From positions 1 to 64,000 of the forward strand of contig NZ_JAAQTO010000004.1 of NCBI RefSeq assembly GCF_011742165.1: a stretch of DNA of 64,000 bases. The letters are read 5' to 3'. Positions 1 to 64,000 of this stretch are shown piece after piece. The DNA comes from Billgrantia bachuensis (GTDB taxonomy: Bacteria; Pseudomonadota; Gammaproteobacteria; Pseudomonadales; Halomonadaceae). A model generated the notes under the pieces. It searched no databases and was not told the DNA's origin. It saw only the letters and a program-made list of their open reading frames with translations. Position 1 is the stretch's first letter; each line of letters begins with the position of its first letter. Made by a program: the position numbers and the translations under genes.

Positions 1-34
1 CAGGGACGCAAGCCGACACCACAAGGATCGTTTC

Positions 35-1399
35 ATGCCCGACACCATCTCCGCCACCATCTCGCCCCTGCGAAGCCTGGAAGTGCTCTCGCAGCACGAG
101 GTCAACCGCCTGCGCGACACCTCCAAGGCCGGCCTGCATGACCTGCTGCGGCGCTGCTCTCTCGCCGTACTCAGCTCTGGCAGCATGACCGACGACAGCC
201 TGGTGCTGATGGAGACCTATCACGACTTCGATATCGAGGTCATCCAGCAGGACCGCGGCATACGTCTCAAGGTGACGAATGCCCCTGCCGAGGCCTTCGT
301 CGATGGCAAGATGATTCGTGGTATTCGCGAGCACCTCTCCTCGGTGCTGCGCGACATCATCTACGTCTACAACGAGATTCAGCAGCACCAGCGGTTCGAC
401 CTCACCACGGGTGAAGGCACCACCAATGCGGTATTCCATATCTTGCGCAAGGCCGGCACCCTGAAGCCCGGACGCGATCCTGGCATCGTGGTGTGCTGGG
501 GCGGTCACTCGATCACCCGCGAGGAGTACGAGTACACCAAGGACGTCGGCTATCAGCTCGGCCTGCGCGAGCTGGACATCTGTACCGGCTGCGGCCCCGG
601 CGCCATGAAGGGGCCGATGAAGGGCGCCAACCTGGCGCATGCCAAGCAGCGTATCGGCGATGGCCGCTACCTGGGCATTTCCGAACCCGGCATCATCGCC
701 GCCGAAGCGCCCAACCCGCTAGTCAACGAGCTGGTGGTGATGCCCGACATCGAGAAGCGCCTGGAGGCCTTCGTGCGCCTCGGTCACGGTATCGTGGTCT
801 TCCCCGGCGGCGTTGGCACGGCCGAGGAGATCCTGTACCTGCTGGGTATCCTGCTCCACCCGGACAACCACGACATGACACTGCCGGTCATCTTCACCGG
901 CCCGGCCAATTCGGCTGATTACTTCCAGCGCATCGACGAGTTCCTGGTCTATACCCTGGGCGAGGCGGTACGCGACAAGTATCGCATCATCGTCGACGAT
1001 CCCGTCGAGGTCGCTCGCACCATGCGTCAGGGCATCGACAGCGTCACCGAATTCCGCCGTGTCCAGCAGGACGCCTTCCACTACAACTGGCGGCTGACCA
1101 TCGCCCGCGATTTTCAGGAAACCTTCGAACCTACCCACGCAGCGATGGCTGGCCTGGCATTGCACCGCAACCAGCCGGTCCATGAGTTGGCGGCCAACCT
1201 GCGCCGTGCGTTCTCGGGAATCGTAGCCGGCAACGTGAAGGAGCATGGGCTGCGTGCCATCGAGGCCCATGGCCCCTTCAAACTGCACGCCGAGTCGGAG
1301 CTGATGCGCCGCCTGGATGACCTGCTTGGCTCCTTCGTAGCCCAGGGCCGCATGAAGCTGCCGGGGCGCGAGTACGAGCCCTGCTACCGACTGGTGTGA
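35..1399 (+). CDS. ppnN: Pyrimidine/purine nucleotide 5'-monophosphate nucleosidase
   Basis: This 454-residue protein is a full-length member of the PpnN (YgdH) family, which hydrolyses nucleoside 5'-monophosphates to a free base and ribose 5-phosphate in the cytoplasm. The Rossmann-like LOG core begins near residue 152 (CWGGHSI). The family signature PGGVGTAEE lies at residues 257-265, where the glycines and glutamates form the nucleotide and catalytic site. The length matches the E. coli protein (454 residues). It is monocistronic; the convergent gene downstream begins 53 bases after its stop. The ATG is preceded by AAGGA. Confidence 0.93.
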   Translation: MPDTISATISPLRSLEVLSQHEVNRLRDTSKAGLHDLLRRCSLAVLSSGSMTDDSLVLMETYHDFDIEVIQQDRGIRLKVTNAPAEAFVDGKMIRGIREHLSSVLRDIIYVYNEIQQHQRFDLTTGEGTTNAVFHILRKAGTLKPGRDPGIVVCWGGHSITREEYEYTKDVGYQLGLRELDICTGCGPGAMKGPMKGANLAHAKQRIGDGRYLGISEPGIIAAEAPNPLVNELVVMPDIEKRLEAFVRLGHGIVVFPGGVGTAEEILYLLGILLHPDNHDMTLPVIFTGPANSADYFQRIDEFLVYTLGEAVRDKYRIIVDDPVEVARTMRQGIDSVTEFRRVQQDAFHYNWRLTIARDFQETFEPTHAAMAGLALHRNQPVHELAANLRRAFSGIVAGNVKEHGLRAIEAHGPFKLHAESELMRRLDDLLGSFVAQGRMKLPGREYEPCYRLV

Positions 1400-1452
1400 A
1401 AAAGATACCCGCTAACAGCAAAAGCGCCGGGCGCAACAGCACCCGGCGTAGG

Positions 1453-1827
1453 TCAAGCCGACTGGCTGACGGGACGCCACCATAGCCACAAGGCATGCAG
1501 CAGCAATCCAAGAGTGGCACCATGCGCGATCAGCAGCTGCCAACTGATCCAGGCGGTGAATAGCGCATGCCACAGTCCCATCAGTGCCAGCCCGGCCACT
1601 AGCGACACTGCCAGTCGCTTGCCCAGCCGGGGCAGCCGGGCACGCTCCCTGCCTTCCAGCATGCGCCAGTTCACGGCCGCCACGACCGCCACCACCGCAA
1701 TGGCAATGACGATCAAGGTCAGGCGGTTCTGGTGCCCGCCGGCGAGATAGCGCGGCACGGTGGCAAACATCAGCACCAGCAGGCCCGCCATCAGGCTCAG
1801 CCGTTCCGCCGTCGGCGCGGCATTCAT
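1453..1827 (-). CDS. Small integral membrane protein, unrecognised
   Basis: This 124-residue protein starts at the ATG at 1827, one base after the stop of the upstream flavodoxin gene, which suggests translational coupling. It has about four hydrophobic segments (roughly residues 12-28, 36-53, 74-92 and 97-117) separated by a basic loop of Arg and Lys residues near position 60-70. No family was recognised and no catalytic motif is visible. The tight coupling suggests it is co-expressed with the flavodoxin. A longer reading of this frame runs back through the flavodoxin gene and is not believed. Confidence 0.7.
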   Translation of the reverse strand: MNAAPTAERLSLMAGLLVLMFATVPRYLAGGHQNRLTLIVIAIAVVAVVAAVNWRMLEGRERARLPRLGKRLAVSLVAGLALMGLWHALFTAWISWQLLIAHGATLGLLLHALWLWWRPVSQSA

Positions 1828-1828
1828 C

Positions 1829-2293
1829 TCAGGCCACCTTGAGCTGCTGGGTTTCGATCCACTCCTCGGCCCAGGGCAGCGCCGCGTCATCGGCCATGAA
1901 AGTTTCCATGGCGTCGACCTCCAGGCGCTCTCCCAGGCGAGTGGCACCCAGCCCCTCGAGCATCTCATCGAGGCGGCGCCCGGCGCCACAGAAGGTGTCG
2001 CCATAGGAGCTATCGCCCAGGGCGATAACGCCGTAGCGCAGTCCCACCAGCGATGGACTCTGCTCGTCGAGCGCGCGCGCGAGGGGCACGAAGTTGCCGG
2101 GAAAATCGCCGCTACCGGTCGTGGAGACACAGAACAGCGCCAAGTCGGGCCGCTCCTCGGTCAAGTCCTCGAGCGTCGACTGTTCGAGAATGGCGGTATC
2201 GTAGCCGGCCGCTTCGAACAGCGGAGCGACCTGTTCGGCGACATCGAGCGCACCGCCATACATGGTTCCTACGAAGATCTTCAACATTGGCAT
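1829..2293 (-). CDS. Flavodoxin (MioC-like)
   Basis: The protein has 154 residues and the standard flavodoxin fold pattern. It has an N-terminal FMN phosphate loop (VGTMYGGALDVAEQV, residues 8-22; the usual T-x-T/S-G-x-x loop in a MioC-like form). It also has the FMN isoalloxazine loops at CVSTTGSGDFPGN (about 55-67) and GDSSYGDTFCGAG (about 93-105). Short-chain flavodoxins of this kind carry electrons to reductases or radical enzymes. It is first in a two-gene unit with a small membrane protein. Start codons at 2293 and 2287 are both possible and neither has a strong ribosome site. Confidence 0.85.
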   Translation of the reverse strand: MPMLKIFVGTMYGGALDVAEQVAPLFEAAGYDTAILEQSTLEDLTEERPDLALFCVSTTGSGDFPGNFVPLARALDEQSPSLVGLRYGVIALGDSSYGDTFCGAGRRLDEMLEGLGATRLGERLEVDAMETFMADDAALPWAEEWIETQQLKVA

Positions 2294-2448
2294 GTCGGGG
2301 CTAAACCTGAACTATTCAACGAGATAATACCACGGCGCAGGCCACTGACGCAGTTCGACAGCCAGCCTCGCCGCTCGGCGACGAGGTGTCGCATGCAGCT
2401 CGGGGCATGCCCGAGTATAATAGTCGGCCTTTCGTTCGAGGAGGCGAC

Positions 2449-2664
2449 ATGCTGCAGACGCAGACATTCGAAGCCTGGATCACCCCCCTGCTCATCGGCG
2501 GGCTGATCCTCTTCATGAGCTTCATTATCTGGGACCTGGCCAAGAAATCCCAGGCCGGCCGCTTTGGCACCATCATGCTCTTCGTAGTGCTCGGAGCGGG
2601 CATGATGGGCTACATCCTCAAGGTGGTCGTCACCTGGTTGATGGAGAGTGGCGGGGGCGTGTAG
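2449..2664 (+). CDS. DUF2788 family small membrane protein
   Basis: The protein has 71 residues and starts at the ATG at 2449, behind a strong GAGGAGG-type ribosome site; an upstream in-frame ATG at 2386 has none. Two hydrophobic helices (residues 10-27 and 41-60) flank a short basic loop (DLAKKSQAGRFG). This is the pattern of DUF2788, a family of unknown function common in Pseudomonas and Halomonas, where it is often found near ihfA or the flavodoxin. It stands alone on the plus strand. Confidence 0.8.
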   Translation: MLQTQTFEAWITPLLIGGLILFMSFIIWDLAKKSQAGRFGTIMLFVVLGAGMMGYILKVVVTWLMESGGGV

Positions 2665-2666
2665 TA

Positions 2667-2696
2667 CGCAGGATACCCCCTTGGAGGCATCCTGCG
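2667..2696. terminator. Hairpin between convergent genes
   Basis: An 8-bp perfect stem (CGCAGGAT / ATCCTGCG) with a 14-base loop lies just after the DUF2788 stop and before the convergent ihfA stop. No T run follows on either strand, so a terminator role is inferred from position only. Confidence 0.4.
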
Positions 2697-2733
2697 CCGA
2701 CAGTGAGTCGCGAAACCTGGTTAGGCGCGAGCC

Positions 2734-3039
2734 TTAGCTAGGCGCCGAACCTTCGTAGCGCTCCACCTGGCTCTTGAGCTTCTGACCCGGGCGGAAAGTC
2801 ACGACACGACGTGCCGAGATGGGGATCTCCTCGCCGGTCTTCGGGTTTCGCCCGGGGCGCTCACGCTTGTCGCGCAGGTCGAAATTGCCGAACCCCGACA
2901 GTTTCACCTGTTCGTTCTCGCGCAGGCACGCCCTGATCTCCTCGAAGAAAGCCTCTACCATGGCCTTGGCTTCACGCTTGGTCAGACCCAACTCGGCGTG
3001 AAGATGTTCGGCCAGTTCCGCCTTGGTCAACGCTCCCAT
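2734..3039 (-). CDS. ihfA: Integration host factor alpha subunit
   Basis: The 101-residue protein is a typical IHF alpha chain. It forms a heterodimer with IHF beta that bends DNA by about 160 degrees and assists transcription, recombination and replication. The DNA-intercalating arm signature [12 protein letters not shown] and the conserved GFGNF core are present, and the sequence opens with the family's [13 protein letters not shown]. It is the last gene of the pheS-pheT-ihfA group, the same order as in E. coli, and begins 64 bases after the pheT stop. Confidence 0.95.
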
Positions 3040-3103
3040 GTCCCCTCCTCAGAGTGGCGGTCCAGCCCGCCGCCTGCACGGCTTCCGGCGATCCTTCGCG
3101 CGT

Positions 3104-5485
3104 TCATCCGCGCAGCTCGGCTCCCAGATGCTGATGCAATTCGACGACGATGGCATCGACCAACTGATTGATTTCCTCGTCATTCAGCGTGCGCGAAGGA
3201 TGCTGCCAGGTCAAGCCCAAGGCAACACTCTTGCTGCCCTCGGGCACCCCTTTGCCCTGATAGACGTCGAACAACCTCAGCTCCTGCAACCACTCACCCG
3301 CCTGATTGCGCACGCAATCCAGCAGCGCCTGTACGGGGCGATCTTCCTCGAGCAGGAAGGCCAGGTCCCGGCGCACTTCCGGGTAACGCGACAACGGCTC
3401 GAAGCTGGGCAAGCTGCCGTGGGTCAGCGCGTCCTGGCGCACCTCGAACAGGAACACCTCGACCTTGAGCCCCAACTCGGCCTTGACCCCAGGATGCAGC
3501 GCTCCGATCCAGCCCACCGGTTCGCCGCGGAAGATGATTCGCGCACTCTGTCCCGGATGCAGAGCAGGATGCTCGCCGGGCTCGAAGCGCCAGGCCCCCT
3601 CCTCGCCGCCGAGCGCCATCAGGCTCTCGAGATCACCCTTGAGGTCGAAGAAATCGACCTTCTCGCGACCACCGGACCAGCCTTCGGGGAAGCGTTCGCC
3701 GCAGGCCAATGCCCCGACCATGGGCGTCTGTTCCAGCTCGTCCAGGTCGCCGCGGAAGATCAGCCCCGTTTCGAACAGGCGTACACGGGTCTGCTGACGG
3801 TTGAGGTTGTACTCGAGCGCCCGCACCAGCCCCGGGAACAGACTCGCCCGCATCACCGCGAGGTCGCTGGAGATGGGATTGGCCAGCCGCGGCGATACCG
3901 CGTCCGGCAGCAGTACCTGCTGCAGCTCGGGGGCAACGAAGCTGTAAGTGACGGCCTCCTGATAGCCGCGCGCCACCATCTGGTGACGCAATCGTGCCAG
4001 GGGCGTACGCGCCTCATGATCGGGGCGCAGTGCCAGACGCGCCGCCGGGCGACGCACCGGCAAGCGATTGTAGCCGTGTATGCGCGCCACCTCCTCGATC
4101 AAATCCTCCTCGATGGCGATATCGAAACGCCAGCTCGGCACCTGCGCCTGCCAACCGGCCTCAGCGGCACGAATCCGCATGCCCAGCCGCTCGAGAATCT
4201 CCTGCACCTCCTCGCCGGGCAGTGTCTTGCACAGTGCCTGCTCCAGCCGTTCGGCACGCAGGGTGACTTCGCGCTCGCCCGGCAGGTGCGCCGCGCTTGC
4301 CGCCTCTACCAGCGGCCCCGGCTCGCCGCCGGTGATCTGCAGCAGAAGTGCCGTGGCACGCTCCACCGCATCGCGGGTGAGCTGCGGGTCGACACCGCGC
4401 TCGAAGCGATGGGATGCATCGGTATGCAGGCCATAGGAGCGAGCCTGGCCTGCCACCGCCAGCGGAGAGAAGAAGGCTGACTCGAGGAAGATGTCGCGCG
4501 TTGCCGGCCCGACCCCGGAATACTCACCCCCCATCACCCCCGCAATCGCCAGCGGACCGCGCTCGTCGGCGATCACCAGGGTGGAGGCATCCAGGCTGAT
4601 CTCCTGACCGTCGAGCAGGGTCAGTTGTTCGCCCTGGCGTGCCAGCCGTACCACCACCGCACCATGCAGGTTCTCGCGGTCGAAGGCATGCAGCGGCTGG
4701 CCCAGTTCGAGCATCACGTAGTTGGTCACGTCGACCACCGGGTCGATCGAACGAATACCGCTGCGCCGCAAGCGCTCGACCATCCACAGCGGCGTTGTTG
4801 CGGTGACGTCGACGCCCTTGATCAGCCGGCCGATATAACGCGGGCAACGCTCTGCATCTTCGACCCGCACCGGGAAGGTCTCGTTGTGGCTTGGCGCGAC
4901 CGGCTCGATGGCGGGCGGTGTCAACGGCAACCGATTGAGCACGCCGACTTCCCGCGCCAGCCCCTTGAGGCTCAGGCAATCCCCGCGGTTGGGCGTCAGG
5001 TCCACCTCGACGGTATGGTCGTCGAGCCCCATCCAGGCACGAAAGTCCTCGCCGGCCGGAGCATCGGCGGGCAGTACCAGAATACCTCCCGAAGTCTCCT
5101 CGGCCAGTCCCAGTTCGGAAGCAGAGCAGATCATTCCGCGGGATTCCACACCGCGCAGCTTGGCCCGCTTGATCTTGAAGTCGCCGGGCAGCACGGCGCC
5201 TACTCGAGCGAAAGGCACCTTCTGCCCAACCGCCACGTTGGTGGCGCCGCACACGACCTGCACCGTCTCGCCGCTGCCATCGACCACCTGGCATACGTTC
5301 AGCTTGTCGGCGTCGGGATGCTGCTGCTTGTCGACGACCTCGGCTACCACGACGCCGCTGAAGTCCGCGGCAACGGGCTCGACGGCATCCACTTCCAGGC
5401 CGGCCATGGTGATCTGGTCGGCCAGCCCCTGTACGCCCAGCTGCGGGGATACCCACTCACGCAGCCACTGTTCGGAAAATTTCAT
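3104..5485 (-). CDS. pheT: Phenylalanine--tRNA ligase beta subunit
   Basis: The protein has 793 residues, against 795 in E. coli. The start is the ATG at 5485 (MKFSEQWLREWV), which has AGGA eight bases upstream; a TTG two codons earlier is less likely. Domains in order are: N-terminal region, tRNA-binding OB fold (about 40-150), B3/B4 editing domain (about 200-400), B5 domain (about 400-475), core, and C-terminal ferredoxin-like anticodon-binding domain. With PheS it forms the alpha2-beta2 enzyme that charges tRNA-Phe. It follows pheS by 61 bases. Confidence 0.97.
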   Translation of the reverse strand: MKFSEQWLREWVSPQLGVQGLADQITMAGLEVDAVEPVAADFSGVVVAEVVDKQQHPDADKLNVCQVVDGSGETVQVVCGATNVAVGQKVPFARVGAVLPGDFKIKRAKLRGVESRGMICSASELGLAEETSGGILVLPADAPAGEDFRAWMGLDDHTVEVDLTPNRGDCLSLKGLAREVGVLNRLPLTPPAIEPVAPSHNETFPVRVEDAERCPRYIGRLIKGVDVTATTPLWMVERLRRSGIRSIDPVVDVTNYVMLELGQPLHAFDRENLHGAVVVRLARQGEQLTLLDGQEISLDASTLVIADERGPLAIAGVMGGEYSGVGPATRDIFLESAFFSPLAVAGQARSYGLHTDASHRFERGVDPQLTRDAVERATALLLQITGGEPGPLVEAASAAHLPGEREVTLRAERLEQALCKTLPGEEVQEILERLGMRIRAAEAGWQAQVPSWRFDIAIEEDLIEEVARIHGYNRLPVRRPAARLALRPDHEARTPLARLRHQMVARGYQEAVTYSFVAPELQQVLLPDAVSPRLANPISSDLAVMRASLFPGLVRALEYNLNRQQTRVRLFETGLIFRGDLDELEQTPMVGALACGERFPEGWSGGREKVDFFDLKGDLESLMALGGEEGAWRFEPGEHPALHPGQSARIIFRGEPVGWIGALHPGVKAELGLKVEVFLFEVRQDALTHGSLPSFEPLSRYPEVRRDLAFLLEEDRPVQALLDCVRNQAGEWLQELRLFDVYQGKGVPEGSKSVALGLTWQHPSRTLNDEEINQLVDAIVVELHQHLGAELRG

Positions 5486-5546
5486 GGTCAATCCTGTGTT
5501 CGGCCGAAATTCATGTCACGCCATCCGGGCTCGTGCGAAGCTCGAA

Positions 5547-6605
<1,059 letters not shown>

Positions 6606-6694
6606 TCAGTGGCGCGTGGCAGCAATCGCCGTTAGCAATTGCTGACGTCGCGCCAGCGACGGCCCGTAGGGTGGCCGCCATGGACGGTGCCCCT

Positions 6695-6729
6695 AAAAAA
6701 ACAGGGGAAGAGCGGCTGCTCTTCCCCTG
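6695..6729 (-). terminator. Rho-independent terminator after rplT, before pheS
   Basis: On the minus strand there is a perfect 12-bp GC-rich stem (6702-6713 with 6718-6729) closed by a 4-base loop and followed directly by seven Ts (6695-6701). A second 12-bp hairpin with one mismatch lies just before it at 6747-6772. The pair could simply end the infC-rpmI-rplT transcript or act as an attenuator for pheST. Confidence 0.88.
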
Positions 6730-6790
6730 CGACGGTCTGGCATCGTGACGGACCGGCCTGGGCCGGCCCGTCGCCATCGGCCGATGTCAC

Positions 6791-7144
6791 TTACTGGGCA
6801 GCCTTGGCCTTCTCGACGATGGCGGCAAAGGCAGCCTTCTCGTGAACGGCCAGGTCGGCCAGCACCTTGCGGTCGATCTCGATGCCGGCCTTCTTCAGGC
6901 CACCGACGAAGCGGCTGTAGGACAGGCCGTGCTGGCGGGCACCGGCGTTGATACGCTGGATCCACAGGGCGCGGAACTGACGCTTGCGCTGGCGACGGTC
7001 ACGGTAGGCGTACTGACCGGCCTTGATGACGGCTTGCTTGGCTACGCGGAAGACGCGCGAACGCGCACCGTAGTAGCCCTTGGCCAGCTTGAGAACTTTC
7101 TTGTGACGACGACGAGCGACGACACCACGCTTGACACGAGTCAT
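6791..7144 (-). CDS. rplT: 50S ribosomal protein L20
   Basis: The 117-residue, strongly basic protein matches L20 along its length (E. coli 118). It opens with [15 protein letters not shown] and has the typical helical tail. L20 binds 23S rRNA early in assembly of the large subunit and, in E. coli, represses its own operon. It lies in the conserved infC-rpmI-rplT cluster, with AGGAGA ahead of its ATG. Confidence 0.97.
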
Positions 7145-7181
7145 GGCTTTCTCCTGACGTTAAAGTGGGGCAACCAAAGGC

Positions 7182-7376
7182 TTAAAGATTCGGCAGCATG
7201 CGCTGGATCAGTGCCTTGTCGGCGTCGTGAATCTGCTTCATACCGCGCAGTTGACGCTTCCGCTTGGTCGACTTCTTGGTCAGGATGTGGCTACGGAACG
7301 ACTGCTTGTGCTTGAAGCCGTTGGCCGTCTTCTTGAAGCGCTTGGCAGCGCCGCTGTTGCTCTTGATTTTCGGCAT
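7182..7376 (-). CDS. rpmI: 50S ribosomal protein L35
   Basis: The 64-residue basic protein has the standard L35 sequence pattern: [15 protein letters not shown] at the start and the [19 protein letters not shown] core. It is a structural component of the large ribosomal subunit. It lies between infC and rplT, 37 bases before rplT, as in most bacteria. Confidence 0.97.
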
Positions 7377-7460
7377 GAGAATAACTCCGCTCGAGATTTT
7401 TCAGAAAACCCGGGGCCGGTGGGCGGCTCGCGCCGACCACCCGTTTGGCTGGCCTTCGGA

Positions 7461-8000
7461 TCACTTCTTCTTGGGGGCAATGATCATGATCATCTGGCGC
7501 CCTTCCATCTTGGGGAAGGCCTCCACGGTCCCGATGTCCTCGAGATCCGCGGCAATCCGCTCCATCAGCTTGCGGCCGATGTCCTGGTGCGCCATTTCAC
7601 GGCCACGAAAACGCAGCGTGACCTTGCCCTTGTCGCCACCTTCGAGGAAACGAATCAGGTTCTTCAGCTTGACCTGGTAGTCGCCCTCGTCGGTGCCAGG
7701 CCGGAATTTGACTTCCTTGACCTGAATCTGCTTCGTCTTCTTCTTCTGAGCTGACTTCTGTTTCTTCTGCTCGAAGACGAACTTGCCGTAATCCATGATC
7801 TTGCAGACGATCGGATCGGCATTGGAAATCTGGACGAGGTCAAGACCGGCCGCTTCGGCACGCTCGAGCGCTTCGCTGGTGGGCACTACGCCCAGCTGCT
7901 CGCCGTCGCTGTCGATCAGGCGAACCTGATCCTCGGTTATCCGCTCGTTCATAGGGGGGCGCTTGTCCTGTGGACGTGCGCGCTGGCTGCTTCGCTTGAT
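7461..8000 (-). CDS. infC: Translation initiation factor IF-3, ATC start codon
   Basis: IF-3 prevents premature subunit joining and proofreads start codons. The first ATG (7952) gives only 163 residues and cuts off the N-terminal tail. Reading upstream in frame, an ATC at 8000-7998 begins (I)[19 protein letters not shown], preceded by GGAG seven bases away. That start gives 179 residues against 180 in E. coli. IF-3 genes are known for AUU or other non-AUG starts, which IF-3 itself discriminates against, giving self-repression. I therefore place the start at the ATC. The N domain (about 20-85), linker and C domain (about 95-179) are intact. Confidence 0.93.
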
Positions 8001-8061
8001 CGTTCCGTCTCCGTTCCGGTAATTGACGATGTCGTTACCAACCTGTCTTTACCAACCTATG

Positions 8062-9960
8062 CTACCACCCTTCGGCCCGAATCCGCTCAATGAAGGCATC
8101 AACGGTCATGGTACCAAGGTCTTCGCCGGTGCGCGTGCGCACGGCAACCGAGTCGGCTTCGACTTCCTTATCTCCTACCACCAGAAGATAGGGAACCTTC
8201 TGCAACGTATGTTCGCGGATTTTAAAGCCGATCTTCTCGTTCCTCAAGTCCGCCTTGACGCGAAGGCCAATTTTCTGCAAGCGACGCTCGAGATCGTGAG
8301 CGTAATCGCGCTGCGAATCGGTGATGGTCATCACCACGGCCTGCTCCGGTGCCAGCCACAGCGGCATGGCCCCGGCATAGTGCTCGATCAAAATACCGAT
8401 GAAGCGCTCCATCGACCCCACGATGGCGCGATGCAGCATGACGGGAGGCCTGCGGTCCCCCTCCTCGGTCACGTATTGAGCACCAAGGCGCGTCGGCATC
8501 ATGAAGTCGACCTGCATGGTGCCGACCTGCCACTCGCGCCCGAGGCAGTCCTTCATGTGATACTCGATCTTGGGGCCGTAGAAAGCCCCTTCGCCGGGCA
8601 GCTCTTCCCACTCCACCTCGCAGGCCGAAAGAGCCCCACGCAGTGCCGCTTCGGCGCGATCCCAGACGTCGTCGCCACCCAGGCGCTTCTCGGGACGCAG
8701 GGCGATCTTGACCGCAATGTCCTCGAAGCCGAAATCGCGATAGACCTTGAGCGCCTGGCGGTGGAAAGCCGTCACCTCCGGCTCGACCTGGGCTTCGGTG
8801 CAGAACACGTGGCCGTCATCCTGGGTGAAGGCGCGCACGCGCATGATGCCATGCAGTGCACCCGACGGCTCGTTGCGGTGACAGCCGCCGAACTCGCCAT
8901 AGCGTACCGGCAGCTCGCGATAGCTGCGCAGCCCGGAATTGAAGACCTGGACGTGCCCCGGGCAGTTCATCGGCTTGAGCGCATACTCACGCTTCTCCGA
9001 CTCGGTGAAGAACATGTTCTCGGCGTAGTTGTCCCAGTGGCCCGACTTCTTCCACAGCGAGACGTCCATGATCTGCGGGCAGCGGATCTCCTGATAGCCG
9101 CCCTCGCGGTAGACGTTGCGCATGTACTGCTCGACGACCTGCCACAGCGTCCAGCCCTTGGGGTGCCAGAACACCATACCTGGCGCCTCTTCCTGCATGT
9201 GGAAGTAGTCGAGCTTGCGCGCCAGCTTGCGGTGGTCGCGCTTCTCGGCTTCCTCTAGGCGCTGCAGGTAGGCCTTGAGCTGCTTCTTGTCGCCCCAGGC
9301 AGTGCCGTAGATACGGGTCAGCATCGGCTTGCTGGCATCGCCACGCCAGTACGCGCCGGCCAGCTTTGTCAGCTTGAACGCCTTCAAGTGCCGCGTATTG
9401 GGCACGTGGGGCCCCCGGCACATGTCGGTATATTCTTTATGGAAATACAGGCGAATGGTCTCGCCCTCGGGGATGTCGCGAATGATTTCCTGCTTGTAGG
9501 GCTCACCGCGCTCCTCAAAGGTGCGCATCGCATGGTCGCGGTCGACATACTCGCGAATCACGTCGTATTCGCTGTCGATCAGCACTTTCATGCGTTCTTC
9601 GATCGCGGCCAGGTCATCAGGCGTGATGGAGCGGTCGAAGTCGATGTCGTAGTAGAAGCCGTCGTCAATCACCGGGCCGATGGCCATCTTGGCCTCGGGA
9701 TAGAGCTGCTTGACGGCGTGCCCGATCAGGTGGGCACAGGAGTGGCGAATGACCTCCAGTCCCTCTGGGTCGCGGGCCGTGATGATCGCCACATCAGCGT
9801 CATGATCGATAATGTCGGCGGCGTCCACCAGCGCACCGTCGATCTTGCCGGCCACGCAGGCCTTGGCCAGCCCGGGGCCGATGGACTCGGCAAGCTGCAT
9901 TACGCTGAGGGGTTCGTCGAAAGTTCTCTGGCTGCCGTCCGGCAGGGTCACGATGGGCAT
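8062..9960 (-). CDS. thrS: Threonine--tRNA ligase
   Basis: The protein has 632 residues from the ATG at 9960 ([11 protein letters not shown]), which has AAGGA upstream. The same frame stays open further upstream but has no family match there. Domains in order are: TGS (1-60), editing domain with the zinc-like motif [11 protein letters not shown] (about 73-83), class II catalytic core (about 245-530, with CPGHVQVF and the motif 2 region [21 protein letters not shown]), and anticodon-binding domain (about 540-632). It is cytoplasmic. It precedes infC by 61 bases, the same order as in E. coli. Confidence 0.96.
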
Positions 9961-10186
9961 CAAAACATCCTTTGCGCAGTGGTGATCCATACCAAAGATC
10001 ACGTGTCGCGGTTGATAGCAGATTAGAAAAAGGTCATCAGTCCGCGAGGTGTGCAGCCCGCCCATTACCCTGGGCGATACGAGTGCCGTGTCAAACGGCC
10101 CCGCTGCACGTCACGGCGGTCGACAAGACTAACAGAATCAGGCCCTCCTGCGCCATGACGAGGCAGGAAGAGATCGTGTAACGCAA

Positions 10187-10210
10187 CAGGGGCACCCGAA
10201 GGTGCCCCTG
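10187..10210 (-). terminator. Hairpin terminator after the OmpA-type lipoprotein gene
   Basis: A perfect 10-bp stem (CAGGGGCACC / GGTGCCCCTG) closes on a UUCG tetraloop when read on the minus strand, an especially stable loop. It lies 39 bases after the stop of the lipoprotein gene. The following tract TTGCGTTA is only moderately T-rich. Confidence 0.65.
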
Positions 10211-10248
10211 CCGAAAGCGTGACCGGACGAAGGTCCGTACCGCTTCGA

Positions 10249-10944
10249 TCAATCCCAGTTATTGATCTCGACGCGACGGTTCTGAGCACGACCTGCGTCG
10301 GTCTCGTTGGTCGCAACCGGCTGCTCTTCGCCGTAGCCACGTGTGGTCATGCGATTCGTGTCGATTCCGCGAGAGACCAGGAAATCGCGAACGGAGTCGG
10401 CACGACGCTGGGACAGGTCCATGTTGTACTGGTTGGAACCGACGGAGTCGGTATGGCCTTCGATGCTAACCCGCATACGAGGATTCTCGCGCAGGGTCGA
10501 AGCCACCTGGTCCAGAGTCGGGTAGGCGCTCTCGCGAATTTCAGCTGAATCGAAGGCGAAAGTTACTTCGCTGTCCAGCACCACCGGCTCGAACTCGGGG
10601 GCCGGAGCGGGCGCGGGCTCGGGCTCCGGCATCGGCTCGGGCTCGGCTACGGGCTCCGGCGAACGATCGGCACACAGCAGGGCACCGATCGCGGAGCCAG
10701 CCACTGCACCGGTTGCGGCACCACTTTCCTCGTCGGATTCGCCGCTGGTGGCATAGCCGATGCTGCCGCCAATCAGACCACCCGCGATACCGCAGACCAG
10801 AGGTTGTTGATACCAGGCATTACCGGTCGACGCCGTTGCCGTACCACCCGCTCTATCGCCGCCCTTCTGGAAATCGGTGGCGCAGCCGGAGAGGCCGATC
10901 ACCAGCGCAGAACCCAACAGCAAGCCAGTCGTTGATTTTTTCAT
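10249..10944 (-). CDS. OmpA-family outer membrane lipoprotein with glycine zipper
   Basis: The 231-residue protein starts at the ATG at 10944 behind AAGGAG. A lipoprotein signal (KKSTTGLLLGSALVIGLSGC) ends at Cys-21. A glycine zipper region follows (GGLIGGSIGYATS..., about 52-85), then a Pro/Glu-rich spacer (PEPMPEPEPAPAPAPE), then a C-terminal OmpA domain (about 115-231). The OmpA domain has the peptidoglycan-binding signature RVSIEGHTDSVGSNQYN...LSQRRADSV. It most likely anchors the outer membrane to peptidoglycan. It is monocistronic. Confidence 0.9.
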   Translation of the reverse strand: MKKSTTGLLLGSALVIGLSGCATDFQKGGDRAGGTATASTGNAWYQQPLVCGIAGGLIGGSIGYATSGESDEESGAATGAVAGSAIGALLCADRSPEPVAEPEPMPEPEPAPAPAPEFEPVVLDSEVTFAFDSAEIRESAYPTLDQVASTLRENPRMRVSIEGHTDSVGSNQYNMDLSQRRADSVRDFLVSRGIDTNRMTTRGYGEEQPVATNETDAGRAQNRRVEINNWD

Positions 10945-11192
10945 TGCAAGACTCCTTCTTGATTTCATCTCGGGGCTACGTAAAGCGAACTACCCCGAAG
11001 GTCAGGACATTCATTGACCCAACGGCTTCAAGTGTAGGCCTTTCCCGCCCTTGCTCAAAGCGCCGTCACACTCCATTCGTTGACCATTGTGCCGAATATT
11101 GCCAGGAAAAACCCGGGAAATGGCCATTGATTAGCTTGGCGGAGTACGCTAGGCGCCGCCAACATACCTTGCCGTAAAGTATTTGTATAGCT

Positions 11193-11660
11193 TCAATGCA
11201 GGCTACCCGGCCAGCCGCGGCGAAACGCAAGGAGCTCTTCCGCTGCCGCCAGTACCGGCTGACGCCACTCCGCCTCGACCTCGAGACGCTCACGATCCTC
11301 ACGCATTCGCTCGCGCGGCGTCAGTTGCTTGCGTGCGGAATGAGTATGCAGATGCTGGGTGCGTGAGTAAACCTCGCCGAAGGCCTGGAAGCCGGGCCTC
11401 TCGATCAGACTGGGATCGAGGATGTCGAGCAACAGCTTGCAGCGCCAGGCGCCTTCCGTTATGTCCACCTGCTCCTGCAGCAGTGAGGAAGCGACGATTT
11501 CGAGGTTGGATAGACAGTTCTCGTGAGCGCGGCGAAGCTCTTCCTCACGAAAGGCCTCTCGGCGCTTCACCTCCTGCCACAGAGTAAAGGCATAAGCCGC
11601 CAAGCCAGCCACGATGGCCAGGCTCACGGCAAGCAGGATCAATGCCGTTGTCGTCGTCAT
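11193..11660 (-). CDS. DUF2489 family membrane-anchored protein
   Basis: The protein has 155 residues. One N-terminal transmembrane helix (residues 6-28) precedes a soluble, charged, mainly helical domain, including ENCLSNLEIVASSLLQEQVDITEGAWRC around residues 47-74. This pattern fits DUF2489, a gammaproteobacterial family of unknown function. It is a single gene, 162 bases downstream of the cyoE start side's terminator region, on the same strand as the oxidase cluster. Confidence 0.72.
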   Translation of the reverse strand: MTTTTALILLAVSLAIVAGLAAYAFTLWQEVKRREAFREEELRRAHENCLSNLEIVASSLLQEQVDITEGAWRCKLLLDILDPSLIERPGFQAFGEVYSRTQHLHTHSARKQLTPRERMREDRERLEVEAEWRQPVLAAAEELLAFRRGWPGSLH

Positions 11661-11758
11661 CGAATCTCCAGGCTGACGAATGATCCATCGAATTGTAACG
11701 CAAGCCAGGTCCTGATACAGGTCCAGTACGTTTCAGCCACAGCGGCAGTGACGCAACG

Positions 11759-11792
11759 GCAAGCGCCCGGCATATCCATACCGGGCGCTTGC
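11759..11792 (-). terminator. Hairpin after cyoE
   Basis: A perfect 12-bp stem (GCAAGCGCCCGG / CCGGGCGCTTGC) with a 10-base loop lies 30 bases after the cyoE stop. There is no clear T run. Its position and strength support a terminator for the heme/oxidase assembly operon. Confidence 0.65.
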
Positions 11793-11821
11793 AGAGCGGT
11801 GACTGATATCGCGCAGCGTCG

Positions 11822-12769
11822 CTACATCGCCCAGAGTCCCGCATAGTGATCCAGCAACAGCACACCGAACACACCCAGGATGTAGCGGATAGAAAACCAG
11901 AAGGCAGCCAAAGGGGCCTTGGAATCCGCGCCGCGCCAAACCTTCCAGTTCCAGTACATGAAGCGCAGATTCAGCGCCATCACGCCAAGCAGATAAACGG
12001 CGCCGCTCATGCCGATGACGAAAGGCAGCAGCGTCACGGCAACGGTCAACCAGCCATAAAGCCATACCTGCAGCCGCGTGAACGCCTCGCCATGGGTCAC
12101 CGGCAGCATCGGCACACCGGCGCGAGCGTACTCATCACGCTTGTGGATCGCCAGCGCCCAGAAGTGCGGCGGCGTCCAGGCGAACACGATCAGCACCAGC
12201 AACAGCGGCTCCGGCCCTAGCTGTCCGGTAACCGCCGTCCAGCCGAGCATGGGGGGCGCCGCCCCAGCCACGCCACCGATGACGATGTTCTGCGGTGTCG
12301 CGCGCTTGAGGAAAGCCGTATAGATGAGGGCGTAACCGATCAACGACGCCAGCGTCAGCCAAGCCGTCAGCGCGTTGATCTGCCACAGCAACAGGGCGAT
12401 GCCGGCAATGGAGAGCAGCGACGCCCAGCCCAGCGCCAGCACGGTGGGCATGCGCTGGCTTGCCAGGGGGCGCTGCGAGGTGCGCAGCATCATCGCATCG
12501 AGCCTGCGATCGACCACGTGATTGAAGGCAGCCGCTCCGCCGGCGGCCATACCGATACCGGCCAGGCCGAACACCACCGTGGCAAGCGACGGCAAACTCG
12601 GTGTCGCCAGTGCCATGCCCACCAGGGCGCACACCAGCATCACCACTACTACCCTGGGCTTGCATAGCGTGAGCAGGTCCTGCCAGGTCCAGGCGGCCGA
12701 TTCGTGCAGGCCCAGCTGCATCAACAGCGTGCCCTTGATCCCCTCACGCTTCGTCAGTGCGTTAGACAT
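11822..12769 (-). CDS. cyoE: Protoheme IX farnesyltransferase (heme O synthase)
   Basis: The 315-residue membrane protein belongs to the UbiA prenyltransferase superfamily and adds a farnesyl group to heme b to make heme O. The Asp-rich motif is around NHVVDRRLDAMMLRTSQRPL (about 84-103). The second conserved loop is at TPPHFWALAIHKRDEYARAGVPMLP (about 194-218). It has about eight or nine transmembrane helices. It overlaps the end of ctaA by 8 bases; the two enzymes act in sequence to give heme A for the aa3 oxidase. Confidence 0.95.
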   Translation of the reverse strand: MSNALTKREGIKGTLLMQLGLHESAAWTWQDLLTLCKPRVVVVMLVCALVGMALATPSLPSLATVVFGLAGIGMAAGGAAAFNHVVDRRLDAMMLRTSQRPLASQRMPTVLALGWASLLSIAGIALLLWQINALTAWLTLASLIGYALIYTAFLKRATPQNIVIGGVAGAAPPMLGWTAVTGQLGPEPLLLVLIVFAWTPPHFWALAIHKRDEYARAGVPMLPVTHGEAFTRLQVWLYGWLTVAVTLLPFVIGMSGAVYLLGVMALNLRFMYWNWKVWRGADSKAPLAAFWFSIRYILGVFGVLLLDHYAGLWAM

Positions 12770-13838
12770 GCACCCACTCCTTCTCCCTTCGTGTCGAATC
12801 CTCGACTTCCGTGACCGGCTCTCGCCAGTGCCATACGGCCAGTGCCAGCAGCAGCACGAGCGACAGAGCTCCGGCCGTGTGCAGCAGTGCCAGCCACAAG
12901 GGAAGCCACATCAGTACGTTGGCGATCCCCAACCCTAGCTGAACACCATAGGCGATGAGCAGCCCACCGAGCCAGGGGCGCATGCGCGCCTCTCTCCAGT
13001 AGCGCAACGTCAGCATGAGCAGCGCCAACCCCAGCAGCAGCGCACCGATGCGATGCCCCTGGTGGATGGCGGTGCGGGCATCGGCATGCAACTGGCCATG
13101 CAGATAATTTGGCCCCACCGTCTGCGTCAGGTGGAACCCCTCGCTCCAATCCATCGCGGGCCACCACTGTCCGTTACAGGTGGGAAAGCCCTGGCAAGCG
13201 ATACCGGCATAGTTGCTCGAGACCCAACCCCCCAGCGCCAGTTGCAGCACCAGCAACGCCACGGCCGCTATCCACAACGGAGTCAGCCGACGCTTCGCCG
13301 CGGCGGCTTGGGCACCCTTGGCAAAACGGCGCAGCCCCAGATGCAGCCACAGGAACAGCACCAGTACCGAGAGCCCTCCCAGCAGGTGCAGGGTCACGAC
13401 CTGCGGCCACAGTTTGAGCGTCACCGTGAAGGCACCGAAGGCGCCCTGCAGCAGGATCACGCCCAGCAGGGCCACGCTGGTCTTCCACGGATAGCCGGGG
13501 CTGTGACGCAACCTGACACCCAGCAGCAACAGGCCGATTACCAGCAGCCCGAGCGTCGATGCCAGATAGCGATGAATCATCTCGACCCAGGCCTTGAAAG
13601 CTTCCAGCGGGGCGTCGGGTGAGTGCAGCAAGGCACGTTCCACATCAGGCACCACCAGCTCACCGTAGCAACCGGGCCAGTCGGGGCACCCAAGGCCGGC
13701 ATCGACCAGACGCGTCCAGGCGCCGATCAGGACCACGACACTGGTGAAAACGACGCCCACCAGGCTTAGGCTCAACAATAGACGAAGCCGACGCACATGC
13801 GCCTGACCGTGAAGAGTTGGCATCGACACATCCTGCAT
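12762..13838 (-). CDS. ctaA: Heme A synthase (COX15/CtaA)
   Basis: The 358-residue integral membrane protein converts heme O to heme A. The eight-helix duplicated COX15 fold is visible, with heme-ligand histidines in EMIHRYLASTLG, VTLHLLGGLSVL, IHQGHRIGALLL and LLHTAGALSLV. The conserved extracytoplasmic cysteine pair is in the loops LGCPDWPGCYGE and GFPTCNGQWWP. The start is the ATG at 13838 or 13823; both have AGGA upstream. It lies directly ahead of cyoE. Confidence 0.93.
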   Translation of the reverse strand: MQDVSMPTLHGQAHVRRLRLLLSLSLVGVVFTSVVVLIGAWTRLVDAGLGCPDWPGCYGELVVPDVERALLHSPDAPLEAFKAWVEMIHRYLASTLGLLVIGLLLLGVRLRHSPGYPWKTSVALLGVILLQGAFGAFTVTLKLWPQVVTLHLLGGLSVLVLFLWLHLGLRRFAKGAQAAAAKRRLTPLWIAAVALLVLQLALGGWVSSNYAGIACQGFPTCNGQWWPAMDWSEGFHLTQTVGPNYLHGQLHADARTAIHQGHRIGALLLGLALLMLTLRYWREARMRPWLGGLLIAYGVQLGLGIANVLMWLPLWLALLHTAGALSLVLLLALAVWHWREPVTEVEDSTRREKEWVHV

Positions 13839-13918
13839 GAATGGCGTCCTGGATCTTGTCATGTCTCGAGTCGAACATGTCACATCGCTCGGCGAACCGG
13901 GAGGAGACGGCTTCAACG

Positions 13919-14494
13919 CTAGCTTCCTTCGAATTCCTCGGCCGCGCGCGGATCGGGATTGCGTTTCAGCAGACGAGTCAGGTCGTCCTTTACGTCGCGC
14001 TCCGCAACGCTATCATCGTAGCGCAACACCACCCGCCCCTGCGGGTCGAGCAGCCAGACAGCGCCCGCTGCCTGCCACTCGGGCATCTCCCTCCACTGGC
14101 TGACTTCCTCGCCGGGCAGGGCTTCGGCGCTGCCGCCTATGCGCAAGCGCGTGACGCGAGGAGCCTCGCGACCCAGCGCCCGATGCATACGCCACCAGCG
14201 GTCCGCCAGGGCCTCACAGTCACGGGTACAGTCGAAAGCCAGTACCCAGTCGCCGCCATCGAAAGACGCCTGGCGCTCGACCAACGGCCACTCCGGCAAC
14301 GATGGCACTGGGGGAGCCAGCTCTCCATGAGCGGTATGCTCTTCCGGGATGCCGACGCGCCAAGTCAGCATGATCCATGCCGTCAACATCGGCAGTGCGA
14401 AGACGGCGATCAGAGCCAACAGCTTCAAGCGCTGATGACGGACGTTCATGGCTTCCTGCACGGCACTTCCTCGTAATGCTTGCTCATCGTTCAT
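13919..14494 (-). CDS. Membrane-anchored protein of the oxidase assembly cluster
   Basis: The 191-residue protein has one N-terminal transmembrane helix (about residues 24-45) and a soluble domain outside. It overlaps the end of the SURF1 gene by 11 bases and sits before ctaA. Proteins in this position in Pseudomonas and Halomonas are annotated as cytochrome oxidase-associated and look like degenerate thioredoxin or SCO folds. The region VWLLDPQGRVVLRYDD near the C-terminus fits that idea. It has a Cys-x3-Cys pair (FDCTRDCEAL, near residue 90) that could handle copper or disulfides. The start may instead be the ATG at 14449, which has AGGA closer by. Confidence 0.75.
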   Translation of the reverse strand: MNDEQALRGSAVQEAMNVRHQRLKLLALIAVFALPMLTAWIMLTWRVGIPEEHTAHGELAPPVPSLPEWPLVERQASFDGGDWVLAFDCTRDCEALADRWWRMHRALGREAPRVTRLRIGGSAEALPGEEVSQWREMPEWQAAGAVWLLDPQGRVVLRYDDSVAERDVKDDLTRLLKRNPDPRAAEEFEGS

Positions 14495-15236
14495 CACCTT
14501 CATGAGGGGAGCCGCCCAGCGCATGGCGCCTATCTCCGGCCAGCCGGCGCCCCCCGATGATCATCACCGCCAAGGCCGCCAGTGCCAACCCCCACCATTG
14601 GACCGCATAGCCGACATGGCGACTGGGTGGCACCACGTTGGGCGTCCACCAGGGCTCAAGACGGCCAGGCCCCTGTTCGAGATGCAGCCAGCCATCATGC
14701 GCAAAGCCGCCCGGCAGATCCCAGGCGGAGAGCTCGATGCGCTGCAGGCGCCTCCCTTCCCGATTGGGTCCGTAGAGCGGCGGTGGATCGCCGGCGGCCT
14801 GCCAGCGCCCCCGCAGCGCAACCTCGCCCTCGGGCGTCGTGGTCTCGGGTGTCGCCCGGCTCGGCCCGGTCGGCAGGAAACCGCGCTGCACCAGCCACAG
14901 GCGTCCGTCCTCAGCGCGCAGCGGCGTCAGCACGGCTACCCCCAACTGCCCCTCGTGGGTGCGGTTATCGAGGAATAGTGTCTCCCCCGCCAGGTACTCA
15001 CCACGCAGGATCAGATGAGACCCGGCTGGCGGTATCTCCTTCGGGGCTTCCAACGTTGGTGCCGCATCCAGCCGGGCAAGATAACTGCGCTTGTCGTCGG
15101 CCCGCTCCCACTGCCATAGTCCAAGCAACAATCCCAATATCACCAGCAGCGACCAGAGCAGGTACCATATGCTCGACCGCCAGCCGGGCATGCGCTTGCC
15201 ACGCCTCGGTCCCTGACCTCCAACGGAGTCCCCCAT
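14484..15236 (-). CDS. SURF1 family cytochrome oxidase assembly protein
   Basis: The protein of about 250 residues has the SURF1 layout: an N-terminal transmembrane helix (WYLLWSLLVILGLLLGLWQWERADDKR), a periplasmic domain with GEYLAGETLFLDNRTHEGQLGVAVLTPL and a QRGFLP motif, and a C-terminal transmembrane helix. It helps insert heme A into subunit I. The ATG at 15236 overlaps the ATG of the divergent DUF2909 gene; a second in-frame ATG at 15191 is also possible. It heads the assembly operon SURF1, membrane protein, ctaA, cyoE. Confidence 0.9.
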   Translation of the reverse strand: MGDSVGGQGPRRGKRMPGWRSSIWYLLWSLLVILGLLLGLWQWERADDKRSYLARLDAAPTLEAPKEIPPAGSHLILRGEYLAGETLFLDNRTHEGQLGVAVLTPLRAEDGRLWLVQRGFLPTGPSRATPETTTPEGEVALRGRWQAAGDPPPLYGPNREGRRLQRIELSAWDLPGGFAHDGWLHLEQGPGRLEPWWTPNVVPPSRHVGYAVQWWGLALAALAVMIIGGRRLAGDRRHALGGSPHEGDER

Positions 15237-15432
15237 GTTTCTCAAGACCTTGATAGCCGTCGTGTTTCTGGCCATGTTGACCAGCCTGGCAGCCGGTGTC
15301 GGTTTCCTGTTGCGCGACGACAGCCAATCACGCCGGCTGCTGGTATCGCTGAAGATTCGCGTCACACTCGCTGCGCTGCTTCTCGCCCTGCTGTTCTACG
15401 GTTTCTTCTTCGGCAGCCTGGGCGAAGCATGA
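15235..15432 (+). CDS. DUF2909 family twin-transmembrane protein
   Basis: The 65-residue protein has two transmembrane helices (residues 3-25 and 42-60) around a short polar loop (LLRDDSQSRRLLVSLKIR). This is the DUF2909 pattern, a small protein of unknown function routinely found within aa3 oxidase clusters of Pseudomonas and Halomonas. It is the only plus-strand gene in the cluster. Its ATG shares two bases with the SURF1 ATG on the other strand, and its CGGAG ribosome site lies inside the SURF1 reading frame. Confidence 0.85.
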   Translation: MFLKTLIAVVFLAMLTSLAAGVGFLLRDDSQSRRLLVSLKIRVTLAALLLALLFYGFFFGSLGEA

Positions 15433-15444
15433 CCCCAGGCTGCC
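15412..15444. terminator. Hairpin between convergent DUF2909 and ctaE
   Basis: An 11-bp perfect stem (GGCAGCCTGGG / CCCAGGCTGCC) with an 11-base loop spans the DUF2909 stop codon and lies 37 bases from the ctaE stop. It could terminate either transcript. There is no T run. Confidence 0.5.
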
Positions 15445-15481
15445 ACGGGGGGCGCCTACCGAGCGAGGCAGGCGCTGGCGA

Positions 15482-16339
15482 TCAGAATACGTAAACGGTA
15501 ATGAACAGGCCTACCCAGACCACGTCGACGAAGTGCCAGTACCAACTGGCCGCCTCGAAGCCGAAGTGCTCTTCGGGTGTGAAATGGCGACGCACGATCC
15601 GCGCCAGCATTACGATCAGGATGATCGTACCGACGATGACGTGCAGCCCATGGAACCCGGTCAGGATGAAGAAGGTCGCGCCATAGACGCCGGCCTTCAA
15701 GGTGATGCCGTAGTGGGCATAGGCTTCGTAGTATTCGACGCCTTGAATGGCGATGAAGCACAGGCCCAGCAGCACGGTGCCGGCTAGCCAATTGCGGCAC
15801 ACCTTGCGGTGGCCTTCCTTGAGCGCCTCGTGCGCTACGGTCAGGGTAATGCTGGAAGAGATCAGGATCAGCGTGTTGACCAGCGGCAGCTGCCAGGGGC
15901 TGAAGACCTGGGCCGGGCCGGCAATGGAGGAGTCAGGCGGGCTGATCAGCGGCCAGTGCGCGGTGAACTCGGGCCAGAGCAGCGCCGTGGCGCCCTTGGT
16001 ACCTTCGCCACCCAGCCAGGGAATGGCAAAGAAGCGGATATAGAACAAGGCACCGAAGAAGGCGGCGAAGAACATGACCTCGGAAAAGATGAACCAGCCC
16101 ATTCCCCAACGGAAGGAGCGGTCCATCTGGGTGTCGTACAAGCCTTTTCGCGACTCGGCGATAACATCGCGGAACCATAGCGCCATCACCGCCAGGACAC
16201 CTGCCAGGCCAACCAGCATGACGATGCTGCCGCGGTCGTGAACCAGCATCATGCCAGCCCCGATCATCATCACCCCAAGGGCCAAAGAGCCCAGCGCGGG
16301 CCACTTGCTGGTTGCCGGGACATAGTAACTGCCACTCAT
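15482..16339 (-). CDS. ctaE: Cytochrome c oxidase subunit III
   Basis: The 285-residue protein has seven transmembrane helices and the family signature around VTVAHEALKEGHR and FFILTGFHGLHVIVG, ending in the WYWHFVDVVWVGLF motif. Subunit III stabilises the core oxidase in the inner membrane and supports proton uptake. Its ATG overlaps the ctaG stop by four bases (ATGA), so the two are translationally coupled. Confidence 0.96.
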   Translation of the reverse strand: MSGSYYVPATSKWPALGSLALGVMMIGAGMMLVHDRGSIVMLVGLAGVLAVMALWFRDVIAESRKGLYDTQMDRSFRWGMGWFIFSEVMFFAAFFGALFYIRFFAIPWLGGEGTKGATALLWPEFTAHWPLISPPDSSIAGPAQVFSPWQLPLVNTLILISSSITLTVAHEALKEGHRKVCRNWLAGTVLLGLCFIAIQGVEYYEAYAHYGITLKAGVYGATFFILTGFHGLHVIVGTIILIVMLARIVRRHFTPEEHFGFEAASWYWHFVDVVWVGLFITVYVF

Positions 16340-16929
16340 GCCTCTTCTCCTTGTATGGTCTGGACATCCGCCTGAAGCGGCTCATGCTTGCCCTCGATCG
16401 GATAGAGGGTATAGACCAGGGTGACGGTACCGACCTCCGGGGGCAGGTCGCGATCCAGCTGGAACACCAACGGCAGCTCCAGCCGCTCCCCCGCCTGCAA
16501 CTGCTGCTCCTCGAAACAGAAACAGCTTGCCTTGCGTACGTGACGCGTGGCCGTGGAAGGCGAGACGCTGGGAACTGCACGCCCCCAACTCACCGCATCG
16601 CTCTGATTGACGAAAGTGAAGTACACCTCGGAGGTCTGCCCCGGGTGCAGGCGAACCTGGCGGGTTTCCGCCTCCATTCGCCATGGCAGCCCCGCCCCGC
16701 TGCGAGTGATGAACTGCACGGTAACCGTGCGCGATTCATCGACATTCTCGTGAACGAGGGCCTGCGCCGTGGTATCGACCTTGCCGTTGATACCCGTCAC
16801 CTTGCAGAAGACGTCATACAGCGGCACCAGGGCGAAGGCGAAGGCGAACATGCCGGCCAATGCCGCCGCGCTGCGCCAGACCGTACGCTTGACCCCCGCC
16901 TGACGCTCATCCGTCTCGTTACGAACCAT
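16336..16929 (-). CDS. ctaG: Cytochrome c oxidase copper assembly protein Cox11
   Basis: The 197-residue protein has one N-terminal transmembrane helix (about 15-37) and a periplasmic immunoglobulin-like domain. It carries the copper motif CFCFEEQQL (about 140-148) and the juxtamembrane cysteine in VFCKVTGINGK. Cox11 delivers copper to the CuB site of subunit I. It lies between the subunit I and subunit III genes, the usual order. Confidence 0.95.
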   Translation of the reverse strand: MVRNETDERQAGVKRTVWRSAAALAGMFAFAFALVPLYDVFCKVTGINGKVDTTAQALVHENVDESRTVTVQFITRSGAGLPWRMEAETRQVRLHPGQTSEVYFTFVNQSDAVSWGRAVPSVSPSTATRHVRKASCFCFEEQQLQAGERLELPLVFQLDRDLPPEVGTVTLVYTLYPIEGKHEPLQADVQTIQGEEA

Positions 16930-16981
16930 GCGTCACTCCTGCTCACTTTCCGGCCATCGAGCCTCGGCCGGAAGCCTGCGC

Positions 16982-18619
16982 TCAATGCGCCGGGCGATGA
17001 AAGGTCGGTGGCGTCTCGAAGGTGTGCAGCGGCGCCGGGCTCGGCACGCTCCACTCGAGGTCATCCGTATGATCGCCCCAGGCCTGCGCCGGTGCTTTCT
17101 GGCCACCTCGCGCACAGAGCACGATCACCGCGACGAACAGCAGTTGGGAAAAGCCGAAGATGAACGACCCGACCGAGGACGCCAGGTTGAAGTCGGCGAA
17201 CTGCAGTGCATAGTCGGGAATCCGCCGCGGCATGCCGGCCAGCCCCGAGAAGTGCATCGGGAAGAAGGTCAGGTTGACGCCGATCACCGAAAGCCAGAAG
17301 TGCCACTGGGACAGGCGCAGGTGAGGATAGTGCCCGGTCCATTTGGGCAACCAGTAGTAAGCCCCCGCCAGGATGGCGAAGAGTGCCCCGGGTACCAGTA
17401 CGTAGTGGAAGTGCGCCACCACGAAGTAAGTGTCGTGATACTGGAAATCGGCCGGGGCGATAGCCAGCATCAGGCCCGAGAAGCCGCCGATGGTGAACTG
17501 CACCACGAAGGCCAGAGCGAACAGCATCGGCGGCTCGAAGCTGATCGAACCGCGGAACATGGTCGCCACCCAGTTGAAGACCTTCACCCCCGTAGGCACC
17601 GCGATCAGCATGGTGGCGTACATGAAGAACAACTGGCCGACCAGCGGCATCCCCACGGCGAACATATGGTGCCCCCACACCAGAAACGAGAGAATGGCGA
17701 TGGCGGCGGTGGCGTACACCATGGAGGCGTAGCCGAACAGTCGCTTGCGGGCGAAAGTCGGGATGATCGCCGAAACGATGCCGAACGCCGGCAGAATCAT
17801 GATGTAGACCTCGGGATGCCCGAAGAACCAGAACAGGTGCTGGAACAGTACCGGATCACCCCCCCCCGCGGCGTTGAAGAAGTTGGTGCCGAAATTGATG
17901 TCCATGAGCATCATCGTCACCACCCCGGCGAGCACCGGCATGACGGCGATCAGCAGGAAGGAGGTAATCAGCCAGGTCCACACGAACAGCGGCATGTCCA
18001 TCAAGCGCATGCCCGGTGCGCGCATGTTGAGAATGGTCGCGATGATGTTGATCGCGCCCAGGATCGAACTGATACCGGCGATATGCAGCGACAGGATGAA
18101 GAACGTCGTCGAAGGTGGCCCGTAAGTGGTCGACAGCGGCGCATAGAAGGTCCAGCCGAAGTTGGGGCCGCCACCAGGCATCAGCAGCGTGGAAAGCAGC
18201 AGACCGAAGGCCACCGGCAGCAGCCAGAAGCTGAAGTTGTTGAGGCGCGGCAACGCCATGTCGGGGGCGCCGATCTGCAGCGGTATCATCCAGTTGGCCA
18301 GGCCGGTGAACGCCGGCATGATCGCCCCGAATACCATGATCAGACCATGCATGGTGGTCATCTGGTTGAAGAATTCGGGCCTGACGAACTGCAACCCAGG
18401 CTGGAAGAGCTCGAGCCGAACCACCAGGGCAAAGATGCCGCCGATGAAGAACATGGTTAGCGAGAAGATCAGGTAAAGGGTCCCGATCTCCTTGTGATTG
18501 GTGGTCAGCAGCCAGCGCAGCATGCCCTTCGGCGGGGTCTCATGAGCATGTCCATGCCCGGCTTCCGCGGCGGTGCTGCTCTGCTCGAGAATCGCTTGAG
18601 GAGGTACCTTTGGGGCCAT
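16982..18619 (-). CDS. ctaD: Cytochrome c oxidase subunit I
   Basis: The 545-residue protein has twelve transmembrane helices and the complete heme-copper signature. FWFFGHPEVYIMILP (about 269-283) contains the CuB histidine and the cross-linked tyrosine. HHMF (about 320) gives the other two CuB histidines, and HFHYVLV supplies the heme a3/a ligands. It reduces oxygen to water and pumps protons in the inner membrane. The His-rich start (GHGHAHETPPKG) is common in this branch. It follows ctaC by 73 bases. Confidence 0.97.
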   Translation of the reverse strand: MAPKVPPQAILEQSSTAAEAGHGHAHETPPKGMLRWLLTTNHKEIGTLYLIFSLTMFFIGGIFALVVRLELFQPGLQFVRPEFFNQMTTMHGLIMVFGAIMPAFTGLANWMIPLQIGAPDMALPRLNNFSFWLLPVAFGLLLSTLLMPGGGPNFGWTFYAPLSTTYGPPSTTFFILSLHIAGISSILGAINIIATILNMRAPGMRLMDMPLFVWTWLITSFLLIAVMPVLAGVVTMMLMDINFGTNFFNAAGGGDPVLFQHLFWFFGHPEVYIMILPAFGIVSAIIPTFARKRLFGYASMVYATAAIAILSFLVWGHHMFAVGMPLVGQLFFMYATMLIAVPTGVKVFNWVATMFRGSISFEPPMLFALAFVVQFTIGGFSGLMLAIAPADFQYHDTYFVVAHFHYVLVPGALFAILAGAYYWLPKWTGHYPHLRLSQWHFWLSVIGVNLTFFPMHFSGLAGMPRRIPDYALQFADFNLASSVGSFIFGFSQLLFVAVIVLCARGGQKAPAQAWGDHTDDLEWSVPSPAPLHTFETPPTFHRPAH

Positions 18620-18692
18620 CGGAAAACTCCATAAACTATGTCTTGTTATCGCGCGTCAGGTCAGGGCACGGCGCGCACGCCGTGCCCGCCGC

Positions 18693-19811
18693 TCACTCTT
18701 CCAGCCGTTCGGCAATCTCGGAGGGCTGAACCACGTCGCCGGTCTCGTTGCCCCAGGCGTTACGCGTAAAGGTGATGACTGCAGCCAGCTCGACGGGGTT
18801 GAGCGTGCTGCGGAACGCCGGCATGGCGCTACCGGAGACGCCGTTCAGGACGGTCTCGATGTGCCAGTCGGCATCTTCGATCAACTGCTCATTGCCGGCC
18901 AGAGCCGGGAAGGCGGGCGGCGAACCCTGCCCCTCTGGCTGGTGACAGGAGGCGCAGATGCTGCCGAAGACGCCTTCGCCACGCTCCATCAGCTCATCCA
19001 TCTCCCATTCGCGGTCGATGCCCATGGCCTCCTCGGCAGCCGCCTCCTTGCGCTCGGCCAGCCAGGTGTCGAACTCCTCCTCCTCGACGGCCTGCACGAC
19101 GATCGGCATGAAGCCGTGATCGACGCCGCAAAGCTCGGCACACTGGCCGCGGTAGATGCCCGGCTCCTCGATGCGGACCCAGTTTTCGTTGACGAAGCCG
19201 GGAATGCTGTCCTGCTTGACGGCCAGCTCGGGCACCCACCAGGCGTGCAGGACGTCATCGGAAGTGAACAGGAAGCGAACCTTGCGATTGATGGGGAGAA
19301 CGAGCGGCTCATCGACTTCGAGCAGGTAGTGCTCGCCGCGCTCCTCTTCCCCGTTGATCTGCGCCCTGGGCGTGGCCAGGTTCGAATTGAAGGAGACGTC
19401 CTCGCCAAGGTACTCGTAGCGCCAGCGCCACTGTTGCCCCGTGACCATCACGTCGAGATCGGCGTCGGAGGGATCGTAGATCTTCTGCAGCGTCGCGGTG
19501 GCCGGCACCGCCATACCGACCAGGATCAGCAGCGGAACCGCTGTCCAGATGATCTCTACGGTAGTGTTCTCATGGAAGTTGGCTGACTTGGCGCCCTTGG
19601 AATGGCGATAGCGGAACAGGGAATAGAACATCGCCCCGAACACGACTACACCAATGACCACACAGATCCAGAAAATGGTCATGTGCAAGCCATAGATTTC
19701 GCCACTGAGGCTCGAAACCCCAACGGGCATGTTCCAGCCGTTTGCCAGAGCCACCTGGCTCGAGCCAACAAGGATCAAGACCCCTGCCAGCCAGACGAGC
19801 AGAGTCCGCAT
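18693..19811 (-). CDS. ctaC: Cytochrome c oxidase subunit II with C-terminal cytochrome c domain
   Basis: The 372-residue protein has a signal peptide (residues 1-23), two transmembrane helices (about 45-65 and 88-108), and a cupredoxin domain. The CuA ligands are in HAWWVPELAVKQD and CAELCGVDHGFM (about 187-235). It then carries an extra class I cytochrome c domain with heme site CASCH near residue 284 and the axial methionine in SAMPAFR. Such fused domains accept electrons directly from soluble cytochrome c. It is first in the ctaC-ctaD-ctaG-ctaE operon. Confidence 0.96.
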   Translation of the reverse strand: MRTLLVWLAGVLILVGSSQVALANGWNMPVGVSSLSGEIYGLHMTIFWICVVIGVVVFGAMFYSLFRYRHSKGAKSANFHENTTVEIIWTAVPLLILVGMAVPATATLQKIYDPSDADLDVMVTGQQWRWRYEYLGEDVSFNSNLATPRAQINGEEERGEHYLLEVDEPLVLPINRKVRFLFTSDDVLHAWWVPELAVKQDSIPGFVNENWVRIEEPGIYRGQCAELCGVDHGFMPIVVQAVEEEEFDTWLAERKEAAAEEAMGIDREWEMDELMERGEGVFGSICASCHQPEGQGSPPAFPALAGNEQLIEDADWHIETVLNGVSGSAMPAFRSTLNPVELAAVITFTRNAWGNETGDVVQPSEIAERLEE

Positions 19812-19994
19812 CGACGCCTCCCGAAAACTTGTAGTTGTAGCGAACGGCTGCCCCGAGTGTCAGGGGTCGGGGGCTCTCATCCATGGAGAACATTAGCCGC
19901 TTCTTCATCGAGTATATAGAGATCTAATCTTGAAAGTCACTGCCTACGCCTAAGCCTTCTGGCTAACGCGCCAATCAACGCAGCGTCAGCCCGC

Positions 19995-20168
19995 TTAGCC
20001 TGCCGCAAGTACCGCTACCAACGCAATCACCCCCACCAGCACTGCTGCCAGCACGATACCCGTGACAATGAAGGCGATCGGGTTTCCTTCCTCGAAGTCC
20101 TTGAGCCGCTGCTGTTCTCGTTGCACTCCGAGGAAAGCGGCAAGTACGGACTTGATGACTTCCCACAT
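19995..20168 (-). CDS. DUF2970 family small membrane protein
   Basis: A 57-codon gene starts at the ATG at 20168, with a perfect AGGAGG nine bases upstream. The protein begins MWEVIKSVLAAFLGVQREQQ, continues with a charged stretch (RLKDFEEGNP) and ends in one transmembrane helix (about 32-55). This is the DUF2970 pattern: a short amphipathic N-terminus followed by a single helix. Its function is unknown. It stands alone 183 bases upstream of the oxidase operon. Confidence 0.85.
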   Translation of the reverse strand: MWEVIKSVLAAFLGVQREQQRLKDFEEGNPIAFIVTGIVLAAVLVGVIALVAVLAAG

Positions 20169-20402
20169 GCCAAAGTCCTCCTATCCAGGCCAGAGCCACA
20201 CGCCGAGGCACGAACCAGCTCGTATCTGCCAGCCCGCACAAGGGAAGCATGCCATGAACCAAGCGTAAAGAAACATGCCAGGAAAACGCAAAATGTTCAT
20301 AACGCAGCGCAGCAAAAAAACATGGATCAAGCCATGGCTGAGCTACACTCAGATGGATAACCCGCCCCCGTTCATCAGCGCTTTTCGCGACAGGAGTTCG
20401 AC

Positions 20403-20762
20403 ATGGCCAGCGCCAGCACCACGCCCTCTCGCCAGCTCCCGGCTCTCGGCCCTTCACAGCCGCTCGTGGAGTGGTGGGCTCAACAATGGGTACAGGGAAT
20501 CACCCCGATGACACGCATGCAGCTTGCCTGGATGGAGAGCCTGACCGACGTGATGCAGCAGGAAGCACGCTTCTTCGCTGCTCTCTCCGCCGCCGGGGAG
20601 CAGCTCGGCAAATGTTATGAAACCCACGGTACCGACCCGCAGAAAATGCAGGAGTGCTATGAGGAAATCGCCCGCGAGGTTGCCGACCAGCACATGCAGC
20701 GGCTCAAGCAAGTAACCACTCTACCGCAGGAATTCAGGCGTCGCATCTGGGAAGAACTCTGA
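20403..20762 (+). CDS. Small helical protein, weakly phasin-like
   Basis: The 119-residue protein is predicted to be almost all helix after a Pro/Ser-rich start. Its amphipathic stretches ([23 protein letters not shown], about 36-58) resemble polyhydroxyalkanoate granule-associated proteins, but no signature confirms that. It has GACAGGAG upstream of the ATG and a strong terminator after it. The gene stands alone, so context gives no further clue. The existence of the gene is well supported; the function is not. Confidence 0.7.
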
Positions 20763-20810
20763 ACGAGACAATGGGACGCACAGCGCGAGCAAGAGGGACA
20801 GAGCGCAACG

Positions 20811-20850
20811 AAAAACCGCCACCCGGGCGAACCCGTCAGTGGCGGTTTTT
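20811..20850. terminator. Bidirectional Rho-independent terminator
   Basis: A 12-bp perfect stem (AAAAACCGCCAC / GTGGCGGTTTTT) has As on one side and Ts on the other, so it can terminate the plus-strand gene before it and the minus-strand tRNA-Pro after it. Confidence 0.9.
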
Positions 20851-20859
20851 CTGAATCAA

Positions 20860-20936
20860 TGGTCGGAGCGACAGGATTCGAACCTGCGACCTCTGCAACC
20901 CCATTGCAGCGCGCTACCAAGCTGCGCCACGCTCCG
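20860..20936 (-). tRNA. tRNA-Pro (anticodon GGG)
   Basis: Read on the minus strand, the 77-base cloverleaf has the acceptor stem CGGAGCG / CGCTCCG with discriminator A and encoded CCA. The D arm region is GGCGCAGCTTGGTAGCGC. The anticodon stem-loop is CTGCA-ATGGGGT-TGCAG with anticodon GGG, and the T arm contains GGTTCGAATCC. All conserved positions are present. A terminator lies just beyond the 3' end. Confidence 0.95.
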
Positions 20937-21226
20937 ACTTTTTTCGCATCGCTCATGCGCCACGAGAAGCAGCGAAGAGCGACGCTTCCAGGTTGACCGA
21001 CCGTGTCGGCGCCCCTGAGAACGAGGCGTATACTAGCGCGTTCGAGCCCAAATGGAAAGTCTCTTTTGTACTTTCCTTTCAGTTGGTTGCCCGTGCGCCA
21101 GGCCGCGCGGTGCGGATCGACGGCGGTACCGAGCCCTCGTCTGTGACCGGCGACTTCGCCCTTTCATGACGATCGACGCTATCTTCACCTCTGCAGGCAC
21201 AATCGCATCGCAGAGGGAGAAATCGC

Positions 21227-21979
21227 ATGTCACGCTTTTCACTGGATGGTCGGGTCGCCATGGTCACCGGTTGCAACAAGGGGCTCGGGCAAGGCATCGC
21301 CGTGGCCCTGGCCGAAGCCGGCGCCGACGTCGTCGGGGTCAACCGCCGTGCCGCCGACGAGACCCGTGGGCGCATCGAATCGCTGGGCCGTCGCTACGTG
21401 AATCTCGAGGTCCGGCTCGGCCATGATCGCGCCGAAGAGATCGTTGCCCAGGGCGTCGAAAGCCTGGGGCGCATCGATACACTCGTCAACAATGCGGGCA
21501 CCATCCGCCGCGCCCCGGCGCTGGAATTCACCGAGGCGGACTGGGACGAGGTAATGGAACTTAACCTCAAGGCCGCCTTCTTTCTCAGCCAGCAAGTGGC
21601 TCGTCACCTGATGGAGCGCAAGGCACCGGGACGCATCGTCAACATCGCATCGATGCTGTCGTTTCAGGGCGGCATTCGCGTGCCCTCCTACACCGCCAGC
21701 AAGAGCGGCATCCTCGGCCTGACACGCTTGCTGGCCAACGAGTGGGCCGCCCATGGCATCACGGTCAACGCCATCGCCCCCGGCTACATGGCCACCGACA
21801 ACACCCAGGCGCTACGCGAGGACGAGACGCGCAGCGCCGAGATTCTCGGTCGCATCCCCGCCGGTCGCTGGGGAACGCCTGACGACCTTGCCGGTGCCGC
21901 AATCTTCCTTTGCTCCGATGCCGCCGGTTACGTCAACGGCCATGCCCTTGCGGTGGATGGCGGCTGGCTTGCGCGCTGA
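21227..21979 (+). CDS. kduD: 2-dehydro-3-deoxy-D-gluconate 5-dehydrogenase (KduD-like SDR)
   Basis: The 250-residue short-chain dehydrogenase has the NAD-binding motif TGCNKGLGQGI (about 15-25), the NNAG motif, and the catalytic YTASK. The KduD-specific segments NIASMLSFQGGIRVPSYTASKSG and APGYMATDNTQALR are also present. KduD interconverts 2,5-diketo-3-deoxygluconate and 2-keto-3-deoxygluconate in uronate breakdown. It has its own ribosome site (GAGGGAG) and is separated by 143 bases from the next operon, so it may be transcribed alone. The assignment is by sequence pattern; paralogues with other substrates exist. Confidence 0.8.
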   Translation: MSRFSLDGRVAMVTGCNKGLGQGIAVALAEAGADVVGVNRRAADETRGRIESLGRRYVNLEVRLGHDRAEEIVAQGVESLGRIDTLVNNAGTIRRAPALEFTEADWDEVMELNLKAAFFLSQQVARHLMERKAPGRIVNIASMLSFQGGIRVPSYTASKSGILGLTRLLANEWAAHGITVNAIAPGYMATDNTQALREDETRSAEILGRIPAGRWGTPDDLAGAAIFLCSDAAGYVNGHALAVDGGWLAR

Positions 21980-22047
21980 CTAACGCTTCGTCGGCGTTGA
22001 GTTGCATTTCCTCCGGACTGGGCCATAATCGGGATAAACGTCAGGCT

Positions 22048-22064
22048 AGTATCCTGTCATACCA
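22048..22064. promoter_or_regulatory. Putative FadR-type operator, site 1 of 3
   Basis: AGTATCCTGTCATACCA lies 58 bases upstream of the SDR start codon at 22123. It shares TGTCATACCA with a site before the first TRAP operon (30551-30567) and TGTCATAC with a site between the two divergent sugar-acid operons (33715-33731). The FadR-type regulator at 25597-26313 is the likely binder; this is an inference. Confidence 0.6.
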
Positions 22065-22122
22065 TCTGACTCAGGCTCCGCCCCGAAACCACGCCGCTCT
22101 ATAACCACAATGAGGAACCGCC

Positions 22123-22872
22123 ATGCGACTGCGCGACAAGACGGCGCTGATCACTGCCGCGGGGCAAGGAATCGGGCGTGCGACCGCCCTGCGCTTCGCC
22201 GCCGAGGGAGCCCATGTCATCGCCACCGACATCGATGCGGACAAGCTTGGCGATCTGTCGCCCAGCGAGGGCATCGAGATCCGAGGTCTCGACGTACTGG
22301 ACTCGCAGGCCGTCGAAGCCCTCGCCGGCGAGCTGCCTCCCGTGAACGTGCTGTTCAATTGCGCCGGCTTCGTGGCCAGCGGCTCGCTGCTCGAGGGCAG
22401 CGATAGTGATTGGGAGTTGTCGCTGGCCTTGAACGTAACCGCCATGATGCGCATGACCCGCGCCCTGCTGCCGAGCATGATCGAGCATGGCGGCGGCAGC
22501 ATCATCAACATGGCCTCGGTGGCCTCCAGCCTCAAGGGCGTGCCCAATCGCTGCGCCTATGGCACCACCAAGGCTGCAGTGATCGGCCTGACCAAGTCGA
22601 TCGCCGCCGATTACATCGGCCAGGGCATACGTTGCAACGCCATCTGCCCCGGCACCGTGGACTCCCCCTCGCTGCGCCAGCGCATTCGCGACCAGGCCCA
22701 ACGGCAAGGGCGAAGCGAGGCCGAAGTGCGCGCCGAATTTCTTGCTCGCCAGCCGCTGGGGCGGCTTGGCACGGCGGAGGAGATCGCCGCCCTGGCCACT
22801 TATCTCGCCGCTGACGAATCCGCTTATACCACCGGCACCGCCCAGATCATCGACGGCGGCTGGTTGATCTGA
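22123..22872 (+). CDS. SDR oxidoreductase, probable 2-keto-3-deoxy-L-fuconate/rhamnonate dehydrogenase
   Basis: The 249-residue short-chain dehydrogenase has TAAGQGIGRAT (residues 11-21), CAYGTTKAA (catalytic Tyr and Lys near 145-149) and the DGGWL ending. It resembles the DHRS6/L-KDF dehydrogenase branch. In the non-phosphorylative L-fucose and L-rhamnose routes this enzyme oxidises the 2-keto-3-deoxy acid to a 2,4-diketo acid. The next gene encodes the matching fumarylacetoacetate-hydrolase family enzyme, and an L-fuconate dehydratase lies at 33.8 kb, which supports this reading. It is first in a three-gene operon. Confidence 0.75.
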   Translation: MRLRDKTALITAAGQGIGRATALRFAAEGAHVIATDIDADKLGDLSPSEGIEIRGLDVLDSQAVEALAGELPPVNVLFNCAGFVASGSLLEGSDSDWELSLALNVTAMMRMTRALLPSMIEHGGGSIINMASVASSLKGVPNRCAYGTTKAAVIGLTKSIAADYIGQGIRCNAICPGTVDSPSLRQRIRDQAQRQGRSEAEVRAEFLARQPLGRLGTAEEIAALATYLAADESAYTTGTAQIIDGGWLI

Positions 22873-22909
22873 CCCCCGAGCCGATCTGAATCCCGAGAGA
22901 GGAGACGAC

Positions 22910-23770
22910 ATGAAACTGCTGCGCTTCGGTCCCAAGGGCCATGAAAAACCCGGCCTGCTCGACACCGATGGTGTGATCCGCGATCTGTCCGCCCATATCG
23001 ACGATCTCGACGGTCAGCGTCTGGGGCGAAGCAGCCTGACCCGGCTCGCGGAGCTGGATCCCTCCCGCCTGCCCGAGGTAGCCGCCGATACCCGGCTCGG
23101 TCCTTGCGTGGGCCGAGTGAGCAAGTTCATCTGCATCGGCCTCAACTACTCCGACCACGCCGCCGAGACCGGCGCCGAGGTGCCGCCCGAACCGGTAGTC
23201 TTCAACAAGTGGACCAGCGCCATCTGCGGGCCCGACGACGACGTCATCATCCCCCGCGGTTCCAGCAAGACCGACTGGGAAGTCGAGCTCGGGGTGGTCA
23301 TCGGCAAGCAGGCGCGCTACGTAGCCGAAGCCGACGCCATGGAGCACGTGGCCGGCTACTGCGTGGTCAACGACGTCTCCGAGCGGGAGTTTCAGCTCGA
23401 GCGCAGCGGCACCTGGGACAAGGGCAAGGGCTGCGATACCTTCGGCCCGCTGGGCCCCTGGCTGGTGACACCGGACGAGATCGACGACCCGCATGAGCTC
23501 GACCTGTGGCTGGAGGTGGATGGCCACCGCTACCAGAACGGCAACACGCGTACCATGGTCTACCGAATCCCCTTTCTGATCAGCTACCTGAGCCGGTTCA
23601 TGACGCTCACGCCCGGCGACGTCATCTCCACCGGCACCCCACCGGGAGTCGGCATGGGCCAGAAGCCGCCGGTCTACCTGCGGCCCGGTCAGCGGATGCG
23701 CCTGGGCATCGAAGGGTTGGGCACCCAGACCCAGGGCGTAATCGCCGAACCCGCGGGCAACGACGCCTAG
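22910..23770 (+). CDS. Fumarylacetoacetate hydrolase family protein, probable 2,4-diketo-3-deoxy-L-fuconate/rhamnonate hydrolase
   Basis: The protein has 286 residues and the FAH fold. It carries the metal-binding glutamates of WEVELGVVIGK (about 123-133), the N-terminal FICIGLNYSDHAAE, and the C-terminal GDVISTGTPPGVGMG. Enzymes of this branch cleave 2,4-diketo-3-deoxy sugar acids to pyruvate and lactate. It follows the SDR by 37 bases with GAGAGGAG ahead of its ATG. The pairing with the SDR is the main basis for the substrate. Ureidoglycolate lyase is an alternative name often given to this family. Confidence 0.78.
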   Translation: MKLLRFGPKGHEKPGLLDTDGVIRDLSAHIDDLDGQRLGRSSLTRLAELDPSRLPEVAADTRLGPCVGRVSKFICIGLNYSDHAAETGAEVPPEPVVFNKWTSAICGPDDDVIIPRGSSKTDWEVELGVVIGKQARYVAEADAMEHVAGYCVVNDVSEREFQLERSGTWDKGKGCDTFGPLGPWLVTPDEIDDPHELDLWLEVDGHRYQNGNTRTMVYRIPFLISYLSRFMTLTPGDVISTGTPPGVGMGQKPPVYLRPGQRMRLGIEGLGTQTQGVIAEPAGNDA

Positions 23771-23795
23771 CGCCCTGTACTTGGAGCCTCAGCCC

Positions 23796-25436
23796 ATGAG
23801 CGAAACCATTGCCAGCGACAGCGGCCAACTCGATAGCCTGCGCGTTCACGCCGCAGACAACGTACGCGTGGCGCTGAAGGACCTGCCGGCACGCACCAGG
23901 GTAGAGGACGGCGGCCGTGAACTGCAGCTGCTGGAACCGATCCGCCACAAGCACAAGTTCAGTCTTGACGACCTGGCCCCTGGCGACGCCGTGATCATGT
24001 ACGGCGTGACCGTGGGTCGCGCGACTCGCCCCATTCCGGCAGGCACGGCCATCACCGTCGACAACACCGAACACAGCACCGCCACTACCATGCCCCAGGC
24101 GAAACGCGGCGAGTGGCGGGCACCGGACGTGTCGACCTTTGCCGGTACCACCTTCGACGGCTATCACCGCCCCGACGGCAAGGTCGGCACGGCCAACGTC
24201 TGGCTGGTGGTACCGTTGGTGTTCTGCGAAAACCGCAACATCGAGGTGTTGCGCCAGTGCGTTGCCGATGCGCTGGGTGAAGACCCCTTTCGCGACTACA
24301 AGCGCATGGCGCGAACGCTACTGCATGGCGACAGCACCACCGAGCCGGACACACCGGCGCGCGAGCGGCTTTTCCCCAACGTCGACGGTGTGCGCTTTCT
24401 CACCCATACCCTCGGCTGCGGCGGTACCGACGACGACGCCCGGGCATTGTGCCAGTTGCTGGCAGGCTACATCTGTCACCCCAACGTGGCCGGAGCCACC
24501 GTGCTCAGCCTGGGCTGCCAGAAAGCCCAGATCGAGATGCTGAAAGCCGCCGTGACCGAGCGCGACCCGCGTGGACTGCGTCCCGTTCACTACCTGGAGC
24601 AACAGACCAGCACCAGTGAGGAAGCGCTGATCCGTGAAGCCTTGATGACCATTTTCGACGGCCTGGCTGAGGCCAATCGCGTCGAGCGCGCTCCTGCCCC
24701 GCTCGCGGCTCTCTCGCTAGGGGTCGAGTGCGGCGGCTCCGACGGTTTCTCGGGGCTTTCGGCCAATCCGCTGGTGGGCGCCGTGGTCGATCGCCTGGTA
24801 GCGCTGGGAGGCAGCGGCATTCTCAGTGAGTTTCCCGAACTGTGCGGCGTCGAGCACGAACTGATCGCCCGCTGCCGGGACGACGCCGTGGCCGAGCGCT
24901 TCCAGGCGCTGATGGAGGCCTACCAGCAACACGCCGCCCGGGTGGGCGCCGATTTCTCAATGAACCCCTCGCCGGGCAACGTTCGCGACGGCCTGATCAC
25001 CGATGCCATGAAATCGGCCGGTGCGGCCAAGAAAGGCGGCGACAGCCCCGTGGTGGATGTACTCGACTACACCGAACCGCAGACCCGGGCGGGACTCAAC
25101 CTGCTCTGCACCCCGGGCAACGACGTGGAGTCCACCACTGCCCTGGCCGGCTCGGGCGCCAACTTGATCCTCTTCACCACCGGCCTGGGTACGCCTACCG
25201 GCAACCCGGTTACCCCGGTTCTGAAGATCTCCAGCAATAGTGAGTTGGCCAGCCGCATGGGCGACGTCATCGACTTCGATGCCGGGCCGATCATTCGCGG
25301 GGAAGCGAGCATCGCCGAGCTGGCCGACGAACTCCTGCAGCGCTGTATCGACACCGCCTCCGGCCGCTACCGCCCACACGCAGTGCGTCTGGCGCAGTAT
25401 GACTTCATCCCTTGGAAGCGCGGCGTCTCTTTATAG
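23796..25436 (+). CDS. uxaA: Altronate dehydratase family protein (UxaA-like)
   Basis: The 546-residue protein has an N-terminal SAF domain (about 15-110) and a C-terminal dehydratase domain with conserved cysteines (HTLGCGGTDDD, LSLGCQKAQIE, GVECGGSDGFSG). These define the UxaA/GarD enzymes that dehydrate D-altronate or D-galactarate. The start is the ATG at 23796; an upstream in-frame TTG is unlikely. The protein is longer than E. coli UxaA (495). It closes the SDR-FAH operon, so it may supply a 2-keto-3-deoxy acid to KduD or act on a related sugar acid. Confidence 0.82.
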   Translation: MSETIASDSGQLDSLRVHAADNVRVALKDLPARTRVEDGGRELQLLEPIRHKHKFSLDDLAPGDAVIMYGVTVGRATRPIPAGTAITVDNTEHSTATTMPQAKRGEWRAPDVSTFAGTTFDGYHRPDGKVGTANVWLVVPLVFCENRNIEVLRQCVADALGEDPFRDYKRMARTLLHGDSTTEPDTPARERLFPNVDGVRFLTHTLGCGGTDDDARALCQLLAGYICHPNVAGATVLSLGCQKAQIEMLKAAVTERDPRGLRPVHYLEQQTSTSEEALIREALMTIFDGLAEANRVERAPAPLAALSLGVECGGSDGFSGLSANPLVGAVVDRLVALGGSGILSEFPELCGVEHELIARCRDDAVAERFQALMEAYQQHAARVGADFSMNPSPGNVRDGLITDAMKSAGAAKKGGDSPVVDVLDYTEPQTRAGLNLLCTPGNDVESTTALAGSGANLILFTTGLGTPTGNPVTPVLKISSNSELASRMGDVIDFDAGPIIRGEASIAELADELLQRCIDTASGRYRPHAVRLAQYDFIPWKRGVSL

Positions 25437-25477
25437 GGCGGAATTGAATGATGAAAGCGGAGTTTGGAAGCGCTGAG

Positions 25478-25595
25478 CAAATTGGCGAGCGAGATGAAGC
25501 GCAAGGCGCACGGAGCACAGGAACCGGAGCATATGGGGTATATGTGAGGATTCCGAGCACCGCGCAACGCAGCGATTCGCTCGCGCAGACATTTG
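25478..25595. repeat. 118-bp imperfect palindrome between convergent genes
   Basis: The element is bounded by CAAAT and ATTTG. It has arms of about 50 bases that pair imperfectly (left GCGAGCGAGATGAAGCGC, right complement GCGAGCGAATCGCTGCG) around the centre CATATGGGGTATATG. It lies between uxaA and the convergent regulator gene. It looks like a REP or MITE-like unit, and its transcript would form one long hairpin. No second copy was seen in this window. Confidence 0.6.
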
Positions 25596-25596
25596 T

Positions 25597-26313
25597 TTAT
25601 TCCGAAAGGCGCTTCTTGAGCTGCATATAGGTCCCGTAATGCCGATCGAGGTGCCGCCGCATGGCCGCCTCGGCGGCATCGGGGTCGCGCGATTCGATCG
25701 CTTCGACGATTTCGATATGGGCGGAAAGCGCCGCCTTGTCCTCGTCCTTCTGCTGCAATACCAGGGCGCGACGGTCATCGAGCCACTCCGAAAGCGCTAC
25801 GTGAATGGCATCGAAGATGGGGTTTCGGCCGATGCTCGCCAGCACGCCGTGGAAGTCGTTGTCGGAGCGCTTGAAGCGCGCCTCGTCGCCGACGGCATCG
25901 CGGTTGTCCGTCAAGGCGTCACGCAGGCGCTGAAGATCCTCGTCGCTGGCATGGCGAGCCGCGTAGCGCGCCAGCGAGATCTCGAACATCGCCCGCGCTT
26001 CCTGGAAGTACTGCTGCCCATCCGGCTTGGACAGCAACTGTCGGGTGACGCCGGATAGACGCGCCATGACCGACTCTGCCGTGGGGCGAATCACCCGGGC
26101 GCGCGTACCGCTGTTGATGGCGATCAGGCCGAGCTGCTGCAGGTAGAACAGCGCTTCGCGAACCGCGGGGCGACCGACGCCGAACTGCTCCATCAGCTCA
26201 CGCTCCGAGGGCAGTTGGTCATTCTCCTTCAAGCGACCCTCGAGGATCTCCGCCTCGAGCTGTTCGGCCACTTGCTCGGACAGCGTCTTGCGCTCCACCT
26301 TGTATCGACTCAT
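25597..26313 (-). CDS. FadR-subfamily GntR transcriptional regulator
   Basis: The 238-residue regulator starts at the ATG at 26313 behind AGGAG. It has an N-terminal winged helix-turn-helix (about 8-75, with QLPSERELMEQFGVGRPAVREAL) and a C-terminal all-helical FCD ligand domain (about 95-225). The Asp/His metal-ligand residues are around NDFHGVL and ALSAHIEIVEAI. FCD regulators respond to small organic or sugar acids. Three similar 17-bp sites in this window, ahead of the SDR-FAH-uxaA, TRAP and fuconate/dtnK operons, are its likely targets. It converges on uxaA. Confidence 0.88.
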   Translation of the reverse strand: MSRYKVERKTLSEQVAEQLEAEILEGRLKENDQLPSERELMEQFGVGRPAVREALFYLQQLGLIAINSGTRARVIRPTAESVMARLSGVTRQLLSKPDGQQYFQEARAMFEISLARYAARHASDEDLQRLRDALTDNRDAVGDEARFKRSDNDFHGVLASIGRNPIFDAIHVALSEWLDDRRALVLQQKDEDKAALSAHIEIVEAIESRDPDAAEAAMRRHLDRHYGTYMQLKKRLSE

Positions 26314-26409
26314 GCAATGCAACTCCTGGCCAGCCAACCCGCGCCCTGTAGGGGCCGGCCCATATGATACTGCATCCTCGCCCCGCGCTGCGGCACTATG
26401 TCACCGGCA

Positions 26410-27480
26410 CTATGTCAACGCCGGTATCGCCAACTCCTCGGCCAGCTCGGCATAGGCCACCACATTGGCCGAGTCGAGCGGAATGCCTTCGGCATCGCGA
26501 CGCGCCTGACAGCGCCACTCCCGATCGCCGGGCGCTAGCACCTCCCGGCCCTCCAGGGCGGGCTGCGCACGCAGATCCTTCAGGTACGCCAGCATGCCGC
26601 GATCGAAGACGCCCCGCTCGACGAACGCATCGGGGCACATGACCAGGAAGAAATGCCCGACGCCACGCGGCGTGCTCATGTCGTCGCCGCTCATCGGCAG
26701 CATGCGAAAGCCGTGGATCATGCCCGTCAAGGTCGCGCTGAGCACCTCCGCCATACCGGCGAGCCCCGCCCCCTTGAAACCGAAGTCGGCGCCTCCCAGC
26801 GGCAACAACGAAACGGCCTGCGAGGCATCGGTGGTCAGGTTCCCCTGGCGGTCGACGACCACGTCGGGCGGTAGCTCACGCTCAATGGCGGCATATTGCT
26901 TGACCCGATTCCAGGGAATCGAACTTGTCGCCATGTCGAGCAGATAGGGCGGCTGATCGGGCACCGGTGCGGCGAAGGCGATGGGATTGGTGCCATGGAA
27001 CGGCCCTTGCCCGTGATGCAGGCTGACCAAGGCATCGGCGTTGCAGGTCGACAACCCGATGTAGCCTCGTTGGGCTGCCTCCAGCGCGTAGCAACCGGCC
27101 GCTCCGAAATGGGAGGAGTGCCCCACCGCCACCGCGCCGATGCCGATCTCCTCGGCCATGGCAATGGCGTGCTCGATGGCGGTGTAGCCGGCCAAGTGGC
27201 CGAAACCGTCGTCGGCATCGAGATAGCCGGTCCCCGGCAGGCGTCGGGTGAAGCGCATGGCGGGACGCGGGTTGATGCGCCCGCCCTGCACCGCACGGAC
27301 GTAGTGCGGCAGCAGGCGCAGCCCATGGCTGTCGGTCCCCATGCGCGAGGCGGTGACCAGAGCCCGGGCAACCGCGTTACGTGAGGCCTCGTCGACCTCG
27401 CAGCGGGCCAGGGCGCGCTGCATGAAAGTCTGCAGATCGGCGCCCGCCACGCATGCGGCGGGCTCGTCGGATCGGGACAT
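26410..27480 (-). CDS. Ldh family (malate/L-lactate/sugar acid) NAD(P) oxidoreductase
   Basis: The 356-residue enzyme belongs to the Ldh2/malate dehydrogenase fold (YiaK, AllD, ComC). It carries the nucleotide-binding region AVGHSSHFGAAGCYALEAA (about 124-142), with the catalytic His, and the substrate segments SRMGTDSHGLRLLPHYV and GTNPIAFAAPV. Family members reduce or oxidise 2-oxo acids such as 2,3-diketogulonate or ureidoglycolate. It is the last gene of the first TRAP operon, 9 bases after the large permease, so it probably acts on the imported acid. Confidence 0.85.
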   Translation of the reverse strand: MSRSDEPAACVAGADLQTFMQRALARCEVDEASRNAVARALVTASRMGTDSHGLRLLPHYVRAVQGGRINPRPAMRFTRRLPGTGYLDADDGFGHLAGYTAIEHAIAMAEEIGIGAVAVGHSSHFGAAGCYALEAAQRGYIGLSTCNADALVSLHHGQGPFHGTNPIAFAAPVPDQPPYLLDMATSSIPWNRVKQYAAIERELPPDVVVDRQGNLTTDASQAVSLLPLGGADFGFKGAGLAGMAEVLSATLTGMIHGFRMLPMSGDDMSTPRGVGHFFLVMCPDAFVERGVFDRGMLAYLKDLRAQPALEGREVLAPGDREWRCQARRDAEGIPLDSANVVAYAELAEELAIPALT

Positions 27481-27489
27481 CTACACTCC

Positions 27490-28869
27490 TCAGCGGTATA
27501 CGAGCGTGGGCAGCCACATGGAGATGGCCGGAATGAAGGTCACCAGCAATAGCGCAATCACCAGCGGCACCAGGAACGGCAGCGTGCCGCGCATGCACTT
27601 CTCGAAGGAGATGTTCGAGACGCGAGACAGCACGTAGAGCACCATGCCTACCGGCGGGGTCAGCAGGCCGATCATCAGGTTGAGTACCATGATCACGCCG
27701 AAGTGCACCGGATCGACCCCGGCATTCACGGCCAGCGGCAGTAGTACCGGTACCAGGATGGTGATGGCGGCGATGGTCTCCATGAAACAGCCGACCACGA
27801 TCAGCACCAGGTTGATCAACAGCAGGATGGCGATCGGGTTGTCCGAGAACGGCCCCAGCAGTTCCATCACGTGTCGAGTAACCTGGTTGCTGGTCAGGAT
27901 CCAGGCGAAGATCGACGCAGCGGCAACGATCAGCAGGATCACGGCGGTGGTCTCTATGGTCTCCATGCTGACCTTGAGCAGACGCCGCCAGGTCAGGATA
28001 CGGTAGACCAGGGTACCGAGGATCAGCGCGTAGACTACCGCGGCGATCGCCGACTCGGTCGGCGTGAAAGCCCCCGTGATGATGCCGCCGACGATGATCA
28101 CCGGGGTCAACAGCGACAGGAAGGCGCGCTTGAACGTCTGCCACACCAGAACCGGCGAGAACGAGGCATCGCGGGGATAGCCGCGCCGCCGCGCGAGGAT
28201 GGCGATCATGATCATCAGGCTCGCCCCCATCAGCAGCCCCGGGATGAGACCGGCGGCGAACAGCTGGCCCACCGAGGCGCCGGCCATCACGCCATAGATC
28301 ACCATCGGCAGGCTGGGCGGAATGATCGGGCCGATGGTCGACGAGGCTGCGGTGATTCCCACTGCGAATTCCTGGTCGTAGCCGGCGTCGCGCATGGCCT
28401 TGATCTCGATGGTGCCGAGCCCGCCGGCGTCGGCCACCGCCGCCCCCGACATGCCCGAGAACACGATGCTGGCGCCGACGTTGACATGCCCCAACCCACC
28501 GCGCATCCAGCCCATCAAGGCGCGGGCGAAATCGAAGATCCGCGTGGTGATGCCGCCATGGTTCATCAGGTTGCCGGCCAGGATGAAGAACGGGATCGCC
28601 AGCAGCGGGAAGCTGTCGATGCCGTTGATCATGCGGTGCGCGACCACGATGTCGGGCACCCGGCCGGTCAGGTAGACATAGAGCAAGCACGAGCCCGCGA
28701 GGCTCACGGCGATGGGAAATCCCATTACCAGCAGGGTGAACATCGTGGCGAACAGAAACGTCAGGTAGTAGCCCATGATGGCCATGAGCACACAGAAGGC
28801 GACCGCCATGGCGGCGATCAGCGGCGGGACGACCGAACCCTTGCGCCGTGCGACCGAAACCTCAGGCAT
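27490..28869 (-). CDS. TRAP transporter large permease subunit (DctM), system 1
   Basis: The 459-residue protein has about twelve transmembrane helices and the DctM signatures PFFILAGNLMNHGGI, SGAAVADAGGLGTIEI and GPIIPPSLPMVIYG. It forms the sodium-coupled channel part of a TRAP importer in the inner membrane. GGAGGG precedes its ATG. It lies between the small permease and the Ldh-family enzyme in an operon led by the binding protein. Confidence 0.94.
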   Translation of the reverse strand: MPEVSVARRKGSVVPPLIAAMAVAFCVLMAIMGYYLTFLFATMFTLLVMGFPIAVSLAGSCLLYVYLTGRVPDIVVAHRMINGIDSFPLLAIPFFILAGNLMNHGGITTRIFDFARALMGWMRGGLGHVNVGASIVFSGMSGAAVADAGGLGTIEIKAMRDAGYDQEFAVGITAASSTIGPIIPPSLPMVIYGVMAGASVGQLFAAGLIPGLLMGASLMIMIAILARRRGYPRDASFSPVLVWQTFKRAFLSLLTPVIIVGGIITGAFTPTESAIAAVVYALILGTLVYRILTWRRLLKVSMETIETTAVILLIVAAASIFAWILTSNQVTRHVMELLGPFSDNPIAILLLINLVLIVVGCFMETIAAITILVPVLLPLAVNAGVDPVHFGVIMVLNLMIGLLTPPVGMVLYVLSRVSNISFEKCMRGTLPFLVPLVIALLLVTFIPAISMWLPTLVYR

Positions 28870-28899
28870 GGCGAGCCCTCCGGTTGATTGTCGTTGTCA

Positions 28900-29442
28900 T
28901 CATCTATCCTTCGCCGTGGTCAGCTCGCTCTCGCCTTCGCGCCAGTGACGGATCGTGACCTGGATCGAGCGCACCAGCATCAGCAGGAACCCGACCATCA
29001 CGACGTAGTAGATGACATCCTTGGGCACGTCGATCGACACCATCATTGCGTTGGTCTTGGCCGCCAGGCCATAGCTGATCCACACGCCCGCGCCGTAGAA
29101 CACGGTGCGACCGATATCCACCAGCATCGACATCGCCCGGCCGACGCTACCCGGCATGTAGCGATAGAAGAACTCCACGGCGATGTGGGAGTTCTTGCGC
29201 GCCGCCATGGCGCTACCCAGGAAACCCACTATGATCAACAGGTAACGGGCGATTTCCTCGGTCCAGCCCACCGAACTGCCGATCACGTAGCGGCTGAAGA
29301 ATTGCAGGAACACCACCGAGGCCAGCACCCAGAAGACCACCAAGGTCGGCCAGTCTTCCCAGCCGTACGCCTTGAAGTCGAACTCGTCTTCTTCGATGGG
29401 ATCGATGCTGGCGGTCTCGGGCGGCAGGGTATCGTGAGACAT
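28900..29442 (-). CDS. TRAP transporter small permease subunit (DctQ), system 1
   Basis: The 180-residue protein has four transmembrane helices after a soluble acidic N-terminus. It carries the DctQ pattern VGWTEEIARYLLIIVGFLGSAMAARKNSHIAVEFFY (about 58-93 region). It partners with the large permease. GGAGGG precedes the ATG. It lies between the binding protein and the large permease. Confidence 0.92.
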   Translation of the reverse strand: MSHDTLPPETASIDPIEEDEFDFKAYGWEDWPTLVVFWVLASVVFLQFFSRYVIGSSVGWTEEIARYLLIIVGFLGSAMAARKNSHIAVEFFYRYMPGSVGRAMSMLVDIGRTVFYGAGVWISYGLAAKTNAMMVSIDVPKDVIYYVVMVGFLLMLVRSIQVTIRHWREGESELTTAKDR

Positions 29443-29493
29443 ACAAGCCCTCCCCGGCGTGCCACCCCGCTCGGAGCGGCACGCCTCGAACGG

Positions 29494-30486
29494 TTACTGG
29501 CCGATTTCCTGCAGCCGGTCGTAGGTTTCCTGGTCCCAGGTGGCGTCTTCACCGTTGTGCTCGGGCATGACCGCCTCGCGGAACGGCTCGCGATCGACTT
29601 CGTTGACCGTCACGCCCTGCTCCTCGAACCAGGCCACGAGCTCGCGCTCCTGCTGCTGGATGTCGGCGGTGATCTTCTCGCCCGCCTCCTGGTACACCTC
29701 GCGGAAGATCTCGCGATCCTCCTCGGAAAGGCGATCCCACAGCGGCCCGCCGATGATCGTTAGCAGCGAATCGGTGATGTGGCCGGTCAGGTTGATGTGA
29801 TCCTGCACCTCGTAGAATGCCTTGGCGCGAATGGTCGGCAGCGGGTTCTCCTGGGCATCGACCACACCCTGCTGCAGGGCCAGGTATACCTCATCGAAGG
29901 CGATCGGCGACGGATTGGCCCCCACCGCCTCGGGGAACATCATGTACATCGGCGCGTTGGGCGTGCGGATCTTCAGATCCTGCATGTCCTCGGGCTTCTC
30001 GATCGGCTCGTTGGAGGTCACGTGGCGCTCGCCGTAGTAATTGAGCGCCACCGGCACGTTACCGGTCGCGTCCTGGTAGCCCTGGGCGATCTCCTGGAAC
30101 AGGTCGCTTTCCGCGTAGGCTTGCCAGTGGTCGAAATCGCGGAACATGTAGGGAGCGCCGGCAATGCCGATCGGCCCATAGGCGCGCCCGGCGAACTGAC
30201 TCCCGGTGTAGATGATGTCCACGGTACCCAGGGTCAGGCCCTCGTTGATGTCCTCCTCCTTGCCCAGCGACGAGGCGGGATGCACTTCGATCGTATAGCG
30301 TCCGTCGGTGCGCTCCTCGATCTCGTCGGCCGCCCACAGGGCCCACTCATGATAGGGCTCGGAGGTCTCGTAGACGTGAGCGAAGGTGAGCGACTCGGCG
30401 CTTGCGGCGCCCGCGGCGCCCATCCCCACTACCAGCAGCGAGGTCGACAGCCAGCGATTCCACTGGCGGGTGCTCTGCTTGACCAT
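29494..30486 (-). CDS. TRAP transporter substrate-binding protein (DctP), system 1
   Basis: The 330-residue protein has a signal peptide (about residues 1-30, cleaved near ASAESLTF) and the DctP fold. The carboxylate-binding arginine sits in DLKIRTPNAPMY (about 166-177), and the FDEVYLALQQGVVDAQENP hinge is present. It delivers an organic or sugar acid to the permease from the periplasm. It leads the operon dctP-dctQ-dctM-ldh. A putative operator lies 64 bases upstream. Its similarity is to uronate/sialate-type TRAP proteins, but the ligand cannot be told from sequence. Confidence 0.92.
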   Translation of the reverse strand: MVKQSTRQWNRWLSTSLLVVGMGAAGAASAESLTFAHVYETSEPYHEWALWAADEIEERTDGRYTIEVHPASSLGKEEDINEGLTLGTVDIIYTGSQFAGRAYGPIGIAGAPYMFRDFDHWQAYAESDLFQEIAQGYQDATGNVPVALNYYGERHVTSNEPIEKPEDMQDLKIRTPNAPMYMMFPEAVGANPSPIAFDEVYLALQQGVVDAQENPLPTIRAKAFYEVQDHINLTGHITDSLLTIIGGPLWDRLSEEDREIFREVYQEAGEKITADIQQQERELVAWFEEQGVTVNEVDREPFREAVMPEHNGEDATWDQETYDRLQEIGQ

Positions 30487-30550
30487 CTTGTTGTTCTCCC
30501 AGTTGAGCGTGCCTGCGACGGTGGTTACCGTCTTTTGTCGATGGGTACTT

Positions 30551-30567
30551 GTATACGTGTCATACCA
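30551..30567. promoter_or_regulatory. Putative FadR-type operator, site 2 of 3
   Basis: GTATACGTGTCATACCA lies 64 bases upstream of the dctP start codon of TRAP system 1. It shares TGTCATACCA exactly with site 1 at 22048-22064. Confidence 0.6.
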
Positions 30568-30613
30568 TCATAAGGAAAGCTAGTCCCTCGCTTCGCGTGC
30601 TGCAACCGAGAGG

Positions 30614-31819
30614 TCAGGCTTGCGACGAATGTCTAATGCCCGCGAGCAGCGTGACGAGCAGGTTCTCCGCGCCGAAGCCCCCCGCTTTTGTCATGACCGG
30701 CCGCTCGGCATCGCCGTTGACATGGCCCAGCGGAACACCTGGGCGCCACTGGCCCGCAAGCTCGATGTAGTCGCCGTCGAGTCGCTCCAGCACGGCCAGG
30801 GCGATATCGCCCCCGCAGAGGAACAGCAGAACGCCCCGCGCTTCCCCACCCGCCGCAGCAACGGCTTCCGCCATGGCCGCCGCGACCGCCTCGGCACTCG
30901 GCTCCCGCCCTGCAGGCACGCCCGGCACGATGACGCACTCGCGGCGGTCGTCATCGCCGTGTACCGGGCCGAAGGCAGACAGACAGGGAATCTCGGGGAA
31001 CGCCTCGCGCAGCAGCTCGAGCTGGCGGCGGGCACGGGGCGCCCGTGAGCCCACCGCAAGCAGTACGCGTACCGGCGCGTTCAGCGCGGGCAGCCGCGAC
31101 GCTGCCACCTGGCCTTGGGCCAGCGCCCGGCCCTTGGGCAACGCCAGGCTTACAGCCAACGCCTGGGTCAGGCCTGCCGCGCAGACCGGCAGCCATTCTC
31201 CCGGTGCTTCGAGGAGCCGCTCGGCGAGGCGCGTCAGTGTTGCGTCGTCCGTGGCATCGACGACGCAATCCGTCAGCGGCAGAGGCCGCCCTGCTTCGGC
31301 AACGTGACGCACCAGCGATACGCCATCTTCCGCGAAGCTGCGAACCAGCGGCCCCGCCGGCGCAGGCGAAAGGCCGTCCCGGGCATAGGCGGTCGTCGAG
31401 AGCGGTTCGCCATCGACCCACACTTCGCCACCCAGCACGCGGCGGCCCTGGCTCGGTACGGCGGGGCAAACCAGCAGGCGACGCTGTCCGTCGAGGCGTT
31501 GCAGAGCAGCGGTCTCCGCCACGACCTGGCCGCGCAACGTCGAGTCGACCTTCTTGAGCAGAAGGCGCGGGCGCTGTGCCAGCAGTATCTCGGCGGCCTT
31601 CCGCGCTCGCCGGGCGGCGGTATCACGATCGAGATGCCGCGAACCGGTATTGACCGCCAACACCCGAGGAGCGTCCTCGCCCCCGACCAGGGCGGCCTCG
31701 AGCCCCTCCATCGTCACAGCCACCCGCGTGACCATGCCGTACTCGGCGAAGGGTGCGGCGGCGTCGAGCGCCCCGGTCAGGTCATCGGCGATGATGGCGA
31801 TGTCACAGCCCGTATTCAT
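30614..31819 (-). CDS. dtnK: DUF1537 four-carbon acid sugar kinase, probable D-threonate kinase
   Basis: The 401-residue protein belongs to the DUF1537 kinase family. The N-terminal substrate domain opens with IIADDLTGALD (residues 9-19). The C-terminal ATP domain has LFLCGGDIA and ends with the MTKAGGFGAENLL glycine-rich loop. Members phosphorylate acid sugars on the terminal hydroxyl. The overlap by four bases with a PdxA-like gene is the known signature of the D-threonate pathway (DtnK plus PdxA2), which yields dihydroxyacetone phosphate and CO2. It is last in the SDR-pdxA2-dtnK operon. Confidence 0.82.
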   Translation of the reverse strand: MNTGCDIAIIADDLTGALDAAAPFAEYGMVTRVAVTMEGLEAALVGGEDAPRVLAVNTGSRHLDRDTAARRARKAAEILLAQRPRLLLKKVDSTLRGQVVAETAALQRLDGQRRLLVCPAVPSQGRRVLGGEVWVDGEPLSTTAYARDGLSPAPAGPLVRSFAEDGVSLVRHVAEAGRPLPLTDCVVDATDDATLTRLAERLLEAPGEWLPVCAAGLTQALAVSLALPKGRALAQGQVAASRLPALNAPVRVLLAVGSRAPRARRQLELLREAFPEIPCLSAFGPVHGDDDRRECVIVPGVPAGREPSAEAVAAAMAEAVAAAGGEARGVLLFLCGGDIALAVLERLDGDYIELAGQWRPGVPLGHVNGDAERPVMTKAGGFGAENLLVTLLAGIRHSSQA

Positions 31820-32841
31820 GCCGTTGCCCGCTGCGCCGCCAATCGCCTGGCGTAGGCAATGGCCGCGCCCATGTTGGTGGCATCGGCACGGCCCTGCCAG
31901 GCAATGTCATAAGCGGTGCCGTGGTCCACCGAGGTGCGCATGACCGGCAGCCCCAGGCTCACGTTGACCGTGGTATCGAAGGCAATCAGCTTGACCGGGA
32001 TGTGCCCCTGGTCGTGGTATTGCGCCACCACCAGGTCGAATTCACCGCGGGATGCACGGTAGAAGACGGTATCGGCCGAGATCGGCCCCTGTACGTCGAA
32101 GCCGCGCTGGCGCAGCGCGCGCACCGCGGGCGCGATGATCCGCTCGTCCTCGTCACCGAAGATGCCGCCTTCGCCGCAGTGGGGGTTGAGCCCGGCCACG
32201 GCGATGCGCGGCGACGCCACACCCATGGCCTTCAGGTGCTCATGCCCCGCTTCCACGGTGGCCGCAATACGCTCCACGGTCACCCGATCGATGGCGCCGC
32301 GCAGCGACACGTGGGTCGAAACGTGCAGTGTCGAGAGCCGCTCGGAAGCCAGCAACATGAACGAGGATGGCGCCCCGGTGAGTGCGGCCAGCATGCCGGT
32401 GTGTCCATCGTAATGATGGCCGGCCGCATGCAGCGCCGCCTTGTTCAGCGGCGCCGTGACGATCACCCGCGCGTGCCCCGCCTGCACCAGTGCCACCGCG
32501 CGCTCGACGCAGCGAAAGGCCAGGTCGCCGCCGGCGGCACTGATACGGCCATCGGGAAGCTCCTCGCCCTGGGCCACGCGCACCTCGGCCACGGCCACGC
32601 GGTCGTCGCCGGAACGACGCTCCTCGAACGAGACGAACTCCAGCGGCGCCTCGATCAGGGCGGCCGCGCGACGGTAGATCTCGGGGTCGCCGACCAGTAG
32701 CACGCCGCCTCGCTGCTCGGGCGTCATGCCGGCCACGGCACGGCAGATGATCTCCGGGCCGATACCAGCAGGGTCACCCATGGTGATGGCGAGGTCATGC
32801 CCGCTGCGGGCTGCGGCATCGGGCGCTGGGGTCGGGCTCAT
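31816..32841 (-). CDS. pdxA2: PdxA family dehydrogenase, probable 4-phospho-D-threonate 3-dehydrogenase
   Basis: The 341-residue enzyme starts at the ATG at 32841, overlapping the SDR stop by four bases. It has the PdxA signatures MGDPAGIGPEI (about 21-31), the metal histidine in HHYDGHTGMLA, and the C-terminal RTSVDHGTAYDIA. Housekeeping PdxA serves vitamin B6 synthesis, but copies coupled to DUF1537 kinases oxidise and decarboxylate 4-phospho-D-threonate (or -erythronate). The coupling here supports the catabolic reading. Confidence 0.83.
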   Translation of the reverse strand: MSPTPAPDAAARSGHDLAITMGDPAGIGPEIICRAVAGMTPEQRGGVLLVGDPEIYRRAAALIEAPLEFVSFEERRSGDDRVAVAEVRVAQGEELPDGRISAAGGDLAFRCVERAVALVQAGHARVIVTAPLNKAALHAAGHHYDGHTGMLAALTGAPSSFMLLASERLSTLHVSTHVSLRGAIDRVTVERIAATVEAGHEHLKAMGVASPRIAVAGLNPHCGEGGIFGDEDERIIAPAVRALRQRGFDVQGPISADTVFYRASRGEFDLVVAQYHDQGHIPVKLIAFDTTVNVSLGLPVMRTSVDHGTAYDIAWQGRADATNMGAAIAYARRLAAQRATA

Positions 32842-33602
32842 GGCATCAACTGGCCGCCGTTGACTTCGATGATCTGGCCGGTCACGTAACCGCTCATGCT
32901 GTCGGTACCCAGGAACACGTAGGCCCCTACGCAATCCTCGGCGACCCCCGTGCGCCCCATGGGAATGGAGGCGGACACTGCGGCCAGTTGCTCCTCGGTG
33001 GAATGGCGTACGTGGAAATCGGTGGCGATGACGCCCGGTGCCACGGCGTTGACGCGGATCTTGTCCTCCAGCAGCTCCTTGGCCATGTTACGCGTCAGGG
33101 TGCTGACGAAGCCCTTCGCCGAAGCATACAGCCCCGCGCCCGGCCCACCGCCGTTGCGCGCCGCAATCGAGCCGGTATGGATGATGTTGCCGCCGCCGGC
33201 GCGCCTCAAGTGCGGCAAGGCGGCCTGGGAAACCATTACTACCGAGCGCACGTTGAGGTCCAGCACGCGGTCGTAGTGCTCGTCGTCGATCTCGCCCAGC
33301 GAGACGCGCCCCAGCATATCCCCGGCGTTGTTGATCAGCATGTCCAACCCGCCCAACTGCTCGGCGGCCTCGTCGACGACACGCCGGGCCTCCGCGGAAC
33401 GGCTCACGTCGCCCTTGACGACCACGGCCTCACCGCCGGCCTCCCGGATGTCCTGGGCCACGGCCTGGGCCTTGTCGGCGCTGGCGTGGTAGTGCACCGC
33501 GACCCGAGCACCCAACGCACCCAGCTGGCGCGCCACGGCCGCCCCGATACCGCGGCTGGCTCCGGTGATCAGCACACGCTTGCCTTTCCACTCATCGAGC
33601 AT
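32838..33602 (-). CDS. SDR family oxidoreductase of the threonate operon
   Basis: The 254-residue short-chain dehydrogenase starts at the ATG at 33602 behind AAGGAG. It has TGASRGIGAAV (about 13-23), NNAG, and the catalytic YASAK (about 152-156), ending in VNGGQLMP. It is first in the operon SDR-pdxA2-dtnK and diverges from the L-fuconate dehydratase gene. Its substrate is unknown; an acid sugar dehydrogenase or epimerase step feeding the kinase is plausible. Confidence 0.82.
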   Translation of the reverse strand: MLDEWKGKRVLITGASRGIGAAVARQLGALGARVAVHYHASADKAQAVAQDIREAGGEAVVVKGDVSRSAEARRVVDEAAEQLGGLDMLINNAGDMLGRVSLGEIDDEHYDRVLDLNVRSVVMVSQAALPHLRRAGGGNIIHTGSIAARNGGGPGAGLYASAKGFVSTLTRNMAKELLEDKIRVNAVAPGVIATDFHVRHSTEEQLAAVSASIPMGRTGVAEDCVGAYVFLGTDSMSGYVTGQIIEVNGGQLMP

Positions 33603-33714
33603 TACGGGATTCTCCTTCACGATCGGATATGGTCACTCTTAGCATGCTGCATGGCTGCCGATACGCTGGCTGTCGACCCGACTCGGCACCTTGCGCTAGA
33701 GTGACATTGGCTTG

Positions 33715-33731
33715 GCATACCTGTCATACAA
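33715..33731. promoter_or_regulatory. Putative FadR-type operator, site 3 of 3
   Basis: GCATACCTGTCATACAA lies in the 193-base space between the divergent SDR-pdxA2-dtnK and fuconate dehydratase operons, 64 bases before the latter's ATG. It shares TGTCATAC and the overall 17-base layout with sites 1 and 2 and contains a direct repeat of CATAC. Confidence 0.55.
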
Positions 33732-33795
33732 CACAACACAGATAGCATGTTAGACGAGTCCTGGCCAAACACCAGACTCCTCGCAAGGAGGCCGC

Positions 33796-35097
33796 ATGAC
33801 CACCATCACCCGGGTCGAAGTACAGGACACCCGCTTTCCCACCTCGCGCAATCTCGACGGCTCGGACGCCATGAACGCCGCGCCGGACTACTCCGCCACC
33901 TACGTCATCCTGCACGTCGACGATGGCGGCCCGGAGGGGCACGGCCTCACCTTCACCATCGGCCGCGGCAACGAGATCGTGGTCGCTGCGGTCGACGCCC
34001 TGGCCCATCTGGTCGAGGGCCGTACGTTGGCCTCGATCACTAACGACATGGGCGGCTTCTGGCGCGAGATCACCGGCGACAGCCAGCTGCGCTGGATCGG
34101 CCCCGACAAGGGCGCGATCCACCTGGCCACCGCCGCCCTGGTCAACGCGGTGTGGGACCTGTGGGCCAAGCGTGAGGGCAAGCCCATCTGGAAGCTGCTG
34201 GTCGACATGTCGCCCGAGCAGTTGGTGCGCTGCCTGGACTTCCGCTTCGTCACCGATGTCCTTACGCCCGAGGAAGCCATCGCACTGCTCCGCAAGCAAG
34301 AGCCAGGCAAGGCCGAGCGCGAGGCCGAGATGAAGCGCGACGGCTTCCCCGCCTACACCACCTCGGCCGGCTGGCTCGGTTACAGCGACGACAAGGTGCG
34401 CCACCTGGCCCGCGAAGCGCTCGCCGAGGGCTGGACCCACTTCAAGCAGAAGATCGGCGGCGATCAGGAGGAGGACGTTCGCCGCGCCGCCCTGCTGCGT
34501 GAGGAGATCGGCTGGGACAACGTGCTGATGATGGATGCCAACCAGGTGTGGGAGGTCGACGAGACGATCGCCAAGATGCGCCGCCTGGCCGAATTCGATC
34601 CACTGTGGATCGAGGAGCCCACCAGCCCCGACGACATCCTCGGCCACGCCGAGATCCGCCACCGCGTCGCCCCCATCGGCGTCGCCACCGGCGAGCATTG
34701 CCACAACAAGGTGATGTTCAAGCAGTTCTTCCAGGCCGAAGCGCTGGACTACTGCCAGCTCGACGCCGCGCGCCTGGGCGGGCTCAACGAGGTGATCCTG
34801 GTCGTGCTGATGGCCGCCAAGTTCGGCGTACCGGTATGCCCCCATGCCGGCGGTGTCGGGCTGTGCGAATACGTCCAGCATATCTCGCTGTTCGACTACA
34901 TCGCCGTCTCGGGCAGCCTGGAAGGGCGCGTACTGGAGTACGTCGACCACCTGCACGAGCATTTCGTCGATCCCGTGGTGGTCGAACGTGGGCGCTACCG
35001 GGTGCCCGAGGCGCCGGGCTACAGCATCACCATGCACCCCGAGTCGCTGGCTCGGCATCGCTTCCCGGATGGCGCCGCCTGGCAGGAGGAGAGCTGA
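33796..35097 (+). CDS. L-fuconate dehydratase (enolase superfamily)
   Basis: The 433-residue enolase-superfamily enzyme has the KxK catalytic lysine in HFKQKIGG (about 215-222) and metal ligands in DANQVW (about 247-252), EEPTSPDD (about 273) and GEHCHNK (about 298). The His of CPHAGGVGLCE is also present. The N-terminal SRNLDGSDAMNAAPDYSATYV and GLTFTIGRGNE segments are typical of L-fuconate dehydratase, which forms 2-keto-3-deoxy-L-fuconate. The enzymes for the next two steps lie at 22.1-23.8 kb. The ATG has AAGGAGG upstream. Confidence 0.9.
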   Translation: MTTITRVEVQDTRFPTSRNLDGSDAMNAAPDYSATYVILHVDDGGPEGHGLTFTIGRGNEIVVAAVDALAHLVEGRTLASITNDMGGFWREITGDSQLRWIGPDKGAIHLATAALVNAVWDLWAKREGKPIWKLLVDMSPEQLVRCLDFRFVTDVLTPEEAIALLRKQEPGKAEREAEMKRDGFPAYTTSAGWLGYSDDKVRHLAREALAEGWTHFKQKIGGDQEEDVRRAALLREEIGWDNVLMMDANQVWEVDETIAKMRRLAEFDPLWIEEPTSPDDILGHAEIRHRVAPIGVATGEHCHNKVMFKQFFQAEALDYCQLDAARLGGLNEVILVVLMAAKFGVPVCPHAGGVGLCEYVQHISLFDYIAVSGSLEGRVLEYVDHLHEHFVDPVVVERGRYRVPEAPGYSITMHPESLARHRFPDGAAWQEES

Positions 35098-35098
35098 T

Positions 35099-36520
35099 AT
35101 GCAGCGAGATGCATTGGTTGCCGCGCTCAGCCAACGCCTTGGCGAGCGAGGCCTGCTGCGCGAGCCCGACGACATGACCCGCTACGTGGCGGACTGGGCC
35201 GGCGACCGACTCGGCATGCCCCTGGCGGTGGCCCGCCCCGCCTCCACCGAGGAGGTCATCGCCACCGTTCGCCTGTGTCGTGACCATGGCGTGCCCATGG
35301 TGCCCCAGGGCGGCCACAGCGGGCTGGTGGCAGGCGCCCTGCCGGCAGCCGACGGCGGCGAACTGGTGATCAGCCTGGAGCGCATGAACCGCATTCGCGC
35401 CATCGACCCGATCAGTTTCACCATGGCCGTGGACGCCGGCTGCATTCTCGAAAGCGTCAAGCAGGCCGCGGCCGAGCACGAGTGCGAGTTTCCGCTGGCC
35501 CTCGGCGCCCAGGGCAGCTGCCAGATCGGCGGCAACATCGCCACTAACGCCGGCGGACTCAACGTGCTGCGCTACGGCATGATGCGCCAGCTGGTGCTGG
35601 GGCTCGAGGTGGTACTGCCGGACGGCCGCCTGTGGGACGGTATGACCGCCCTGCACAAGGACAACCGCGGCTATGCCCTCAAGCAGCTGTTCCTGGGTAG
35701 CGAGGGCACGCTCGGGATCGTCACCGGCGCCGTACTCAAGCTCACACCCCGCGCCACCCAGACCCGCACAGCGCTGCTCGGACTGGATTCCCTGGAAGCG
35801 GTGATCGAACTCTACGGACTCGCCCGCTGCGACTGCAGCGACCTGCTCAGCGCCTTCGAGCTGATTCCGCGCCGCTGCATCGAGCTCGCCATGGAGGCCA
35901 CCTCGACGCTCAGCGACCCCATGGACCACAGCTATCCCTGGTACGTGCTGCTGGAAGTCAGCGCCAGTGGCCCGCTGGATCTCGGCGCCATGCTCGAGCA
36001 CCTGCTGGAACAGGGCATGGAGCGCGGGCTGGTGCTCGACGGCGCGCTGGCCGCCAGTGAAGTCCAGTCACGCCAGCTGTGGCAGTTCCGCGAAAGCATG
36101 CTGGAAGGCCAGCGACGCCGCGGCGAACACCTGCGCACTGACATCTCGGTGCCCATCTCGGCGATTCCCGCCTTTGTCGAGGAGGCCAGCCGCAGCGTGA
36201 TGGAAGCCTCGCCGGAGTGCGAGATCATCGCCTATGGCCACGTGGGCGACGGCAACCTGCATTTCAACGTCCTGCCGCCGCCTGCCATGCCGGAGGCCGA
36301 GAAGCGCGCTCACTTGCATGCCCTGGAGGAACGCCTGTTCGAGGTGCTCGACGGTTTCGTCGGCAGCATCAGCGCCGAGCACGGCATCGGCCGCACCAAG
36401 CAATCCGCCTACCTGGCCCGGCTCTCGCCGGTGGAGCGTGAACTGGCCGAAGGCATCAAGGCCCTGTTCGACCCCGACGGCCTGATGAACCCCGGGCGCA
36501 TCCTGCCGCCGCGGGGCTGA
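35099..36520 (+). CDS. FAD-linked oxidase (GlcD / D-2-hydroxyacid dehydrogenase family)
   Basis: The 473-residue flavoprotein starts at the ATG at 35099, one base after the dehydratase stop. The N-terminal FAD-binding PCMH domain (about 35-215) has PQGGHSGLVAGALP and the flavin loop GGNIATNAGGLNVLRYG. The C-terminal substrate domain (about 220-473) has the metal motif YGHVGDGNLHFNV and SAEHGIGRTK. Such enzymes oxidise glycolate, D-lactate or D-2-hydroxyglutarate to 2-oxo acids and pass electrons to the chain. In this operon a lactate or a sugar-acid hydroxyl is a sensible substrate. Confidence 0.88.
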   Translation: MQRDALVAALSQRLGERGLLREPDDMTRYVADWAGDRLGMPLAVARPASTEEVIATVRLCRDHGVPMVPQGGHSGLVAGALPAADGGELVISLERMNRIRAIDPISFTMAVDAGCILESVKQAAAEHECEFPLALGAQGSCQIGGNIATNAGGLNVLRYGMMRQLVLGLEVVLPDGRLWDGMTALHKDNRGYALKQLFLGSEGTLGIVTGAVLKLTPRATQTRTALLGLDSLEAVIELYGLARCDCSDLLSAFELIPRRCIELAMEATSTLSDPMDHSYPWYVLLEVSASGPLDLGAMLEHLLEQGMERGLVLDGALAASEVQSRQLWQFRESMLEGQRRRGEHLRTDISVPISAIPAFVEEASRSVMEASPECEIIAYGHVGDGNLHFNVLPPPAMPEAEKRAHLHALEERLFEVLDGFVGSISAEHGIGRTKQSAYLARLSPVERELAEGIKALFDPDGLMNPGRILPPRG

Positions 36521-36585
36521 GGGCATGCATCCGCCTGGCACCACGACTACAGTGCAATAGGAAACCCACGGCCAGAGGAAGGTCG

Positions 36586-37095
36586 ATGAAACTGTCCATT
36601 GCATCGCTGCCGGCGGCATTCCTGACACTCGGCGCTGCCTTCCACTCCGTTCCGTCACTGGCCGAGTGCGAGCCGAACGAAGAGCAGCGAGAAATGCTCG
36701 AGCGCGTCAACCAGGCGCGCAGCGAGGCACGCCAGTGCGGCGACGAGGAACATGAAGCGGCCGAGCCGCTGGAGTGGAACTGTCGCCTGACCGAGGCGGC
36801 CAAGGCCCATTCACGAGCCATGGCCGAAGAGGAGTTCTTCGGCCATGCCGGTGAAGACGACGAAGGGGTTGCCGCGCGGGTGAACGAAGCGGGTTACGAA
36901 TGGATGGCCGTGGGCGAGAACATCGCCGCCGGCCAGGCCGAGGTCGAGGCCGTGATGCAGGGCTGGCTCGACAGCCCGGGGCACTGCAGCAACATCATGA
37001 GCGATGAATTCACGGAAATGGGTGCCGCCTCGGTCGAGGCCGAAGCGTCGCGCTACTCGCCCTTCTGGACGCAGGTATTCGCGCGGCCGCGATAG
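36586..37095 (+). CDS. CAP domain (SCP-like) secreted protein
   Basis: The 169-residue protein has a signal peptide (about residues 1-25, cleaved after SLA) and one CAP domain. The CAP motifs are in order: LTEAAKAHSRAMAE, FGHAGEDDEG, VGENIAAG and SPGHCSNIMS. Six cysteines suggest disulfides in the periplasm or outside. The function of bacterial CAP proteins is mostly unknown. It sits alone between two catabolic units with its own ribosome site (AGAGGAAGG) and has no obvious tie to sugar acids. Confidence 0.87.
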   Translation: MKLSIASLPAAFLTLGAAFHSVPSLAECEPNEEQREMLERVNQARSEARQCGDEEHEAAEPLEWNCRLTEAAKAHSRAMAEEEFFGHAGEDDEGVAARVNEAGYEWMAVGENIAAGQAEVEAVMQGWLDSPGHCSNIMSDEFTEMGAASVEAEASRYSPFWTQVFARPR

Positions 37096-37110
37096 CCCAG
37101 TGCAACTCGC

Positions 37111-37824
37111 TCAGGTCTGCTCCGATACGTAGAGAGCCCGAGCCCTCTCGAGGTGAGCCCGCATCTCCGCCACCGCCCCCGCCTCGTCATGCCGGCGAAT
37201 GGCCTCGAGAATGCGCCCGTGCTCTTCGAGGGTAATGTGCTCGTTACCCTTCCAGTGCAGCATCGAAGTATGAAAGTGCGCCAGCCAATCGAGCATGGCG
37301 CGACTCACCGCAATGAAGATTGGGTTGCCGGTGGTCTCGGCGATGGCCTGATGGAAGGCCATGTCGGCCTTGATGAAAGCCCCGGCATCGCGATTCAGCT
37401 CATGGCGCTGCCGCTCCACCAGCTCCTCCAGGCGCACGATATCCGCCTCCTCGGCGGTTCTCGCCGCGCGCGCCACCATGCCCAGTTCGAAGAACGTACG
37501 CGCCTCCTTGAGGTGCTCGAGCGACTGCGGCGAGCTCGACAGCATGTGCATGGCCGTCAGTTCGATTTGCGACAGCAGCCCTTCGGCCGTCGGCGCCAGT
37601 ACCCGTGGCCGCTGGCCATGCTGGATCGCCACCAGGCCCAGGCGTTCGAGCGATTGCATTGCCTCGCGTATCGCCGGCCGCCCCACCCCGAACAGCTCCA
37701 TCAATTCCCGCTCCGAGGGCAGGTGATCGCCCGGCGTGTAGTCGCCGTTCAGCAGCATGGCGTATAGCCGATCGAAGACGTCATCGGACAGCTTGCGACG
37801 GCTGATCTTCAAGGCATCACTCAT
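37111..37824 (-). CDS. FadR-subfamily GntR transcriptional regulator, second copy
   Basis: The 237-residue regulator has a winged helix-turn-helix (about 10-80, HLPSERELMELFGVGRPAIREAM) and an FCD domain (about 100-230) with metal-ligand Asp/His residues in KADMAFHQAI and EEHGRILEAI. It is a close paralogue of the regulator at 25.6 kb. It diverges from the apionate-type operon over a 193-base space that holds a promoter/operator block repeated ahead of the second TRAP operon at 49.8 kb. It therefore probably controls both, and perhaps itself. Confidence 0.88.
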   Translation of the reverse strand: MSDALKISRRKLSDDVFDRLYAMLLNGDYTPGDHLPSERELMELFGVGRPAIREAMQSLERLGLVAIQHGQRPRVLAPTAEGLLSQIELTAMHMLSSSPQSLEHLKEARTFFELGMVARAARTAEEADIVRLEELVERQRHELNRDAGAFIKADMAFHQAIAETTGNPIFIAVSRAMLDWLAHFHTSMLHWKGNEHITLEEHGRILEAIRRHDEAGAVAEMRAHLERARALYVSEQT

Positions 37825-37895
37825 GGATCGTTGACCTTCCTAAGGCGGCAGCAGAAGCGCAGCTTACGCATCGACGACAAAAATCGATAGCACTC

Positions 37896-37954
37896 CTGCG
37901 ACCATCGTCGTATTTGACAGAGACAGGTGATTATCATGTCATTATACCAGTTGC
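37896..37954 (+). promoter_or_regulatory. Promoter/operator block, copy A (apionate-type operon)
   Basis: This 59-base block matches the block at 49820-49878 in inverted orientation at about 56 of 59 positions. The identical part is 37912-37954 (43 bases). It contains TTGACA (37914-37919) and the likely operator core TGTCATTATACCA, and ends 63 bases before the ATG at 38018. Copy B ends 60 bases before its own ATG. Confidence 0.85.
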
Positions 37955-38017
37955 TCGGCAATTCCCATCTTTCCGGGTGCCATGTCCTGATCCAAGCAGA
38001 CCAGAGAGGAATTCTTC

Positions 38018-38845
38018 ATGACCACCATCGCGTTGATCGGTGCCGGCGGCAAGATGGGCTTTCGCCTGTCCCGCAACCTCAAGCCCTCGCCATTCGAGGT
38101 CCGCCACGTGGAGGTCAGCGAGGCCGGCCGCACCCGCCTCAAGGAGGAGCTGGGCATCGATTGCGTCGACACCGAGCAGGCGGTACCCGGTGCCGAAGTC
38201 GTCATCCTGGCCGTTCCCGACACGCTGATCGGCAAGATCTCCCGGCAGCTGTCGCCGCTGATGGAAAGCGGCACCATGCTGGTCACCCTGGATGCCGCGG
38301 CCCCCTTCGCCGGTCACCTGCCCGAGCGTGAGGACCTGGTGTACTTCGTCAGCCATCCCTGCCACCCGTCGATCTTCAACGACGAGACCGAGCTCGAAGC
38401 CAAGCGCGACTACTTCGGCGGCTACAAGGCCACCCAGCACATCGTCAGCGCCTTGATGCAGGGCCCCGAGGAGAGCTACGCCCTGGGCGAGGCGGTGGCA
38501 CGAACCATCTATGCCCCCGTGGGCCGCTCCCATCGGGTCAGCGTCGAGCAGATGGCGCTGCTCGAGCCGGGGCTCTCCGAAACCGTCTGCGCTACCCTGC
38601 TGGCAGTGATGCGCGAAGCCATGGATGAGGTGGTGAACCGCGGCGTCCCCGAGGAGTGCGCCCGCGACTTCCTGCTCGGCCATATGAACATCCTCGGCGC
38701 AGTGATCTTCGACGTGCAGCCCGGCGCCTTCTCCGACGCCTGCAACAAGGCCATCGAGAACGGCAAGCCGATGCTGATGCGCGACGACTGGAAGCGTGTG
38801 TTCGAACCCGACGAGATCGCCGACAGCATACGTCGGATCACCTGA
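38018..38845 (+). CDS. apnO: NAD(P)-binding oxidoisomerase, D-apionate oxidoisomerase-like
   Basis: The 275-residue protein has an N-terminal Rossmann motif ALIGAGGKMGFRLSRNL (residues 5-21) and a C-terminal helical domain like 6-phosphogluconate dehydrogenases. It has a distinctive VSHPCHPSIFND segment (about 109-120). Such proteins next to a RuBisCO-like gene and a DUF1537 kinase are D-apionate oxidoisomerases, which oxidise D-apionate and move a hydroxymethyl group to give 3-oxo-isoapionate. The name rests on this context as much as on sequence. It leads a three-gene operon. Confidence 0.75.
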   Translation: MTTIALIGAGGKMGFRLSRNLKPSPFEVRHVEVSEAGRTRLKEELGIDCVDTEQAVPGAEVVILAVPDTLIGKISRQLSPLMESGTMLVTLDAAAPFAGHLPEREDLVYFVSHPCHPSIFNDETELEAKRDYFGGYKATQHIVSALMQGPEESYALGEAVARTIYAPVGRSHRVSVEQMALLEPGLSETVCATLLAVMREAMDEVVNRGVPEECARDFLLGHMNILGAVIFDVQPGAFSDACNKAIENGKPMLMRDDWKRVFEPDEIADSIRRIT

Positions 38846-38858
38846 CCGAGGTCGACCC

Positions 38859-40124
38859 ATGAGTGATCGCATCCAGGCCAGCTACCTGATCGAGACCCCC
38901 TACCCGCTGGAGCGCGCCGCCGAGGTGATGGCGGGAGAACAGTCCTGCGGCACCTTCACCCGCCTGGCCAGCGAGACCGATGCGCTGCGCGAGGCGCACG
39001 GCGCGCGGGTCGAGCGCATCGAGCCGCTGGAGAGCCTCGACTCGCCCTCACTGCCCCTGCCGCCGCCCCCCGGCAACGGCAGGCCGGTCTACCGCCGGGC
39101 CCGGATCACCCTCTCCTGGCCGCTCGCCAACCTCGGCCCTTCGCTGCCCACCCTGGTCGCCACGGTGGCCGGTAACCTCTTCGAGCTCAAGGAGTTCTCG
39201 GCGCTGAAGCTGCTCGACCTGACGCTGCCGACACCCTTTGCCGAGGCTTACCCGGGCCCGCAGTTCGGCATCGCCGGCACCCGCGAGCTGACCGGCATTC
39301 CCGAGCGGCCGCTGATCGGCACCATCATCAAGCCCAGCGTGGGGCTGTCGCCGGCGGCCACCGCAGAGGTAGTGCGCGAGCTGGTGGCGGGCGGCATCGA
39401 TTTCATCAAGGACGACGAGCTGCAGGCCAACGGCCCGCACAACCCGCTCGAGGCGCGGGTCGACGCCGTGATGCCGGTGATTCGCGAGCATGCCGAACGC
39501 ACCGGGCACAAGGTGATGTACGCCTTCAACATCACCGGTGAAGCCGATGAGATGCGCAGGCACCATGACTACGTGGTGGCTGCCGGCGGCAGCTGCGTGA
39601 TGGTCGCCCTGAATGCCGTTGGCCTTGCCGGCGTGACCCAACTGCGCCGCCACTGCCAGGTGGCCCTGCATGGCCATCGCGCCGGCTGGGGGATGTTCAG
39701 CCGCTCGCCGCACCTGGGCATGAGCTTCGTGGCCTACCAGAAGCTGTGGCGCCTGGCCGGCGTCGACCATATCCACGTCAACGGCCTGCACAACAAGTTC
39801 AGCGAGGAGGACGCCAGCGTGATCGCCAGCGCCCGCACCTGCCTGACGCCGATGTTCGACCCACCCGCGCCGGGCTGCGAGGTGATGCCGGTGTTCTCCT
39901 CCGGCCAGACCGCCGACCAGGCCGCCGACACCTACGCCGCCATCGCCAGCACCGACCTGATCTTCTGTGCCGGCGGCGGCATCATGGCCCACCCCGACGG
40001 CATCGGCGCCGGGGTACACAGCCTGCGCCAGGCCTGGGATGCCGCCGTGGCGGGCATCGACGTCGACGCCTACGCCCGCGATCACCGCGAGTTGGCCCGT
40101 GCCCTGGAGACCTTCCGCCGATGA
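38859..40124 (+). CDS. RuBisCO-like protein, probable 3-oxo-isoapionate 4-phosphate decarboxylase or transcarboxylase/hydrolase
   Basis: The 421-residue protein is a RuBisCO large-chain homologue with no small subunit nearby. It keeps the metal-binding loop with the carbamylated Lys (GGIDFIKDDE, about 178-187), the HGHRAGWG histidine (about 272), FSSGQ, and the phosphate-binding AGGGIMAHPDG. It differs from true RuBisCO in the KPSVG motif (KPKLG in RuBisCO) and in loop 6, which reads NGLHNKF. These changes and the neighbours ApnO-like and OiaK-like point to apionate breakdown (OiaX or OiaT type) rather than CO2 fixation. I cannot choose between the two activities. Confidence 0.82.
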   Translation: MSDRIQASYLIETPYPLERAAEVMAGEQSCGTFTRLASETDALREAHGARVERIEPLESLDSPSLPLPPPPGNGRPVYRRARITLSWPLANLGPSLPTLVATVAGNLFELKEFSALKLLDLTLPTPFAEAYPGPQFGIAGTRELTGIPERPLIGTIIKPSVGLSPAATAEVVRELVAGGIDFIKDDELQANGPHNPLEARVDAVMPVIREHAERTGHKVMYAFNITGEADEMRRHHDYVVAAGGSCVMVALNAVGLAGVTQLRRHCQVALHGHRAGWGMFSRSPHLGMSFVAYQKLWRLAGVDHIHVNGLHNKFSEEDASVIASARTCLTPMFDPPAPGCEVMPVFSSGQTADQAADTYAAIASTDLIFCAGGGIMAHPDGIGAGVHSLRQAWDAAVAGIDVDAYARDHRELARALETFRR

Positions 40125-41479
40125 CACCGACCGACAGCGCACCACTGATCGCCTACTACGGCGACGACCTGACCGGCTCCACCGATGTCATGGAAGCCCT
40201 GAGCGGTCAAGGCGTCGACACCGTGCTGTTCACCGCCCTGCCCGATGCCTTCCAGTTGGCGCGCTTCCGTCACTGCCGGGCCATCGGCCTGGCCGGCACC
40301 AGCCGCAGCGAAACGCCGGACTGGATGGAGCGTCACCTGACCCCGGCACTGGCCTGGCTGCGCGAGCGCGGCGCGGCGCTGTGTCATTACAAGACCTGCT
40401 CGACCTTCGACAGCGCCCCCCAGGTCGGCAGCATCGGTCGCGCAATGGAGATCGGCCGCCGTCTGCATGATCAGGGCTGCGTGCCTATTGTGGTCGGCGC
40501 GCCGCAGCTGCGCCGCTACACTGCCTTCGGCCAGCTGTTCGCCGCCGTCCGGGGCGAGGTGTACCGAATCGACCGGCATCCGATCATGTCGCGGCACCCG
40601 GTGACGCCGATGCACGAGGCCGACCTGCGGCGCCACCTGGGTGAGCAGACCGAGCTCGACATCGGCTTGATCGACCTGGTGATGCTGGCCAGCGACGAGC
40701 TCGATGCACAGGTCGAGGCTGCCCGCGCCCGGCATGCCGCACTGCTCTACGACGTGATGGATCCCGCCAGCCAGGCGGCGGTCGGGCGCCAGCTATGGCG
40801 CACACGTGCGCCGGGGGGAAGCTTCGTCGTCGGTTCCTCGGGCGTCGAGTATGCCCTGCTCGCCGAATGGCGCCGCCTGGGACTGGTCGAGGCCTCCCCC
40901 GGCGCCGCGTTCGCCGACACTTTCTCCAACCCTGGCCCGGTGGAGCGCATCGCGGTGGTCTCGGGAAGCTGCTCCGAGACCACTGCCCGGCAGATTCGCT
41001 GGGCCGAGGCTCACGGCTTCGATGGCATCCAGCTGGATGCGGCGCGCCTGGCCGACGATCGTCAGGCCGAGGCCGAGCTGGCAACGGCTGGCAACCGGGC
41101 CCTGACGGCGCTCGCAGCGGGGCGCAGCGTAATCGTCTACACCGCACTGGGCCCGGACGGCGGCCTGGCGAAGCTTTCCGGAGAAGATGGTGCGCATGCC
41201 ATCGGACGGAGATTGGGTAGGCTGTTGCGCGACCTGGTATACAGCCAGCGGCTGACTCGCGTAGTGGTCGCCGGGGGCGATACCTCGAGCCACGCCATCC
41301 AGGAACTCGGCATCCAGGCGCTGACCACCTGCCTGCCGCTGCCGCAGACACCAGGCTCGCCGCTGTGCACCGCGCACAGCAACGACCCCGCCCTCGACGG
41401 CTTGCAGATCGCCTTCAAGGGCGGTCAGGTCGGCGACGATGCCTACTTTGGAAGGATCCGCAACGCCGACCTCGACTGA
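40121..41479 (+). CDS. oiaK: DUF1537 acid sugar kinase, probable 3-oxo-isoapionate kinase
   Basis: The 452-residue kinase overlaps the RuBisCO-like gene by four bases. It has the DUF1537 N-terminal motif YYGDDLTGSTDVMEAL (about 12-27), KTCSTFDSAPQVGSIG, the C-terminal VVAGGDTSSHAIQELG (about 383-398), and the ATP loop FKGGQVGDDAYF. Linkage to a RuBisCO-like protein and an ApnO-like enzyme is the mark of 3-oxo-isoapionate kinase, which supplies the 4-phosphate for cleavage. It is the second of three kinases of this family here. Confidence 0.82.
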   Translation: MTPTDSAPLIAYYGDDLTGSTDVMEALSGQGVDTVLFTALPDAFQLARFRHCRAIGLAGTSRSETPDWMERHLTPALAWLRERGAALCHYKTCSTFDSAPQVGSIGRAMEIGRRLHDQGCVPIVVGAPQLRRYTAFGQLFAAVRGEVYRIDRHPIMSRHPVTPMHEADLRRHLGEQTELDIGLIDLVMLASDELDAQVEAARARHAALLYDVMDPASQAAVGRQLWRTRAPGGSFVVGSSGVEYALLAEWRRLGLVEASPGAAFADTFSNPGPVERIAVVSGSCSETTARQIRWAEAHGFDGIQLDAARLADDRQAEAELATAGNRALTALAAGRSVIVYTALGPDGGLAKLSGEDGAHAIGRRLGRLLRDLVYSQRLTRVVVAGGDTSSHAIQELGIQALTTCLPLPQTPGSPLCTAHSNDPALDGLQIAFKGGQVGDDAYFGRIRNADLD

Positions 41480-41555
41480 CGAAAACAGCGCATGGCGCCG
41501 CCATCGTGATGGCATCGGTCCACCACTACTGACCATTATTAATAAGGAAGAAAGG

Positions 41556-42863
41556 CTACTGGGAAAGAAAGGTTTCCAGTTTGGCTGCCTGCCGGAGTAT
41601 GCCGTCGAAAATGGGATCGCTGATCGCAGCGGGAAAGTCCCGAGGAATTCGACCAGCGACATCCGAAACGACAGGGGCGGCGCGCTCGGCGATTTCTTGA
41701 ATGATGCGGTTTACCTGGTCAGCAGAGAAGCCCGCCTGGCCTGCCGTGGTGATGAAGTGCCTGGGCTCCATCCTTGACCAGCGGTAATGGCGATTCTTGC
41801 CTTTCAATGCCATCGCCATTCTGGCCTTTTCGGGGGCCAGGCTGCCTTGGTTCATGAGGGGATAAGCGGATATCACATCATACAGCGGGGTCATGCGATA
41901 AGCGCTGCCCGGCTCGATGTAGAGACTGAAGTTCTTGGCATGACCGTCGATAGCCGCCATCAGCCAGAACAGCACCTGGGCCTTGAAGAACTGTGCCCTA
42001 TCCTGCCTGGCCTGCTGAGAGCCCAGCAGCAACTGCATGGCGGCCTGTATGCCCGGTCCTCCATCACTCTCGTACTTCAATGCCGGTGATACACCCAACG
42101 CCTGGCAGAAATCCTCTTGGGGAAGACGCATGAGCCAAGCGCCGTCTCTCGACCAACGCCGATCGAACCGCTCGACCACGAGCGCATCCTGCCCGCCGAA
42201 TCTCGCCAACTCGGCATGTGCGACAGGGAGTCCGAAGGCTTTAAGGAGCCGTAGGCAGAGCCACTCGTTCTCACCACTTTGTCGCAAGTCGATATTGCTG
42301 TGTTCCAGGAAGCCGATCGGCAACTTGAGTATATGGCTTGTCGGTGTACTACCGGAGGGGCGGTGCCACTGATCCCGATACCAAAGCAGGGCCGTCTTCT
42401 CCTGCGCACCCGCCAGCGAGATGCGGAAATCATCGTTCCGGCTCATCCCCAGCGGCGTCTCCTGATAGCCTGCCAGCAAGCTCTCGATCGACTGTTCATC
42501 CAGCGGGTCGCCAGTCATGTGCCTGACGTCCGGCACCGGCATCTGATCCGGATAGAGCTGTATGGCACCGATGCAGTCGCGGCCGATGCTGGCCAAGAAG
42601 TCAAATGGATGTCGGGTCGGAATCCGAAATCGAGCCTGCATCCGAGCGCGAATCGATTCCGCGTCCGGAAGAAGGTTGTCGAAGAAGTTGTAAACGACGG
42701 GCCCCCGGTAAGGCGCCATCGAGAGCGGTAACGACAACGAGATGGCGCGCGCACCTGGCCGGTTGACCCACTCTTCGAGATAGTGGAACGCCATGGCACC
42801 GGTTCGTGCCATCGACAGTACGCCAACCTCAATGCCATTCATTGCAACGGTGAGGCTCGCCAT
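41556..42863 (-). CDS. hipA: HipA serine/threonine kinase toxin
   Basis: The 435-residue protein matches E. coli HipA (440) closely. It keeps the phosphorylated loop LAGAQEKTALLW (about 150-161, Ser just before), the catalytic DGHAKNFSLYI (about 309-319) and the metal-binding TPLYDVISAYP (about 328-338). HipA phosphorylates glutamyl-tRNA synthetase and slows growth, giving persistence. It follows hipB by four bases. All key residues are intact, so it should be active. Confidence 0.92.
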   Translation of the reverse strand: MASLTVAMNGIEVGVLSMARTGAMAFHYLEEWVNRPGARAISLSLPLSMAPYRGPVVYNFFDNLLPDAESIRARMQARFRIPTRHPFDFLASIGRDCIGAIQLYPDQMPVPDVRHMTGDPLDEQSIESLLAGYQETPLGMSRNDDFRISLAGAQEKTALLWYRDQWHRPSGSTPTSHILKLPIGFLEHSNIDLRQSGENEWLCLRLLKAFGLPVAHAELARFGGQDALVVERFDRRWSRDGAWLMRLPQEDFCQALGVSPALKYESDGGPGIQAAMQLLLGSQQARQDRAQFFKAQVLFWLMAAIDGHAKNFSLYIEPGSAYRMTPLYDVISAYPLMNQGSLAPEKARMAMALKGKNRHYRWSRMEPRHFITTAGQAGFSADQVNRIIQEIAERAAPVVSDVAGRIPRDFPAAISDPIFDGILRQAAKLETFLSQ

Positions 42864-42867
42864 GGCC

Positions 42868-43128
42868 TTACCACTCCTGATCCCAGCCCCGCTCGTCAGC
42901 CGCCTTCGCTTCCGGCCGGTTGCGTTCGGTGACGTGCAGCTCGAGCTCCAGGGCTGAGAGTAACTTGAAAAGAGTTTCGATGCGGCTCCTCTCCGGATGG
43001 TTCTCGAACGCTGACACCGTCGCCTGCTTGATACCTATCAGATCCGCGGCGCCTTGCTGCGTCAGCTGGTGGTGGCGCCGTGCATTCTTCATCGACTGTG
43101 CCAGCATCTCGGGCGAGGTGATCTTCAT
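42868..43128 (-). CDS. hipB: HipB antitoxin, HTH repressor
   Basis: The 86-residue protein starts at the ATG at 43128, six bases after GGAGG; earlier in-frame ATGs lie inside the operator side. The helix-turn-helix is ADLIGIKQATVSAFENHPERSR (about 27-48), very like E. coli HipB (88 residues). The C-terminal tail ends in a tryptophan (DQEW) like the EW of HipB, which is needed for degradation and HipA contact. It neutralises HipA and represses the operon through the two sites upstream. Confidence 0.92.
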   Translation of the reverse strand: MKITSPEMLAQSMKNARRHHQLTQQGAADLIGIKQATVSAFENHPERSRIETLFKLLSALELELHVTERNRPEAKAADERGWDQEW

Positions 43129-43159
43129 GTGCATCCTCCATAGCGGATATTTCATTCTT

Positions 43160-43204
43160 TATCCGCACAAGAGGATAATAGCATGCTATCCGCTTTAAAG
43201 GATA
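43160..43204. promoter_or_regulatory. Two HipB operators
   Basis: Two perfect copies of the known HipB operator TATCC-N8-GGATA occur here: 43160-43177 (spacer GCACAAGA) and 43187-43204 (spacer GCTTTAAA). Their centres are 27 bases apart. They lie 31-76 bases before the hipB start codon, where bound HipB would cover the promoter. Confidence 0.93.
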
Positions 43205-43232
43205 ATAAACTAGAAATTGAAGCCCCCGTCGC

Positions 43233-44114
43233 TCAAGACTCGCCCAGCAGGGACACCAGCTCGGGCGTCAAGCGGTCGCCGTGACCGCGTGCGTTGATGT
43301 CGCGATACAGGGCGTCGATGGCCTCGGCAACGCCACGGGCCGCACCCAGGTCCTCGGCCATGGCGTGGTAGTAACCGACGTCCTTGAGCGAGTTGGCCAG
43401 GCTGAAGCGAAAGCCCGAGGGATCCCCGGAGACGATGAAGGGGCGCAGGCGCTCCAGCACCACCCCGCCGCCGCCGCCGTTGCCGAGTACCTCGAGGAAC
43501 ACGGCATCGTCGATGCCGGCACGCCGCGAGGCCGCGGCGGCCTCGGCGAGCACCGCGGTGAAGCCCAGCGACACGAAGTTGTGCAGCAGCTTGAGCTTGT
43601 GCCCGGCGCCCACCGGCCCACCGTGGGTAATGTGCTCGGAGAAGCTTTCGAGTAGCGGCCGCAGCTCGCGGAACAGCTCGTCGGAAGCGCCGACGATCAG
43701 GTTGAGGCGCCCTTCGGCGGCCTCCTTGGGGGTACGCGTCATTGCAGCGTCCATGAAGCGTCCGCCGGCCTCGGCAAGGCGCCCGGCGATCGTCTCGGTT
43801 GAGCGCGGAATGGCCGTCGAGCAGTCGACGACCACCGCACCGGCCCGCAGCCCTTCGAGCACGCCGCCGGCATCGAACAGCACGCTCTCCACCTGGGGCG
43901 TGCCGGTGACGCAGAGAATCACCACCTCGGCATCGGCGGCGACTTCCCGGGCACTCGACCGGCTCACCGCACCGGCCGCCAGCAGGTCGTCGACCGGCTG
44001 GTTGCCGGGATGATCGAGAAAACTCAGCCGGTGACCGGCGCGCAGCAGGCTCGCGGCGATGCCGTGGCCCATCAGCCCTACGCCGACCATGCCGACCTGA
44101 TAGGTCTTGCTCAT
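43233..44114 (-). CDS. NAD(P)-dependent beta-hydroxyacid dehydrogenase (GarR/HIBADH family)
   Basis: The 293-residue protein starts at the ATG at 44114. It has the N-terminal MVGVGLMGHGIAASLLRAGH (about 8-27), the substrate segment FMDAAMTRTPKEAAEGRL (about 117-134), and the catalytic-Lys motif GAGHKLKLLHNFVSLG (about 164-179). These define the 3-hydroxyisobutyrate/tartronate semialdehyde reductase family. It is the last gene of the second TRAP operon. Reduction of tartronate semialdehyde or oxidation of an acid sugar at C2 is possible. Confidence 0.85.
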   Translation of the reverse strand: MSKTYQVGMVGVGLMGHGIAASLLRAGHRLSFLDHPGNQPVDDLLAAGAVSRSSAREVAADAEVVILCVTGTPQVESVLFDAGGVLEGLRAGAVVVDCSTAIPRSTETIAGRLAEAGGRFMDAAMTRTPKEAAEGRLNLIVGASDELFRELRPLLESFSEHITHGGPVGAGHKLKLLHNFVSLGFTAVLAEAAAASRRAGIDDAVFLEVLGNGGGGGVVLERLRPFIVSGDPSGFRFSLANSLKDVGYYHAMAEDLGAARGVAEAIDALYRDINARGHGDRLTPELVSLLGES

Positions 44115-44172
44115 CTCGTCTCTTCTCCCAGTAGGTAAGCGTTCCTTTGAAACACCCAGCCCCCACCCTCGC

Positions 44173-45249
44173 TCAGGCTTCGTCCAGCGCCTCGGCGATG
44201 GCACGCCCCAAGGTCTCGGTGGTACCGCTGCCCTTTAGGTCAGGAGTCAGCACCGCCGGGTCGCCCTGCCCCAGCACCGTCTCGATGGCGCCGACGATCG
44301 CCGTGCCGGCCTCGGTCTCACCCAGGTGTTCGAGCATCATGGCGCCGCACCAGATCTGGCCGATGGGGTTGGCGATGCCTTTCCCGGCGATATCCGGGGC
44401 GCTGCCGTGAACCGGCTCGAACAGGCTCGGATACTCGCGCGTCGGGTTGATGTTGCCCGAGGGGGCGATGCCGATGGTGCCGGTACAGGCCGGCCCCAGG
44501 TCGGAGAGGATGTCGCCGAACAGGTTGCTGGCCACCACCACGTCGAACCAGTCGGGATGCAGCACGAAGTGAGCGGTGAGAATGTCGATGTGATACTGGT
44601 CGACCTCGACGTCGGGGTAGTTCGCCTTCATCGCCGCTACTCGCTCGTCCCAGTACGGCATCGAGATCGACAGGCCGTTGGATTTGGTGGCGGAGGTGAG
44701 CTTCTTCCGCGGCCGCGAACGGGCCAGCTCGAAGGCGTACGCCAGTACCCGGTCGACCCCGGTGCGGGTCATCAGCGTCTCCTGCAGCACCACCTCGCGG
44801 TCGGTGCCTTCGAAGGCTCGCCCACCGAGCCGCGAGTACTCGCCCTCGGTGTTCTCGCGTACTACCAGGAAGTCGATGTCGCCGGGCTCGCGCCCCTTGA
44901 GCGGGCTCTCGATGCCCGGCATCAGCCGGCACGGTCGCAGGTTGACGTACTGATCGAAGGCGCGCCGGAACTTGAGCAGCGAACCCCAGGCCGAGACGTG
45001 ATCGGGCACCGTGTCGGGCCAGCCCACGGCACCGAAGAAGATGGCGTCGAACCGGGTAAGGGTCTCGTACCAGTCGTCCGGCAACATGTCGCCGTGTTCC
45101 CTATAGTAGGCGCAGCTGGCGAAGTCGAAGTGCTCGAACTCCAGCGGCAAATCGAAGCGCCGCGCCGCCACCTCCAGCACACGCAAACCTTGGGGCACGA
45201 CCTCCAGGCCGATACCATCCCCCGCCAGTACCGCGATCTTGTGGGTCAT
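44173..45249 (-). CDS. Isocitrate/isopropylmalate-type dehydrogenase, tartrate/D-malate dehydrogenase-like
   Basis: The 358-residue enzyme has GDGIGLEVVPQG (residues 10-21), the NTEGEYSRLGG loop (about 133-143), the catalytic Lys in TSATKSNGLS (about 186-195), metal aspartates in ASNLFGDILSDL (about 240-251), and EPVHGSAPDIAG. The loop matches tartrate/D-malate dehydrogenases (TtuC/DmlA), which oxidise and decarboxylate 2-hydroxy acids. It is co-transcribed with an aldehyde dehydrogenase and TRAP genes. Its substrate here is unknown and may be a branched or C4-C5 acid. Confidence 0.87.
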   Translation of the reverse strand: MTHKIAVLAGDGIGLEVVPQGLRVLEVAARRFDLPLEFEHFDFASCAYYREHGDMLPDDWYETLTRFDAIFFGAVGWPDTVPDHVSAWGSLLKFRRAFDQYVNLRPCRLMPGIESPLKGREPGDIDFLVVRENTEGEYSRLGGRAFEGTDREVVLQETLMTRTGVDRVLAYAFELARSRPRKKLTSATKSNGLSISMPYWDERVAAMKANYPDVEVDQYHIDILTAHFVLHPDWFDVVVASNLFGDILSDLGPACTGTIGIAPSGNINPTREYPSLFEPVHGSAPDIAGKGIANPIGQIWCGAMMLEHLGETEAGTAIVGAIETVLGQGDPAVLTPDLKGSGTTETLGRAIAEALDEA

Positions 45250-45289
45250 CTCTGTCTCCCGGTTGGCTCAGTCTCTCGGTTGGGGTGGA

Positions 45290-46750
45290 TCAGCCGTGGC
45301 GGATCGCCACCGTCTTGATCCGCGTGTAGCTCTTGAGGCCCTCGAAGCCCTTCTCGCGGCCGTAGCCGGAGCGGCCGACACCACCGAACGGCAATTCGAT
45401 GCCGCCCGCGGCGCCGTAGTTGTTGACGAATACCTGGCCGCTGCGCACGCCCTTGGCCATACGCAACTGGCGGCCGCCGTCGCGGGTCCAGATACCCGCG
45501 CAGAGGCCGAAGTCGGTGCCATTGGCCAGCGCCAGGGCCTCGGCCTCGTCATCGAACAGCTGCACGGCCAGCACGGGCCCGAACAGCTCCTCGCGTAATA
45601 CCTCGTGCCCTTCGGGAATGTCGTTCAGGACCTGCGGCACCACGAAGTGCCCTCCTGACGGCGCCCCCTCCGCCAGCCGGCCGCGAGCCAGGGTGCGAAT
45701 GCCATCGGCGCGGGCCGCCTCCAGGCGGCTCTCCAGCTTGGCCTTCTGCCGGGCATTGATCAGCGGGCCGCAGTCGGCATCCGCCTCGCCGGCGTCGCAG
45801 AGCAGGGTCTCGAAGCGTTCGGCAAGGCGCTCCAGCACCTCCTTGGCGATGTCGCGCTGCACCAGCAGGCGGCTCCCCGCGGAGCAGGTCTGGCCGGCAT
45901 TCTGGATGATGCCGCGCACCACGAAAGGCAACGCCGCGCCCAGGTCCGCATCGCCGAACAGGATCTGCGGCGACTTGCCGCCCAGTTCCATGGTCACGGG
46001 CACGTGATGCATCGCTGCGGCCTGGGTCACCAGGGTGCCGGTTTCCGGCGAGCCGGTGAACGAGAGGTGATCGATACCGGGGTGCGCCGCCAGCGCGGCT
46101 CCGGCCTCGCGGCCCAGCCCCGGCACCACGTTGAGAACACCGGGCGGCAGCCCCTGCTCCAAGGCCAGCTCGGCCAGACGCAACACGCTCAGGCAGGCAT
46201 CCTCAGCGGGCTTGAGCACGATGGTGTTGCCGGCCGCCAGCGCCGCCGCCACGCAGCGCCCGAAGATCTGGGCGGGATAGTTCCAGGGAATGATCTGGGC
46301 GCAGATCCCATAAGGCTCGCGCAGGGTCATCACCGCAAAATCGTTCTCGAAGGGAATCGTCTCGCCGTGCAGCTTGTCGGCTGCCCCGCCATAGAAGCGG
46401 AAGTAACGCGCGCAGGCGGTGATGTCGCCACGCGCCTGGGTCATCGGCTTGCCGGTATCGGCGCACTCCAGGGCGGAAAGCCGTTCATGGTCGGCCTCAA
46501 TGGCCGCCGCAAACGCCAGCAGCCATTCACTGCGCCGACGGGCGTTCCAACTGGCCCAGCTCCCCAACTGGCCGGAGAAGGCTTGCCCGGCGGCTTGGAC
46601 GGCCGCATCGACCTCCTCCGCCTGGCAACGGGCAATTCGGGCGATCGCCTCGCCGCGTGCCGGCGCCTCGACCTCGATCGTGGCCTGGGTCGTCACCCAC
46701 TCGCCGCCGATCAAGGCCTGGCTGCGGGGCATGTCATTTTGTTCTGACAT
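45290..46750 (-). CDS. Aldehyde dehydrogenase family protein
   Basis: The 486-residue enzyme starts at the ATG at 46750 behind GGGAG. It has the catalytic Glu in MELGGKSPQI (about 253-262) and the catalytic Cys in QNAGQTCSAGSRLLV (about 284-298). The NAD loop FTGSPETG (about 230) and IPWNYPAQIFGR are also present. It oxidises an aldehyde to an acid. In the TRAP-2 operon it may process a semialdehyde or glycolaldehyde released during sugar-acid breakdown, but sequence alone does not say. Confidence 0.9.
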   Translation of the reverse strand: MSEQNDMPRSQALIGGEWVTTQATIEVEAPARGEAIARIARCQAEEVDAAVQAAGQAFSGQLGSWASWNARRRSEWLLAFAAAIEADHERLSALECADTGKPMTQARGDITACARYFRFYGGAADKLHGETIPFENDFAVMTLREPYGICAQIIPWNYPAQIFGRCVAAALAAGNTIVLKPAEDACLSVLRLAELALEQGLPPGVLNVVPGLGREAGAALAAHPGIDHLSFTGSPETGTLVTQAAAMHHVPVTMELGGKSPQILFGDADLGAALPFVVRGIIQNAGQTCSAGSRLLVQRDIAKEVLERLAERFETLLCDAGEADADCGPLINARQKAKLESRLEAARADGIRTLARGRLAEGAPSGGHFVVPQVLNDIPEGHEVLREELFGPVLAVQLFDDEAEALALANGTDFGLCAGIWTRDGGRQLRMAKGVRSGQVFVNNYGAAGGIELPFGGVGRSGYGREKGFEGLKSYTRIKTVAIRHG

Positions 46751-46806
46751 TGATCGTTCTCCCAATCAAGGAACTCCTGTGTCTTGCGTCAGTCCTGCGT
46801 CTTGAA

Positions 46807-48081
46807 TCAATACAGCAGATCGACCAGCCCCAGCGAGATCCACGGCATGTAGGTGATCGCCATGAGACAGGCGAGCACCACCAGCACGAAGCGCAGCAGC
46901 CAGGGAATCAACTGGTCGATGGAGAGCTTGGCCACCGCACAGGCGGCAAACAGATTGACGCCGAGCGGTGGCGTGAACATGCCGAGGGCCAGGTTGACGA
47001 CGACGATCAGGCCGAAATGCACCGGGTCGATACCGTACTGCACGGCGATCGGGGTAAAGATCGGCGCCAGCACCAGGATGGCCGCCGAGGTCTCGACGAA
47101 CATGCCGACGATCAGCAGCATGACGTTGACCGCCAGCAGGAAGGTGAACGGGCTCTCGAACACCAGGCTGACCCAGTCGGCCACCTGGGACGGCAGCCCC
47201 GAGCGACTGATCAGGAAGCTGAACAGCGCCGCCGCGGAGATGATCAGCATTACCGTGGCGGTCGCCATGACGCTCTGGCGCAGGATCGGCCACAGGTCTC
47301 CGAGGCTCAGCTCGCGATAGACCAGTCCTCCGACGACCAGCGCATAGACCACCGCCACCGCCGAGGCTTCGGTAGGCGTGAAGACGCCACCGTAGATACC
47401 GCCGATGACCACCACCGGCATCAGCATCGCCGCCCAGGAACGCCGGAAAGCGGCGAGGAAGGGAACCCGGTCGTCGCGGTCACGCAGACCGTAGCCGCGC
47501 ACCTTGCAGAAGAAGTAGAGGAAAACCAGCAAGGCCCCGCCGATCAGCAGCCCCGGGCCGATTCCGGCAATGAACAGGCGGCCGATGGAGGTATCGGTGC
47601 TGACCCCGTAGAGGATCAGCGGGATCGAGGGCGGAATCAGCACGCCGAGCTCGGATGACGAGGCCTGGATGGAAGCCGCCAGGGGGCGCGGGTAGTCATG
47701 CTTGACCATGGCGGGGATCAAAATCGAGCCGATGGCAAACGTCGTTGCCACACTGGAGCCCGACACCGCGGCGAACAGCATACAGGTGAGCACGCAGGTC
47801 ATGGCCAGGCCGCCCTGCAAGCCGCCCACCATCGACTTGGCCAGGTCCACCAGGCGCTGGGAGATGCCGCCGGCGGCCATCAGGTTGCCGGCGAGGATGA
47901 AGAACGGGATCGCCATGAGCGGGAAGTTGTCGATACCCACGAACATCTGCTGGGGCACCATCAGCAACGGGAACCGCGTGAAGAACTCGATGCCGATGAT
48001 AGACGCCAGCAGGATGGAGACGGCGATGGGTACGCCGACGGCGAAGAAGATGATCAGCGATAGACCGATGGCGAGATTCAC
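46807..48081 (-). CDS. TRAP transporter large permease subunit (DctM), system 2
   Basis: The 424-residue protein has the DctM layout of about twelve helices with PFFILAGNLMAAGGISQRLVDLA, SGSSVATTFAIGSILIP and GVLIPPSIPLILYG. It overlaps the small permease stop by four bases. It forms the channel for the acid bound by the DctP protein at 48.8 kb and precedes the aldehyde dehydrogenase gene by 56 bases. Confidence 0.94.
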   Translation of the reverse strand: MNLAIGLSLIIFFAVGVPIAVSILLASIIGIEFFTRFPLLMVPQQMFVGIDNFPLMAIPFFILAGNLMAAGGISQRLVDLAKSMVGGLQGGLAMTCVLTCMLFAAVSGSSVATTFAIGSILIPAMVKHDYPRPLAASIQASSSELGVLIPPSIPLILYGVSTDTSIGRLFIAGIGPGLLIGGALLVFLYFFCKVRGYGLRDRDDRVPFLAAFRRSWAAMLMPVVVIGGIYGGVFTPTEASAVAVVYALVVGGLVYRELSLGDLWPILRQSVMATATVMLIISAAALFSFLISRSGLPSQVADWVSLVFESPFTFLLAVNVMLLIVGMFVETSAAILVLAPIFTPIAVQYGIDPVHFGLIVVVNLALGMFTPPLGVNLFAACAVAKLSIDQLIPWLLRFVLVVLACLMAITYMPWISLGLVDLLY

Positions 48082-48707
48082 TGTCCGGACCTCCGAGTCG
48101 GTTGAGCGGTATCGTCGCCGTTCGGCACTATCGCGGATGGCGTCGGCGTGTCGTCTGCAGTAACCGGAGGCAGCGTCTCCGCGGGGGGTGCCTCGGCCTC
48201 GACGTCGGCCAGCCCGACGGCTTCACGCCCGGTGGCCTGCGCCACCAGCCGCGCCAGCACCGCCAGCACGGAGAAGCCGGCGCCGATGGGAATGGCCGCG
48301 TAGACCCAGGAAATTGAGATACCCAGGCCCGAGAGCATCTGATTGCGGACCCTGAACGTCATAGCGGTGCCGAAGTAGACCAGCACGGCAAGAGCGACGA
48401 GGCAGCCCAGGGCGATAGCTCCCTCGAGCAGGATCAGGCGGCGCGCGGGGATCATCTTGTAGATGACTTCGACCGACATCATGTAGCCACCGCGGAAACA
48501 GGCGGCGGCAGCGAGGAACACACACCAGATCATCGACGACCGGGCCACCACCTCCGACCAGGTCGAAGGCGCGTCGAAGACGAAGCGTGTCAGTACCTGA
48601 TAGAAGCCCGTGGTCACCGACACGCACAGCATCAGCACGGCCGCGGCAAGCGCCACGCGCGAGGTCGCACGTTCGAAGCGCAGGAACAGTTCCACCATGG
48701 TATTCAC
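48078..48707 (-). CDS. TRAP transporter small permease subunit (DctQ), system 2
   Basis: The 209-residue protein has four transmembrane helices in the first 165 residues and a disordered acidic, Pro/Thr-rich tail (about 170-209) not usual in the family. The DctQ pattern is TWSEVVARSSMIWCVFLAAAACFRGGYMMSVEVIY (about 53-87). It lies between dctP and dctM and overlaps dctM. Confidence 0.9.
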   Translation of the reverse strand: MNTMVELFLRFERATSRVALAAAVLMLCVSVTTGFYQVLTRFVFDAPSTWSEVVARSSMIWCVFLAAAACFRGGYMMSVEVIYKMIPARRLILLEGAIALGCLVALAVLVYFGTAMTFRVRNQMLSGLGISISWVYAAIPIGAGFSVLAVLARLVAQATGREAVGLADVEAEAPPAETLPPVTADDTPTPSAIVPNGDDTAQPTRRSGQ

Positions 48708-48757
48708 CTAGCGAGGGCCGCCCCCGGCAGGCACGTCGGGGGCGGCAGTGAACGCGA

Positions 48758-49759
48758 TCAGCAGCTGCTGTTACGGATACGATCCAGCATCTCGCTGCCG
48801 TACTCGTCGGTGAAGACCTTGTAGGAAGGCTCGACGGCTTCCTGGAACTGGGACTTGTCGATGTCCTCGACCACCGTCATGCCCTTCTCCTTCAGTTCCT
48901 CGACACCTTCGGTCTCGAGCCGCGAGACCATGGCGCGAGTGGCCTCGGCCCCGGCACGGGCGGCCTCGCGGAACCAGCCCTTCTCCTCGTCGCTCAGGCC
49001 ATCCCACATGATCGGCGAGGCCAGCATGATCGCCGGCGAGTAGACATGGCCGGTCAACGAGAGGCGATCCTGCACTTCCCAGAGATTGCCGGTGAGAATC
49101 ACCGAAATGGGGTTCTCCTGGCCGTCGACGGTGCCCTGCTGCAAGGCGGTGAACAGCTCCGGAAAGGCCATGGGAGTGGGATGCACGTCCATCTCGCGGA
49201 AAGCCGCCATGTGCATCTCGTTTTCCATGGTGCGGATCTTCAGGCCCTTGGCGTCTTCCGGCGTCTGAACGTCACGCTGGCTGTTGGTCAGGTGACGGAA
49301 GCCGTTCTCGGTCCAGGCCAGGCCCACCAGTTCATGCTCGCCCATCTGGTCGAGCAGTTCCTGTCCAATCTCGCCATCGAGCACGCAACGTGCCTGGTCG
49401 TAATCCTCGAACAGGAACGGCAGGTCGAGCACGTAGGTCTGCGGTACGAAGTTTCCCAGCGGGCCGGTCGAGGTGACCACCATGTCGATGGTGCCGATCT
49501 GCAGCCCCTCGATCATGGCGCGTTCCCCACCCAGGGCGCCGGAGGGATGTTCCTCTACGGTGAACTCGCCTCCGCTGAGCTCCTCGAGCTTGGCGGCGAA
49601 GGCATCGATGCCCTCCGAATAGTGCGAACTGTCTGACGTGGTGTGCCCCACGGTGACGGACTGGGCGGCCAGCGCGCCCAGGCTGGTGGCGGCCAGGGCC
49701 AGGGTCGAGACACCGGCGACGGCGGCATGCAGGGCGTTGCGAGCAAAGCGCTTGGTCAT
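48758..49759 (-). CDS. TRAP transporter substrate-binding protein (DctP), system 2
   Basis: The 333-residue protein has a signal peptide (about residues 1-32, ending SLGALAAQ) and a DctP fold. The substrate arginine is in GLKIRTMENEMHM (about 172-184), and PELFTALQQGTVDGQENP is present. It heads the operon dctP-dctQ-dctM-aldehyde dehydrogenase-TtuC-like-GarR-like. Its promoter region is a near copy of the one before the apionate-type genes, so the ligand may be D-apionate or a related acid. That is an inference from regulation. Confidence 0.92.
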   Translation of the reverse strand: MTKRFARNALHAAVAGVSTLALAATSLGALAAQSVTVGHTTSDSSHYSEGIDAFAAKLEELSGGEFTVEEHPSGALGGERAMIEGLQIGTIDMVVTSTGPLGNFVPQTYVLDLPFLFEDYDQARCVLDGEIGQELLDQMGEHELVGLAWTENGFRHLTNSQRDVQTPEDAKGLKIRTMENEMHMAAFREMDVHPTPMAFPELFTALQQGTVDGQENPISVILTGNLWEVQDRLSLTGHVYSPAIMLASPIMWDGLSDEEKGWFREAARAGAEATRAMVSRLETEGVEELKEKGMTVVEDIDKSQFQEAVEPSYKVFTDEYGSEMLDRIRNSSC

Positions 49760-49819
49760 TGTTATATCCCCTTGGGTGTTACGGCTTGGTGGAAATCGAC
49801 GACCCTCGGTCGCCAGTAC

Positions 49820-49878
49820 GCAACTGGTATAATGACATGATAATCACCTGTCTCTGTCAAATGCGACCATAGTCGCAG
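49820..49878 (-). promoter_or_regulatory. Promoter/operator block, copy B (TRAP system 2 operon)
   Basis: This is the inverted partner of 37896-37954; read on the minus strand it carries the same TTGACA and TGTCATTATACCA elements. The stretch 49820-49862 is identical to copy A over 43 bases. It ends 60 bases before the dctP ATG at 49759. Confidence 0.85.
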
Positions 49879-49919
49879 TTTGCGTGAGCCAGCCATCCGG
49901 GGAGCGGCTCTCCCCTTGC

Positions 49920-50885
49920 TTACCTTCCTGAATCGACGAGGAAAGCCTCGACAATTTCCTGGAAGTCTCTGTCACCTTCGAAGCCAAGCCGGTCGGCACG
50001 TCGAGTATTGAAACGGGTCGGCCAGCTGCCGACGATGGCTTGTATGCGCGCGTCCGGCTCGTGCCGAATGCGCTTCACGGCCGCCTGCCCCGCCAGCTCA
50101 CGCAACGTCTCCAGCATCTCGGCAACGCTAACGGTGATGCCCGGCAGCATGAAGGCCCTGAAGCTTCCCAGCACTTCGCCAGGCACCTCGGCCCCATGCA
50201 CCAGTGCCTCGACCACTTTGCGCGGCGACATCACGAAAAGGTCGAGGTCAGTCGGCACGGGACAGATCGCCTCCTCGCCGTTCAGTGGCTCACGCAGGAT
50301 GCTCGAAGCGAAGCTCGAGGCCGCGGCATTGGGCCGCCCCGGTCGGATCACGATGGTCGGCAAGCGCAGCACCAGGCCATCCACCAGGCCGCGACGGCTG
50401 TAATCGTTGATCAACAGCTCGCACATCGCCTTCTGGGTGCCGTAGGAGTTCTGCGGCTGCAGGGCGGTCATGTCGTCGAGGGTCTCGGGCAGCTCGCCGC
50501 CGTAGGCCGCCACCGAGCTGGCCATGACCAGGCGAGTAGCCGAGAGACCACGGCTACGGCAGCCCTCGAGCAGAGCCCGGGTAGCGTCGAAGTTCACCGC
50601 CAGGCCCAGCTCGAGATCGGCTTCCGCGGCGGAACTCACCACCGCCGCCAAGTGATAGATGACGTCGGGCCGGCCGTCGAGCATGGCATCAAAGGCCCCG
50701 GGAGCGGTGATGTCGCGCGCCTGGGAAACGATCTCTACGCCGGCCGCTTCGGGGGCGCCGGCCTCGAGCTGGTCGATCAGGGTCAGCCGGCGGATCGGCT
50801 CACCGCGGAGCTCGCCGCGCTCGAGGAGTCGCTGGATCAGGCGATGCCCCAGAAAACCGGCCGCACCAGTGATGGCGATATGCAT
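49920..50885 (-). CDS. denD: D-erythronate dehydrogenase
   Basis: The 321-residue protein is an extended SDR with TGAAGFLGHRL (residues 6-16), the catalytic SSVAAYGGE and YGTQK segments (about 123 and 147), and the DenD-type region RLPTIVIRPGRPNAAASSFASSI (about 174-196). DenD oxidises D-erythronate to a 2-oxo-tetronate. It is the last gene of the tetronate operon with ltnD, otnK, otnC and otnI, which together match the pathway known from other bacteria. Confidence 0.9.
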   Translation of the reverse strand: MHIAITGAAGFLGHRLIQRLLERGELRGEPIRRLTLIDQLEAGAPEAAGVEIVSQARDITAPGAFDAMLDGRPDVIYHLAAVVSSAAEADLELGLAVNFDATRALLEGCRSRGLSATRLVMASSVAAYGGELPETLDDMTALQPQNSYGTQKAMCELLINDYSRRGLVDGLVLRLPTIVIRPGRPNAAASSFASSILREPLNGEEAICPVPTDLDLFVMSPRKVVEALVHGAEVPGEVLGSFRAFMLPGITVSVAEMLETLRELAGQAAVKRIRHEPDARIQAIVGSWPTRFNTRRADRLGFEGDRDFQEIVEAFLVDSGR

Positions 50886-50921
50886 GGTGTCGTGCTTCCC
50901 GTGGTTGTGCTTGTGGTTGGT

Positions 50922-51731
50922 TCAGGGCCGCAGACCGTAGTCCCGCCCCCAGCCGAGCCCGGCGCGGGTACCTGCCGCGGGGCGATACTCGCAGCCGACC
51001 CAGCCGTCGTAGCCCAGCGCTTCCAGCCGTGTGAACAGCGCCGGGTAATGCACCTCGCCGACGTCCGGCTCGTGGCGCTGCGGCACACCGGCGATCTGCA
51101 CGTGACCGATCCGCGCGAACTGCCGCTCCAGATGGCGGGTCAGATCGCCCTCCATGATCTGGCAGTGGTAAAGGTCGAACTGCAGGCGCAGGTTGGGTTC
51201 GCTCACCTCCTCCAGCACCGCCATGGCCTGGGCCTGGCGCGAGAGGAAGAAGCCGGGCATGTCGCGGGTATTGATTGGCTCGATCAGCACCTCGCGATCA
51301 AGCTTCGCTGCCTCGCGGGCGGCGTAGCGCAGGTTCGCCACATAGCTGGCGTGATGCGCGGCCCTCGCTTCTTCTCGAGCGCGGCCATCGGCATCCGCCG
51401 GCAGCAGCCCCGCCATGGCATGCACCCGGGGGCAGCCCAGCGCCTCGGCGTAGCGCAGCGCCTCCACCACCGAATCGCGGAATTCCGCCTCGCGTCCCGG
51501 CAGGCTGGCCAGGCCACGCTCACCGCCTTCCCAGTCGCCGGGGGGCAGGTTGAACAGCACCTGCTCCAGGCCGCTCTCGGCCAGCGCCGCGCGCAGCGCC
51601 TCGGGAGTACAGGCGTAGGGAAAAAGATACTCGACGCCGCGGAAGCCTGCCTCGGCCGCCGCCGCGAAGCGGTCGAGGAAATCATGCTCGGTGAACAGCA
51701 TGCTGAGGTTGGCGGCCAGTCGTATCATCAT
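50922..51731 (-). CDS. otnI: 2-oxo-tetronate isomerase (hydroxypyruvate isomerase family)
   Basis: The 269-residue TIM-barrel protein opens with [20 protein letters not shown]. It has the metal and catalytic residues of [15 protein letters not shown] (about 148-162), [15 protein letters not shown] and GEVHYPALF. In tetronate clusters this family member isomerises 2-oxo- to 3-oxo-tetronate. It lies between the decarboxylase gene otnC and denD. The annotation as hydroxypyruvate isomerase (Hyi) would be the sequence-only alternative. Confidence 0.87.
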
Positions 51732-51777
51732 CGGCTCCTACGGTGAGGGCGAGCGCAGTCAGTTTTCGGGCATGAGC

Positions 51778-52425
51778 CTAGTCGCGAGGAAAACGCGCCT
51801 CTAGCTCCGCTACCTGCTCGGGGGTCAGGGCTCGCGGGTTCCTGCCGTGCAGCAGCAAGTACAGCTTGGCGGTCTCCTCCAGCTCCTCGGTGGCGTAGAC
51901 CGCCGCCTCCAGGCTCTTGCCGGCCACCACTGGGCCGTGGTTGGCCAGCAGCACGGCACTGTGCGCTCCCGCCAGGCCGCGCACCGCATCGCCCAGGGCC
52001 GGGTCACCGGGAATGTGATAAGGCACCAGCGGCAGCCGGCCCACGCGCATCACGTAATAGGCGGTAAGCGGTGGGATGCAGTCGCACGGGTCGATGTCGG
52101 GCAGGCAGGAGACGGCCACCGAATGGGTGGAATGCAGATGCACGATGGCCTGAGCCTGGGGGCGCTCGGCGTACATCGCCATGTGCAGGAAGTGTTCCTT
52201 GGTGGGCTTGTCGCCGTCCTGCCAGGCGCCCTGCCGGTCGAGCCGCGAGATGCGCGCCGGATCCAGCCGCCCCAGGCAGGCGTTGGTGGGCGTCATCAAC
52301 CAGCCGCCGTCATCCGTGCGCACGCTGATGTTGCCGCTGGAACCCATGGTCAGGCCGCGCTCGAACAGCGACTGACCCAGCGTGGCGATCTGCTCGCGCA
52401 GGCGGGTCTCGTCATGGATGCTCAT
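51778..52425 (-). CDS. otnC: 3-oxo-tetronate 4-phosphate decarboxylase (class II aldolase)
   Basis: The 215-residue class II aldolase has the N-terminal GLTMGSSGNISVR (about 24-36), the zinc histidines of VHLHSTHSVAVSC (about 95-107), and NHGPVVAGKSLEAAVY (about 160-175). OtnC decarboxylates 3-oxo-tetronate 4-phosphate to dihydroxyacetone phosphate. Its ATG overlaps the otnK stop by four bases, coupling the two consecutive steps. Confidence 0.92.
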   Translation of the reverse strand: MSIHDETRLREQIATLGQSLFERGLTMGSSGNISVRTDDGGWLMTPTNACLGRLDPARISRLDRQGAWQDGDKPTKEHFLHMAMYAERPQAQAIVHLHSTHSVAVSCLPDIDPCDCIPPLTAYYVMRVGRLPLVPYHIPGDPALGDAVRGLAGAHSAVLLANHGPVVAGKSLEAAVYATEELEETAKLYLLLHGRNPRALTPEQVAELEARFPRD

Positions 52426-53726
52426 GCCTTGTCCTCCCCCGTCATTTCTTCCAGCACCGTGAAGGCGTGCGAGAAGAAATCCTCGGCGCCGAAGTTGCCC
52501 GACTTCAGCGCCAGCGACAGCGGTGCCTCACGGCCGTCGAGCGGCGCCTGGGTCCAGGGCACGCCGGGGTCGATCTGGCCACCGATCCGCAGCTGGCGAA
52601 TCCCCAACGCCGAGACCACCGCGCCGGAGGTCTCGCCGCCGGCCACCACCAGGCGCCCCGCGCCCTCATCGACCAGGATTCTAGCCAGCCGCCCCAGTGC
52701 CTGTTCGACCAGCTCACCGGCACGTTCGACGCCAAGCGCAGCCTGAGCGGCCTGGACCCGCTCAGGGTCGGCGGAGGCGTAGACCAGCGCAGGGCCACCC
52801 TTGGCGAGCGCCTCGCGGGCGAAGACCAGCGCCGCCTCCAGGTGGGCGTCCCCTTCGGCAAGCGCGAGCGGGTCCAGGGCGAAACCCGGCTGACCTTCGA
52901 GAAAGCGGGCCACTTGGCCCAGTGTGGCCCTTGAACAGCTGCCCGAAAGCACCAGGGCGCTACCCGTGGCCGGTGCCAGGCGGCCCGGTTCGCTGACTTC
53001 GGCCAGCCAGCCGCGGCGGCGATACTGTTCGGGCAGCGCCTGGCCCAGTCCCGAGCCGCCGGTTACCAGGGGGTAGTCGACGACCGCTTCGGCCAGCAAC
53101 GCCAGGTCGTTCTCGTCCAGGGCATCGCAGATCACGTGGCGCACCCGCTCGGCGGCCAGCGCCGCCAGATGCGCCCGGGTGGCCTCGATACCGCTGGCCA
53201 GTACCGGCCGCGCCAGCAGGCCTACCGCATGCGGCGTCTGTCGGCCCAGCACCCGCACCAGGTCGGCATCGGTCATGGGGTTGAGCGGATGATGCTGCAT
53301 GCCGCACTCGTTGAGCAGGCGGTCGCCGACGAAGAGGTGGCCCTGGTAGACCGTGCGACCATTGGCGGGAAAGGCCGGCACCATCACCGTCTGACGGGCA
53401 TCGAGCCGCTGCATCAAGCTATCGGCCACCGGCCCGATATTGCCGGCGTCGGTCGAGTCGAAGGTGGAGCAGTACTTGAAGAAAACCTGCCTGGCCCCCT
53501 GGGACTGCAGCCAATCGAGCGCTGCCAGCGAATCCGCCACCGCCTGCTCGGCAGGCGTGGAGCGCGACTTCAATGCCACCACCACGGCATCGACGTCGCC
53601 GAGGTCGACCCCGGCTTGCGGCACGCCGATGGTCTGCACGCAACGCATGCCGGCGCGTACCAGGTTGTTGGCCAGATCCGTGGCACCGGTGAAATCGTCG
53701 GCGATGGCGCCCAGCACGAGAGACAT
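52422..53726 (-). CDS. otnK: 3-oxo-tetronate kinase (DUF1537)
   Basis: The 434-residue kinase starts at the ATG at 53726. It has the DUF1537 motifs AIADDFTGATDLANNLVRAG (about 7-26), KYCSTFDSTDAGNIGP (about 83-98), the C-terminal VAGGETSGAVVSALG (about 362-376), and the ATP loop LKSGNFGAEDFF (about 407-418). It phosphorylates 3-oxo-tetronate before OtnC. It is the third DUF1537 kinase in the window and the most typical one. Confidence 0.93.
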   Translation of the reverse strand: MSLVLGAIADDFTGATDLANNLVRAGMRCVQTIGVPQAGVDLGDVDAVVVALKSRSTPAEQAVADSLAALDWLQSQGARQVFFKYCSTFDSTDAGNIGPVADSLMQRLDARQTVMVPAFPANGRTVYQGHLFVGDRLLNECGMQHHPLNPMTDADLVRVLGRQTPHAVGLLARPVLASGIEATRAHLAALAAERVRHVICDALDENDLALLAEAVVDYPLVTGGSGLGQALPEQYRRRGWLAEVSEPGRLAPATGSALVLSGSCSRATLGQVARFLEGQPGFALDPLALAEGDAHLEAALVFAREALAKGGPALVYASADPERVQAAQAALGVERAGELVEQALGRLARILVDEGAGRLVVAGGETSGAVVSALGIRQLRIGGQIDPGVPWTQAPLDGREAPLSLALKSGNFGAEDFFSHAFTVLEEMTGEDKA

Positions 53727-53727
53727 T

Positions 53728-54666
53728 TCACTCGCCCCCGGCATCGTTGGCGGCTTCGTGAAGCTCGATGCCCGACAACCGCTGGTAGACCTTGATCACC
53801 GCGGCATCGTCCTCGCGGCCGAACCCGGCGCCCCTGGCGGCGATGAACTGCTGCAGGGCAGAGGCTGCCACCGGGGTGGGCATGGCCAGCTCGCGGCCGG
53901 TCTCGTGCACCAGGTTCAGGTCCTTGACGAAGATGTCCACCGCCGAGAGCGGCGTATAGTCGCCCGCGAGGATGTGTGGCACGCGGTTCTCGAACATCCA
54001 CGAGTTGCCCGCCGAGTGGGTGATCACCTCATAGACGGTCTGCGGGTTGAGTCCCAGGCGTATGCCCAGCGCCATAGCCTCGGCGGCGGTGGCGATGTGC
54101 ACCCCGGCCAGCAGTTGATTGACCAGCTTCATGCTGGAGCCGACGCCGGCGGTATCGCCCAGCCGATAAACGGTAGCCGCCATGGCATCCAGCACCGGCG
54201 CGGCCCGGTCGAAGGCCGTCGGTGCGCCGGATGCCATCACCGACAACTCGCCGCTGCGCGCCTTGGCGGCCCCGCCGCTCACCGGTGCATCGAGCATGGC
54301 GAGCCCCATGGCCTCCAGGCGGGCACCGAGGTCGCGGGCGAAGGCCGGCGCCACGGTGGCACACTGGATGACCAGGCTCCCCGGCGCCATCCGGGCTGCC
54401 ACGCCCTGCTCGCCGAACAGCACCGCCTCGACCTGCTCGGCATTGACCACCAGCACCACCACGATCTCGCACGCCGCCAATTCAGACGGCGTGGCGACGC
54501 TGCGCCCGCCCTCGGCCTCGAACGCCTGCCGGGCCTGGCCGGCGATATCGCAGCCCAGGATGTCCAATCCGCGCTCATGCAGGGCCAGCGCGGTGCCCCG
54601 GCCCATGGCACCCAGGCCGATGACTCCGATACGCGGGCTATCCGGGCTATTGGTTGGATGGCTCAC
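53728..54666 (-). CDS. ltnD: L-threonate dehydrogenase
   Basis: The 312-residue enzyme of the beta-hydroxyacid dehydrogenase family has GVIGLGAMGRGTALALHERG (about 13-32), APVSGGAAKARSGELSVM (about 132-149), and the catalytic Lys in GVGSSMKLVNQLLAGVH (about 178-194). In tetronate clusters it oxidises L-threonate at C2. It heads the ltnD-otnK-otnC-otnI-denD operon, one base ahead of otnK, and diverges from a LacI regulator over a perfect palindrome. Confidence 0.92.
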   Translation of the reverse strand: MSHPTNSPDSPRIGVIGLGAMGRGTALALHERGLDILGCDIAGQARQAFEAEGGRSVATPSELAACEIVVVLVVNAEQVEAVLFGEQGVAARMAPGSLVIQCATVAPAFARDLGARLEAMGLAMLDAPVSGGAAKARSGELSVMASGAPTAFDRAAPVLDAMAATVYRLGDTAGVGSSMKLVNQLLAGVHIATAAEAMALGIRLGLNPQTVYEVITHSAGNSWMFENRVPHILAGDYTPLSAVDIFVKDLNLVHETGRELAMPTPVAASALQQFIAARGAGFGREDDAAVIKVYQRLSGIELHEAANDAGGE

Positions 54667-54715
54667 CTGGCGCTCCTACGGTAGATGGCATCGATCGCCA
54701 CGAATGAAAGTTAAC

Positions 54716-54743
54716 TGGTAGCGCTAACATGTTAGCGCTACCA
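54716..54743. promoter_or_regulatory. 28-bp perfect palindromic LacI-type operator
   Basis: The left half TGGTAGCGCTAACA is followed at once by its exact reverse complement TGTTAGCGCTACCA. Each half has its own AGCGCT core, so two overlapping LacI-family sites 14 bases apart are possible. It lies between ltnD (starts 54666) and the LacI gene (starts 54799) and can control both. Confidence 0.9.
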
Positions 54744-54798
54744 TTCTTGTAGTAGATCGGGATTGAGCCAGCAAGGCCCAGGGTGCAAGGTACGACCA

Positions 54799-55830
54799 AT
54801 GTCTAAACGCAAAGCCAACACACGCCAACGGCGCGGTTCCGCCCAGCCGACCCTCGCTCAGGTGGCCGAACTGGCCGGCGTCTCCTCCATCACCGCCTCC
54901 CGGGCGCTGAACGATCCGGAGCGCGTCAATGCGGCGACCCGCCAGCGCATCCTCGACGCCATGGAGCGCATCGGCTACGTGCCCAACCTGGTGGCCGGCA
55001 GCCTGGCCTCGGCGCGCTCACGCTTCATTGCCGTCGTCGTGCCCTCGCTTGCCAACGCCGTCTTCATTGAAGTCATCCAGGGCCTGCAGGCCACTTTCGA
55101 GGCCGCCGGCTACCAGATCCTGCTCGGCAACACCGACTATGACATCGAGCGCGAACATCAACTGGTGCGAACCTTCCTGGGCTGGTCCTGCTCGGCCCTG
55201 GTCACCGCTGGGCTCAGGCATACCCCGGCGTGCCGCGAGCTGCTCGCCGGCTGCGACCGCCCGGTCATGGAGGTAATGGAGCTGGGCGAGGCATTGGACC
55301 TGAACGTGGGCCTGGACCACGAAGAAGCGGGAAGCTGCATGGCCCGGCACTTGCTGCAGCGCGGCTACCGCGACATCGTCTACGTCGGTGCGCGCATGGG
55401 GGAGGACTACCGCGCCGCCATGCGCTATGCCGGGCATCGGGCGGCGCTCGAAGCGGCAGGCCTGGCGCCGCACCTGCTCGAGCTCGACCGGCTGGGAAGC
55501 CTCGAGGCCGGCGCCGAGGGCCTGGAGCGGGTCCGCGAGCAGTTTCCCGACGCCAAGGCGATCCACTTCGCCAACGACGACCTGGCCACGGGCGCCCTGC
55601 TCCACGCCCTGCGCCTCGGCATGCGGGTTCCCGAGGAAATCGCCATTGCGGGGTTCAATGGCCTGCCACTGGGGCAACACGTCACCCCACGATTGACCAC
55701 GATACAGTCTTCCCGGCACACCATGGGACGCCTGGCCGCGGAACAGGTCCTGCGTTGCCTGGCAGGGGAAGAGGTCGAGGCGCGCCGGCAGGATGTCGGC
55801 TTCACGCTGCTCGAGGGTGAAAGCACCTGA
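54799..55830 (+). CDS. LacI-family transcriptional regulator of the tetronate operon
   Basis: The 343-residue regulator starts at the ATG at 54799 (MSKRKANTRQRR), nine bases after AAGG. It has a basic N-terminus, the LacI helix-turn-helix TLAQVAELAGVSSITASRALNDPERV (about 17-42) and hinge (VPNLVAGSLASARS). The C-terminal periplasmic-binding-like ligand domain (about 65-340) follows. It resembles the GntR/IdnR gluconate branch of LacI regulators. Divergence from ltnD over the palindrome indicates a repressor induced by a tetronate or its product. Confidence 0.9.
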   Translation: MSKRKANTRQRRGSAQPTLAQVAELAGVSSITASRALNDPERVNAATRQRILDAMERIGYVPNLVAGSLASARSRFIAVVVPSLANAVFIEVIQGLQATFEAAGYQILLGNTDYDIEREHQLVRTFLGWSCSALVTAGLRHTPACRELLAGCDRPVMEVMELGEALDLNVGLDHEEAGSCMARHLLQRGYRDIVYVGARMGEDYRAAMRYAGHRAALEAAGLAPHLLELDRLGSLEAGAEGLERVREQFPDAKAIHFANDDLATGALLHALRLGMRVPEEIAIAGFNGLPLGQHVTPRLTTIQSSRHTMGRLAAEQVLRCLAGEEVEARRQDVGFTLLEGEST

Positions 55831-55996
55831 GTCGGGCATCACTCAAACCGGACAGGCTCGCGAGAAGCACCGACCGATCAGGGCTGGCTGGCACGAAATG
55901 GGGTGTGTGAAGCGAAAGTCAGGAGGATGAAGCAGGACGATAAAGCAGGAGGAAAACGAGACAGGACCCTCCCTGGTCCTTGGCAGCGTGTGCCTA

Positions 55997-56107
55997 TCAG
56001 CGGATATAAGCTGCGATAGCGTCGTGGGCCGCTTGCTGAGCCAAAGCGTGGGAGACCCAGTGGTTCAGTACTTCACACGCAAGATCCGCGTTAACTTGTG
56101 TAGACAT
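55997..56107 (-). CDS. 36-residue small protein, unrecognised
   Basis: This short gene has an ATG at 56107 with AGGAG eight bases upstream, ends with TGA at 55997, and has normal codon use. The product begins MSTQVNADLACEVLNHW and ends HDAIAAYIR; it is mainly helical with one Cys, three His and two Trp/Tyr residues. No family is recognised. It stands alone between the LacI gene and the lower-GC stretch to the right. A short hairpin (AGGACC / GGTCCT) follows its stop at about 55963-55980. Confidence 0.6.
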   Translation of the reverse strand: MSTQVNADLACEVLNHWVSHALAQQAAHDAIAAYIR

Positions 56108-56342
56108 GAGGTTTCTCCTGTGTGACATCCAGAAACATCATGCCGGAGCTTTGTCGACATTTCATTAGGGTGAAGAAACTTTGCCCTCGAAGGCTAAAGA
56201 TACGCTGCTGTATGTCACGAATCGTGCTTTTGTACCGAACAGGCGCATGGAAAATGCTTCCATAACTTTTCTGATGCATTTATCTCCCATAGCCAACCTC
56301 AGGTTGCACTCCTGGAGGCCACCGGATGAACGAGCAATATAA

Positions 56343-56377
56343 TGCTCATTTTTAGGCCATACTCAAAAAAATGAGCA
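56343..56377. promoter_or_regulatory. Inverted repeat, possible operator of the next gene pair
   Basis: A perfect 11-bp inverted repeat TGCTCATTTTT / AAAAATGAGCA has a 13-base loop. A further GAGCA lies at 56332-56336, giving three GAGCA half-sites. It lies 47 bases before the start at 56424 and is AT-rich, unlike the rest of the window. The 316-base stretch 56108-56423 holds no other gene that I can support. Confidence 0.6.
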
Positions 56378-56423
56378 ACAAAGTACTCAGAAGTAACGAG
56401 ACAGACTATTATTGGGCATAATC

Positions 56424-56780
56424 ATGCACATCTCGCATGCAGCTTACGCGGCACTGATCAAGCGCCCCGAAGGCATCTGGCATGCTCCGGTATACGACTT
56501 CGCCCCGATGAAGGCCGACCCCGAAGGGGTCACACGCACCACACGCTGGGGCTCGCCCTTCGAAGAAGGAGGTGAGTACGATTGGATCGCCATCGCCCAA
56601 GCACTGGATCACCTCGCATCGTCGGAGCGCACACTAACAACCCTCCGTGCCACCGCGACCCGCCTCATCGGGTTACGGGATCGCCTGGCGGAGCGTGGTG
56701 TGCCGAAGCGCATACTCGACATGCCCGCCGTCGGCCTGGGCTCGTTGGAAACGCGACTGACACGCTGGGGGCTGATTTGA
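56424..56780 (+). CDS. Unknown protein paired with a HTH regulator
   Basis: The 118-residue protein starts at the ATG at 56424 (MHISHAAYAAL); a TTG four codons earlier is an alternative, and no strong ribosome site is present. No family was recognised. It has WHAPVYDFAPMKADPEGVTRT in the first third and a helical, Arg-rich second half (LRATATRLIGLRDRLAERG). It is followed 13 bases later by a HTH protein, and an inverted repeat lies upstream. The arrangement resembles toxin-antitoxin or self-regulated pairs. Confidence 0.6.
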   Translation: MHISHAAYAALIKRPEGIWHAPVYDFAPMKADPEGVTRTTRWGSPFEEGGEYDWIAIAQALDHLASSERTLTTLRATATRLIGLRDRLAERGVPKRILDMPAVGLGSLETRLTRWGLI

Positions 56781-56793
56781 ACGGGAAGCTGAC

Positions 56794-57135
56794 ATGAAGA
56801 AGCGCACACTGTCACCGGAGGCGCGCGAGCAGGCGCTGCTGGCCATCGTTCAAGCATTGATCAAGGGCGAGATTGACGAAGGCCAAGCACTGCGGCGGCT
56901 GCGCCGCGATGCGCTCGGGCTCTCGCAGCAGGCTTACGCCGACCTGGTCGATGTCAGCCGGCGCACCCTGTCTGACATGGAACAAGGCAAGGGAAACGTC
57001 TCGCTGGCGGTCATGAACCGTGTATTTCGGCCACTGGGGCTGAGGGTCGGCCTGCTGCCGCGCCAGCCCGCGCTGCTGGAGAGAGCCATCGCCCTCGAAA
57101 ATGGTGAGACTCGGTCTTCTACTCCCAGCGAGTAG
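56794..57135 (+). CDS. XRE-family HTH regulator
   Basis: The 113-residue protein has a helix-turn-helix of the Cro/C1 type at about residues 42-75 (LGLSQQAYADLVDVSRRTLSDMEQGKG). It is preceded by an N-terminal helical segment (LSPEAREQALLAIVQALIKGEIDEGQALRRLR) and followed by RPLGLRVGLLPR, a HipB-like C-terminal pattern. It follows the unknown gene by 13 bases and probably represses the pair through the repeat at 56343-56377. Confidence 0.82.
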   Translation: MKKRTLSPEAREQALLAIVQALIKGEIDEGQALRRLRRDALGLSQQAYADLVDVSRRTLSDMEQGKGNVSLAVMNRVFRPLGLRVGLLPRQPALLERAIALENGETRSSTPSE

Positions 57136-57186
57136 CCATGCTCTACGAGATCCCGGCTACCCCAGCCTGATCGGGAACCTACTGCG

Positions 57187-57235
57187 GAGCTTAACTAATA
57201 TTTCTTAAAAAATGGTGTGGAATTAGTTAAAGCTC
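57187..57235. terminator. AT-rich inverted repeat between convergent genes
   Basis: GAGCTTAACTAAT (57187-57199) pairs with ATTAGTTAAAGCTC (57222-57235) with one bulge and a 22-base loop. It lies between the HTH gene and the convergent membrane protein gene. It could be a bidirectional terminator; no T run follows closely. Confidence 0.4.
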
Positions 57236-57246
57236 TTCGCAGGTGC

Positions 57247-58038
57247 TCAAGGGGAAAGCACTGACCGGGCCCGCCACCGGCTCAGCATGAAGAGCGCCAT
57301 ACTGACGCCGATGGAGGCCAGTAGCGCCAAGAGAAAAGTGACCATGGGAGGCGCCGAACCGACCATAAGCGCCGTGACGACAGCGAAGGCGACCAGGCTC
57401 AACATGCCATGCTGGGCCACGGATACCGTGCAGCGGGCGACCTCGGCCCCGTAGCGCTGATGCAGCGTCCAGCCGATGGTGAACAGCCCCACGGGAAAGC
57501 CCACCAGCACACCGGACAGCACCGGCCCCGAGCGTGCGGCAAGCGTGGTCGCCACGCCCACCACGAGCCCCGCCAGCAGGCCGCGCAACAGCAGATCGAA
57601 CCAACCCGAACGGGCCACCACGACAGACTGCTTCAGGTCGAGCGCGCGCCGGATTCCCTCGGCCATTGCCAATACAGCGACGTACAGCAGCACCGCGGCC
57701 CAGATGCCTCCAGGCAGCAGCGAGAACAGGAAGGCTGCCGGAATCCAGCAGAGGGTCGCCAGGCCAAGGCTGCCCGGCGCCCCAAGCCTGGCGGCGGTGA
57801 CGACATAGCAGCTGCTGAACAGCAGGGTCGCCACCAGCGCATGCAGGGTCGAGAGCACCGCCGAACGGACGAACTCGGCGCTCTGCTCCTGCAACATAAA
57901 GAAGTAGCCGGGCCCCAGCACGATGGGCGTCCCGGCAAGAATTCCACCCAGGCGGGGGCCAAGCCTGGCCACCGTCACGGAAACGCCTATTACCACCAGC
58001 GCGGTAGCCAGCAGCTTGGTCAGCAGTACGCTCAGCAT
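57247..58038 (-). CDS. Polytopic membrane protein, unrecognised
   Basis: The 263-residue protein starts at the ATG at 58038, overlapping the amidase stop by seven bases. It has about eight transmembrane helices and a GPRLGGILAGTPIVLGPGYFF segment near residues 29-49. A second, similar segment (GPVLSGVLVGFPVGLFTIG, about 170) suggests an internal duplication. The function is unknown; the place at the end of the TRAP-amidase operon suggests transport or export of a related compound. Confidence 0.7.
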   Translation of the reverse strand: MLSVLLTKLLATALVVIGVSVTVARLGPRLGGILAGTPIVLGPGYFFMLQEQSAEFVRSAVLSTLHALVATLLFSSCYVVTAARLGAPGSLGLATLCWIPAAFLFSLLPGGIWAAVLLYVAVLAMAEGIRRALDLKQSVVVARSGWFDLLLRGLLAGLVVGVATTLAARSGPVLSGVLVGFPVGLFTIGWTLHQRYGAEVARCTVSVAQHGMLSLVAFAVVTALMVGSAPPMVTFLLALLASIGVSMALFMLSRWRARSVLSP

Positions 58039-59411
58039 GAGAGGCGCAGTGCGTCCTCCATGGCCTGTCCCAGGCGCAGCAGCGTATCGTCCTGGCCATT
58101 GCGGCCCACCAGCATGATGCCGCTGGGCAGCTCGCCCCCGGCATGGCTGGGCAGAGTGATTGCACACAGATCCAGCAGGTTGGCTACGGTCGGGTTGCGC
58201 AGCACCAGCAAGTTGAGCCGCGCGTACCCTTCATCGCCCTCCAGCTCCTGTATGCGAGGCGGCACGATCGGTACCGTGGGCGAAAGCAGGCCATCGTAGC
58301 CTTGCAGCCACGCATCCGCCTCGCACATCCGTACCTGCCGGCGCCTACGGAGCTCGAGGTAATCGGCAGCCGAGATGTTAGCGCCCTTCTCGATCCGCGA
58401 TCGCACCCGAGGGTCGTAGCTCCCGGCATGCTCTGCCAACCACTCACGATGCAGAAAATAGCTCTCGGCTGCCGTGAACCCGCCGCCCTCCATCAGCTCC
58501 GACAGTGCACCAAGCACCGGCACGGGCGCCTCGACGATCACCGCCCCGGCCGCACGCAGCTGGCGCAGGCTCCGGTCGAAGGCCTGCGCCACCGTGTCAT
58601 CCATACCATCGAGCATGTAGGTTTCGGGCACCACGAAGCGGCGCCCACGCAGATCGTAGGCCGCCAAGGAGCGATAGGTGCGCCCCGACAGCACAGCGTC
58701 CAGGCGGGCACAGCAGGCCACGCTGCGGGCGATGGGGCCGATCGAATCCAGGCTGTCCGAGAGCGGGAACGCCCCTTCGCGGGGAATGCGACGCTGCGAA
58801 GGCTTGAACCCCACCAGGCCGCAGAAGGCCGCGGGAATACGCACCGAGCCGCCGGTATCGGTGCCGATTGCTGCCGCCGCCATCCCTTGGGCCACGGCCA
58901 CCGCGGAACCTGACGAGGAGCCGCCGGGGATACGCCCCGGCGCCAGCGGGTTGTCCGGCGTGCCGAAATGCGGGTTCAACCCCAGGCCGGAATAGGCGAA
59001 CTCGGTCATGTTGGTATGCCCGGCGATCACCGCCCCGGCCCGACGCAGCCGCGTGGCGATGCAGGCATCCCCAACGGCCGGCTCACTCCACCAGCGCGAG
59101 CCGGCATGAGACACTTCGCCGGCCACGTCGAACAGCGCCTTGAGCGCTATCGGCAGGCCGGCGAGCTCGCCCACGGGCACGCCGGCCCGGCGCAGTGCAT
59201 CCGCCGCCTCGGCCTCGGCGCATGCGGTCTGATCGAAACGAGCCGTATACACCCGTGCCTCGGGATCGTCCTTCTCGTCGCCGTTGACCCAGCAGGCCTC
59301 GAGCAGCGTTCTGGCTTGAAACTTGCCCTCCTCCAGGTCATCGATGAGCTGACGAAGCGTGAGCCCAGCGGAGAGTTCAGTGGCAAGCGTCAAAGTATCC
59401 TGTGTCTTCAT
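58032..59411 (-). CDS. Amidase signature family hydrolase
   Basis: The 459-residue enzyme starts at the ATG at 59411. It has the amidase signature with the Ser-cisSer-Lys triad: Lys in PIALKALFD (about 84-92), the cis-Ser in GGSSSGSAVAVAQG (about 158-171), and the nucleophile Ser in GTDTGGSVRIPAAFCG (about 179-194). It hydrolyses an amide or ureido group. It overlaps the DUF2848 gene by four bases. AtzF or allophanate hydrolase-like enzymes are nearby relatives, but the substrate is unknown. Confidence 0.88.
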   Translation of the reverse strand: MKTQDTLTLATELSAGLTLRQLIDDLEEGKFQARTLLEACWVNGDEKDDPEARVYTARFDQTACAEAEAADALRRAGVPVGELAGLPIALKALFDVAGEVSHAGSRWWSEPAVGDACIATRLRRAGAVIAGHTNMTEFAYSGLGLNPHFGTPDNPLAPGRIPGGSSSGSAVAVAQGMAAAAIGTDTGGSVRIPAAFCGLVGFKPSQRRIPREGAFPLSDSLDSIGPIARSVACCARLDAVLSGRTYRSLAAYDLRGRRFVVPETYMLDGMDDTVAQAFDRSLRQLRAAGAVIVEAPVPVLGALSELMEGGGFTAAESYFLHREWLAEHAGSYDPRVRSRIEKGANISAADYLELRRRRQVRMCEADAWLQGYDGLLSPTVPIVPPRIQELEGDEGYARLNLLVLRNPTVANLLDLCAITLPSHAGGELPSGIMLVGRNGQDDTLLRLGQAMEDALRLSC

Positions 59412-60085
59412 GCGACCACCGGTAGCGTCTTGATGTGATAATGGTGCACGAGCTCCCGCCCCCTGACCGGATCCGTCAGCACCACGCGAAACGCATCGGC
59501 AGCGCGTACCTCGCCCCTGACCGGCAAGGTACCGCAGAGCATCGCCTGCCCCGGCGCCAGACGCGCCTCGTCGAGCCCGAAGCGGCGCAGCAGCTCCGCA
59601 GGGTGGAGCAAGCCCGTCACCCCGCCCTGCTGGTAGACCACCTCCCGCCCTTCGATCGTAGCGTACGACACCATCTGCAAATCGTCCCAATGGTCGAGCA
59701 CGCTCCCCAGGCGCCACACCTTGCGGCTGACCGGCTTGGCACAGACCTGCTTGGAGTGCGCCACCGACCAGGCTTCCGCCTCGCGATCGGTATGGTCGGA
59801 ACCGATGCCTACCAGCGTGCCCTGCGGCGTACCGATCAGCACGACCTCCACCTCCCCGCTCGTAGCCTCGCCGAGCACCTGGATCGTTCGTGCGGTCGTC
59901 AACTGGTTGGCAGCGACGCGGTAGAACAACGGCGTTGCCGAGGGCGGCCTCACGCCGATCGCCCTGAGTTCTTCGATATGCTCATCGATGGCTGCCTGCT
60001 CGCGCCCGGCCCACCCGGCGATGATCAGCTCCTGAATATCGACCTTCAGGGCCTTGTCGGTCTCCGACACATGGAAAATCGTCAT
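59408..60085 (-). CDS. DUF2848 family protein
   Basis: The 225-residue protein matches DUF2848, a family of unknown function related in fold to fumarylacetoacetate hydrolase. It has PPSATPLFYRVAANQLTT (about 47-64), VGIGSDHTDREAEAWSVAHSKQVCAKPVS (about 92-120) and AMLCGTLPVRG (about 180). Conserved Asp, His and Glu residues in the middle segment could bind a metal. Its gene lies between the TRAP large permease and the amidase in one operon, so the enzyme likely acts on the imported compound. Confidence 0.85.
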   Translation of the reverse strand: MTIFHVSETDKALKVDIQELIIAGWAGREQAAIDEHIEELRAIGVRPPSATPLFYRVAANQLTTARTIQVLGEATSGEVEVVLIGTPQGTLVGIGSDHTDREAEAWSVAHSKQVCAKPVSRKVWRLGSVLDHWDDLQMVSYATIEGREVVYQQGGVTGLLHPAELLRRFGLDEARLAPGQAMLCGTLPVRGEVRAADAFRVVLTDPVRGRELVHHYHIKTLPVVA

Positions 60086-60119
60086 TCTCTGGCTCCGTTG
60101 ACACTTGTCGTTGGATCGT

Positions 60120-61403
60120 TCAATTCAGCACGCCGGGTAGATAGAGGGCGACGGCCGGGAACAACACGAGCACCACGGCCATCAGCAGCATGATGCCGAC
60201 ATAGGGAATGGCGCCGACCATCACGTCATTGAACGATCCCCCCTGGCGCACGCCCTGCACCACATAGAGATTGAGGCCGACGGGCGGCGTGATCAGCGCC
60301 ATCTCGATCAGCAGAATCAGCAGGATGCCGAACCACACCGGGTCGAACCCCAGCCCGATCATGATCGGCGCCACGATGGGAATCGTGATCACCATGAGCG
60401 AGAGCGTCTCGATGAAAAAACCGAGCACGATATAGAGGCCGATCACCATCAGCAGCGTGGCATAGGGCCCGAGGCCAGCGGTCTCGAGAAAGGTCCTCAG
60501 CTCCCGCGTGATGCCGGCCGACGCCAGCACGAAGTTGAGGAAGTACGAAGCGATGATGATCAACATGATCATTCCCGTCGTTCGCATCGTGCCGTCCAGG
60601 GCTTCGACAATGATCGCCAGCGACAACTTGCGCATGGCCACGGCGATCAGCAGTGCCCCGATGACCCCGAGCGAAGCGGCCTCGGTGGGTGTCGCCCAGC
60701 CGGCATAGATCGACCCCACCACGACGCCGAACAGCAGCAACACGGGCACCAGATGGCGCAGCCCCGAGAAACGCTCCCGCCAGCTATGGCGGCTGCTGGG
60801 CCCGCCCAGGCTGGGCCGCCATAGGCAGATCAGCGCCGTGCCCAGGATGAACAGCAGCGCCAGCAACAAGCCCGGCAGCAGCCCCGCGGCAAACAGCCGG
60901 GGAATGGAGGTTTCCGTCAGGAACCCTTAAACGATCAGGTTGATGGAGGGCGGGATCATGATGCCCAGGGTGCCGCCGGCAGCGATCGAGCCTGTGAACA
61001 GGCGCGGGTCGTACTTCATCTCCTTGCCCTGGGGGATCGCCACGGTACCGATGGTCGCCGCAGTGGCCACGCTGGAACCGGAAGTGGCCGAAAACAGCGT
61101 GGCAGTACCGATGTTGGCATGCAGCAGACCGCCCGGCAGCCACGACAGCCAGCTCTCCAGCGCCCGGTAGGTCCCCTTGGCGATACCGGTACGCACCAGG
61201 ATCTCCCCCAGCAGGATGAAGAGCGGAATCGCGATCAGCAGAAAGCTGTCCGAAGCCGACCACAGGACATCGCCCAGGGCCCTGACCAGAGGGAAAGGAG
61301 AAAAGAATTCGTCGAGAAACAGGCCGAGCGCGATGAGCGTGGCGGCCACCGGCACGCTCAGCACCAATAGCAGCAGCAGAACCAGCAAAGCCATCAGGAT
61401 CAT
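60120..61403 (-). pseudogene. TRAP large permease (DctM), system 3, interrupted by in-frame TAA
   Basis: The frame reads through 427 codons of DctM protein with one TAA at 60929-60927 (codon 159). Upstream is a normal DctM start with IPLFILLGEILVRTGIAKG and GTLGIMIPPSINLIV. Downstream in the same frame the protein continues with GFLTETSIPRLFAAGLLPG. The stop replaces the usual Tyr of the VYG motif (a one-base change from TAC or TAT). There is no frameshift or other damage, so it is either a recent nonsense mutation or a sequencing error. As it stands, transporter 3 would be dead. Confidence 0.88.
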
Positions 61404-61993
61404 GAGGCGTATTCCTTGTTCTCTTCCAGCTGCTCATCCAGCGTGGGGCTCCCGGCCAGTTGCTGAACGCGCCCAGTGTCGCCATTCAGCAGCGCGAGCA
61501 ACACACGCAGCAACACCAGGCCGACCGCCAGAGCGAACCAGGCCAGCCCAAGCAGCCACAGCGCCTGGGGTATCCAGATCGGCGTTCCCAAAGGGGTATT
61601 GGCCCGCGCCCCGCCGGCGTAGGAACTTGCGGCGATGTCGAATGCCGCTCCGACCACCAGGACGCAGAAGAGCGCCATCGCCAGCAGCGCCAACAGGTCC
61701 AGCACGCCGCGAATGCGAATCGGCAGGTTCACGTAGAGGGCATCGATACGAATGTGCGCCTTTTGCATCAGGGTGTAGGCAAACGCCCAACTGGAGCTGA
61801 TCGCCATGATGTAGCCGGTGAGTTCCGTGGCATGCACCGCCGACCGCCCCGTCAGGCGGCGAGACAGCACCTCCACCGTTACCATGGCCACCGTCAGAAG
61901 AATCAGTACGCCACCGGCACGCGCCAGCCATAGCGACCCCACCCGCACGATGCCCAGCGCACGGTCGAGCCCATCATTTACCCGCTGAAACAT
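61400..61993 (-). CDS. TRAP transporter small permease subunit (DctQ), system 3
   Basis: The 197-residue protein starts at the ATG at 61993 with GGAG upstream. It has four transmembrane helices and the DctQ pattern ELTGYIMAISSSWAFAYTLMQKAHIRIDALYV (about 57-88). It overlaps the large permease gene by four bases (ATGA). Its frame is intact. Confidence 0.9.
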   Translation of the reverse strand: MFQRVNDGLDRALGIVRVGSLWLARAGGVLILLTVAMVTVEVLSRRLTGRSAVHATELTGYIMAISSSWAFAYTLMQKAHIRIDALYVNLPIRIRGVLDLLALLAMALFCVLVVGAAFDIAASSYAGGARANTPLGTPIWIPQALWLLGLAWFALAVGLVLLRVLLALLNGDTGRVQQLAGSPTLDEQLEENKEYAS

Positions 61994-62054
61994 AACGTTC
62001 TCCGAGGCGGGCCGGGTCATGCCCAGCCCGCCGGTAACGGTCAAGTCCAGTTAG

Positions 62055-63122
62055 CTAGCGAGACGCGCTCAAGCCAGTGACTTCACCCACGGTCTCGTTC
62101 CAGCGGTCCACCCATTCCTGGTCGACACGGCCGGCCCAGTTGGGCAGCAGGGTTTCCTCGAGGTGGCGCGAGACCTCCTGGAAGTCCTCGTCGGTCGCTT
62201 CCACCAGCACCATGTCGCCCGGCTCCCCACGCGAGCAGTCGCCATCTCCGGTCAGGCAGGCGATGCCTTCGCGGGTCTCTTCCACTGCCGACTCCCACAC
62301 GGGCACCTCGTAGTTCTCGCGAATCTCCTCCAGCAGCCACTCCTGGGTATCGCTGGAGAGCGAGTCCCACTTGTTGCCGTTCATGGCCGTTGCCACGTGG
62401 TCCCAACCGCCGACGGGGAGCGGATAGAGGTGCGTCGACACCTCATGCCAGCCGGAGCTGTAGCCGGAAAGCGAACCGGTCACCGCACAGTCGATCACGC
62501 CCCGCTGCAGGGCGCCGGGCACCTCACTGAAGCTGAGGGTGATACCCTCGGCACCGAGGGCCTCGAGAAACTCGGCGGTGGTGCGTCCACTGGCGCGAAC
62601 CTTCTTGCCGGCAAGATCGCCCAGCCCATCGATTTCGGCGTTACAGAACACCATCTGTGACGGATAGGGCACCACCGCGAGGAGTTGCGCCCCCGAAAAG
62701 CGCTCGGCAAAGGCGTCCGCCAATACCGGACGGTAGGCCTCGGCCACTTCACGCGCCGTTTCCACATCCGGCGCAATCATCGGCATGTCGAGCCCTTCGA
62801 GCTCGGGGGCGTCCTGAACGGCATAATCGGCCACGGTGGAACCCACCTCCACCACGTCGCGGGCCATCAGGCGGTAGACCTCGCCCCCGTCGAGCCCCAT
62901 CTGGTCGAAGGTCGTCACCTCCGTGGTAATACGCCCCTCGGAGGCTTCCGGCAGGTGTTTCTCCCAAAAGGGACGTTCGAAATTCTGGAACAGCGAAAGG
63001 CTGCTCCAGCTACCCACATAGGAAAGGCTAGTCTGATCCAGCTCCTGAGCAGCCGCCTGCCCTGCCGAAACGCATAGACCAGCCGCGATGGCTGAGACGA
63101 GACTTGTTCTTGTAGTCAGCAT
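62055..63122 (-). CDS. TRAP transporter substrate-binding protein (DctP), system 3
   Basis: The 355-residue protein has a signal peptide (about 1-25, ending AGQAAAQ) and the DctP fold. The substrate arginine is in KKVRASGRTTAEFLEALG (about 176-193), and SEVPGALQRGVIDCAVTGSLSG is present. It follows the DUF1445 gene by 29 bases, so the operon begins further left on the minus strand. It differs in its core from systems 1 and 2, suggesting a different ligand class. Confidence 0.9.
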   Translation of the reverse strand: MLTTRTSLVSAIAAGLCVSAGQAAAQELDQTSLSYVGSWSSLSLFQNFERPFWEKHLPEASEGRITTEVTTFDQMGLDGGEVYRLMARDVVEVGSTVADYAVQDAPELEGLDMPMIAPDVETAREVAEAYRPVLADAFAERFSGAQLLAVVPYPSQMVFCNAEIDGLGDLAGKKVRASGRTTAEFLEALGAEGITLSFSEVPGALQRGVIDCAVTGSLSGYSSGWHEVSTHLYPLPVGGWDHVATAMNGNKWDSLSSDTQEWLLEEIRENYEVPVWESAVEETREGIACLTGDGDCSRGEPGDMVLVEATDEDFQEVSRHLEETLLPNWAGRVDQEWVDRWNETVGEVTGLSASR

Positions 63123-63151
63123 GGTTTCCTCACTTATCTGCGTCGTGATGG

Positions 63152-63970
63152 TTATAGTAGGGCCAGCTCACTGTCGGGAATGTCGGTCACCAGCATGTGG
63201 CCCGGGCTGTGGGTAATGGCGAATTCGATACCGGCATTCATCAGAACCTGCTGAGGCGTTACCCCGCAGGCCCAAAAAACCGGTAACTCACCCTCACCCA
63301 CCGATACCGCTTCCCCGAAGTCCGGGGAGCGCATGTCCGCAATTCCAATTCGAGAAGGGTCGCCCAGGTGCACCGGGGCACCATGCGCCTGGGGAAAGCG
63401 TGTCGTGATCTGGATGGCACGAATGGCGTCAGTAGCCTTCATCGGGCGCATCGACACCACCAGGTTGCCAGCGAAGCCCCCTGCGGCCACCAGAGGAAGC
63501 GAGGTTCGGTACATGGGTACGTTGCGCCCCTCCTCGATGTGCCGAACCGGCACCCCGGCCTGCCGCAGGGCATGCTCGAAGGTAAACGAACACCCCAGCG
63601 CGAAGGTCACGAGGTCGTCGCGCCACTCCGCATCGACGTGGCTGACAGTTGCCTGTAGATGGCCCTCGCGGAAGATGCGATAGGCGGGAACGTCGCAAGC
63701 GATATCGAGATCGCTACCGAGCGTGGCGCAACTGCGTGCGCCCGGCTCGCTGACGGCTAGCAAGGGGCAAGGTTTCGGGTTCGCCTGGCAGAATCGCAAA
63801 AAGCCATTTGCCTGCGGCTCGGGAAGGATGACGAGATTGGCTTGCACGAAGCCATAGGCCAGCCCAGCAGTGGGCGCCTGCAAGCGGCCCTCTCGCGCCG
63901 CCCTGCGAACCTCGGCAGGAGAAGAATGGGCCGTAGGAAGAATGGAATCGTCCGGGCGGGGAGTCGTCAT
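63152..63970 (-). CDS. DUF1445 putative hydro-lyase (YcsI / D-glutamate cyclase-like)
   Basis: The 272-residue protein has the DUF1445 signatures [26 protein letters not shown] (about 25-50), [17 protein letters not shown] (about 61-77), [13 protein letters not shown] (about 122-134), NVPMYRT, and [15 protein letters not shown] (about 252-266). Members include D-glutamate cyclase, which makes 5-oxo-D-proline, and other lyases of unknown substrate. It is the first gene seen of the operon with TRAP system 3, DUF2848 and amidase. An amide- or lactam-containing compound would fit all of them. Confidence 0.85.
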
Positions 63971-64000
63971 CGATCGACCTCACTGACGTTTCCCTTCAGT

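Follow-up and report, generated by a model that had tools for sequence, protein, structure and literature searches.

The window, by which we mean the whole 64,000-nucleotide stretch that was analyzed, carries two operons in opposite orientation, each preceded by a near-identical copy of a short non-coding block. The first copy lies beside fcdR (37111..37824, minus strand), which encodes an FCD/GntR regulator of the NanR subfamily and is divergent from the apnO-like gene. Its product scores 299.5 bits against NF003011 (cut-off 260) and contains the two domains that mark an FCD-type GntR protein, GntR (PF00392, 69.5 bits vs. 27) and FCD (PF07729, 81.4 vs. 24.3); it also aligns with the E. coli NanR structure 6on4 (E 7e-43) over a stretch that spans the DNA-binding domain. 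On the plus strand lie genes for an apnO-like oxidoisomerase (38018..38845; PF16896 PGDH_C, 242 bits), an OiaX-like RuBisCO-like protein (RLP) (38859..40124; NF042437, 470 bits), and an OiaK-like kinase (40121..41479; NF042436, 483 bits). The name ApnO, which we take as a label, comes from an earlier reader and is carried by no family call.

The second copy precedes an operon on the minus strand that encodes the TRAP transporter DctP, DctQ, and DctM (46807..49759; TIGR00787, PF04290, and TIGR00786, all above cut-offs), an aldehyde dehydrogenase (45290..46765; PF00171, 504 bits), a TtuC-family dehydrogenase (44173..45249; TIGR02089, 555 bits, cut-off 470), and a GarR-like dehydrogenase (43233..44114; TIGR01505, 155 bits, cut-off 341). 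Upstream on the same strand are the erythronate/threonate genes denD-otnI-otnC-otnK-ltnD (49920..54666), whose products all score above cut-off (NF043036, NF043033, NF043034, NF043035, and NF043037). Among the gene names given in the earlier note, the TtuC family assignment therefore holds at its cut-off, whereas RLP/OiaX, OiaK, and GarR do not stand as exact names: the NCBIfam equivalogs for OiaX and OiaK of the D-apionate pathway both require 700 bits, and GarR too falls short. Because these three scores lie below their cut-offs, "like" is the right label.

The duplicated block

The apnO copy (37896..37954, plus strand) and the dctP copy (49820..49878, minus strand) are identical at 56 of 59 bases in an ungapped alignment, 43 of them consecutive. 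From the end of the block to the start codon there are 63 bases for apnO (ATG at 38018) and 60 bases for dctP (ATG at 49759). Each copy is intergenic, one between the starts of fcdR (37824) and apnO (38018), the other between the end of denD (49920) and the start of dctP (49759). The near identity, the two spacings, and the non-coding flanks that had been described from the sequence are thus all reproduced.

A 38-base piece of the block, allowing up to three mismatches, matched twice in the window and in none of 100 shuffles, and a BLAST search at E up to 0.001 against the 80 contigs (4.70 Mb) of the organism's genome returned these two places only. The 16-base core of the block, TGTCATNATACCAGTT, likewise has two exact sites in this genome and none with one or two mismatches; at three mismatches there are 14 more, with 38 sites in all for the reversed control. 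A wider regulon in this genome was rejected on the absence of sites at one or two mismatches. A small mobile or repeated element, as might be imagined for a block that was copied once within a genome, has next to no probability and was rejected: the block occurs in two copies only, and none of 275 family genomes has more than two exact core sites.

Several features can be recognized within the block. The core, TGTCATTATACCAGTT, is the proposed FcdR site (37937..37952, plus strand, in the apnO copy; 49822..49837, minus strand, in the dctP copy), and 15 of its 16 positions are invariant across 36 sites from the window's family, 31 between fcdR and apnO and five before dctP, all gathered with up to one mismatch to the core. 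It is asymmetric in these sites, with a fixed right arm, ATACCAG, and the left arm TCAT; its complement strand, AACTGGTATNATGACA, contains GGTATA once, and this motif is not repeated elsewhere in the block. A −35-like TTGACA lies 17 bases 5′ of the core in the apnO copy (37914..37919, plus strand) and has its counterpart in the dctP copy at 49855..49860 (minus strand). The position of TTGAC is fixed in 34 of the 36 family sites, being one base closer in G037 and lost in G132. Although TTGACA is present, a sigma-70 promoter scan of both copies found no promoter and no canonical −10 element, and at spacings of 16–18 bases no −10 hexamer combines A at position 2 with T at position 6; the candidate TGTCAT, at 17-base spacing, matches four of six positions without the key A. 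Directly 5′ of the −35-like box is an imperfect palindrome, CGACCATCGTCG in the apnO copy (37899..37910, plus strand), where near relatives have CGACCAWGGTCG, and CGACTATGGTCG in the dctP copy (49864..49875, minus strand). Within the family its left arm is widely conserved and its right arm is variable.

Co-occurrence of the core and FcdR

The exact core and an FcdR ortholog (at least 67% identity) occur in the same 31 of the 275 family genomes, and the core occurs in none of the other 244, so that within the family the exact 16-base site and the regulator ortholog never occur one without the other; the reversed core was found in none of the 275. In all 31 genomes the apnO-like gene adjoins fcdR and the core lies between the two. 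A more distant FcdR relative (46–50% identity) is present in 15 of the 244 remaining genomes, and TGTCATNATACCA is found no more than about 6 kb from it in every case (15 of 15), compared with 0 of 15 for the reversed control.

The association extends beyond the family. With the 12 of 80 loci that belong to the family set aside, the 16-base core as set from the family was found at up to two mismatches in 20 of the 29 RLP loci that also hold an fcdR relative and in none of the 39 that do not; reversed controls gave no sites in either group. Restricting the comparison to loci of at least 17 kb gave 17 of 24 vs. 0 of 24, and a 12-base core, shortened after inspection of the same loci, gave 21 of 29 vs. 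0 of 39. The correspondence is not complete: nine of the 29 loci with an fcdR relative miss the core at up to two mismatches, and two of the 39 without one have it within three. L111 and L112, which probably duplicate G031 and G026, were counted once, and all of these co-occurrence counts span related genomes and do not represent independent events.

Comparative support for one regulon under the GntR/FCD regulator, as the earlier note had proposed, is therefore strong at the level of sequence (31 of 275 shared; 20 of 29 vs. 0 of 39; 15 of 15). The block is very probably an operator-promoter read by its local regulator, FcdR, and because a copy stands in front of both operons, these are probably switched together. 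Bound at the core, FcdR would overlie the start region of each promoter, and it may repress both until a sugar acid or a pathway intermediate binds the FCD domain. The apnO-RLP-kinase enzymes and the uptake and processing operon, dctPQM-ALDH-ttuC-garR, would then be induced jointly.

It is also conceivable that another regulator, for example a reader of the CGACCAWGGTCG palindrome, owns the block, and that FcdR is a mere neighbor. The palindrome is, after all, a second conserved element just 5′ of the −35-like box in the family, and in three Stappia loci outside it a less closely related GntR gene (28–29% identical to FcdR) neighbors the dctP site and could own it. We consider this quite unlikely, however, as the core tracks fcdR outside the family despite changed gene order, and visual inspection of the Aromatoleum and Azoarcus loci showed no evident palindrome. 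A second regulator may nonetheless act in addition to FcdR.

Origin and possible homogenization of the dctP copy

The apnO copy is general among the 31 family genomes with FcdR; the dctP copy is limited to five of them, and 11 convergent relatives have the same denD–dctP gap without the block. These five genomes probably form one clade. A nine-protein tree unites them (96/97), while a six-protein tree requires two changes and joins them in 34% of bootstrap trees; a single gain is therefore likely, not certain. Independent insertion in G050 was weakly rejected (AU p 0.048, SH 0.10). The likeness of the two copies had been ascribed to either selection or recent copying, and both seem to hold, given a core conserved in 36 family sites and a dctP copy confined to five related genomes.

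Once present, the copies seem not to have diverged as separately evolving sequences would be expected to. Within four of the five genomes they differ at 3, 2, 1, and 1 of 58 positions, and within G050 at 16, whereas orthologous copies compared across the G050 split differ at 9–14 of 58. Separate evolution of the copies was rejected by the AU test (p 0.0185), and the likelihood gap was reached in none of 120 simulations; SH (0.064) and KH (0.052) do not reject it, nor did the AU test reject the five dctP copies as one clade (0.163), and the observed values of simple distance statistics were matched in 40 and 20 of the 120 simulations. The conversion test, itself chosen after the alignment had been seen, used 58 columns and five genomes; the block tree took in 20 of the 33 rows that were left once G090, G037, and G132, in which the block changes length, and the Aromatoleum and Azoarcus loci had been set aside. 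In four of five genomes the two copies seem to resemble each other beyond what separate evolution predicts, an indication of gene conversion; on these alignments, the copies appear to be kept alike by recombination.

Selection to the same optimum could, in principle, account for the likeness with neither copying nor conversion. Consistent with this, the core is all but invariant across the family sites, and, when the more distant among the four close genomes are compared, the flanks have changed far more than the block. Several observations nevertheless make selection alone unlikely. The 11-base spacer after TTGACA varies between family groups, yet G000, G031, and G026 each carry the same spacer in their two copies, and in G052 the two spacers differ by one base; five two-site loci outside the family share just 8–17 of 47 non-core positions; and the dctP copy of G050 is closer to the copies of the other genomes, from which it differs at 9–11 positions, than to the apnO copy of G050 itself, from which it differs at 16.

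Recombination between the copies had previously been suggested as a means of inverting the 12 kb between them, and the pair might in that case act as an invertible switch. Forty-three identical bases in inverted orientation are enough for rare homologous recombination, and since each operon would still have a block before it after a flip, the inversion could be neutral. Such a switch is very improbable and was rejected: a single orientation is found in five of five two-copy genomes and in all 16 convergent genomes, and no recombinase occurs among the proteins scanned around the blocks. Of the possible outcomes of recombination, then, gene conversion is indicated and inversion is not.

From the comparisons of sequence above we regard it as highly likely that the block serves FcdR as an operator-promoter cassette, copied from apnO into the denD–dctP gap, with one copy later apparently overwritten by the other through gene conversion. 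Before the copy arrived, dctPQM probably relied on read-through from the upstream ltnD-otn-denD genes, which have their own LacI-type regulator. The ancestor of the five genomes would have acquired a copy of the cassette between denD and dctP, and after the G050 split the inverted copies may have recombined, one overwriting the other to leave nearly identical promoters. A stronger version, to which we give slightly less than even weight, is that a promoter-operator of 57 bases, duplicated inside the genome, captured the transporter operon and has stayed nearly identical to its source through repeated gene conversion of the inverted pair, once following the G050 split and again in the lineage of the window. 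If so, a regulon's two promoters would evolve as one, and the regulator and both operators could therefore co-evolve without falling out of step.

Relation to known systems

The regulon itself is ordinary; its evolutionary twist is uncommon. FadR/UxuR/LldR-type FCD regulators are divergent from their own operon, with an operator over the promoter and one local regulon, and FcdR resembles them in its divergent position, its predicted operator over the promoter, and its local regulon, though its core is asymmetric and not a full palindrome. FcdR shares its NCBIfam subfamily (NF003011) and an alignable DNA-binding domain with NanR. The operator of E. coli NanR is described as (GGTATA)3, read in an asymmetric pose, with poor binding to one GGTATA repeat (PMC8012715). 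FcdR is similar in having GGTATA on the complement strand of its core and an operator reused before several operons, and different in having one GGTATA rather than two or three repeats. FcdR also misses most of the N-terminal extension (the alignment starts at FcdR residue 7 and NanR residue 27), and its neighbors are sugar-acid genes rather than sialic-acid genes; the automatic name NanR would therefore mislead.

Parallels for the copying and the homogenization may be found elsewhere. Gene conversion between bacterial repeats is familiar from tuf genes and rRNA operons, where, as here, paralogs within a genome are more alike than their history allows, but the tract in this case is about 57 bases of control DNA, not genes. 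Oren reportedly described intergenic-region switching, or horizontal regulatory transfer, in 2014. In such switching, a gene with one regulatory region receives a different one, as appears to have happened to dctP, and the new region may come from elsewhere in the same genome (PMC5890482). Here, in contrast, the source copy is still in place at a distance of 12 kb, the captured operon and the source share a gene cluster, and the copies apparently stay homogenized. Neither this operator, its regulator, nor gene conversion of bacterial promoters was found in the literature searched, as judged by titles and some abstract openings. Should the conversion prove real, homogenization of the kind known from tuf or rRNA genes would extend to the short control sequences of a single regulon, which would bear on how regulons remain coherent.

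The core supplies a candidate operator for a widespread group of regulators that automatic annotation would call NanR, and it ties an RLP pathway to its TRAP transporter. A transporter seems to have come under this regulator by more than one route. In 15 of the 31 family genomes dctPQM lies downstream within the apnO operon itself, and in the 12 genomes where it directly follows apnO the transporter is a more distant one (dctP 52–56% identical); in five of 31 the promoter was copied instead. A third route is perhaps represented by the three Stappia loci, where a separate site before dctP shares the core alone.

Two copies of one block

The block, a 59-bp candidate operator-promoter, occurs at 37896-37954 (+) before apnO and at 49878-49820 (-) before dctP. 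Its copies are identical at 56 of 59 positions, 43 of them consecutive, and lie 63 (apnO) and 60 (dctP) bases from the start codons, which confirms the near-identical block before two operons described in the earlier note. A 38-base piece of the block, with three mismatches allowed, matches twice in the window and never in 100 shuffles, and the genome holds these two copies only. The 16-base core TGTCATNATACCAGTT, the candidate operator of the GntR/FCD regulator FcdR, has two exact sites in this genome, none at one or two mismatches and 14 at three; the same search with the core reversed (the reversed control) gives 38.

The fcdR gene (37111-37824) is divergent from the apnO-like, OiaX-like RuBisCO-like protein (RLP) and OiaK-like genes, which face the garR-like, ttuC-family, aldehyde dehydrogenase and dctMQP genes. 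Behind the dctMQP group, on the same strand, lies denD-otnI-otnC-otnK-ltnD, with five of five above curated cut-offs. Because the OiaX and OiaK scores (470 and 483, cut-off 700) and the GarR score (155, cut-off 341) fall below their equivalog cut-offs, the pathway substrate can be named only as a probable sugar acid. The regulator itself is above the NCBIfam "NanR" cut-off, yet has sugar-acid gene neighbours in 31 of 31 family genomes; for this regulator group that name is likely a systematic misnaming.

The core and its proposed regulator across genomes

Exact cores were found in 31 of 275 family genomes searched, at 36 sites (31 between fcdR and apnO, five before dctP), and the reversed control in none. 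A search for FcdR gave two groups of genomes with a gap between them, one of 31 (67-100% identity) and one of 15 (46-50%); the 31 are the same genomes that carry the exact core. This coincidence largely upholds the earlier reading of the two operons as one regulon, and suggests that a single local regulon with two predicted operators is largely the right description. The group of 15, whose FcdR relative is 46-50% identical, lacks the exact core, which at first runs against a core-regulator rule. TGTCATNATACCA, mostly followed by A where the core has G, lies near the relative in 15 of 15 (reversed control 0/15), within about 6 kb on each side or less at contig ends, and apnO-like matches of 39-45% occur in 14 of the 15 stretches. 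Judged by sequence, these fifteen relatives (L228-L242) are a sister group of regulators whose predicted operator differs slightly, which could help to find the regulator residues that read that base.

Outside the family, 68 RLP loci were sampled, 29 of them encoding an fcdR relative (43-65% identical). With up to two mismatches, the core is present in 20 of those 29 and in 0 of the 39 lacking a relative (reversed control 0/29 and 0/39); nine of the 29 lack it at that threshold. At three mismatches the counts are 24/29 and 2/39 (control 1 and 2), and among loci of at least 17 kb, at two mismatches, 17/24 and 0/24. Five outside loci have two sites, alike at only 8-17 of 47 non-core positions; in three of them, from Stappia (L156, L165, L173), one site precedes dctP and adjoins another, more distant GntR gene.

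Among the 36 family sites, gathered allowing up to one mismatch, 15 of 16 core positions are invariant, and TTGAC stands 17 bases before the core in 34; it is one base closer in G037 and lost in G132. No canonical -10 was found in the block. Because TGTCAT, at 17 bases, matches only 4/6, the operator and a weak -10 may overlap, an arrangement that would fit a repressor role for FcdR. FcdR aligns to the DNA-binding domain of E. coli NanR (6on4, E 7e-43), which, according to PMC8012715, recognises GGTATA repeats in an asymmetric pose and bound a single repeat poorly. Unlike the E. coli NanR operator, the core has one GGTATA, on the complement strand; since its right arm is fixed and its left arm looser, DNA reading by FcdR is probably related, but not identical, to that of NanR.

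Two side observations concern these sites. In G132 (L066 17334), where the -35-like box is lost, the oiaK match is a 117-base piece only (15053-15169), which may point to decay of the pathway there. Just upstream of the -35-like box in the window's apnO copy lies another, family-specific palindrome, CGACCAWGGTCG (37899-37910), which a different regulator may bind.

Probable gain and apparent homogenisation of the dctP copy

The search of related genomes that the earlier note proposed showed the apnO copy to be general (31 genomes) and found the dctP copy in five; one copy is general and the other confined to a few related genomes. In 15 of the 31, a single block is present and dctPQM lies downstream inside the apnO operon, either after oiaK (G055, G043, G044) or, in 12, directly 3' of apnO, where the transporter is more distantly related (its dctP is 52-56% identical). 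The convergent layout of the window has one block in 11 genomes and two in five (G000, which is the genome of the window; G052; G031; G026; and G050). No block lies in the denD-dctP gap of the 11, where gene order suggests that dctPQM would be read from the upstream operon. A nine-protein cluster tree (19 genomes) places the five two-block genomes in one clade (96/97); a six-protein tree does not resolve them (two changes, joined in 34% of bootstrap trees) and does not reject a single clade (AU 0.375). From the block-free gaps and the cluster trees, a single gain of the dctP copy, through copying, is probable, as is its capture of the transporter operon.

The earlier note had also envisaged inversion of the intervening 12 kb. 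No inverted segment was seen, with one orientation in 5/5 two-copy and 16/16 convergent genomes; inversion would leave a block before each operon, and hence could be silent. Over 58 columns, the copies within a genome differ at 3 (G000), 2 (G052), 1 (G031), 1 (G026) and 16 (G050) positions, and orthologous copies across the G050 split at 9-10 (dctP) and 12-14 (apnO). The apnO copy of G050 has the letters of one-operon genomes (CCAAGG, TTATAT), and the apnO copies of the other four genomes carry dctP-type letters. In the block tree the two G000 copies pair (93/86), and the remaining nine copies group without the G050 apnO copy (87/89, not starred).

The conversion tests were picked after the alignment was seen. 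Compared with the free tree, separate evolution fails the AU test (0.0185), whereas SH (0.064) and KH (0.052) do not reject it, and separate insertion in G050 has AU 0.048; a single clade has AU 0.036 for the five apnO copies and 0.163 for the five dctP copies. A single conversion, placed after the G050 split, gives AU 0.118, and adding a second in G000 gives 0.45. In 120 simulations of separate evolution the observed likelihood gap is never attained, while simple distance statistics are attained by 40 and 20. Selection also appears to act on the block, because orthologous blocks among G000, G052, G031 and G026 are identical at 53-58 of 58 positions while flanks are less alike in all pairs except the near-identical G031-G026. 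The block pair seems to have recombined by conversion, not inversion; this, the contrast of general and restricted copies and the probable transporter capture go beyond the earlier note.

Neighbouring features

A GC-rich hairpin-like repeat without a T run lies in the dctP leader (49760-49819; about 4280-4340 in L017) and, by eye, in many convergent genomes, whether or not they carry the block. A perfect 28-base palindrome, TGGTAGCGCTAACATGTTAGCGCTACCA (54716-54743), lies in the gap that separates ltnD from the divergent gene of a LacI-type regulator (54763-55830); of 12 genomes compared, 11 have a related TTAGCGCTAACA-type palindrome among the three top-ranking ones upstream of ltnD (with two mismatches in G052), and G131 does not. 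Between oiaK and garR, a HipA toxin gene (PF07804) and a small upstream HTH-like gene (42868-43155, HipB-like by eye) occupy 41556-43155 (-), a pair confined to this genome among the 16 convergent ones; the slot in G091, G037 and G017 holds other ORFs, by eye lumazine-synthase-like and enolase-superfamily-like.
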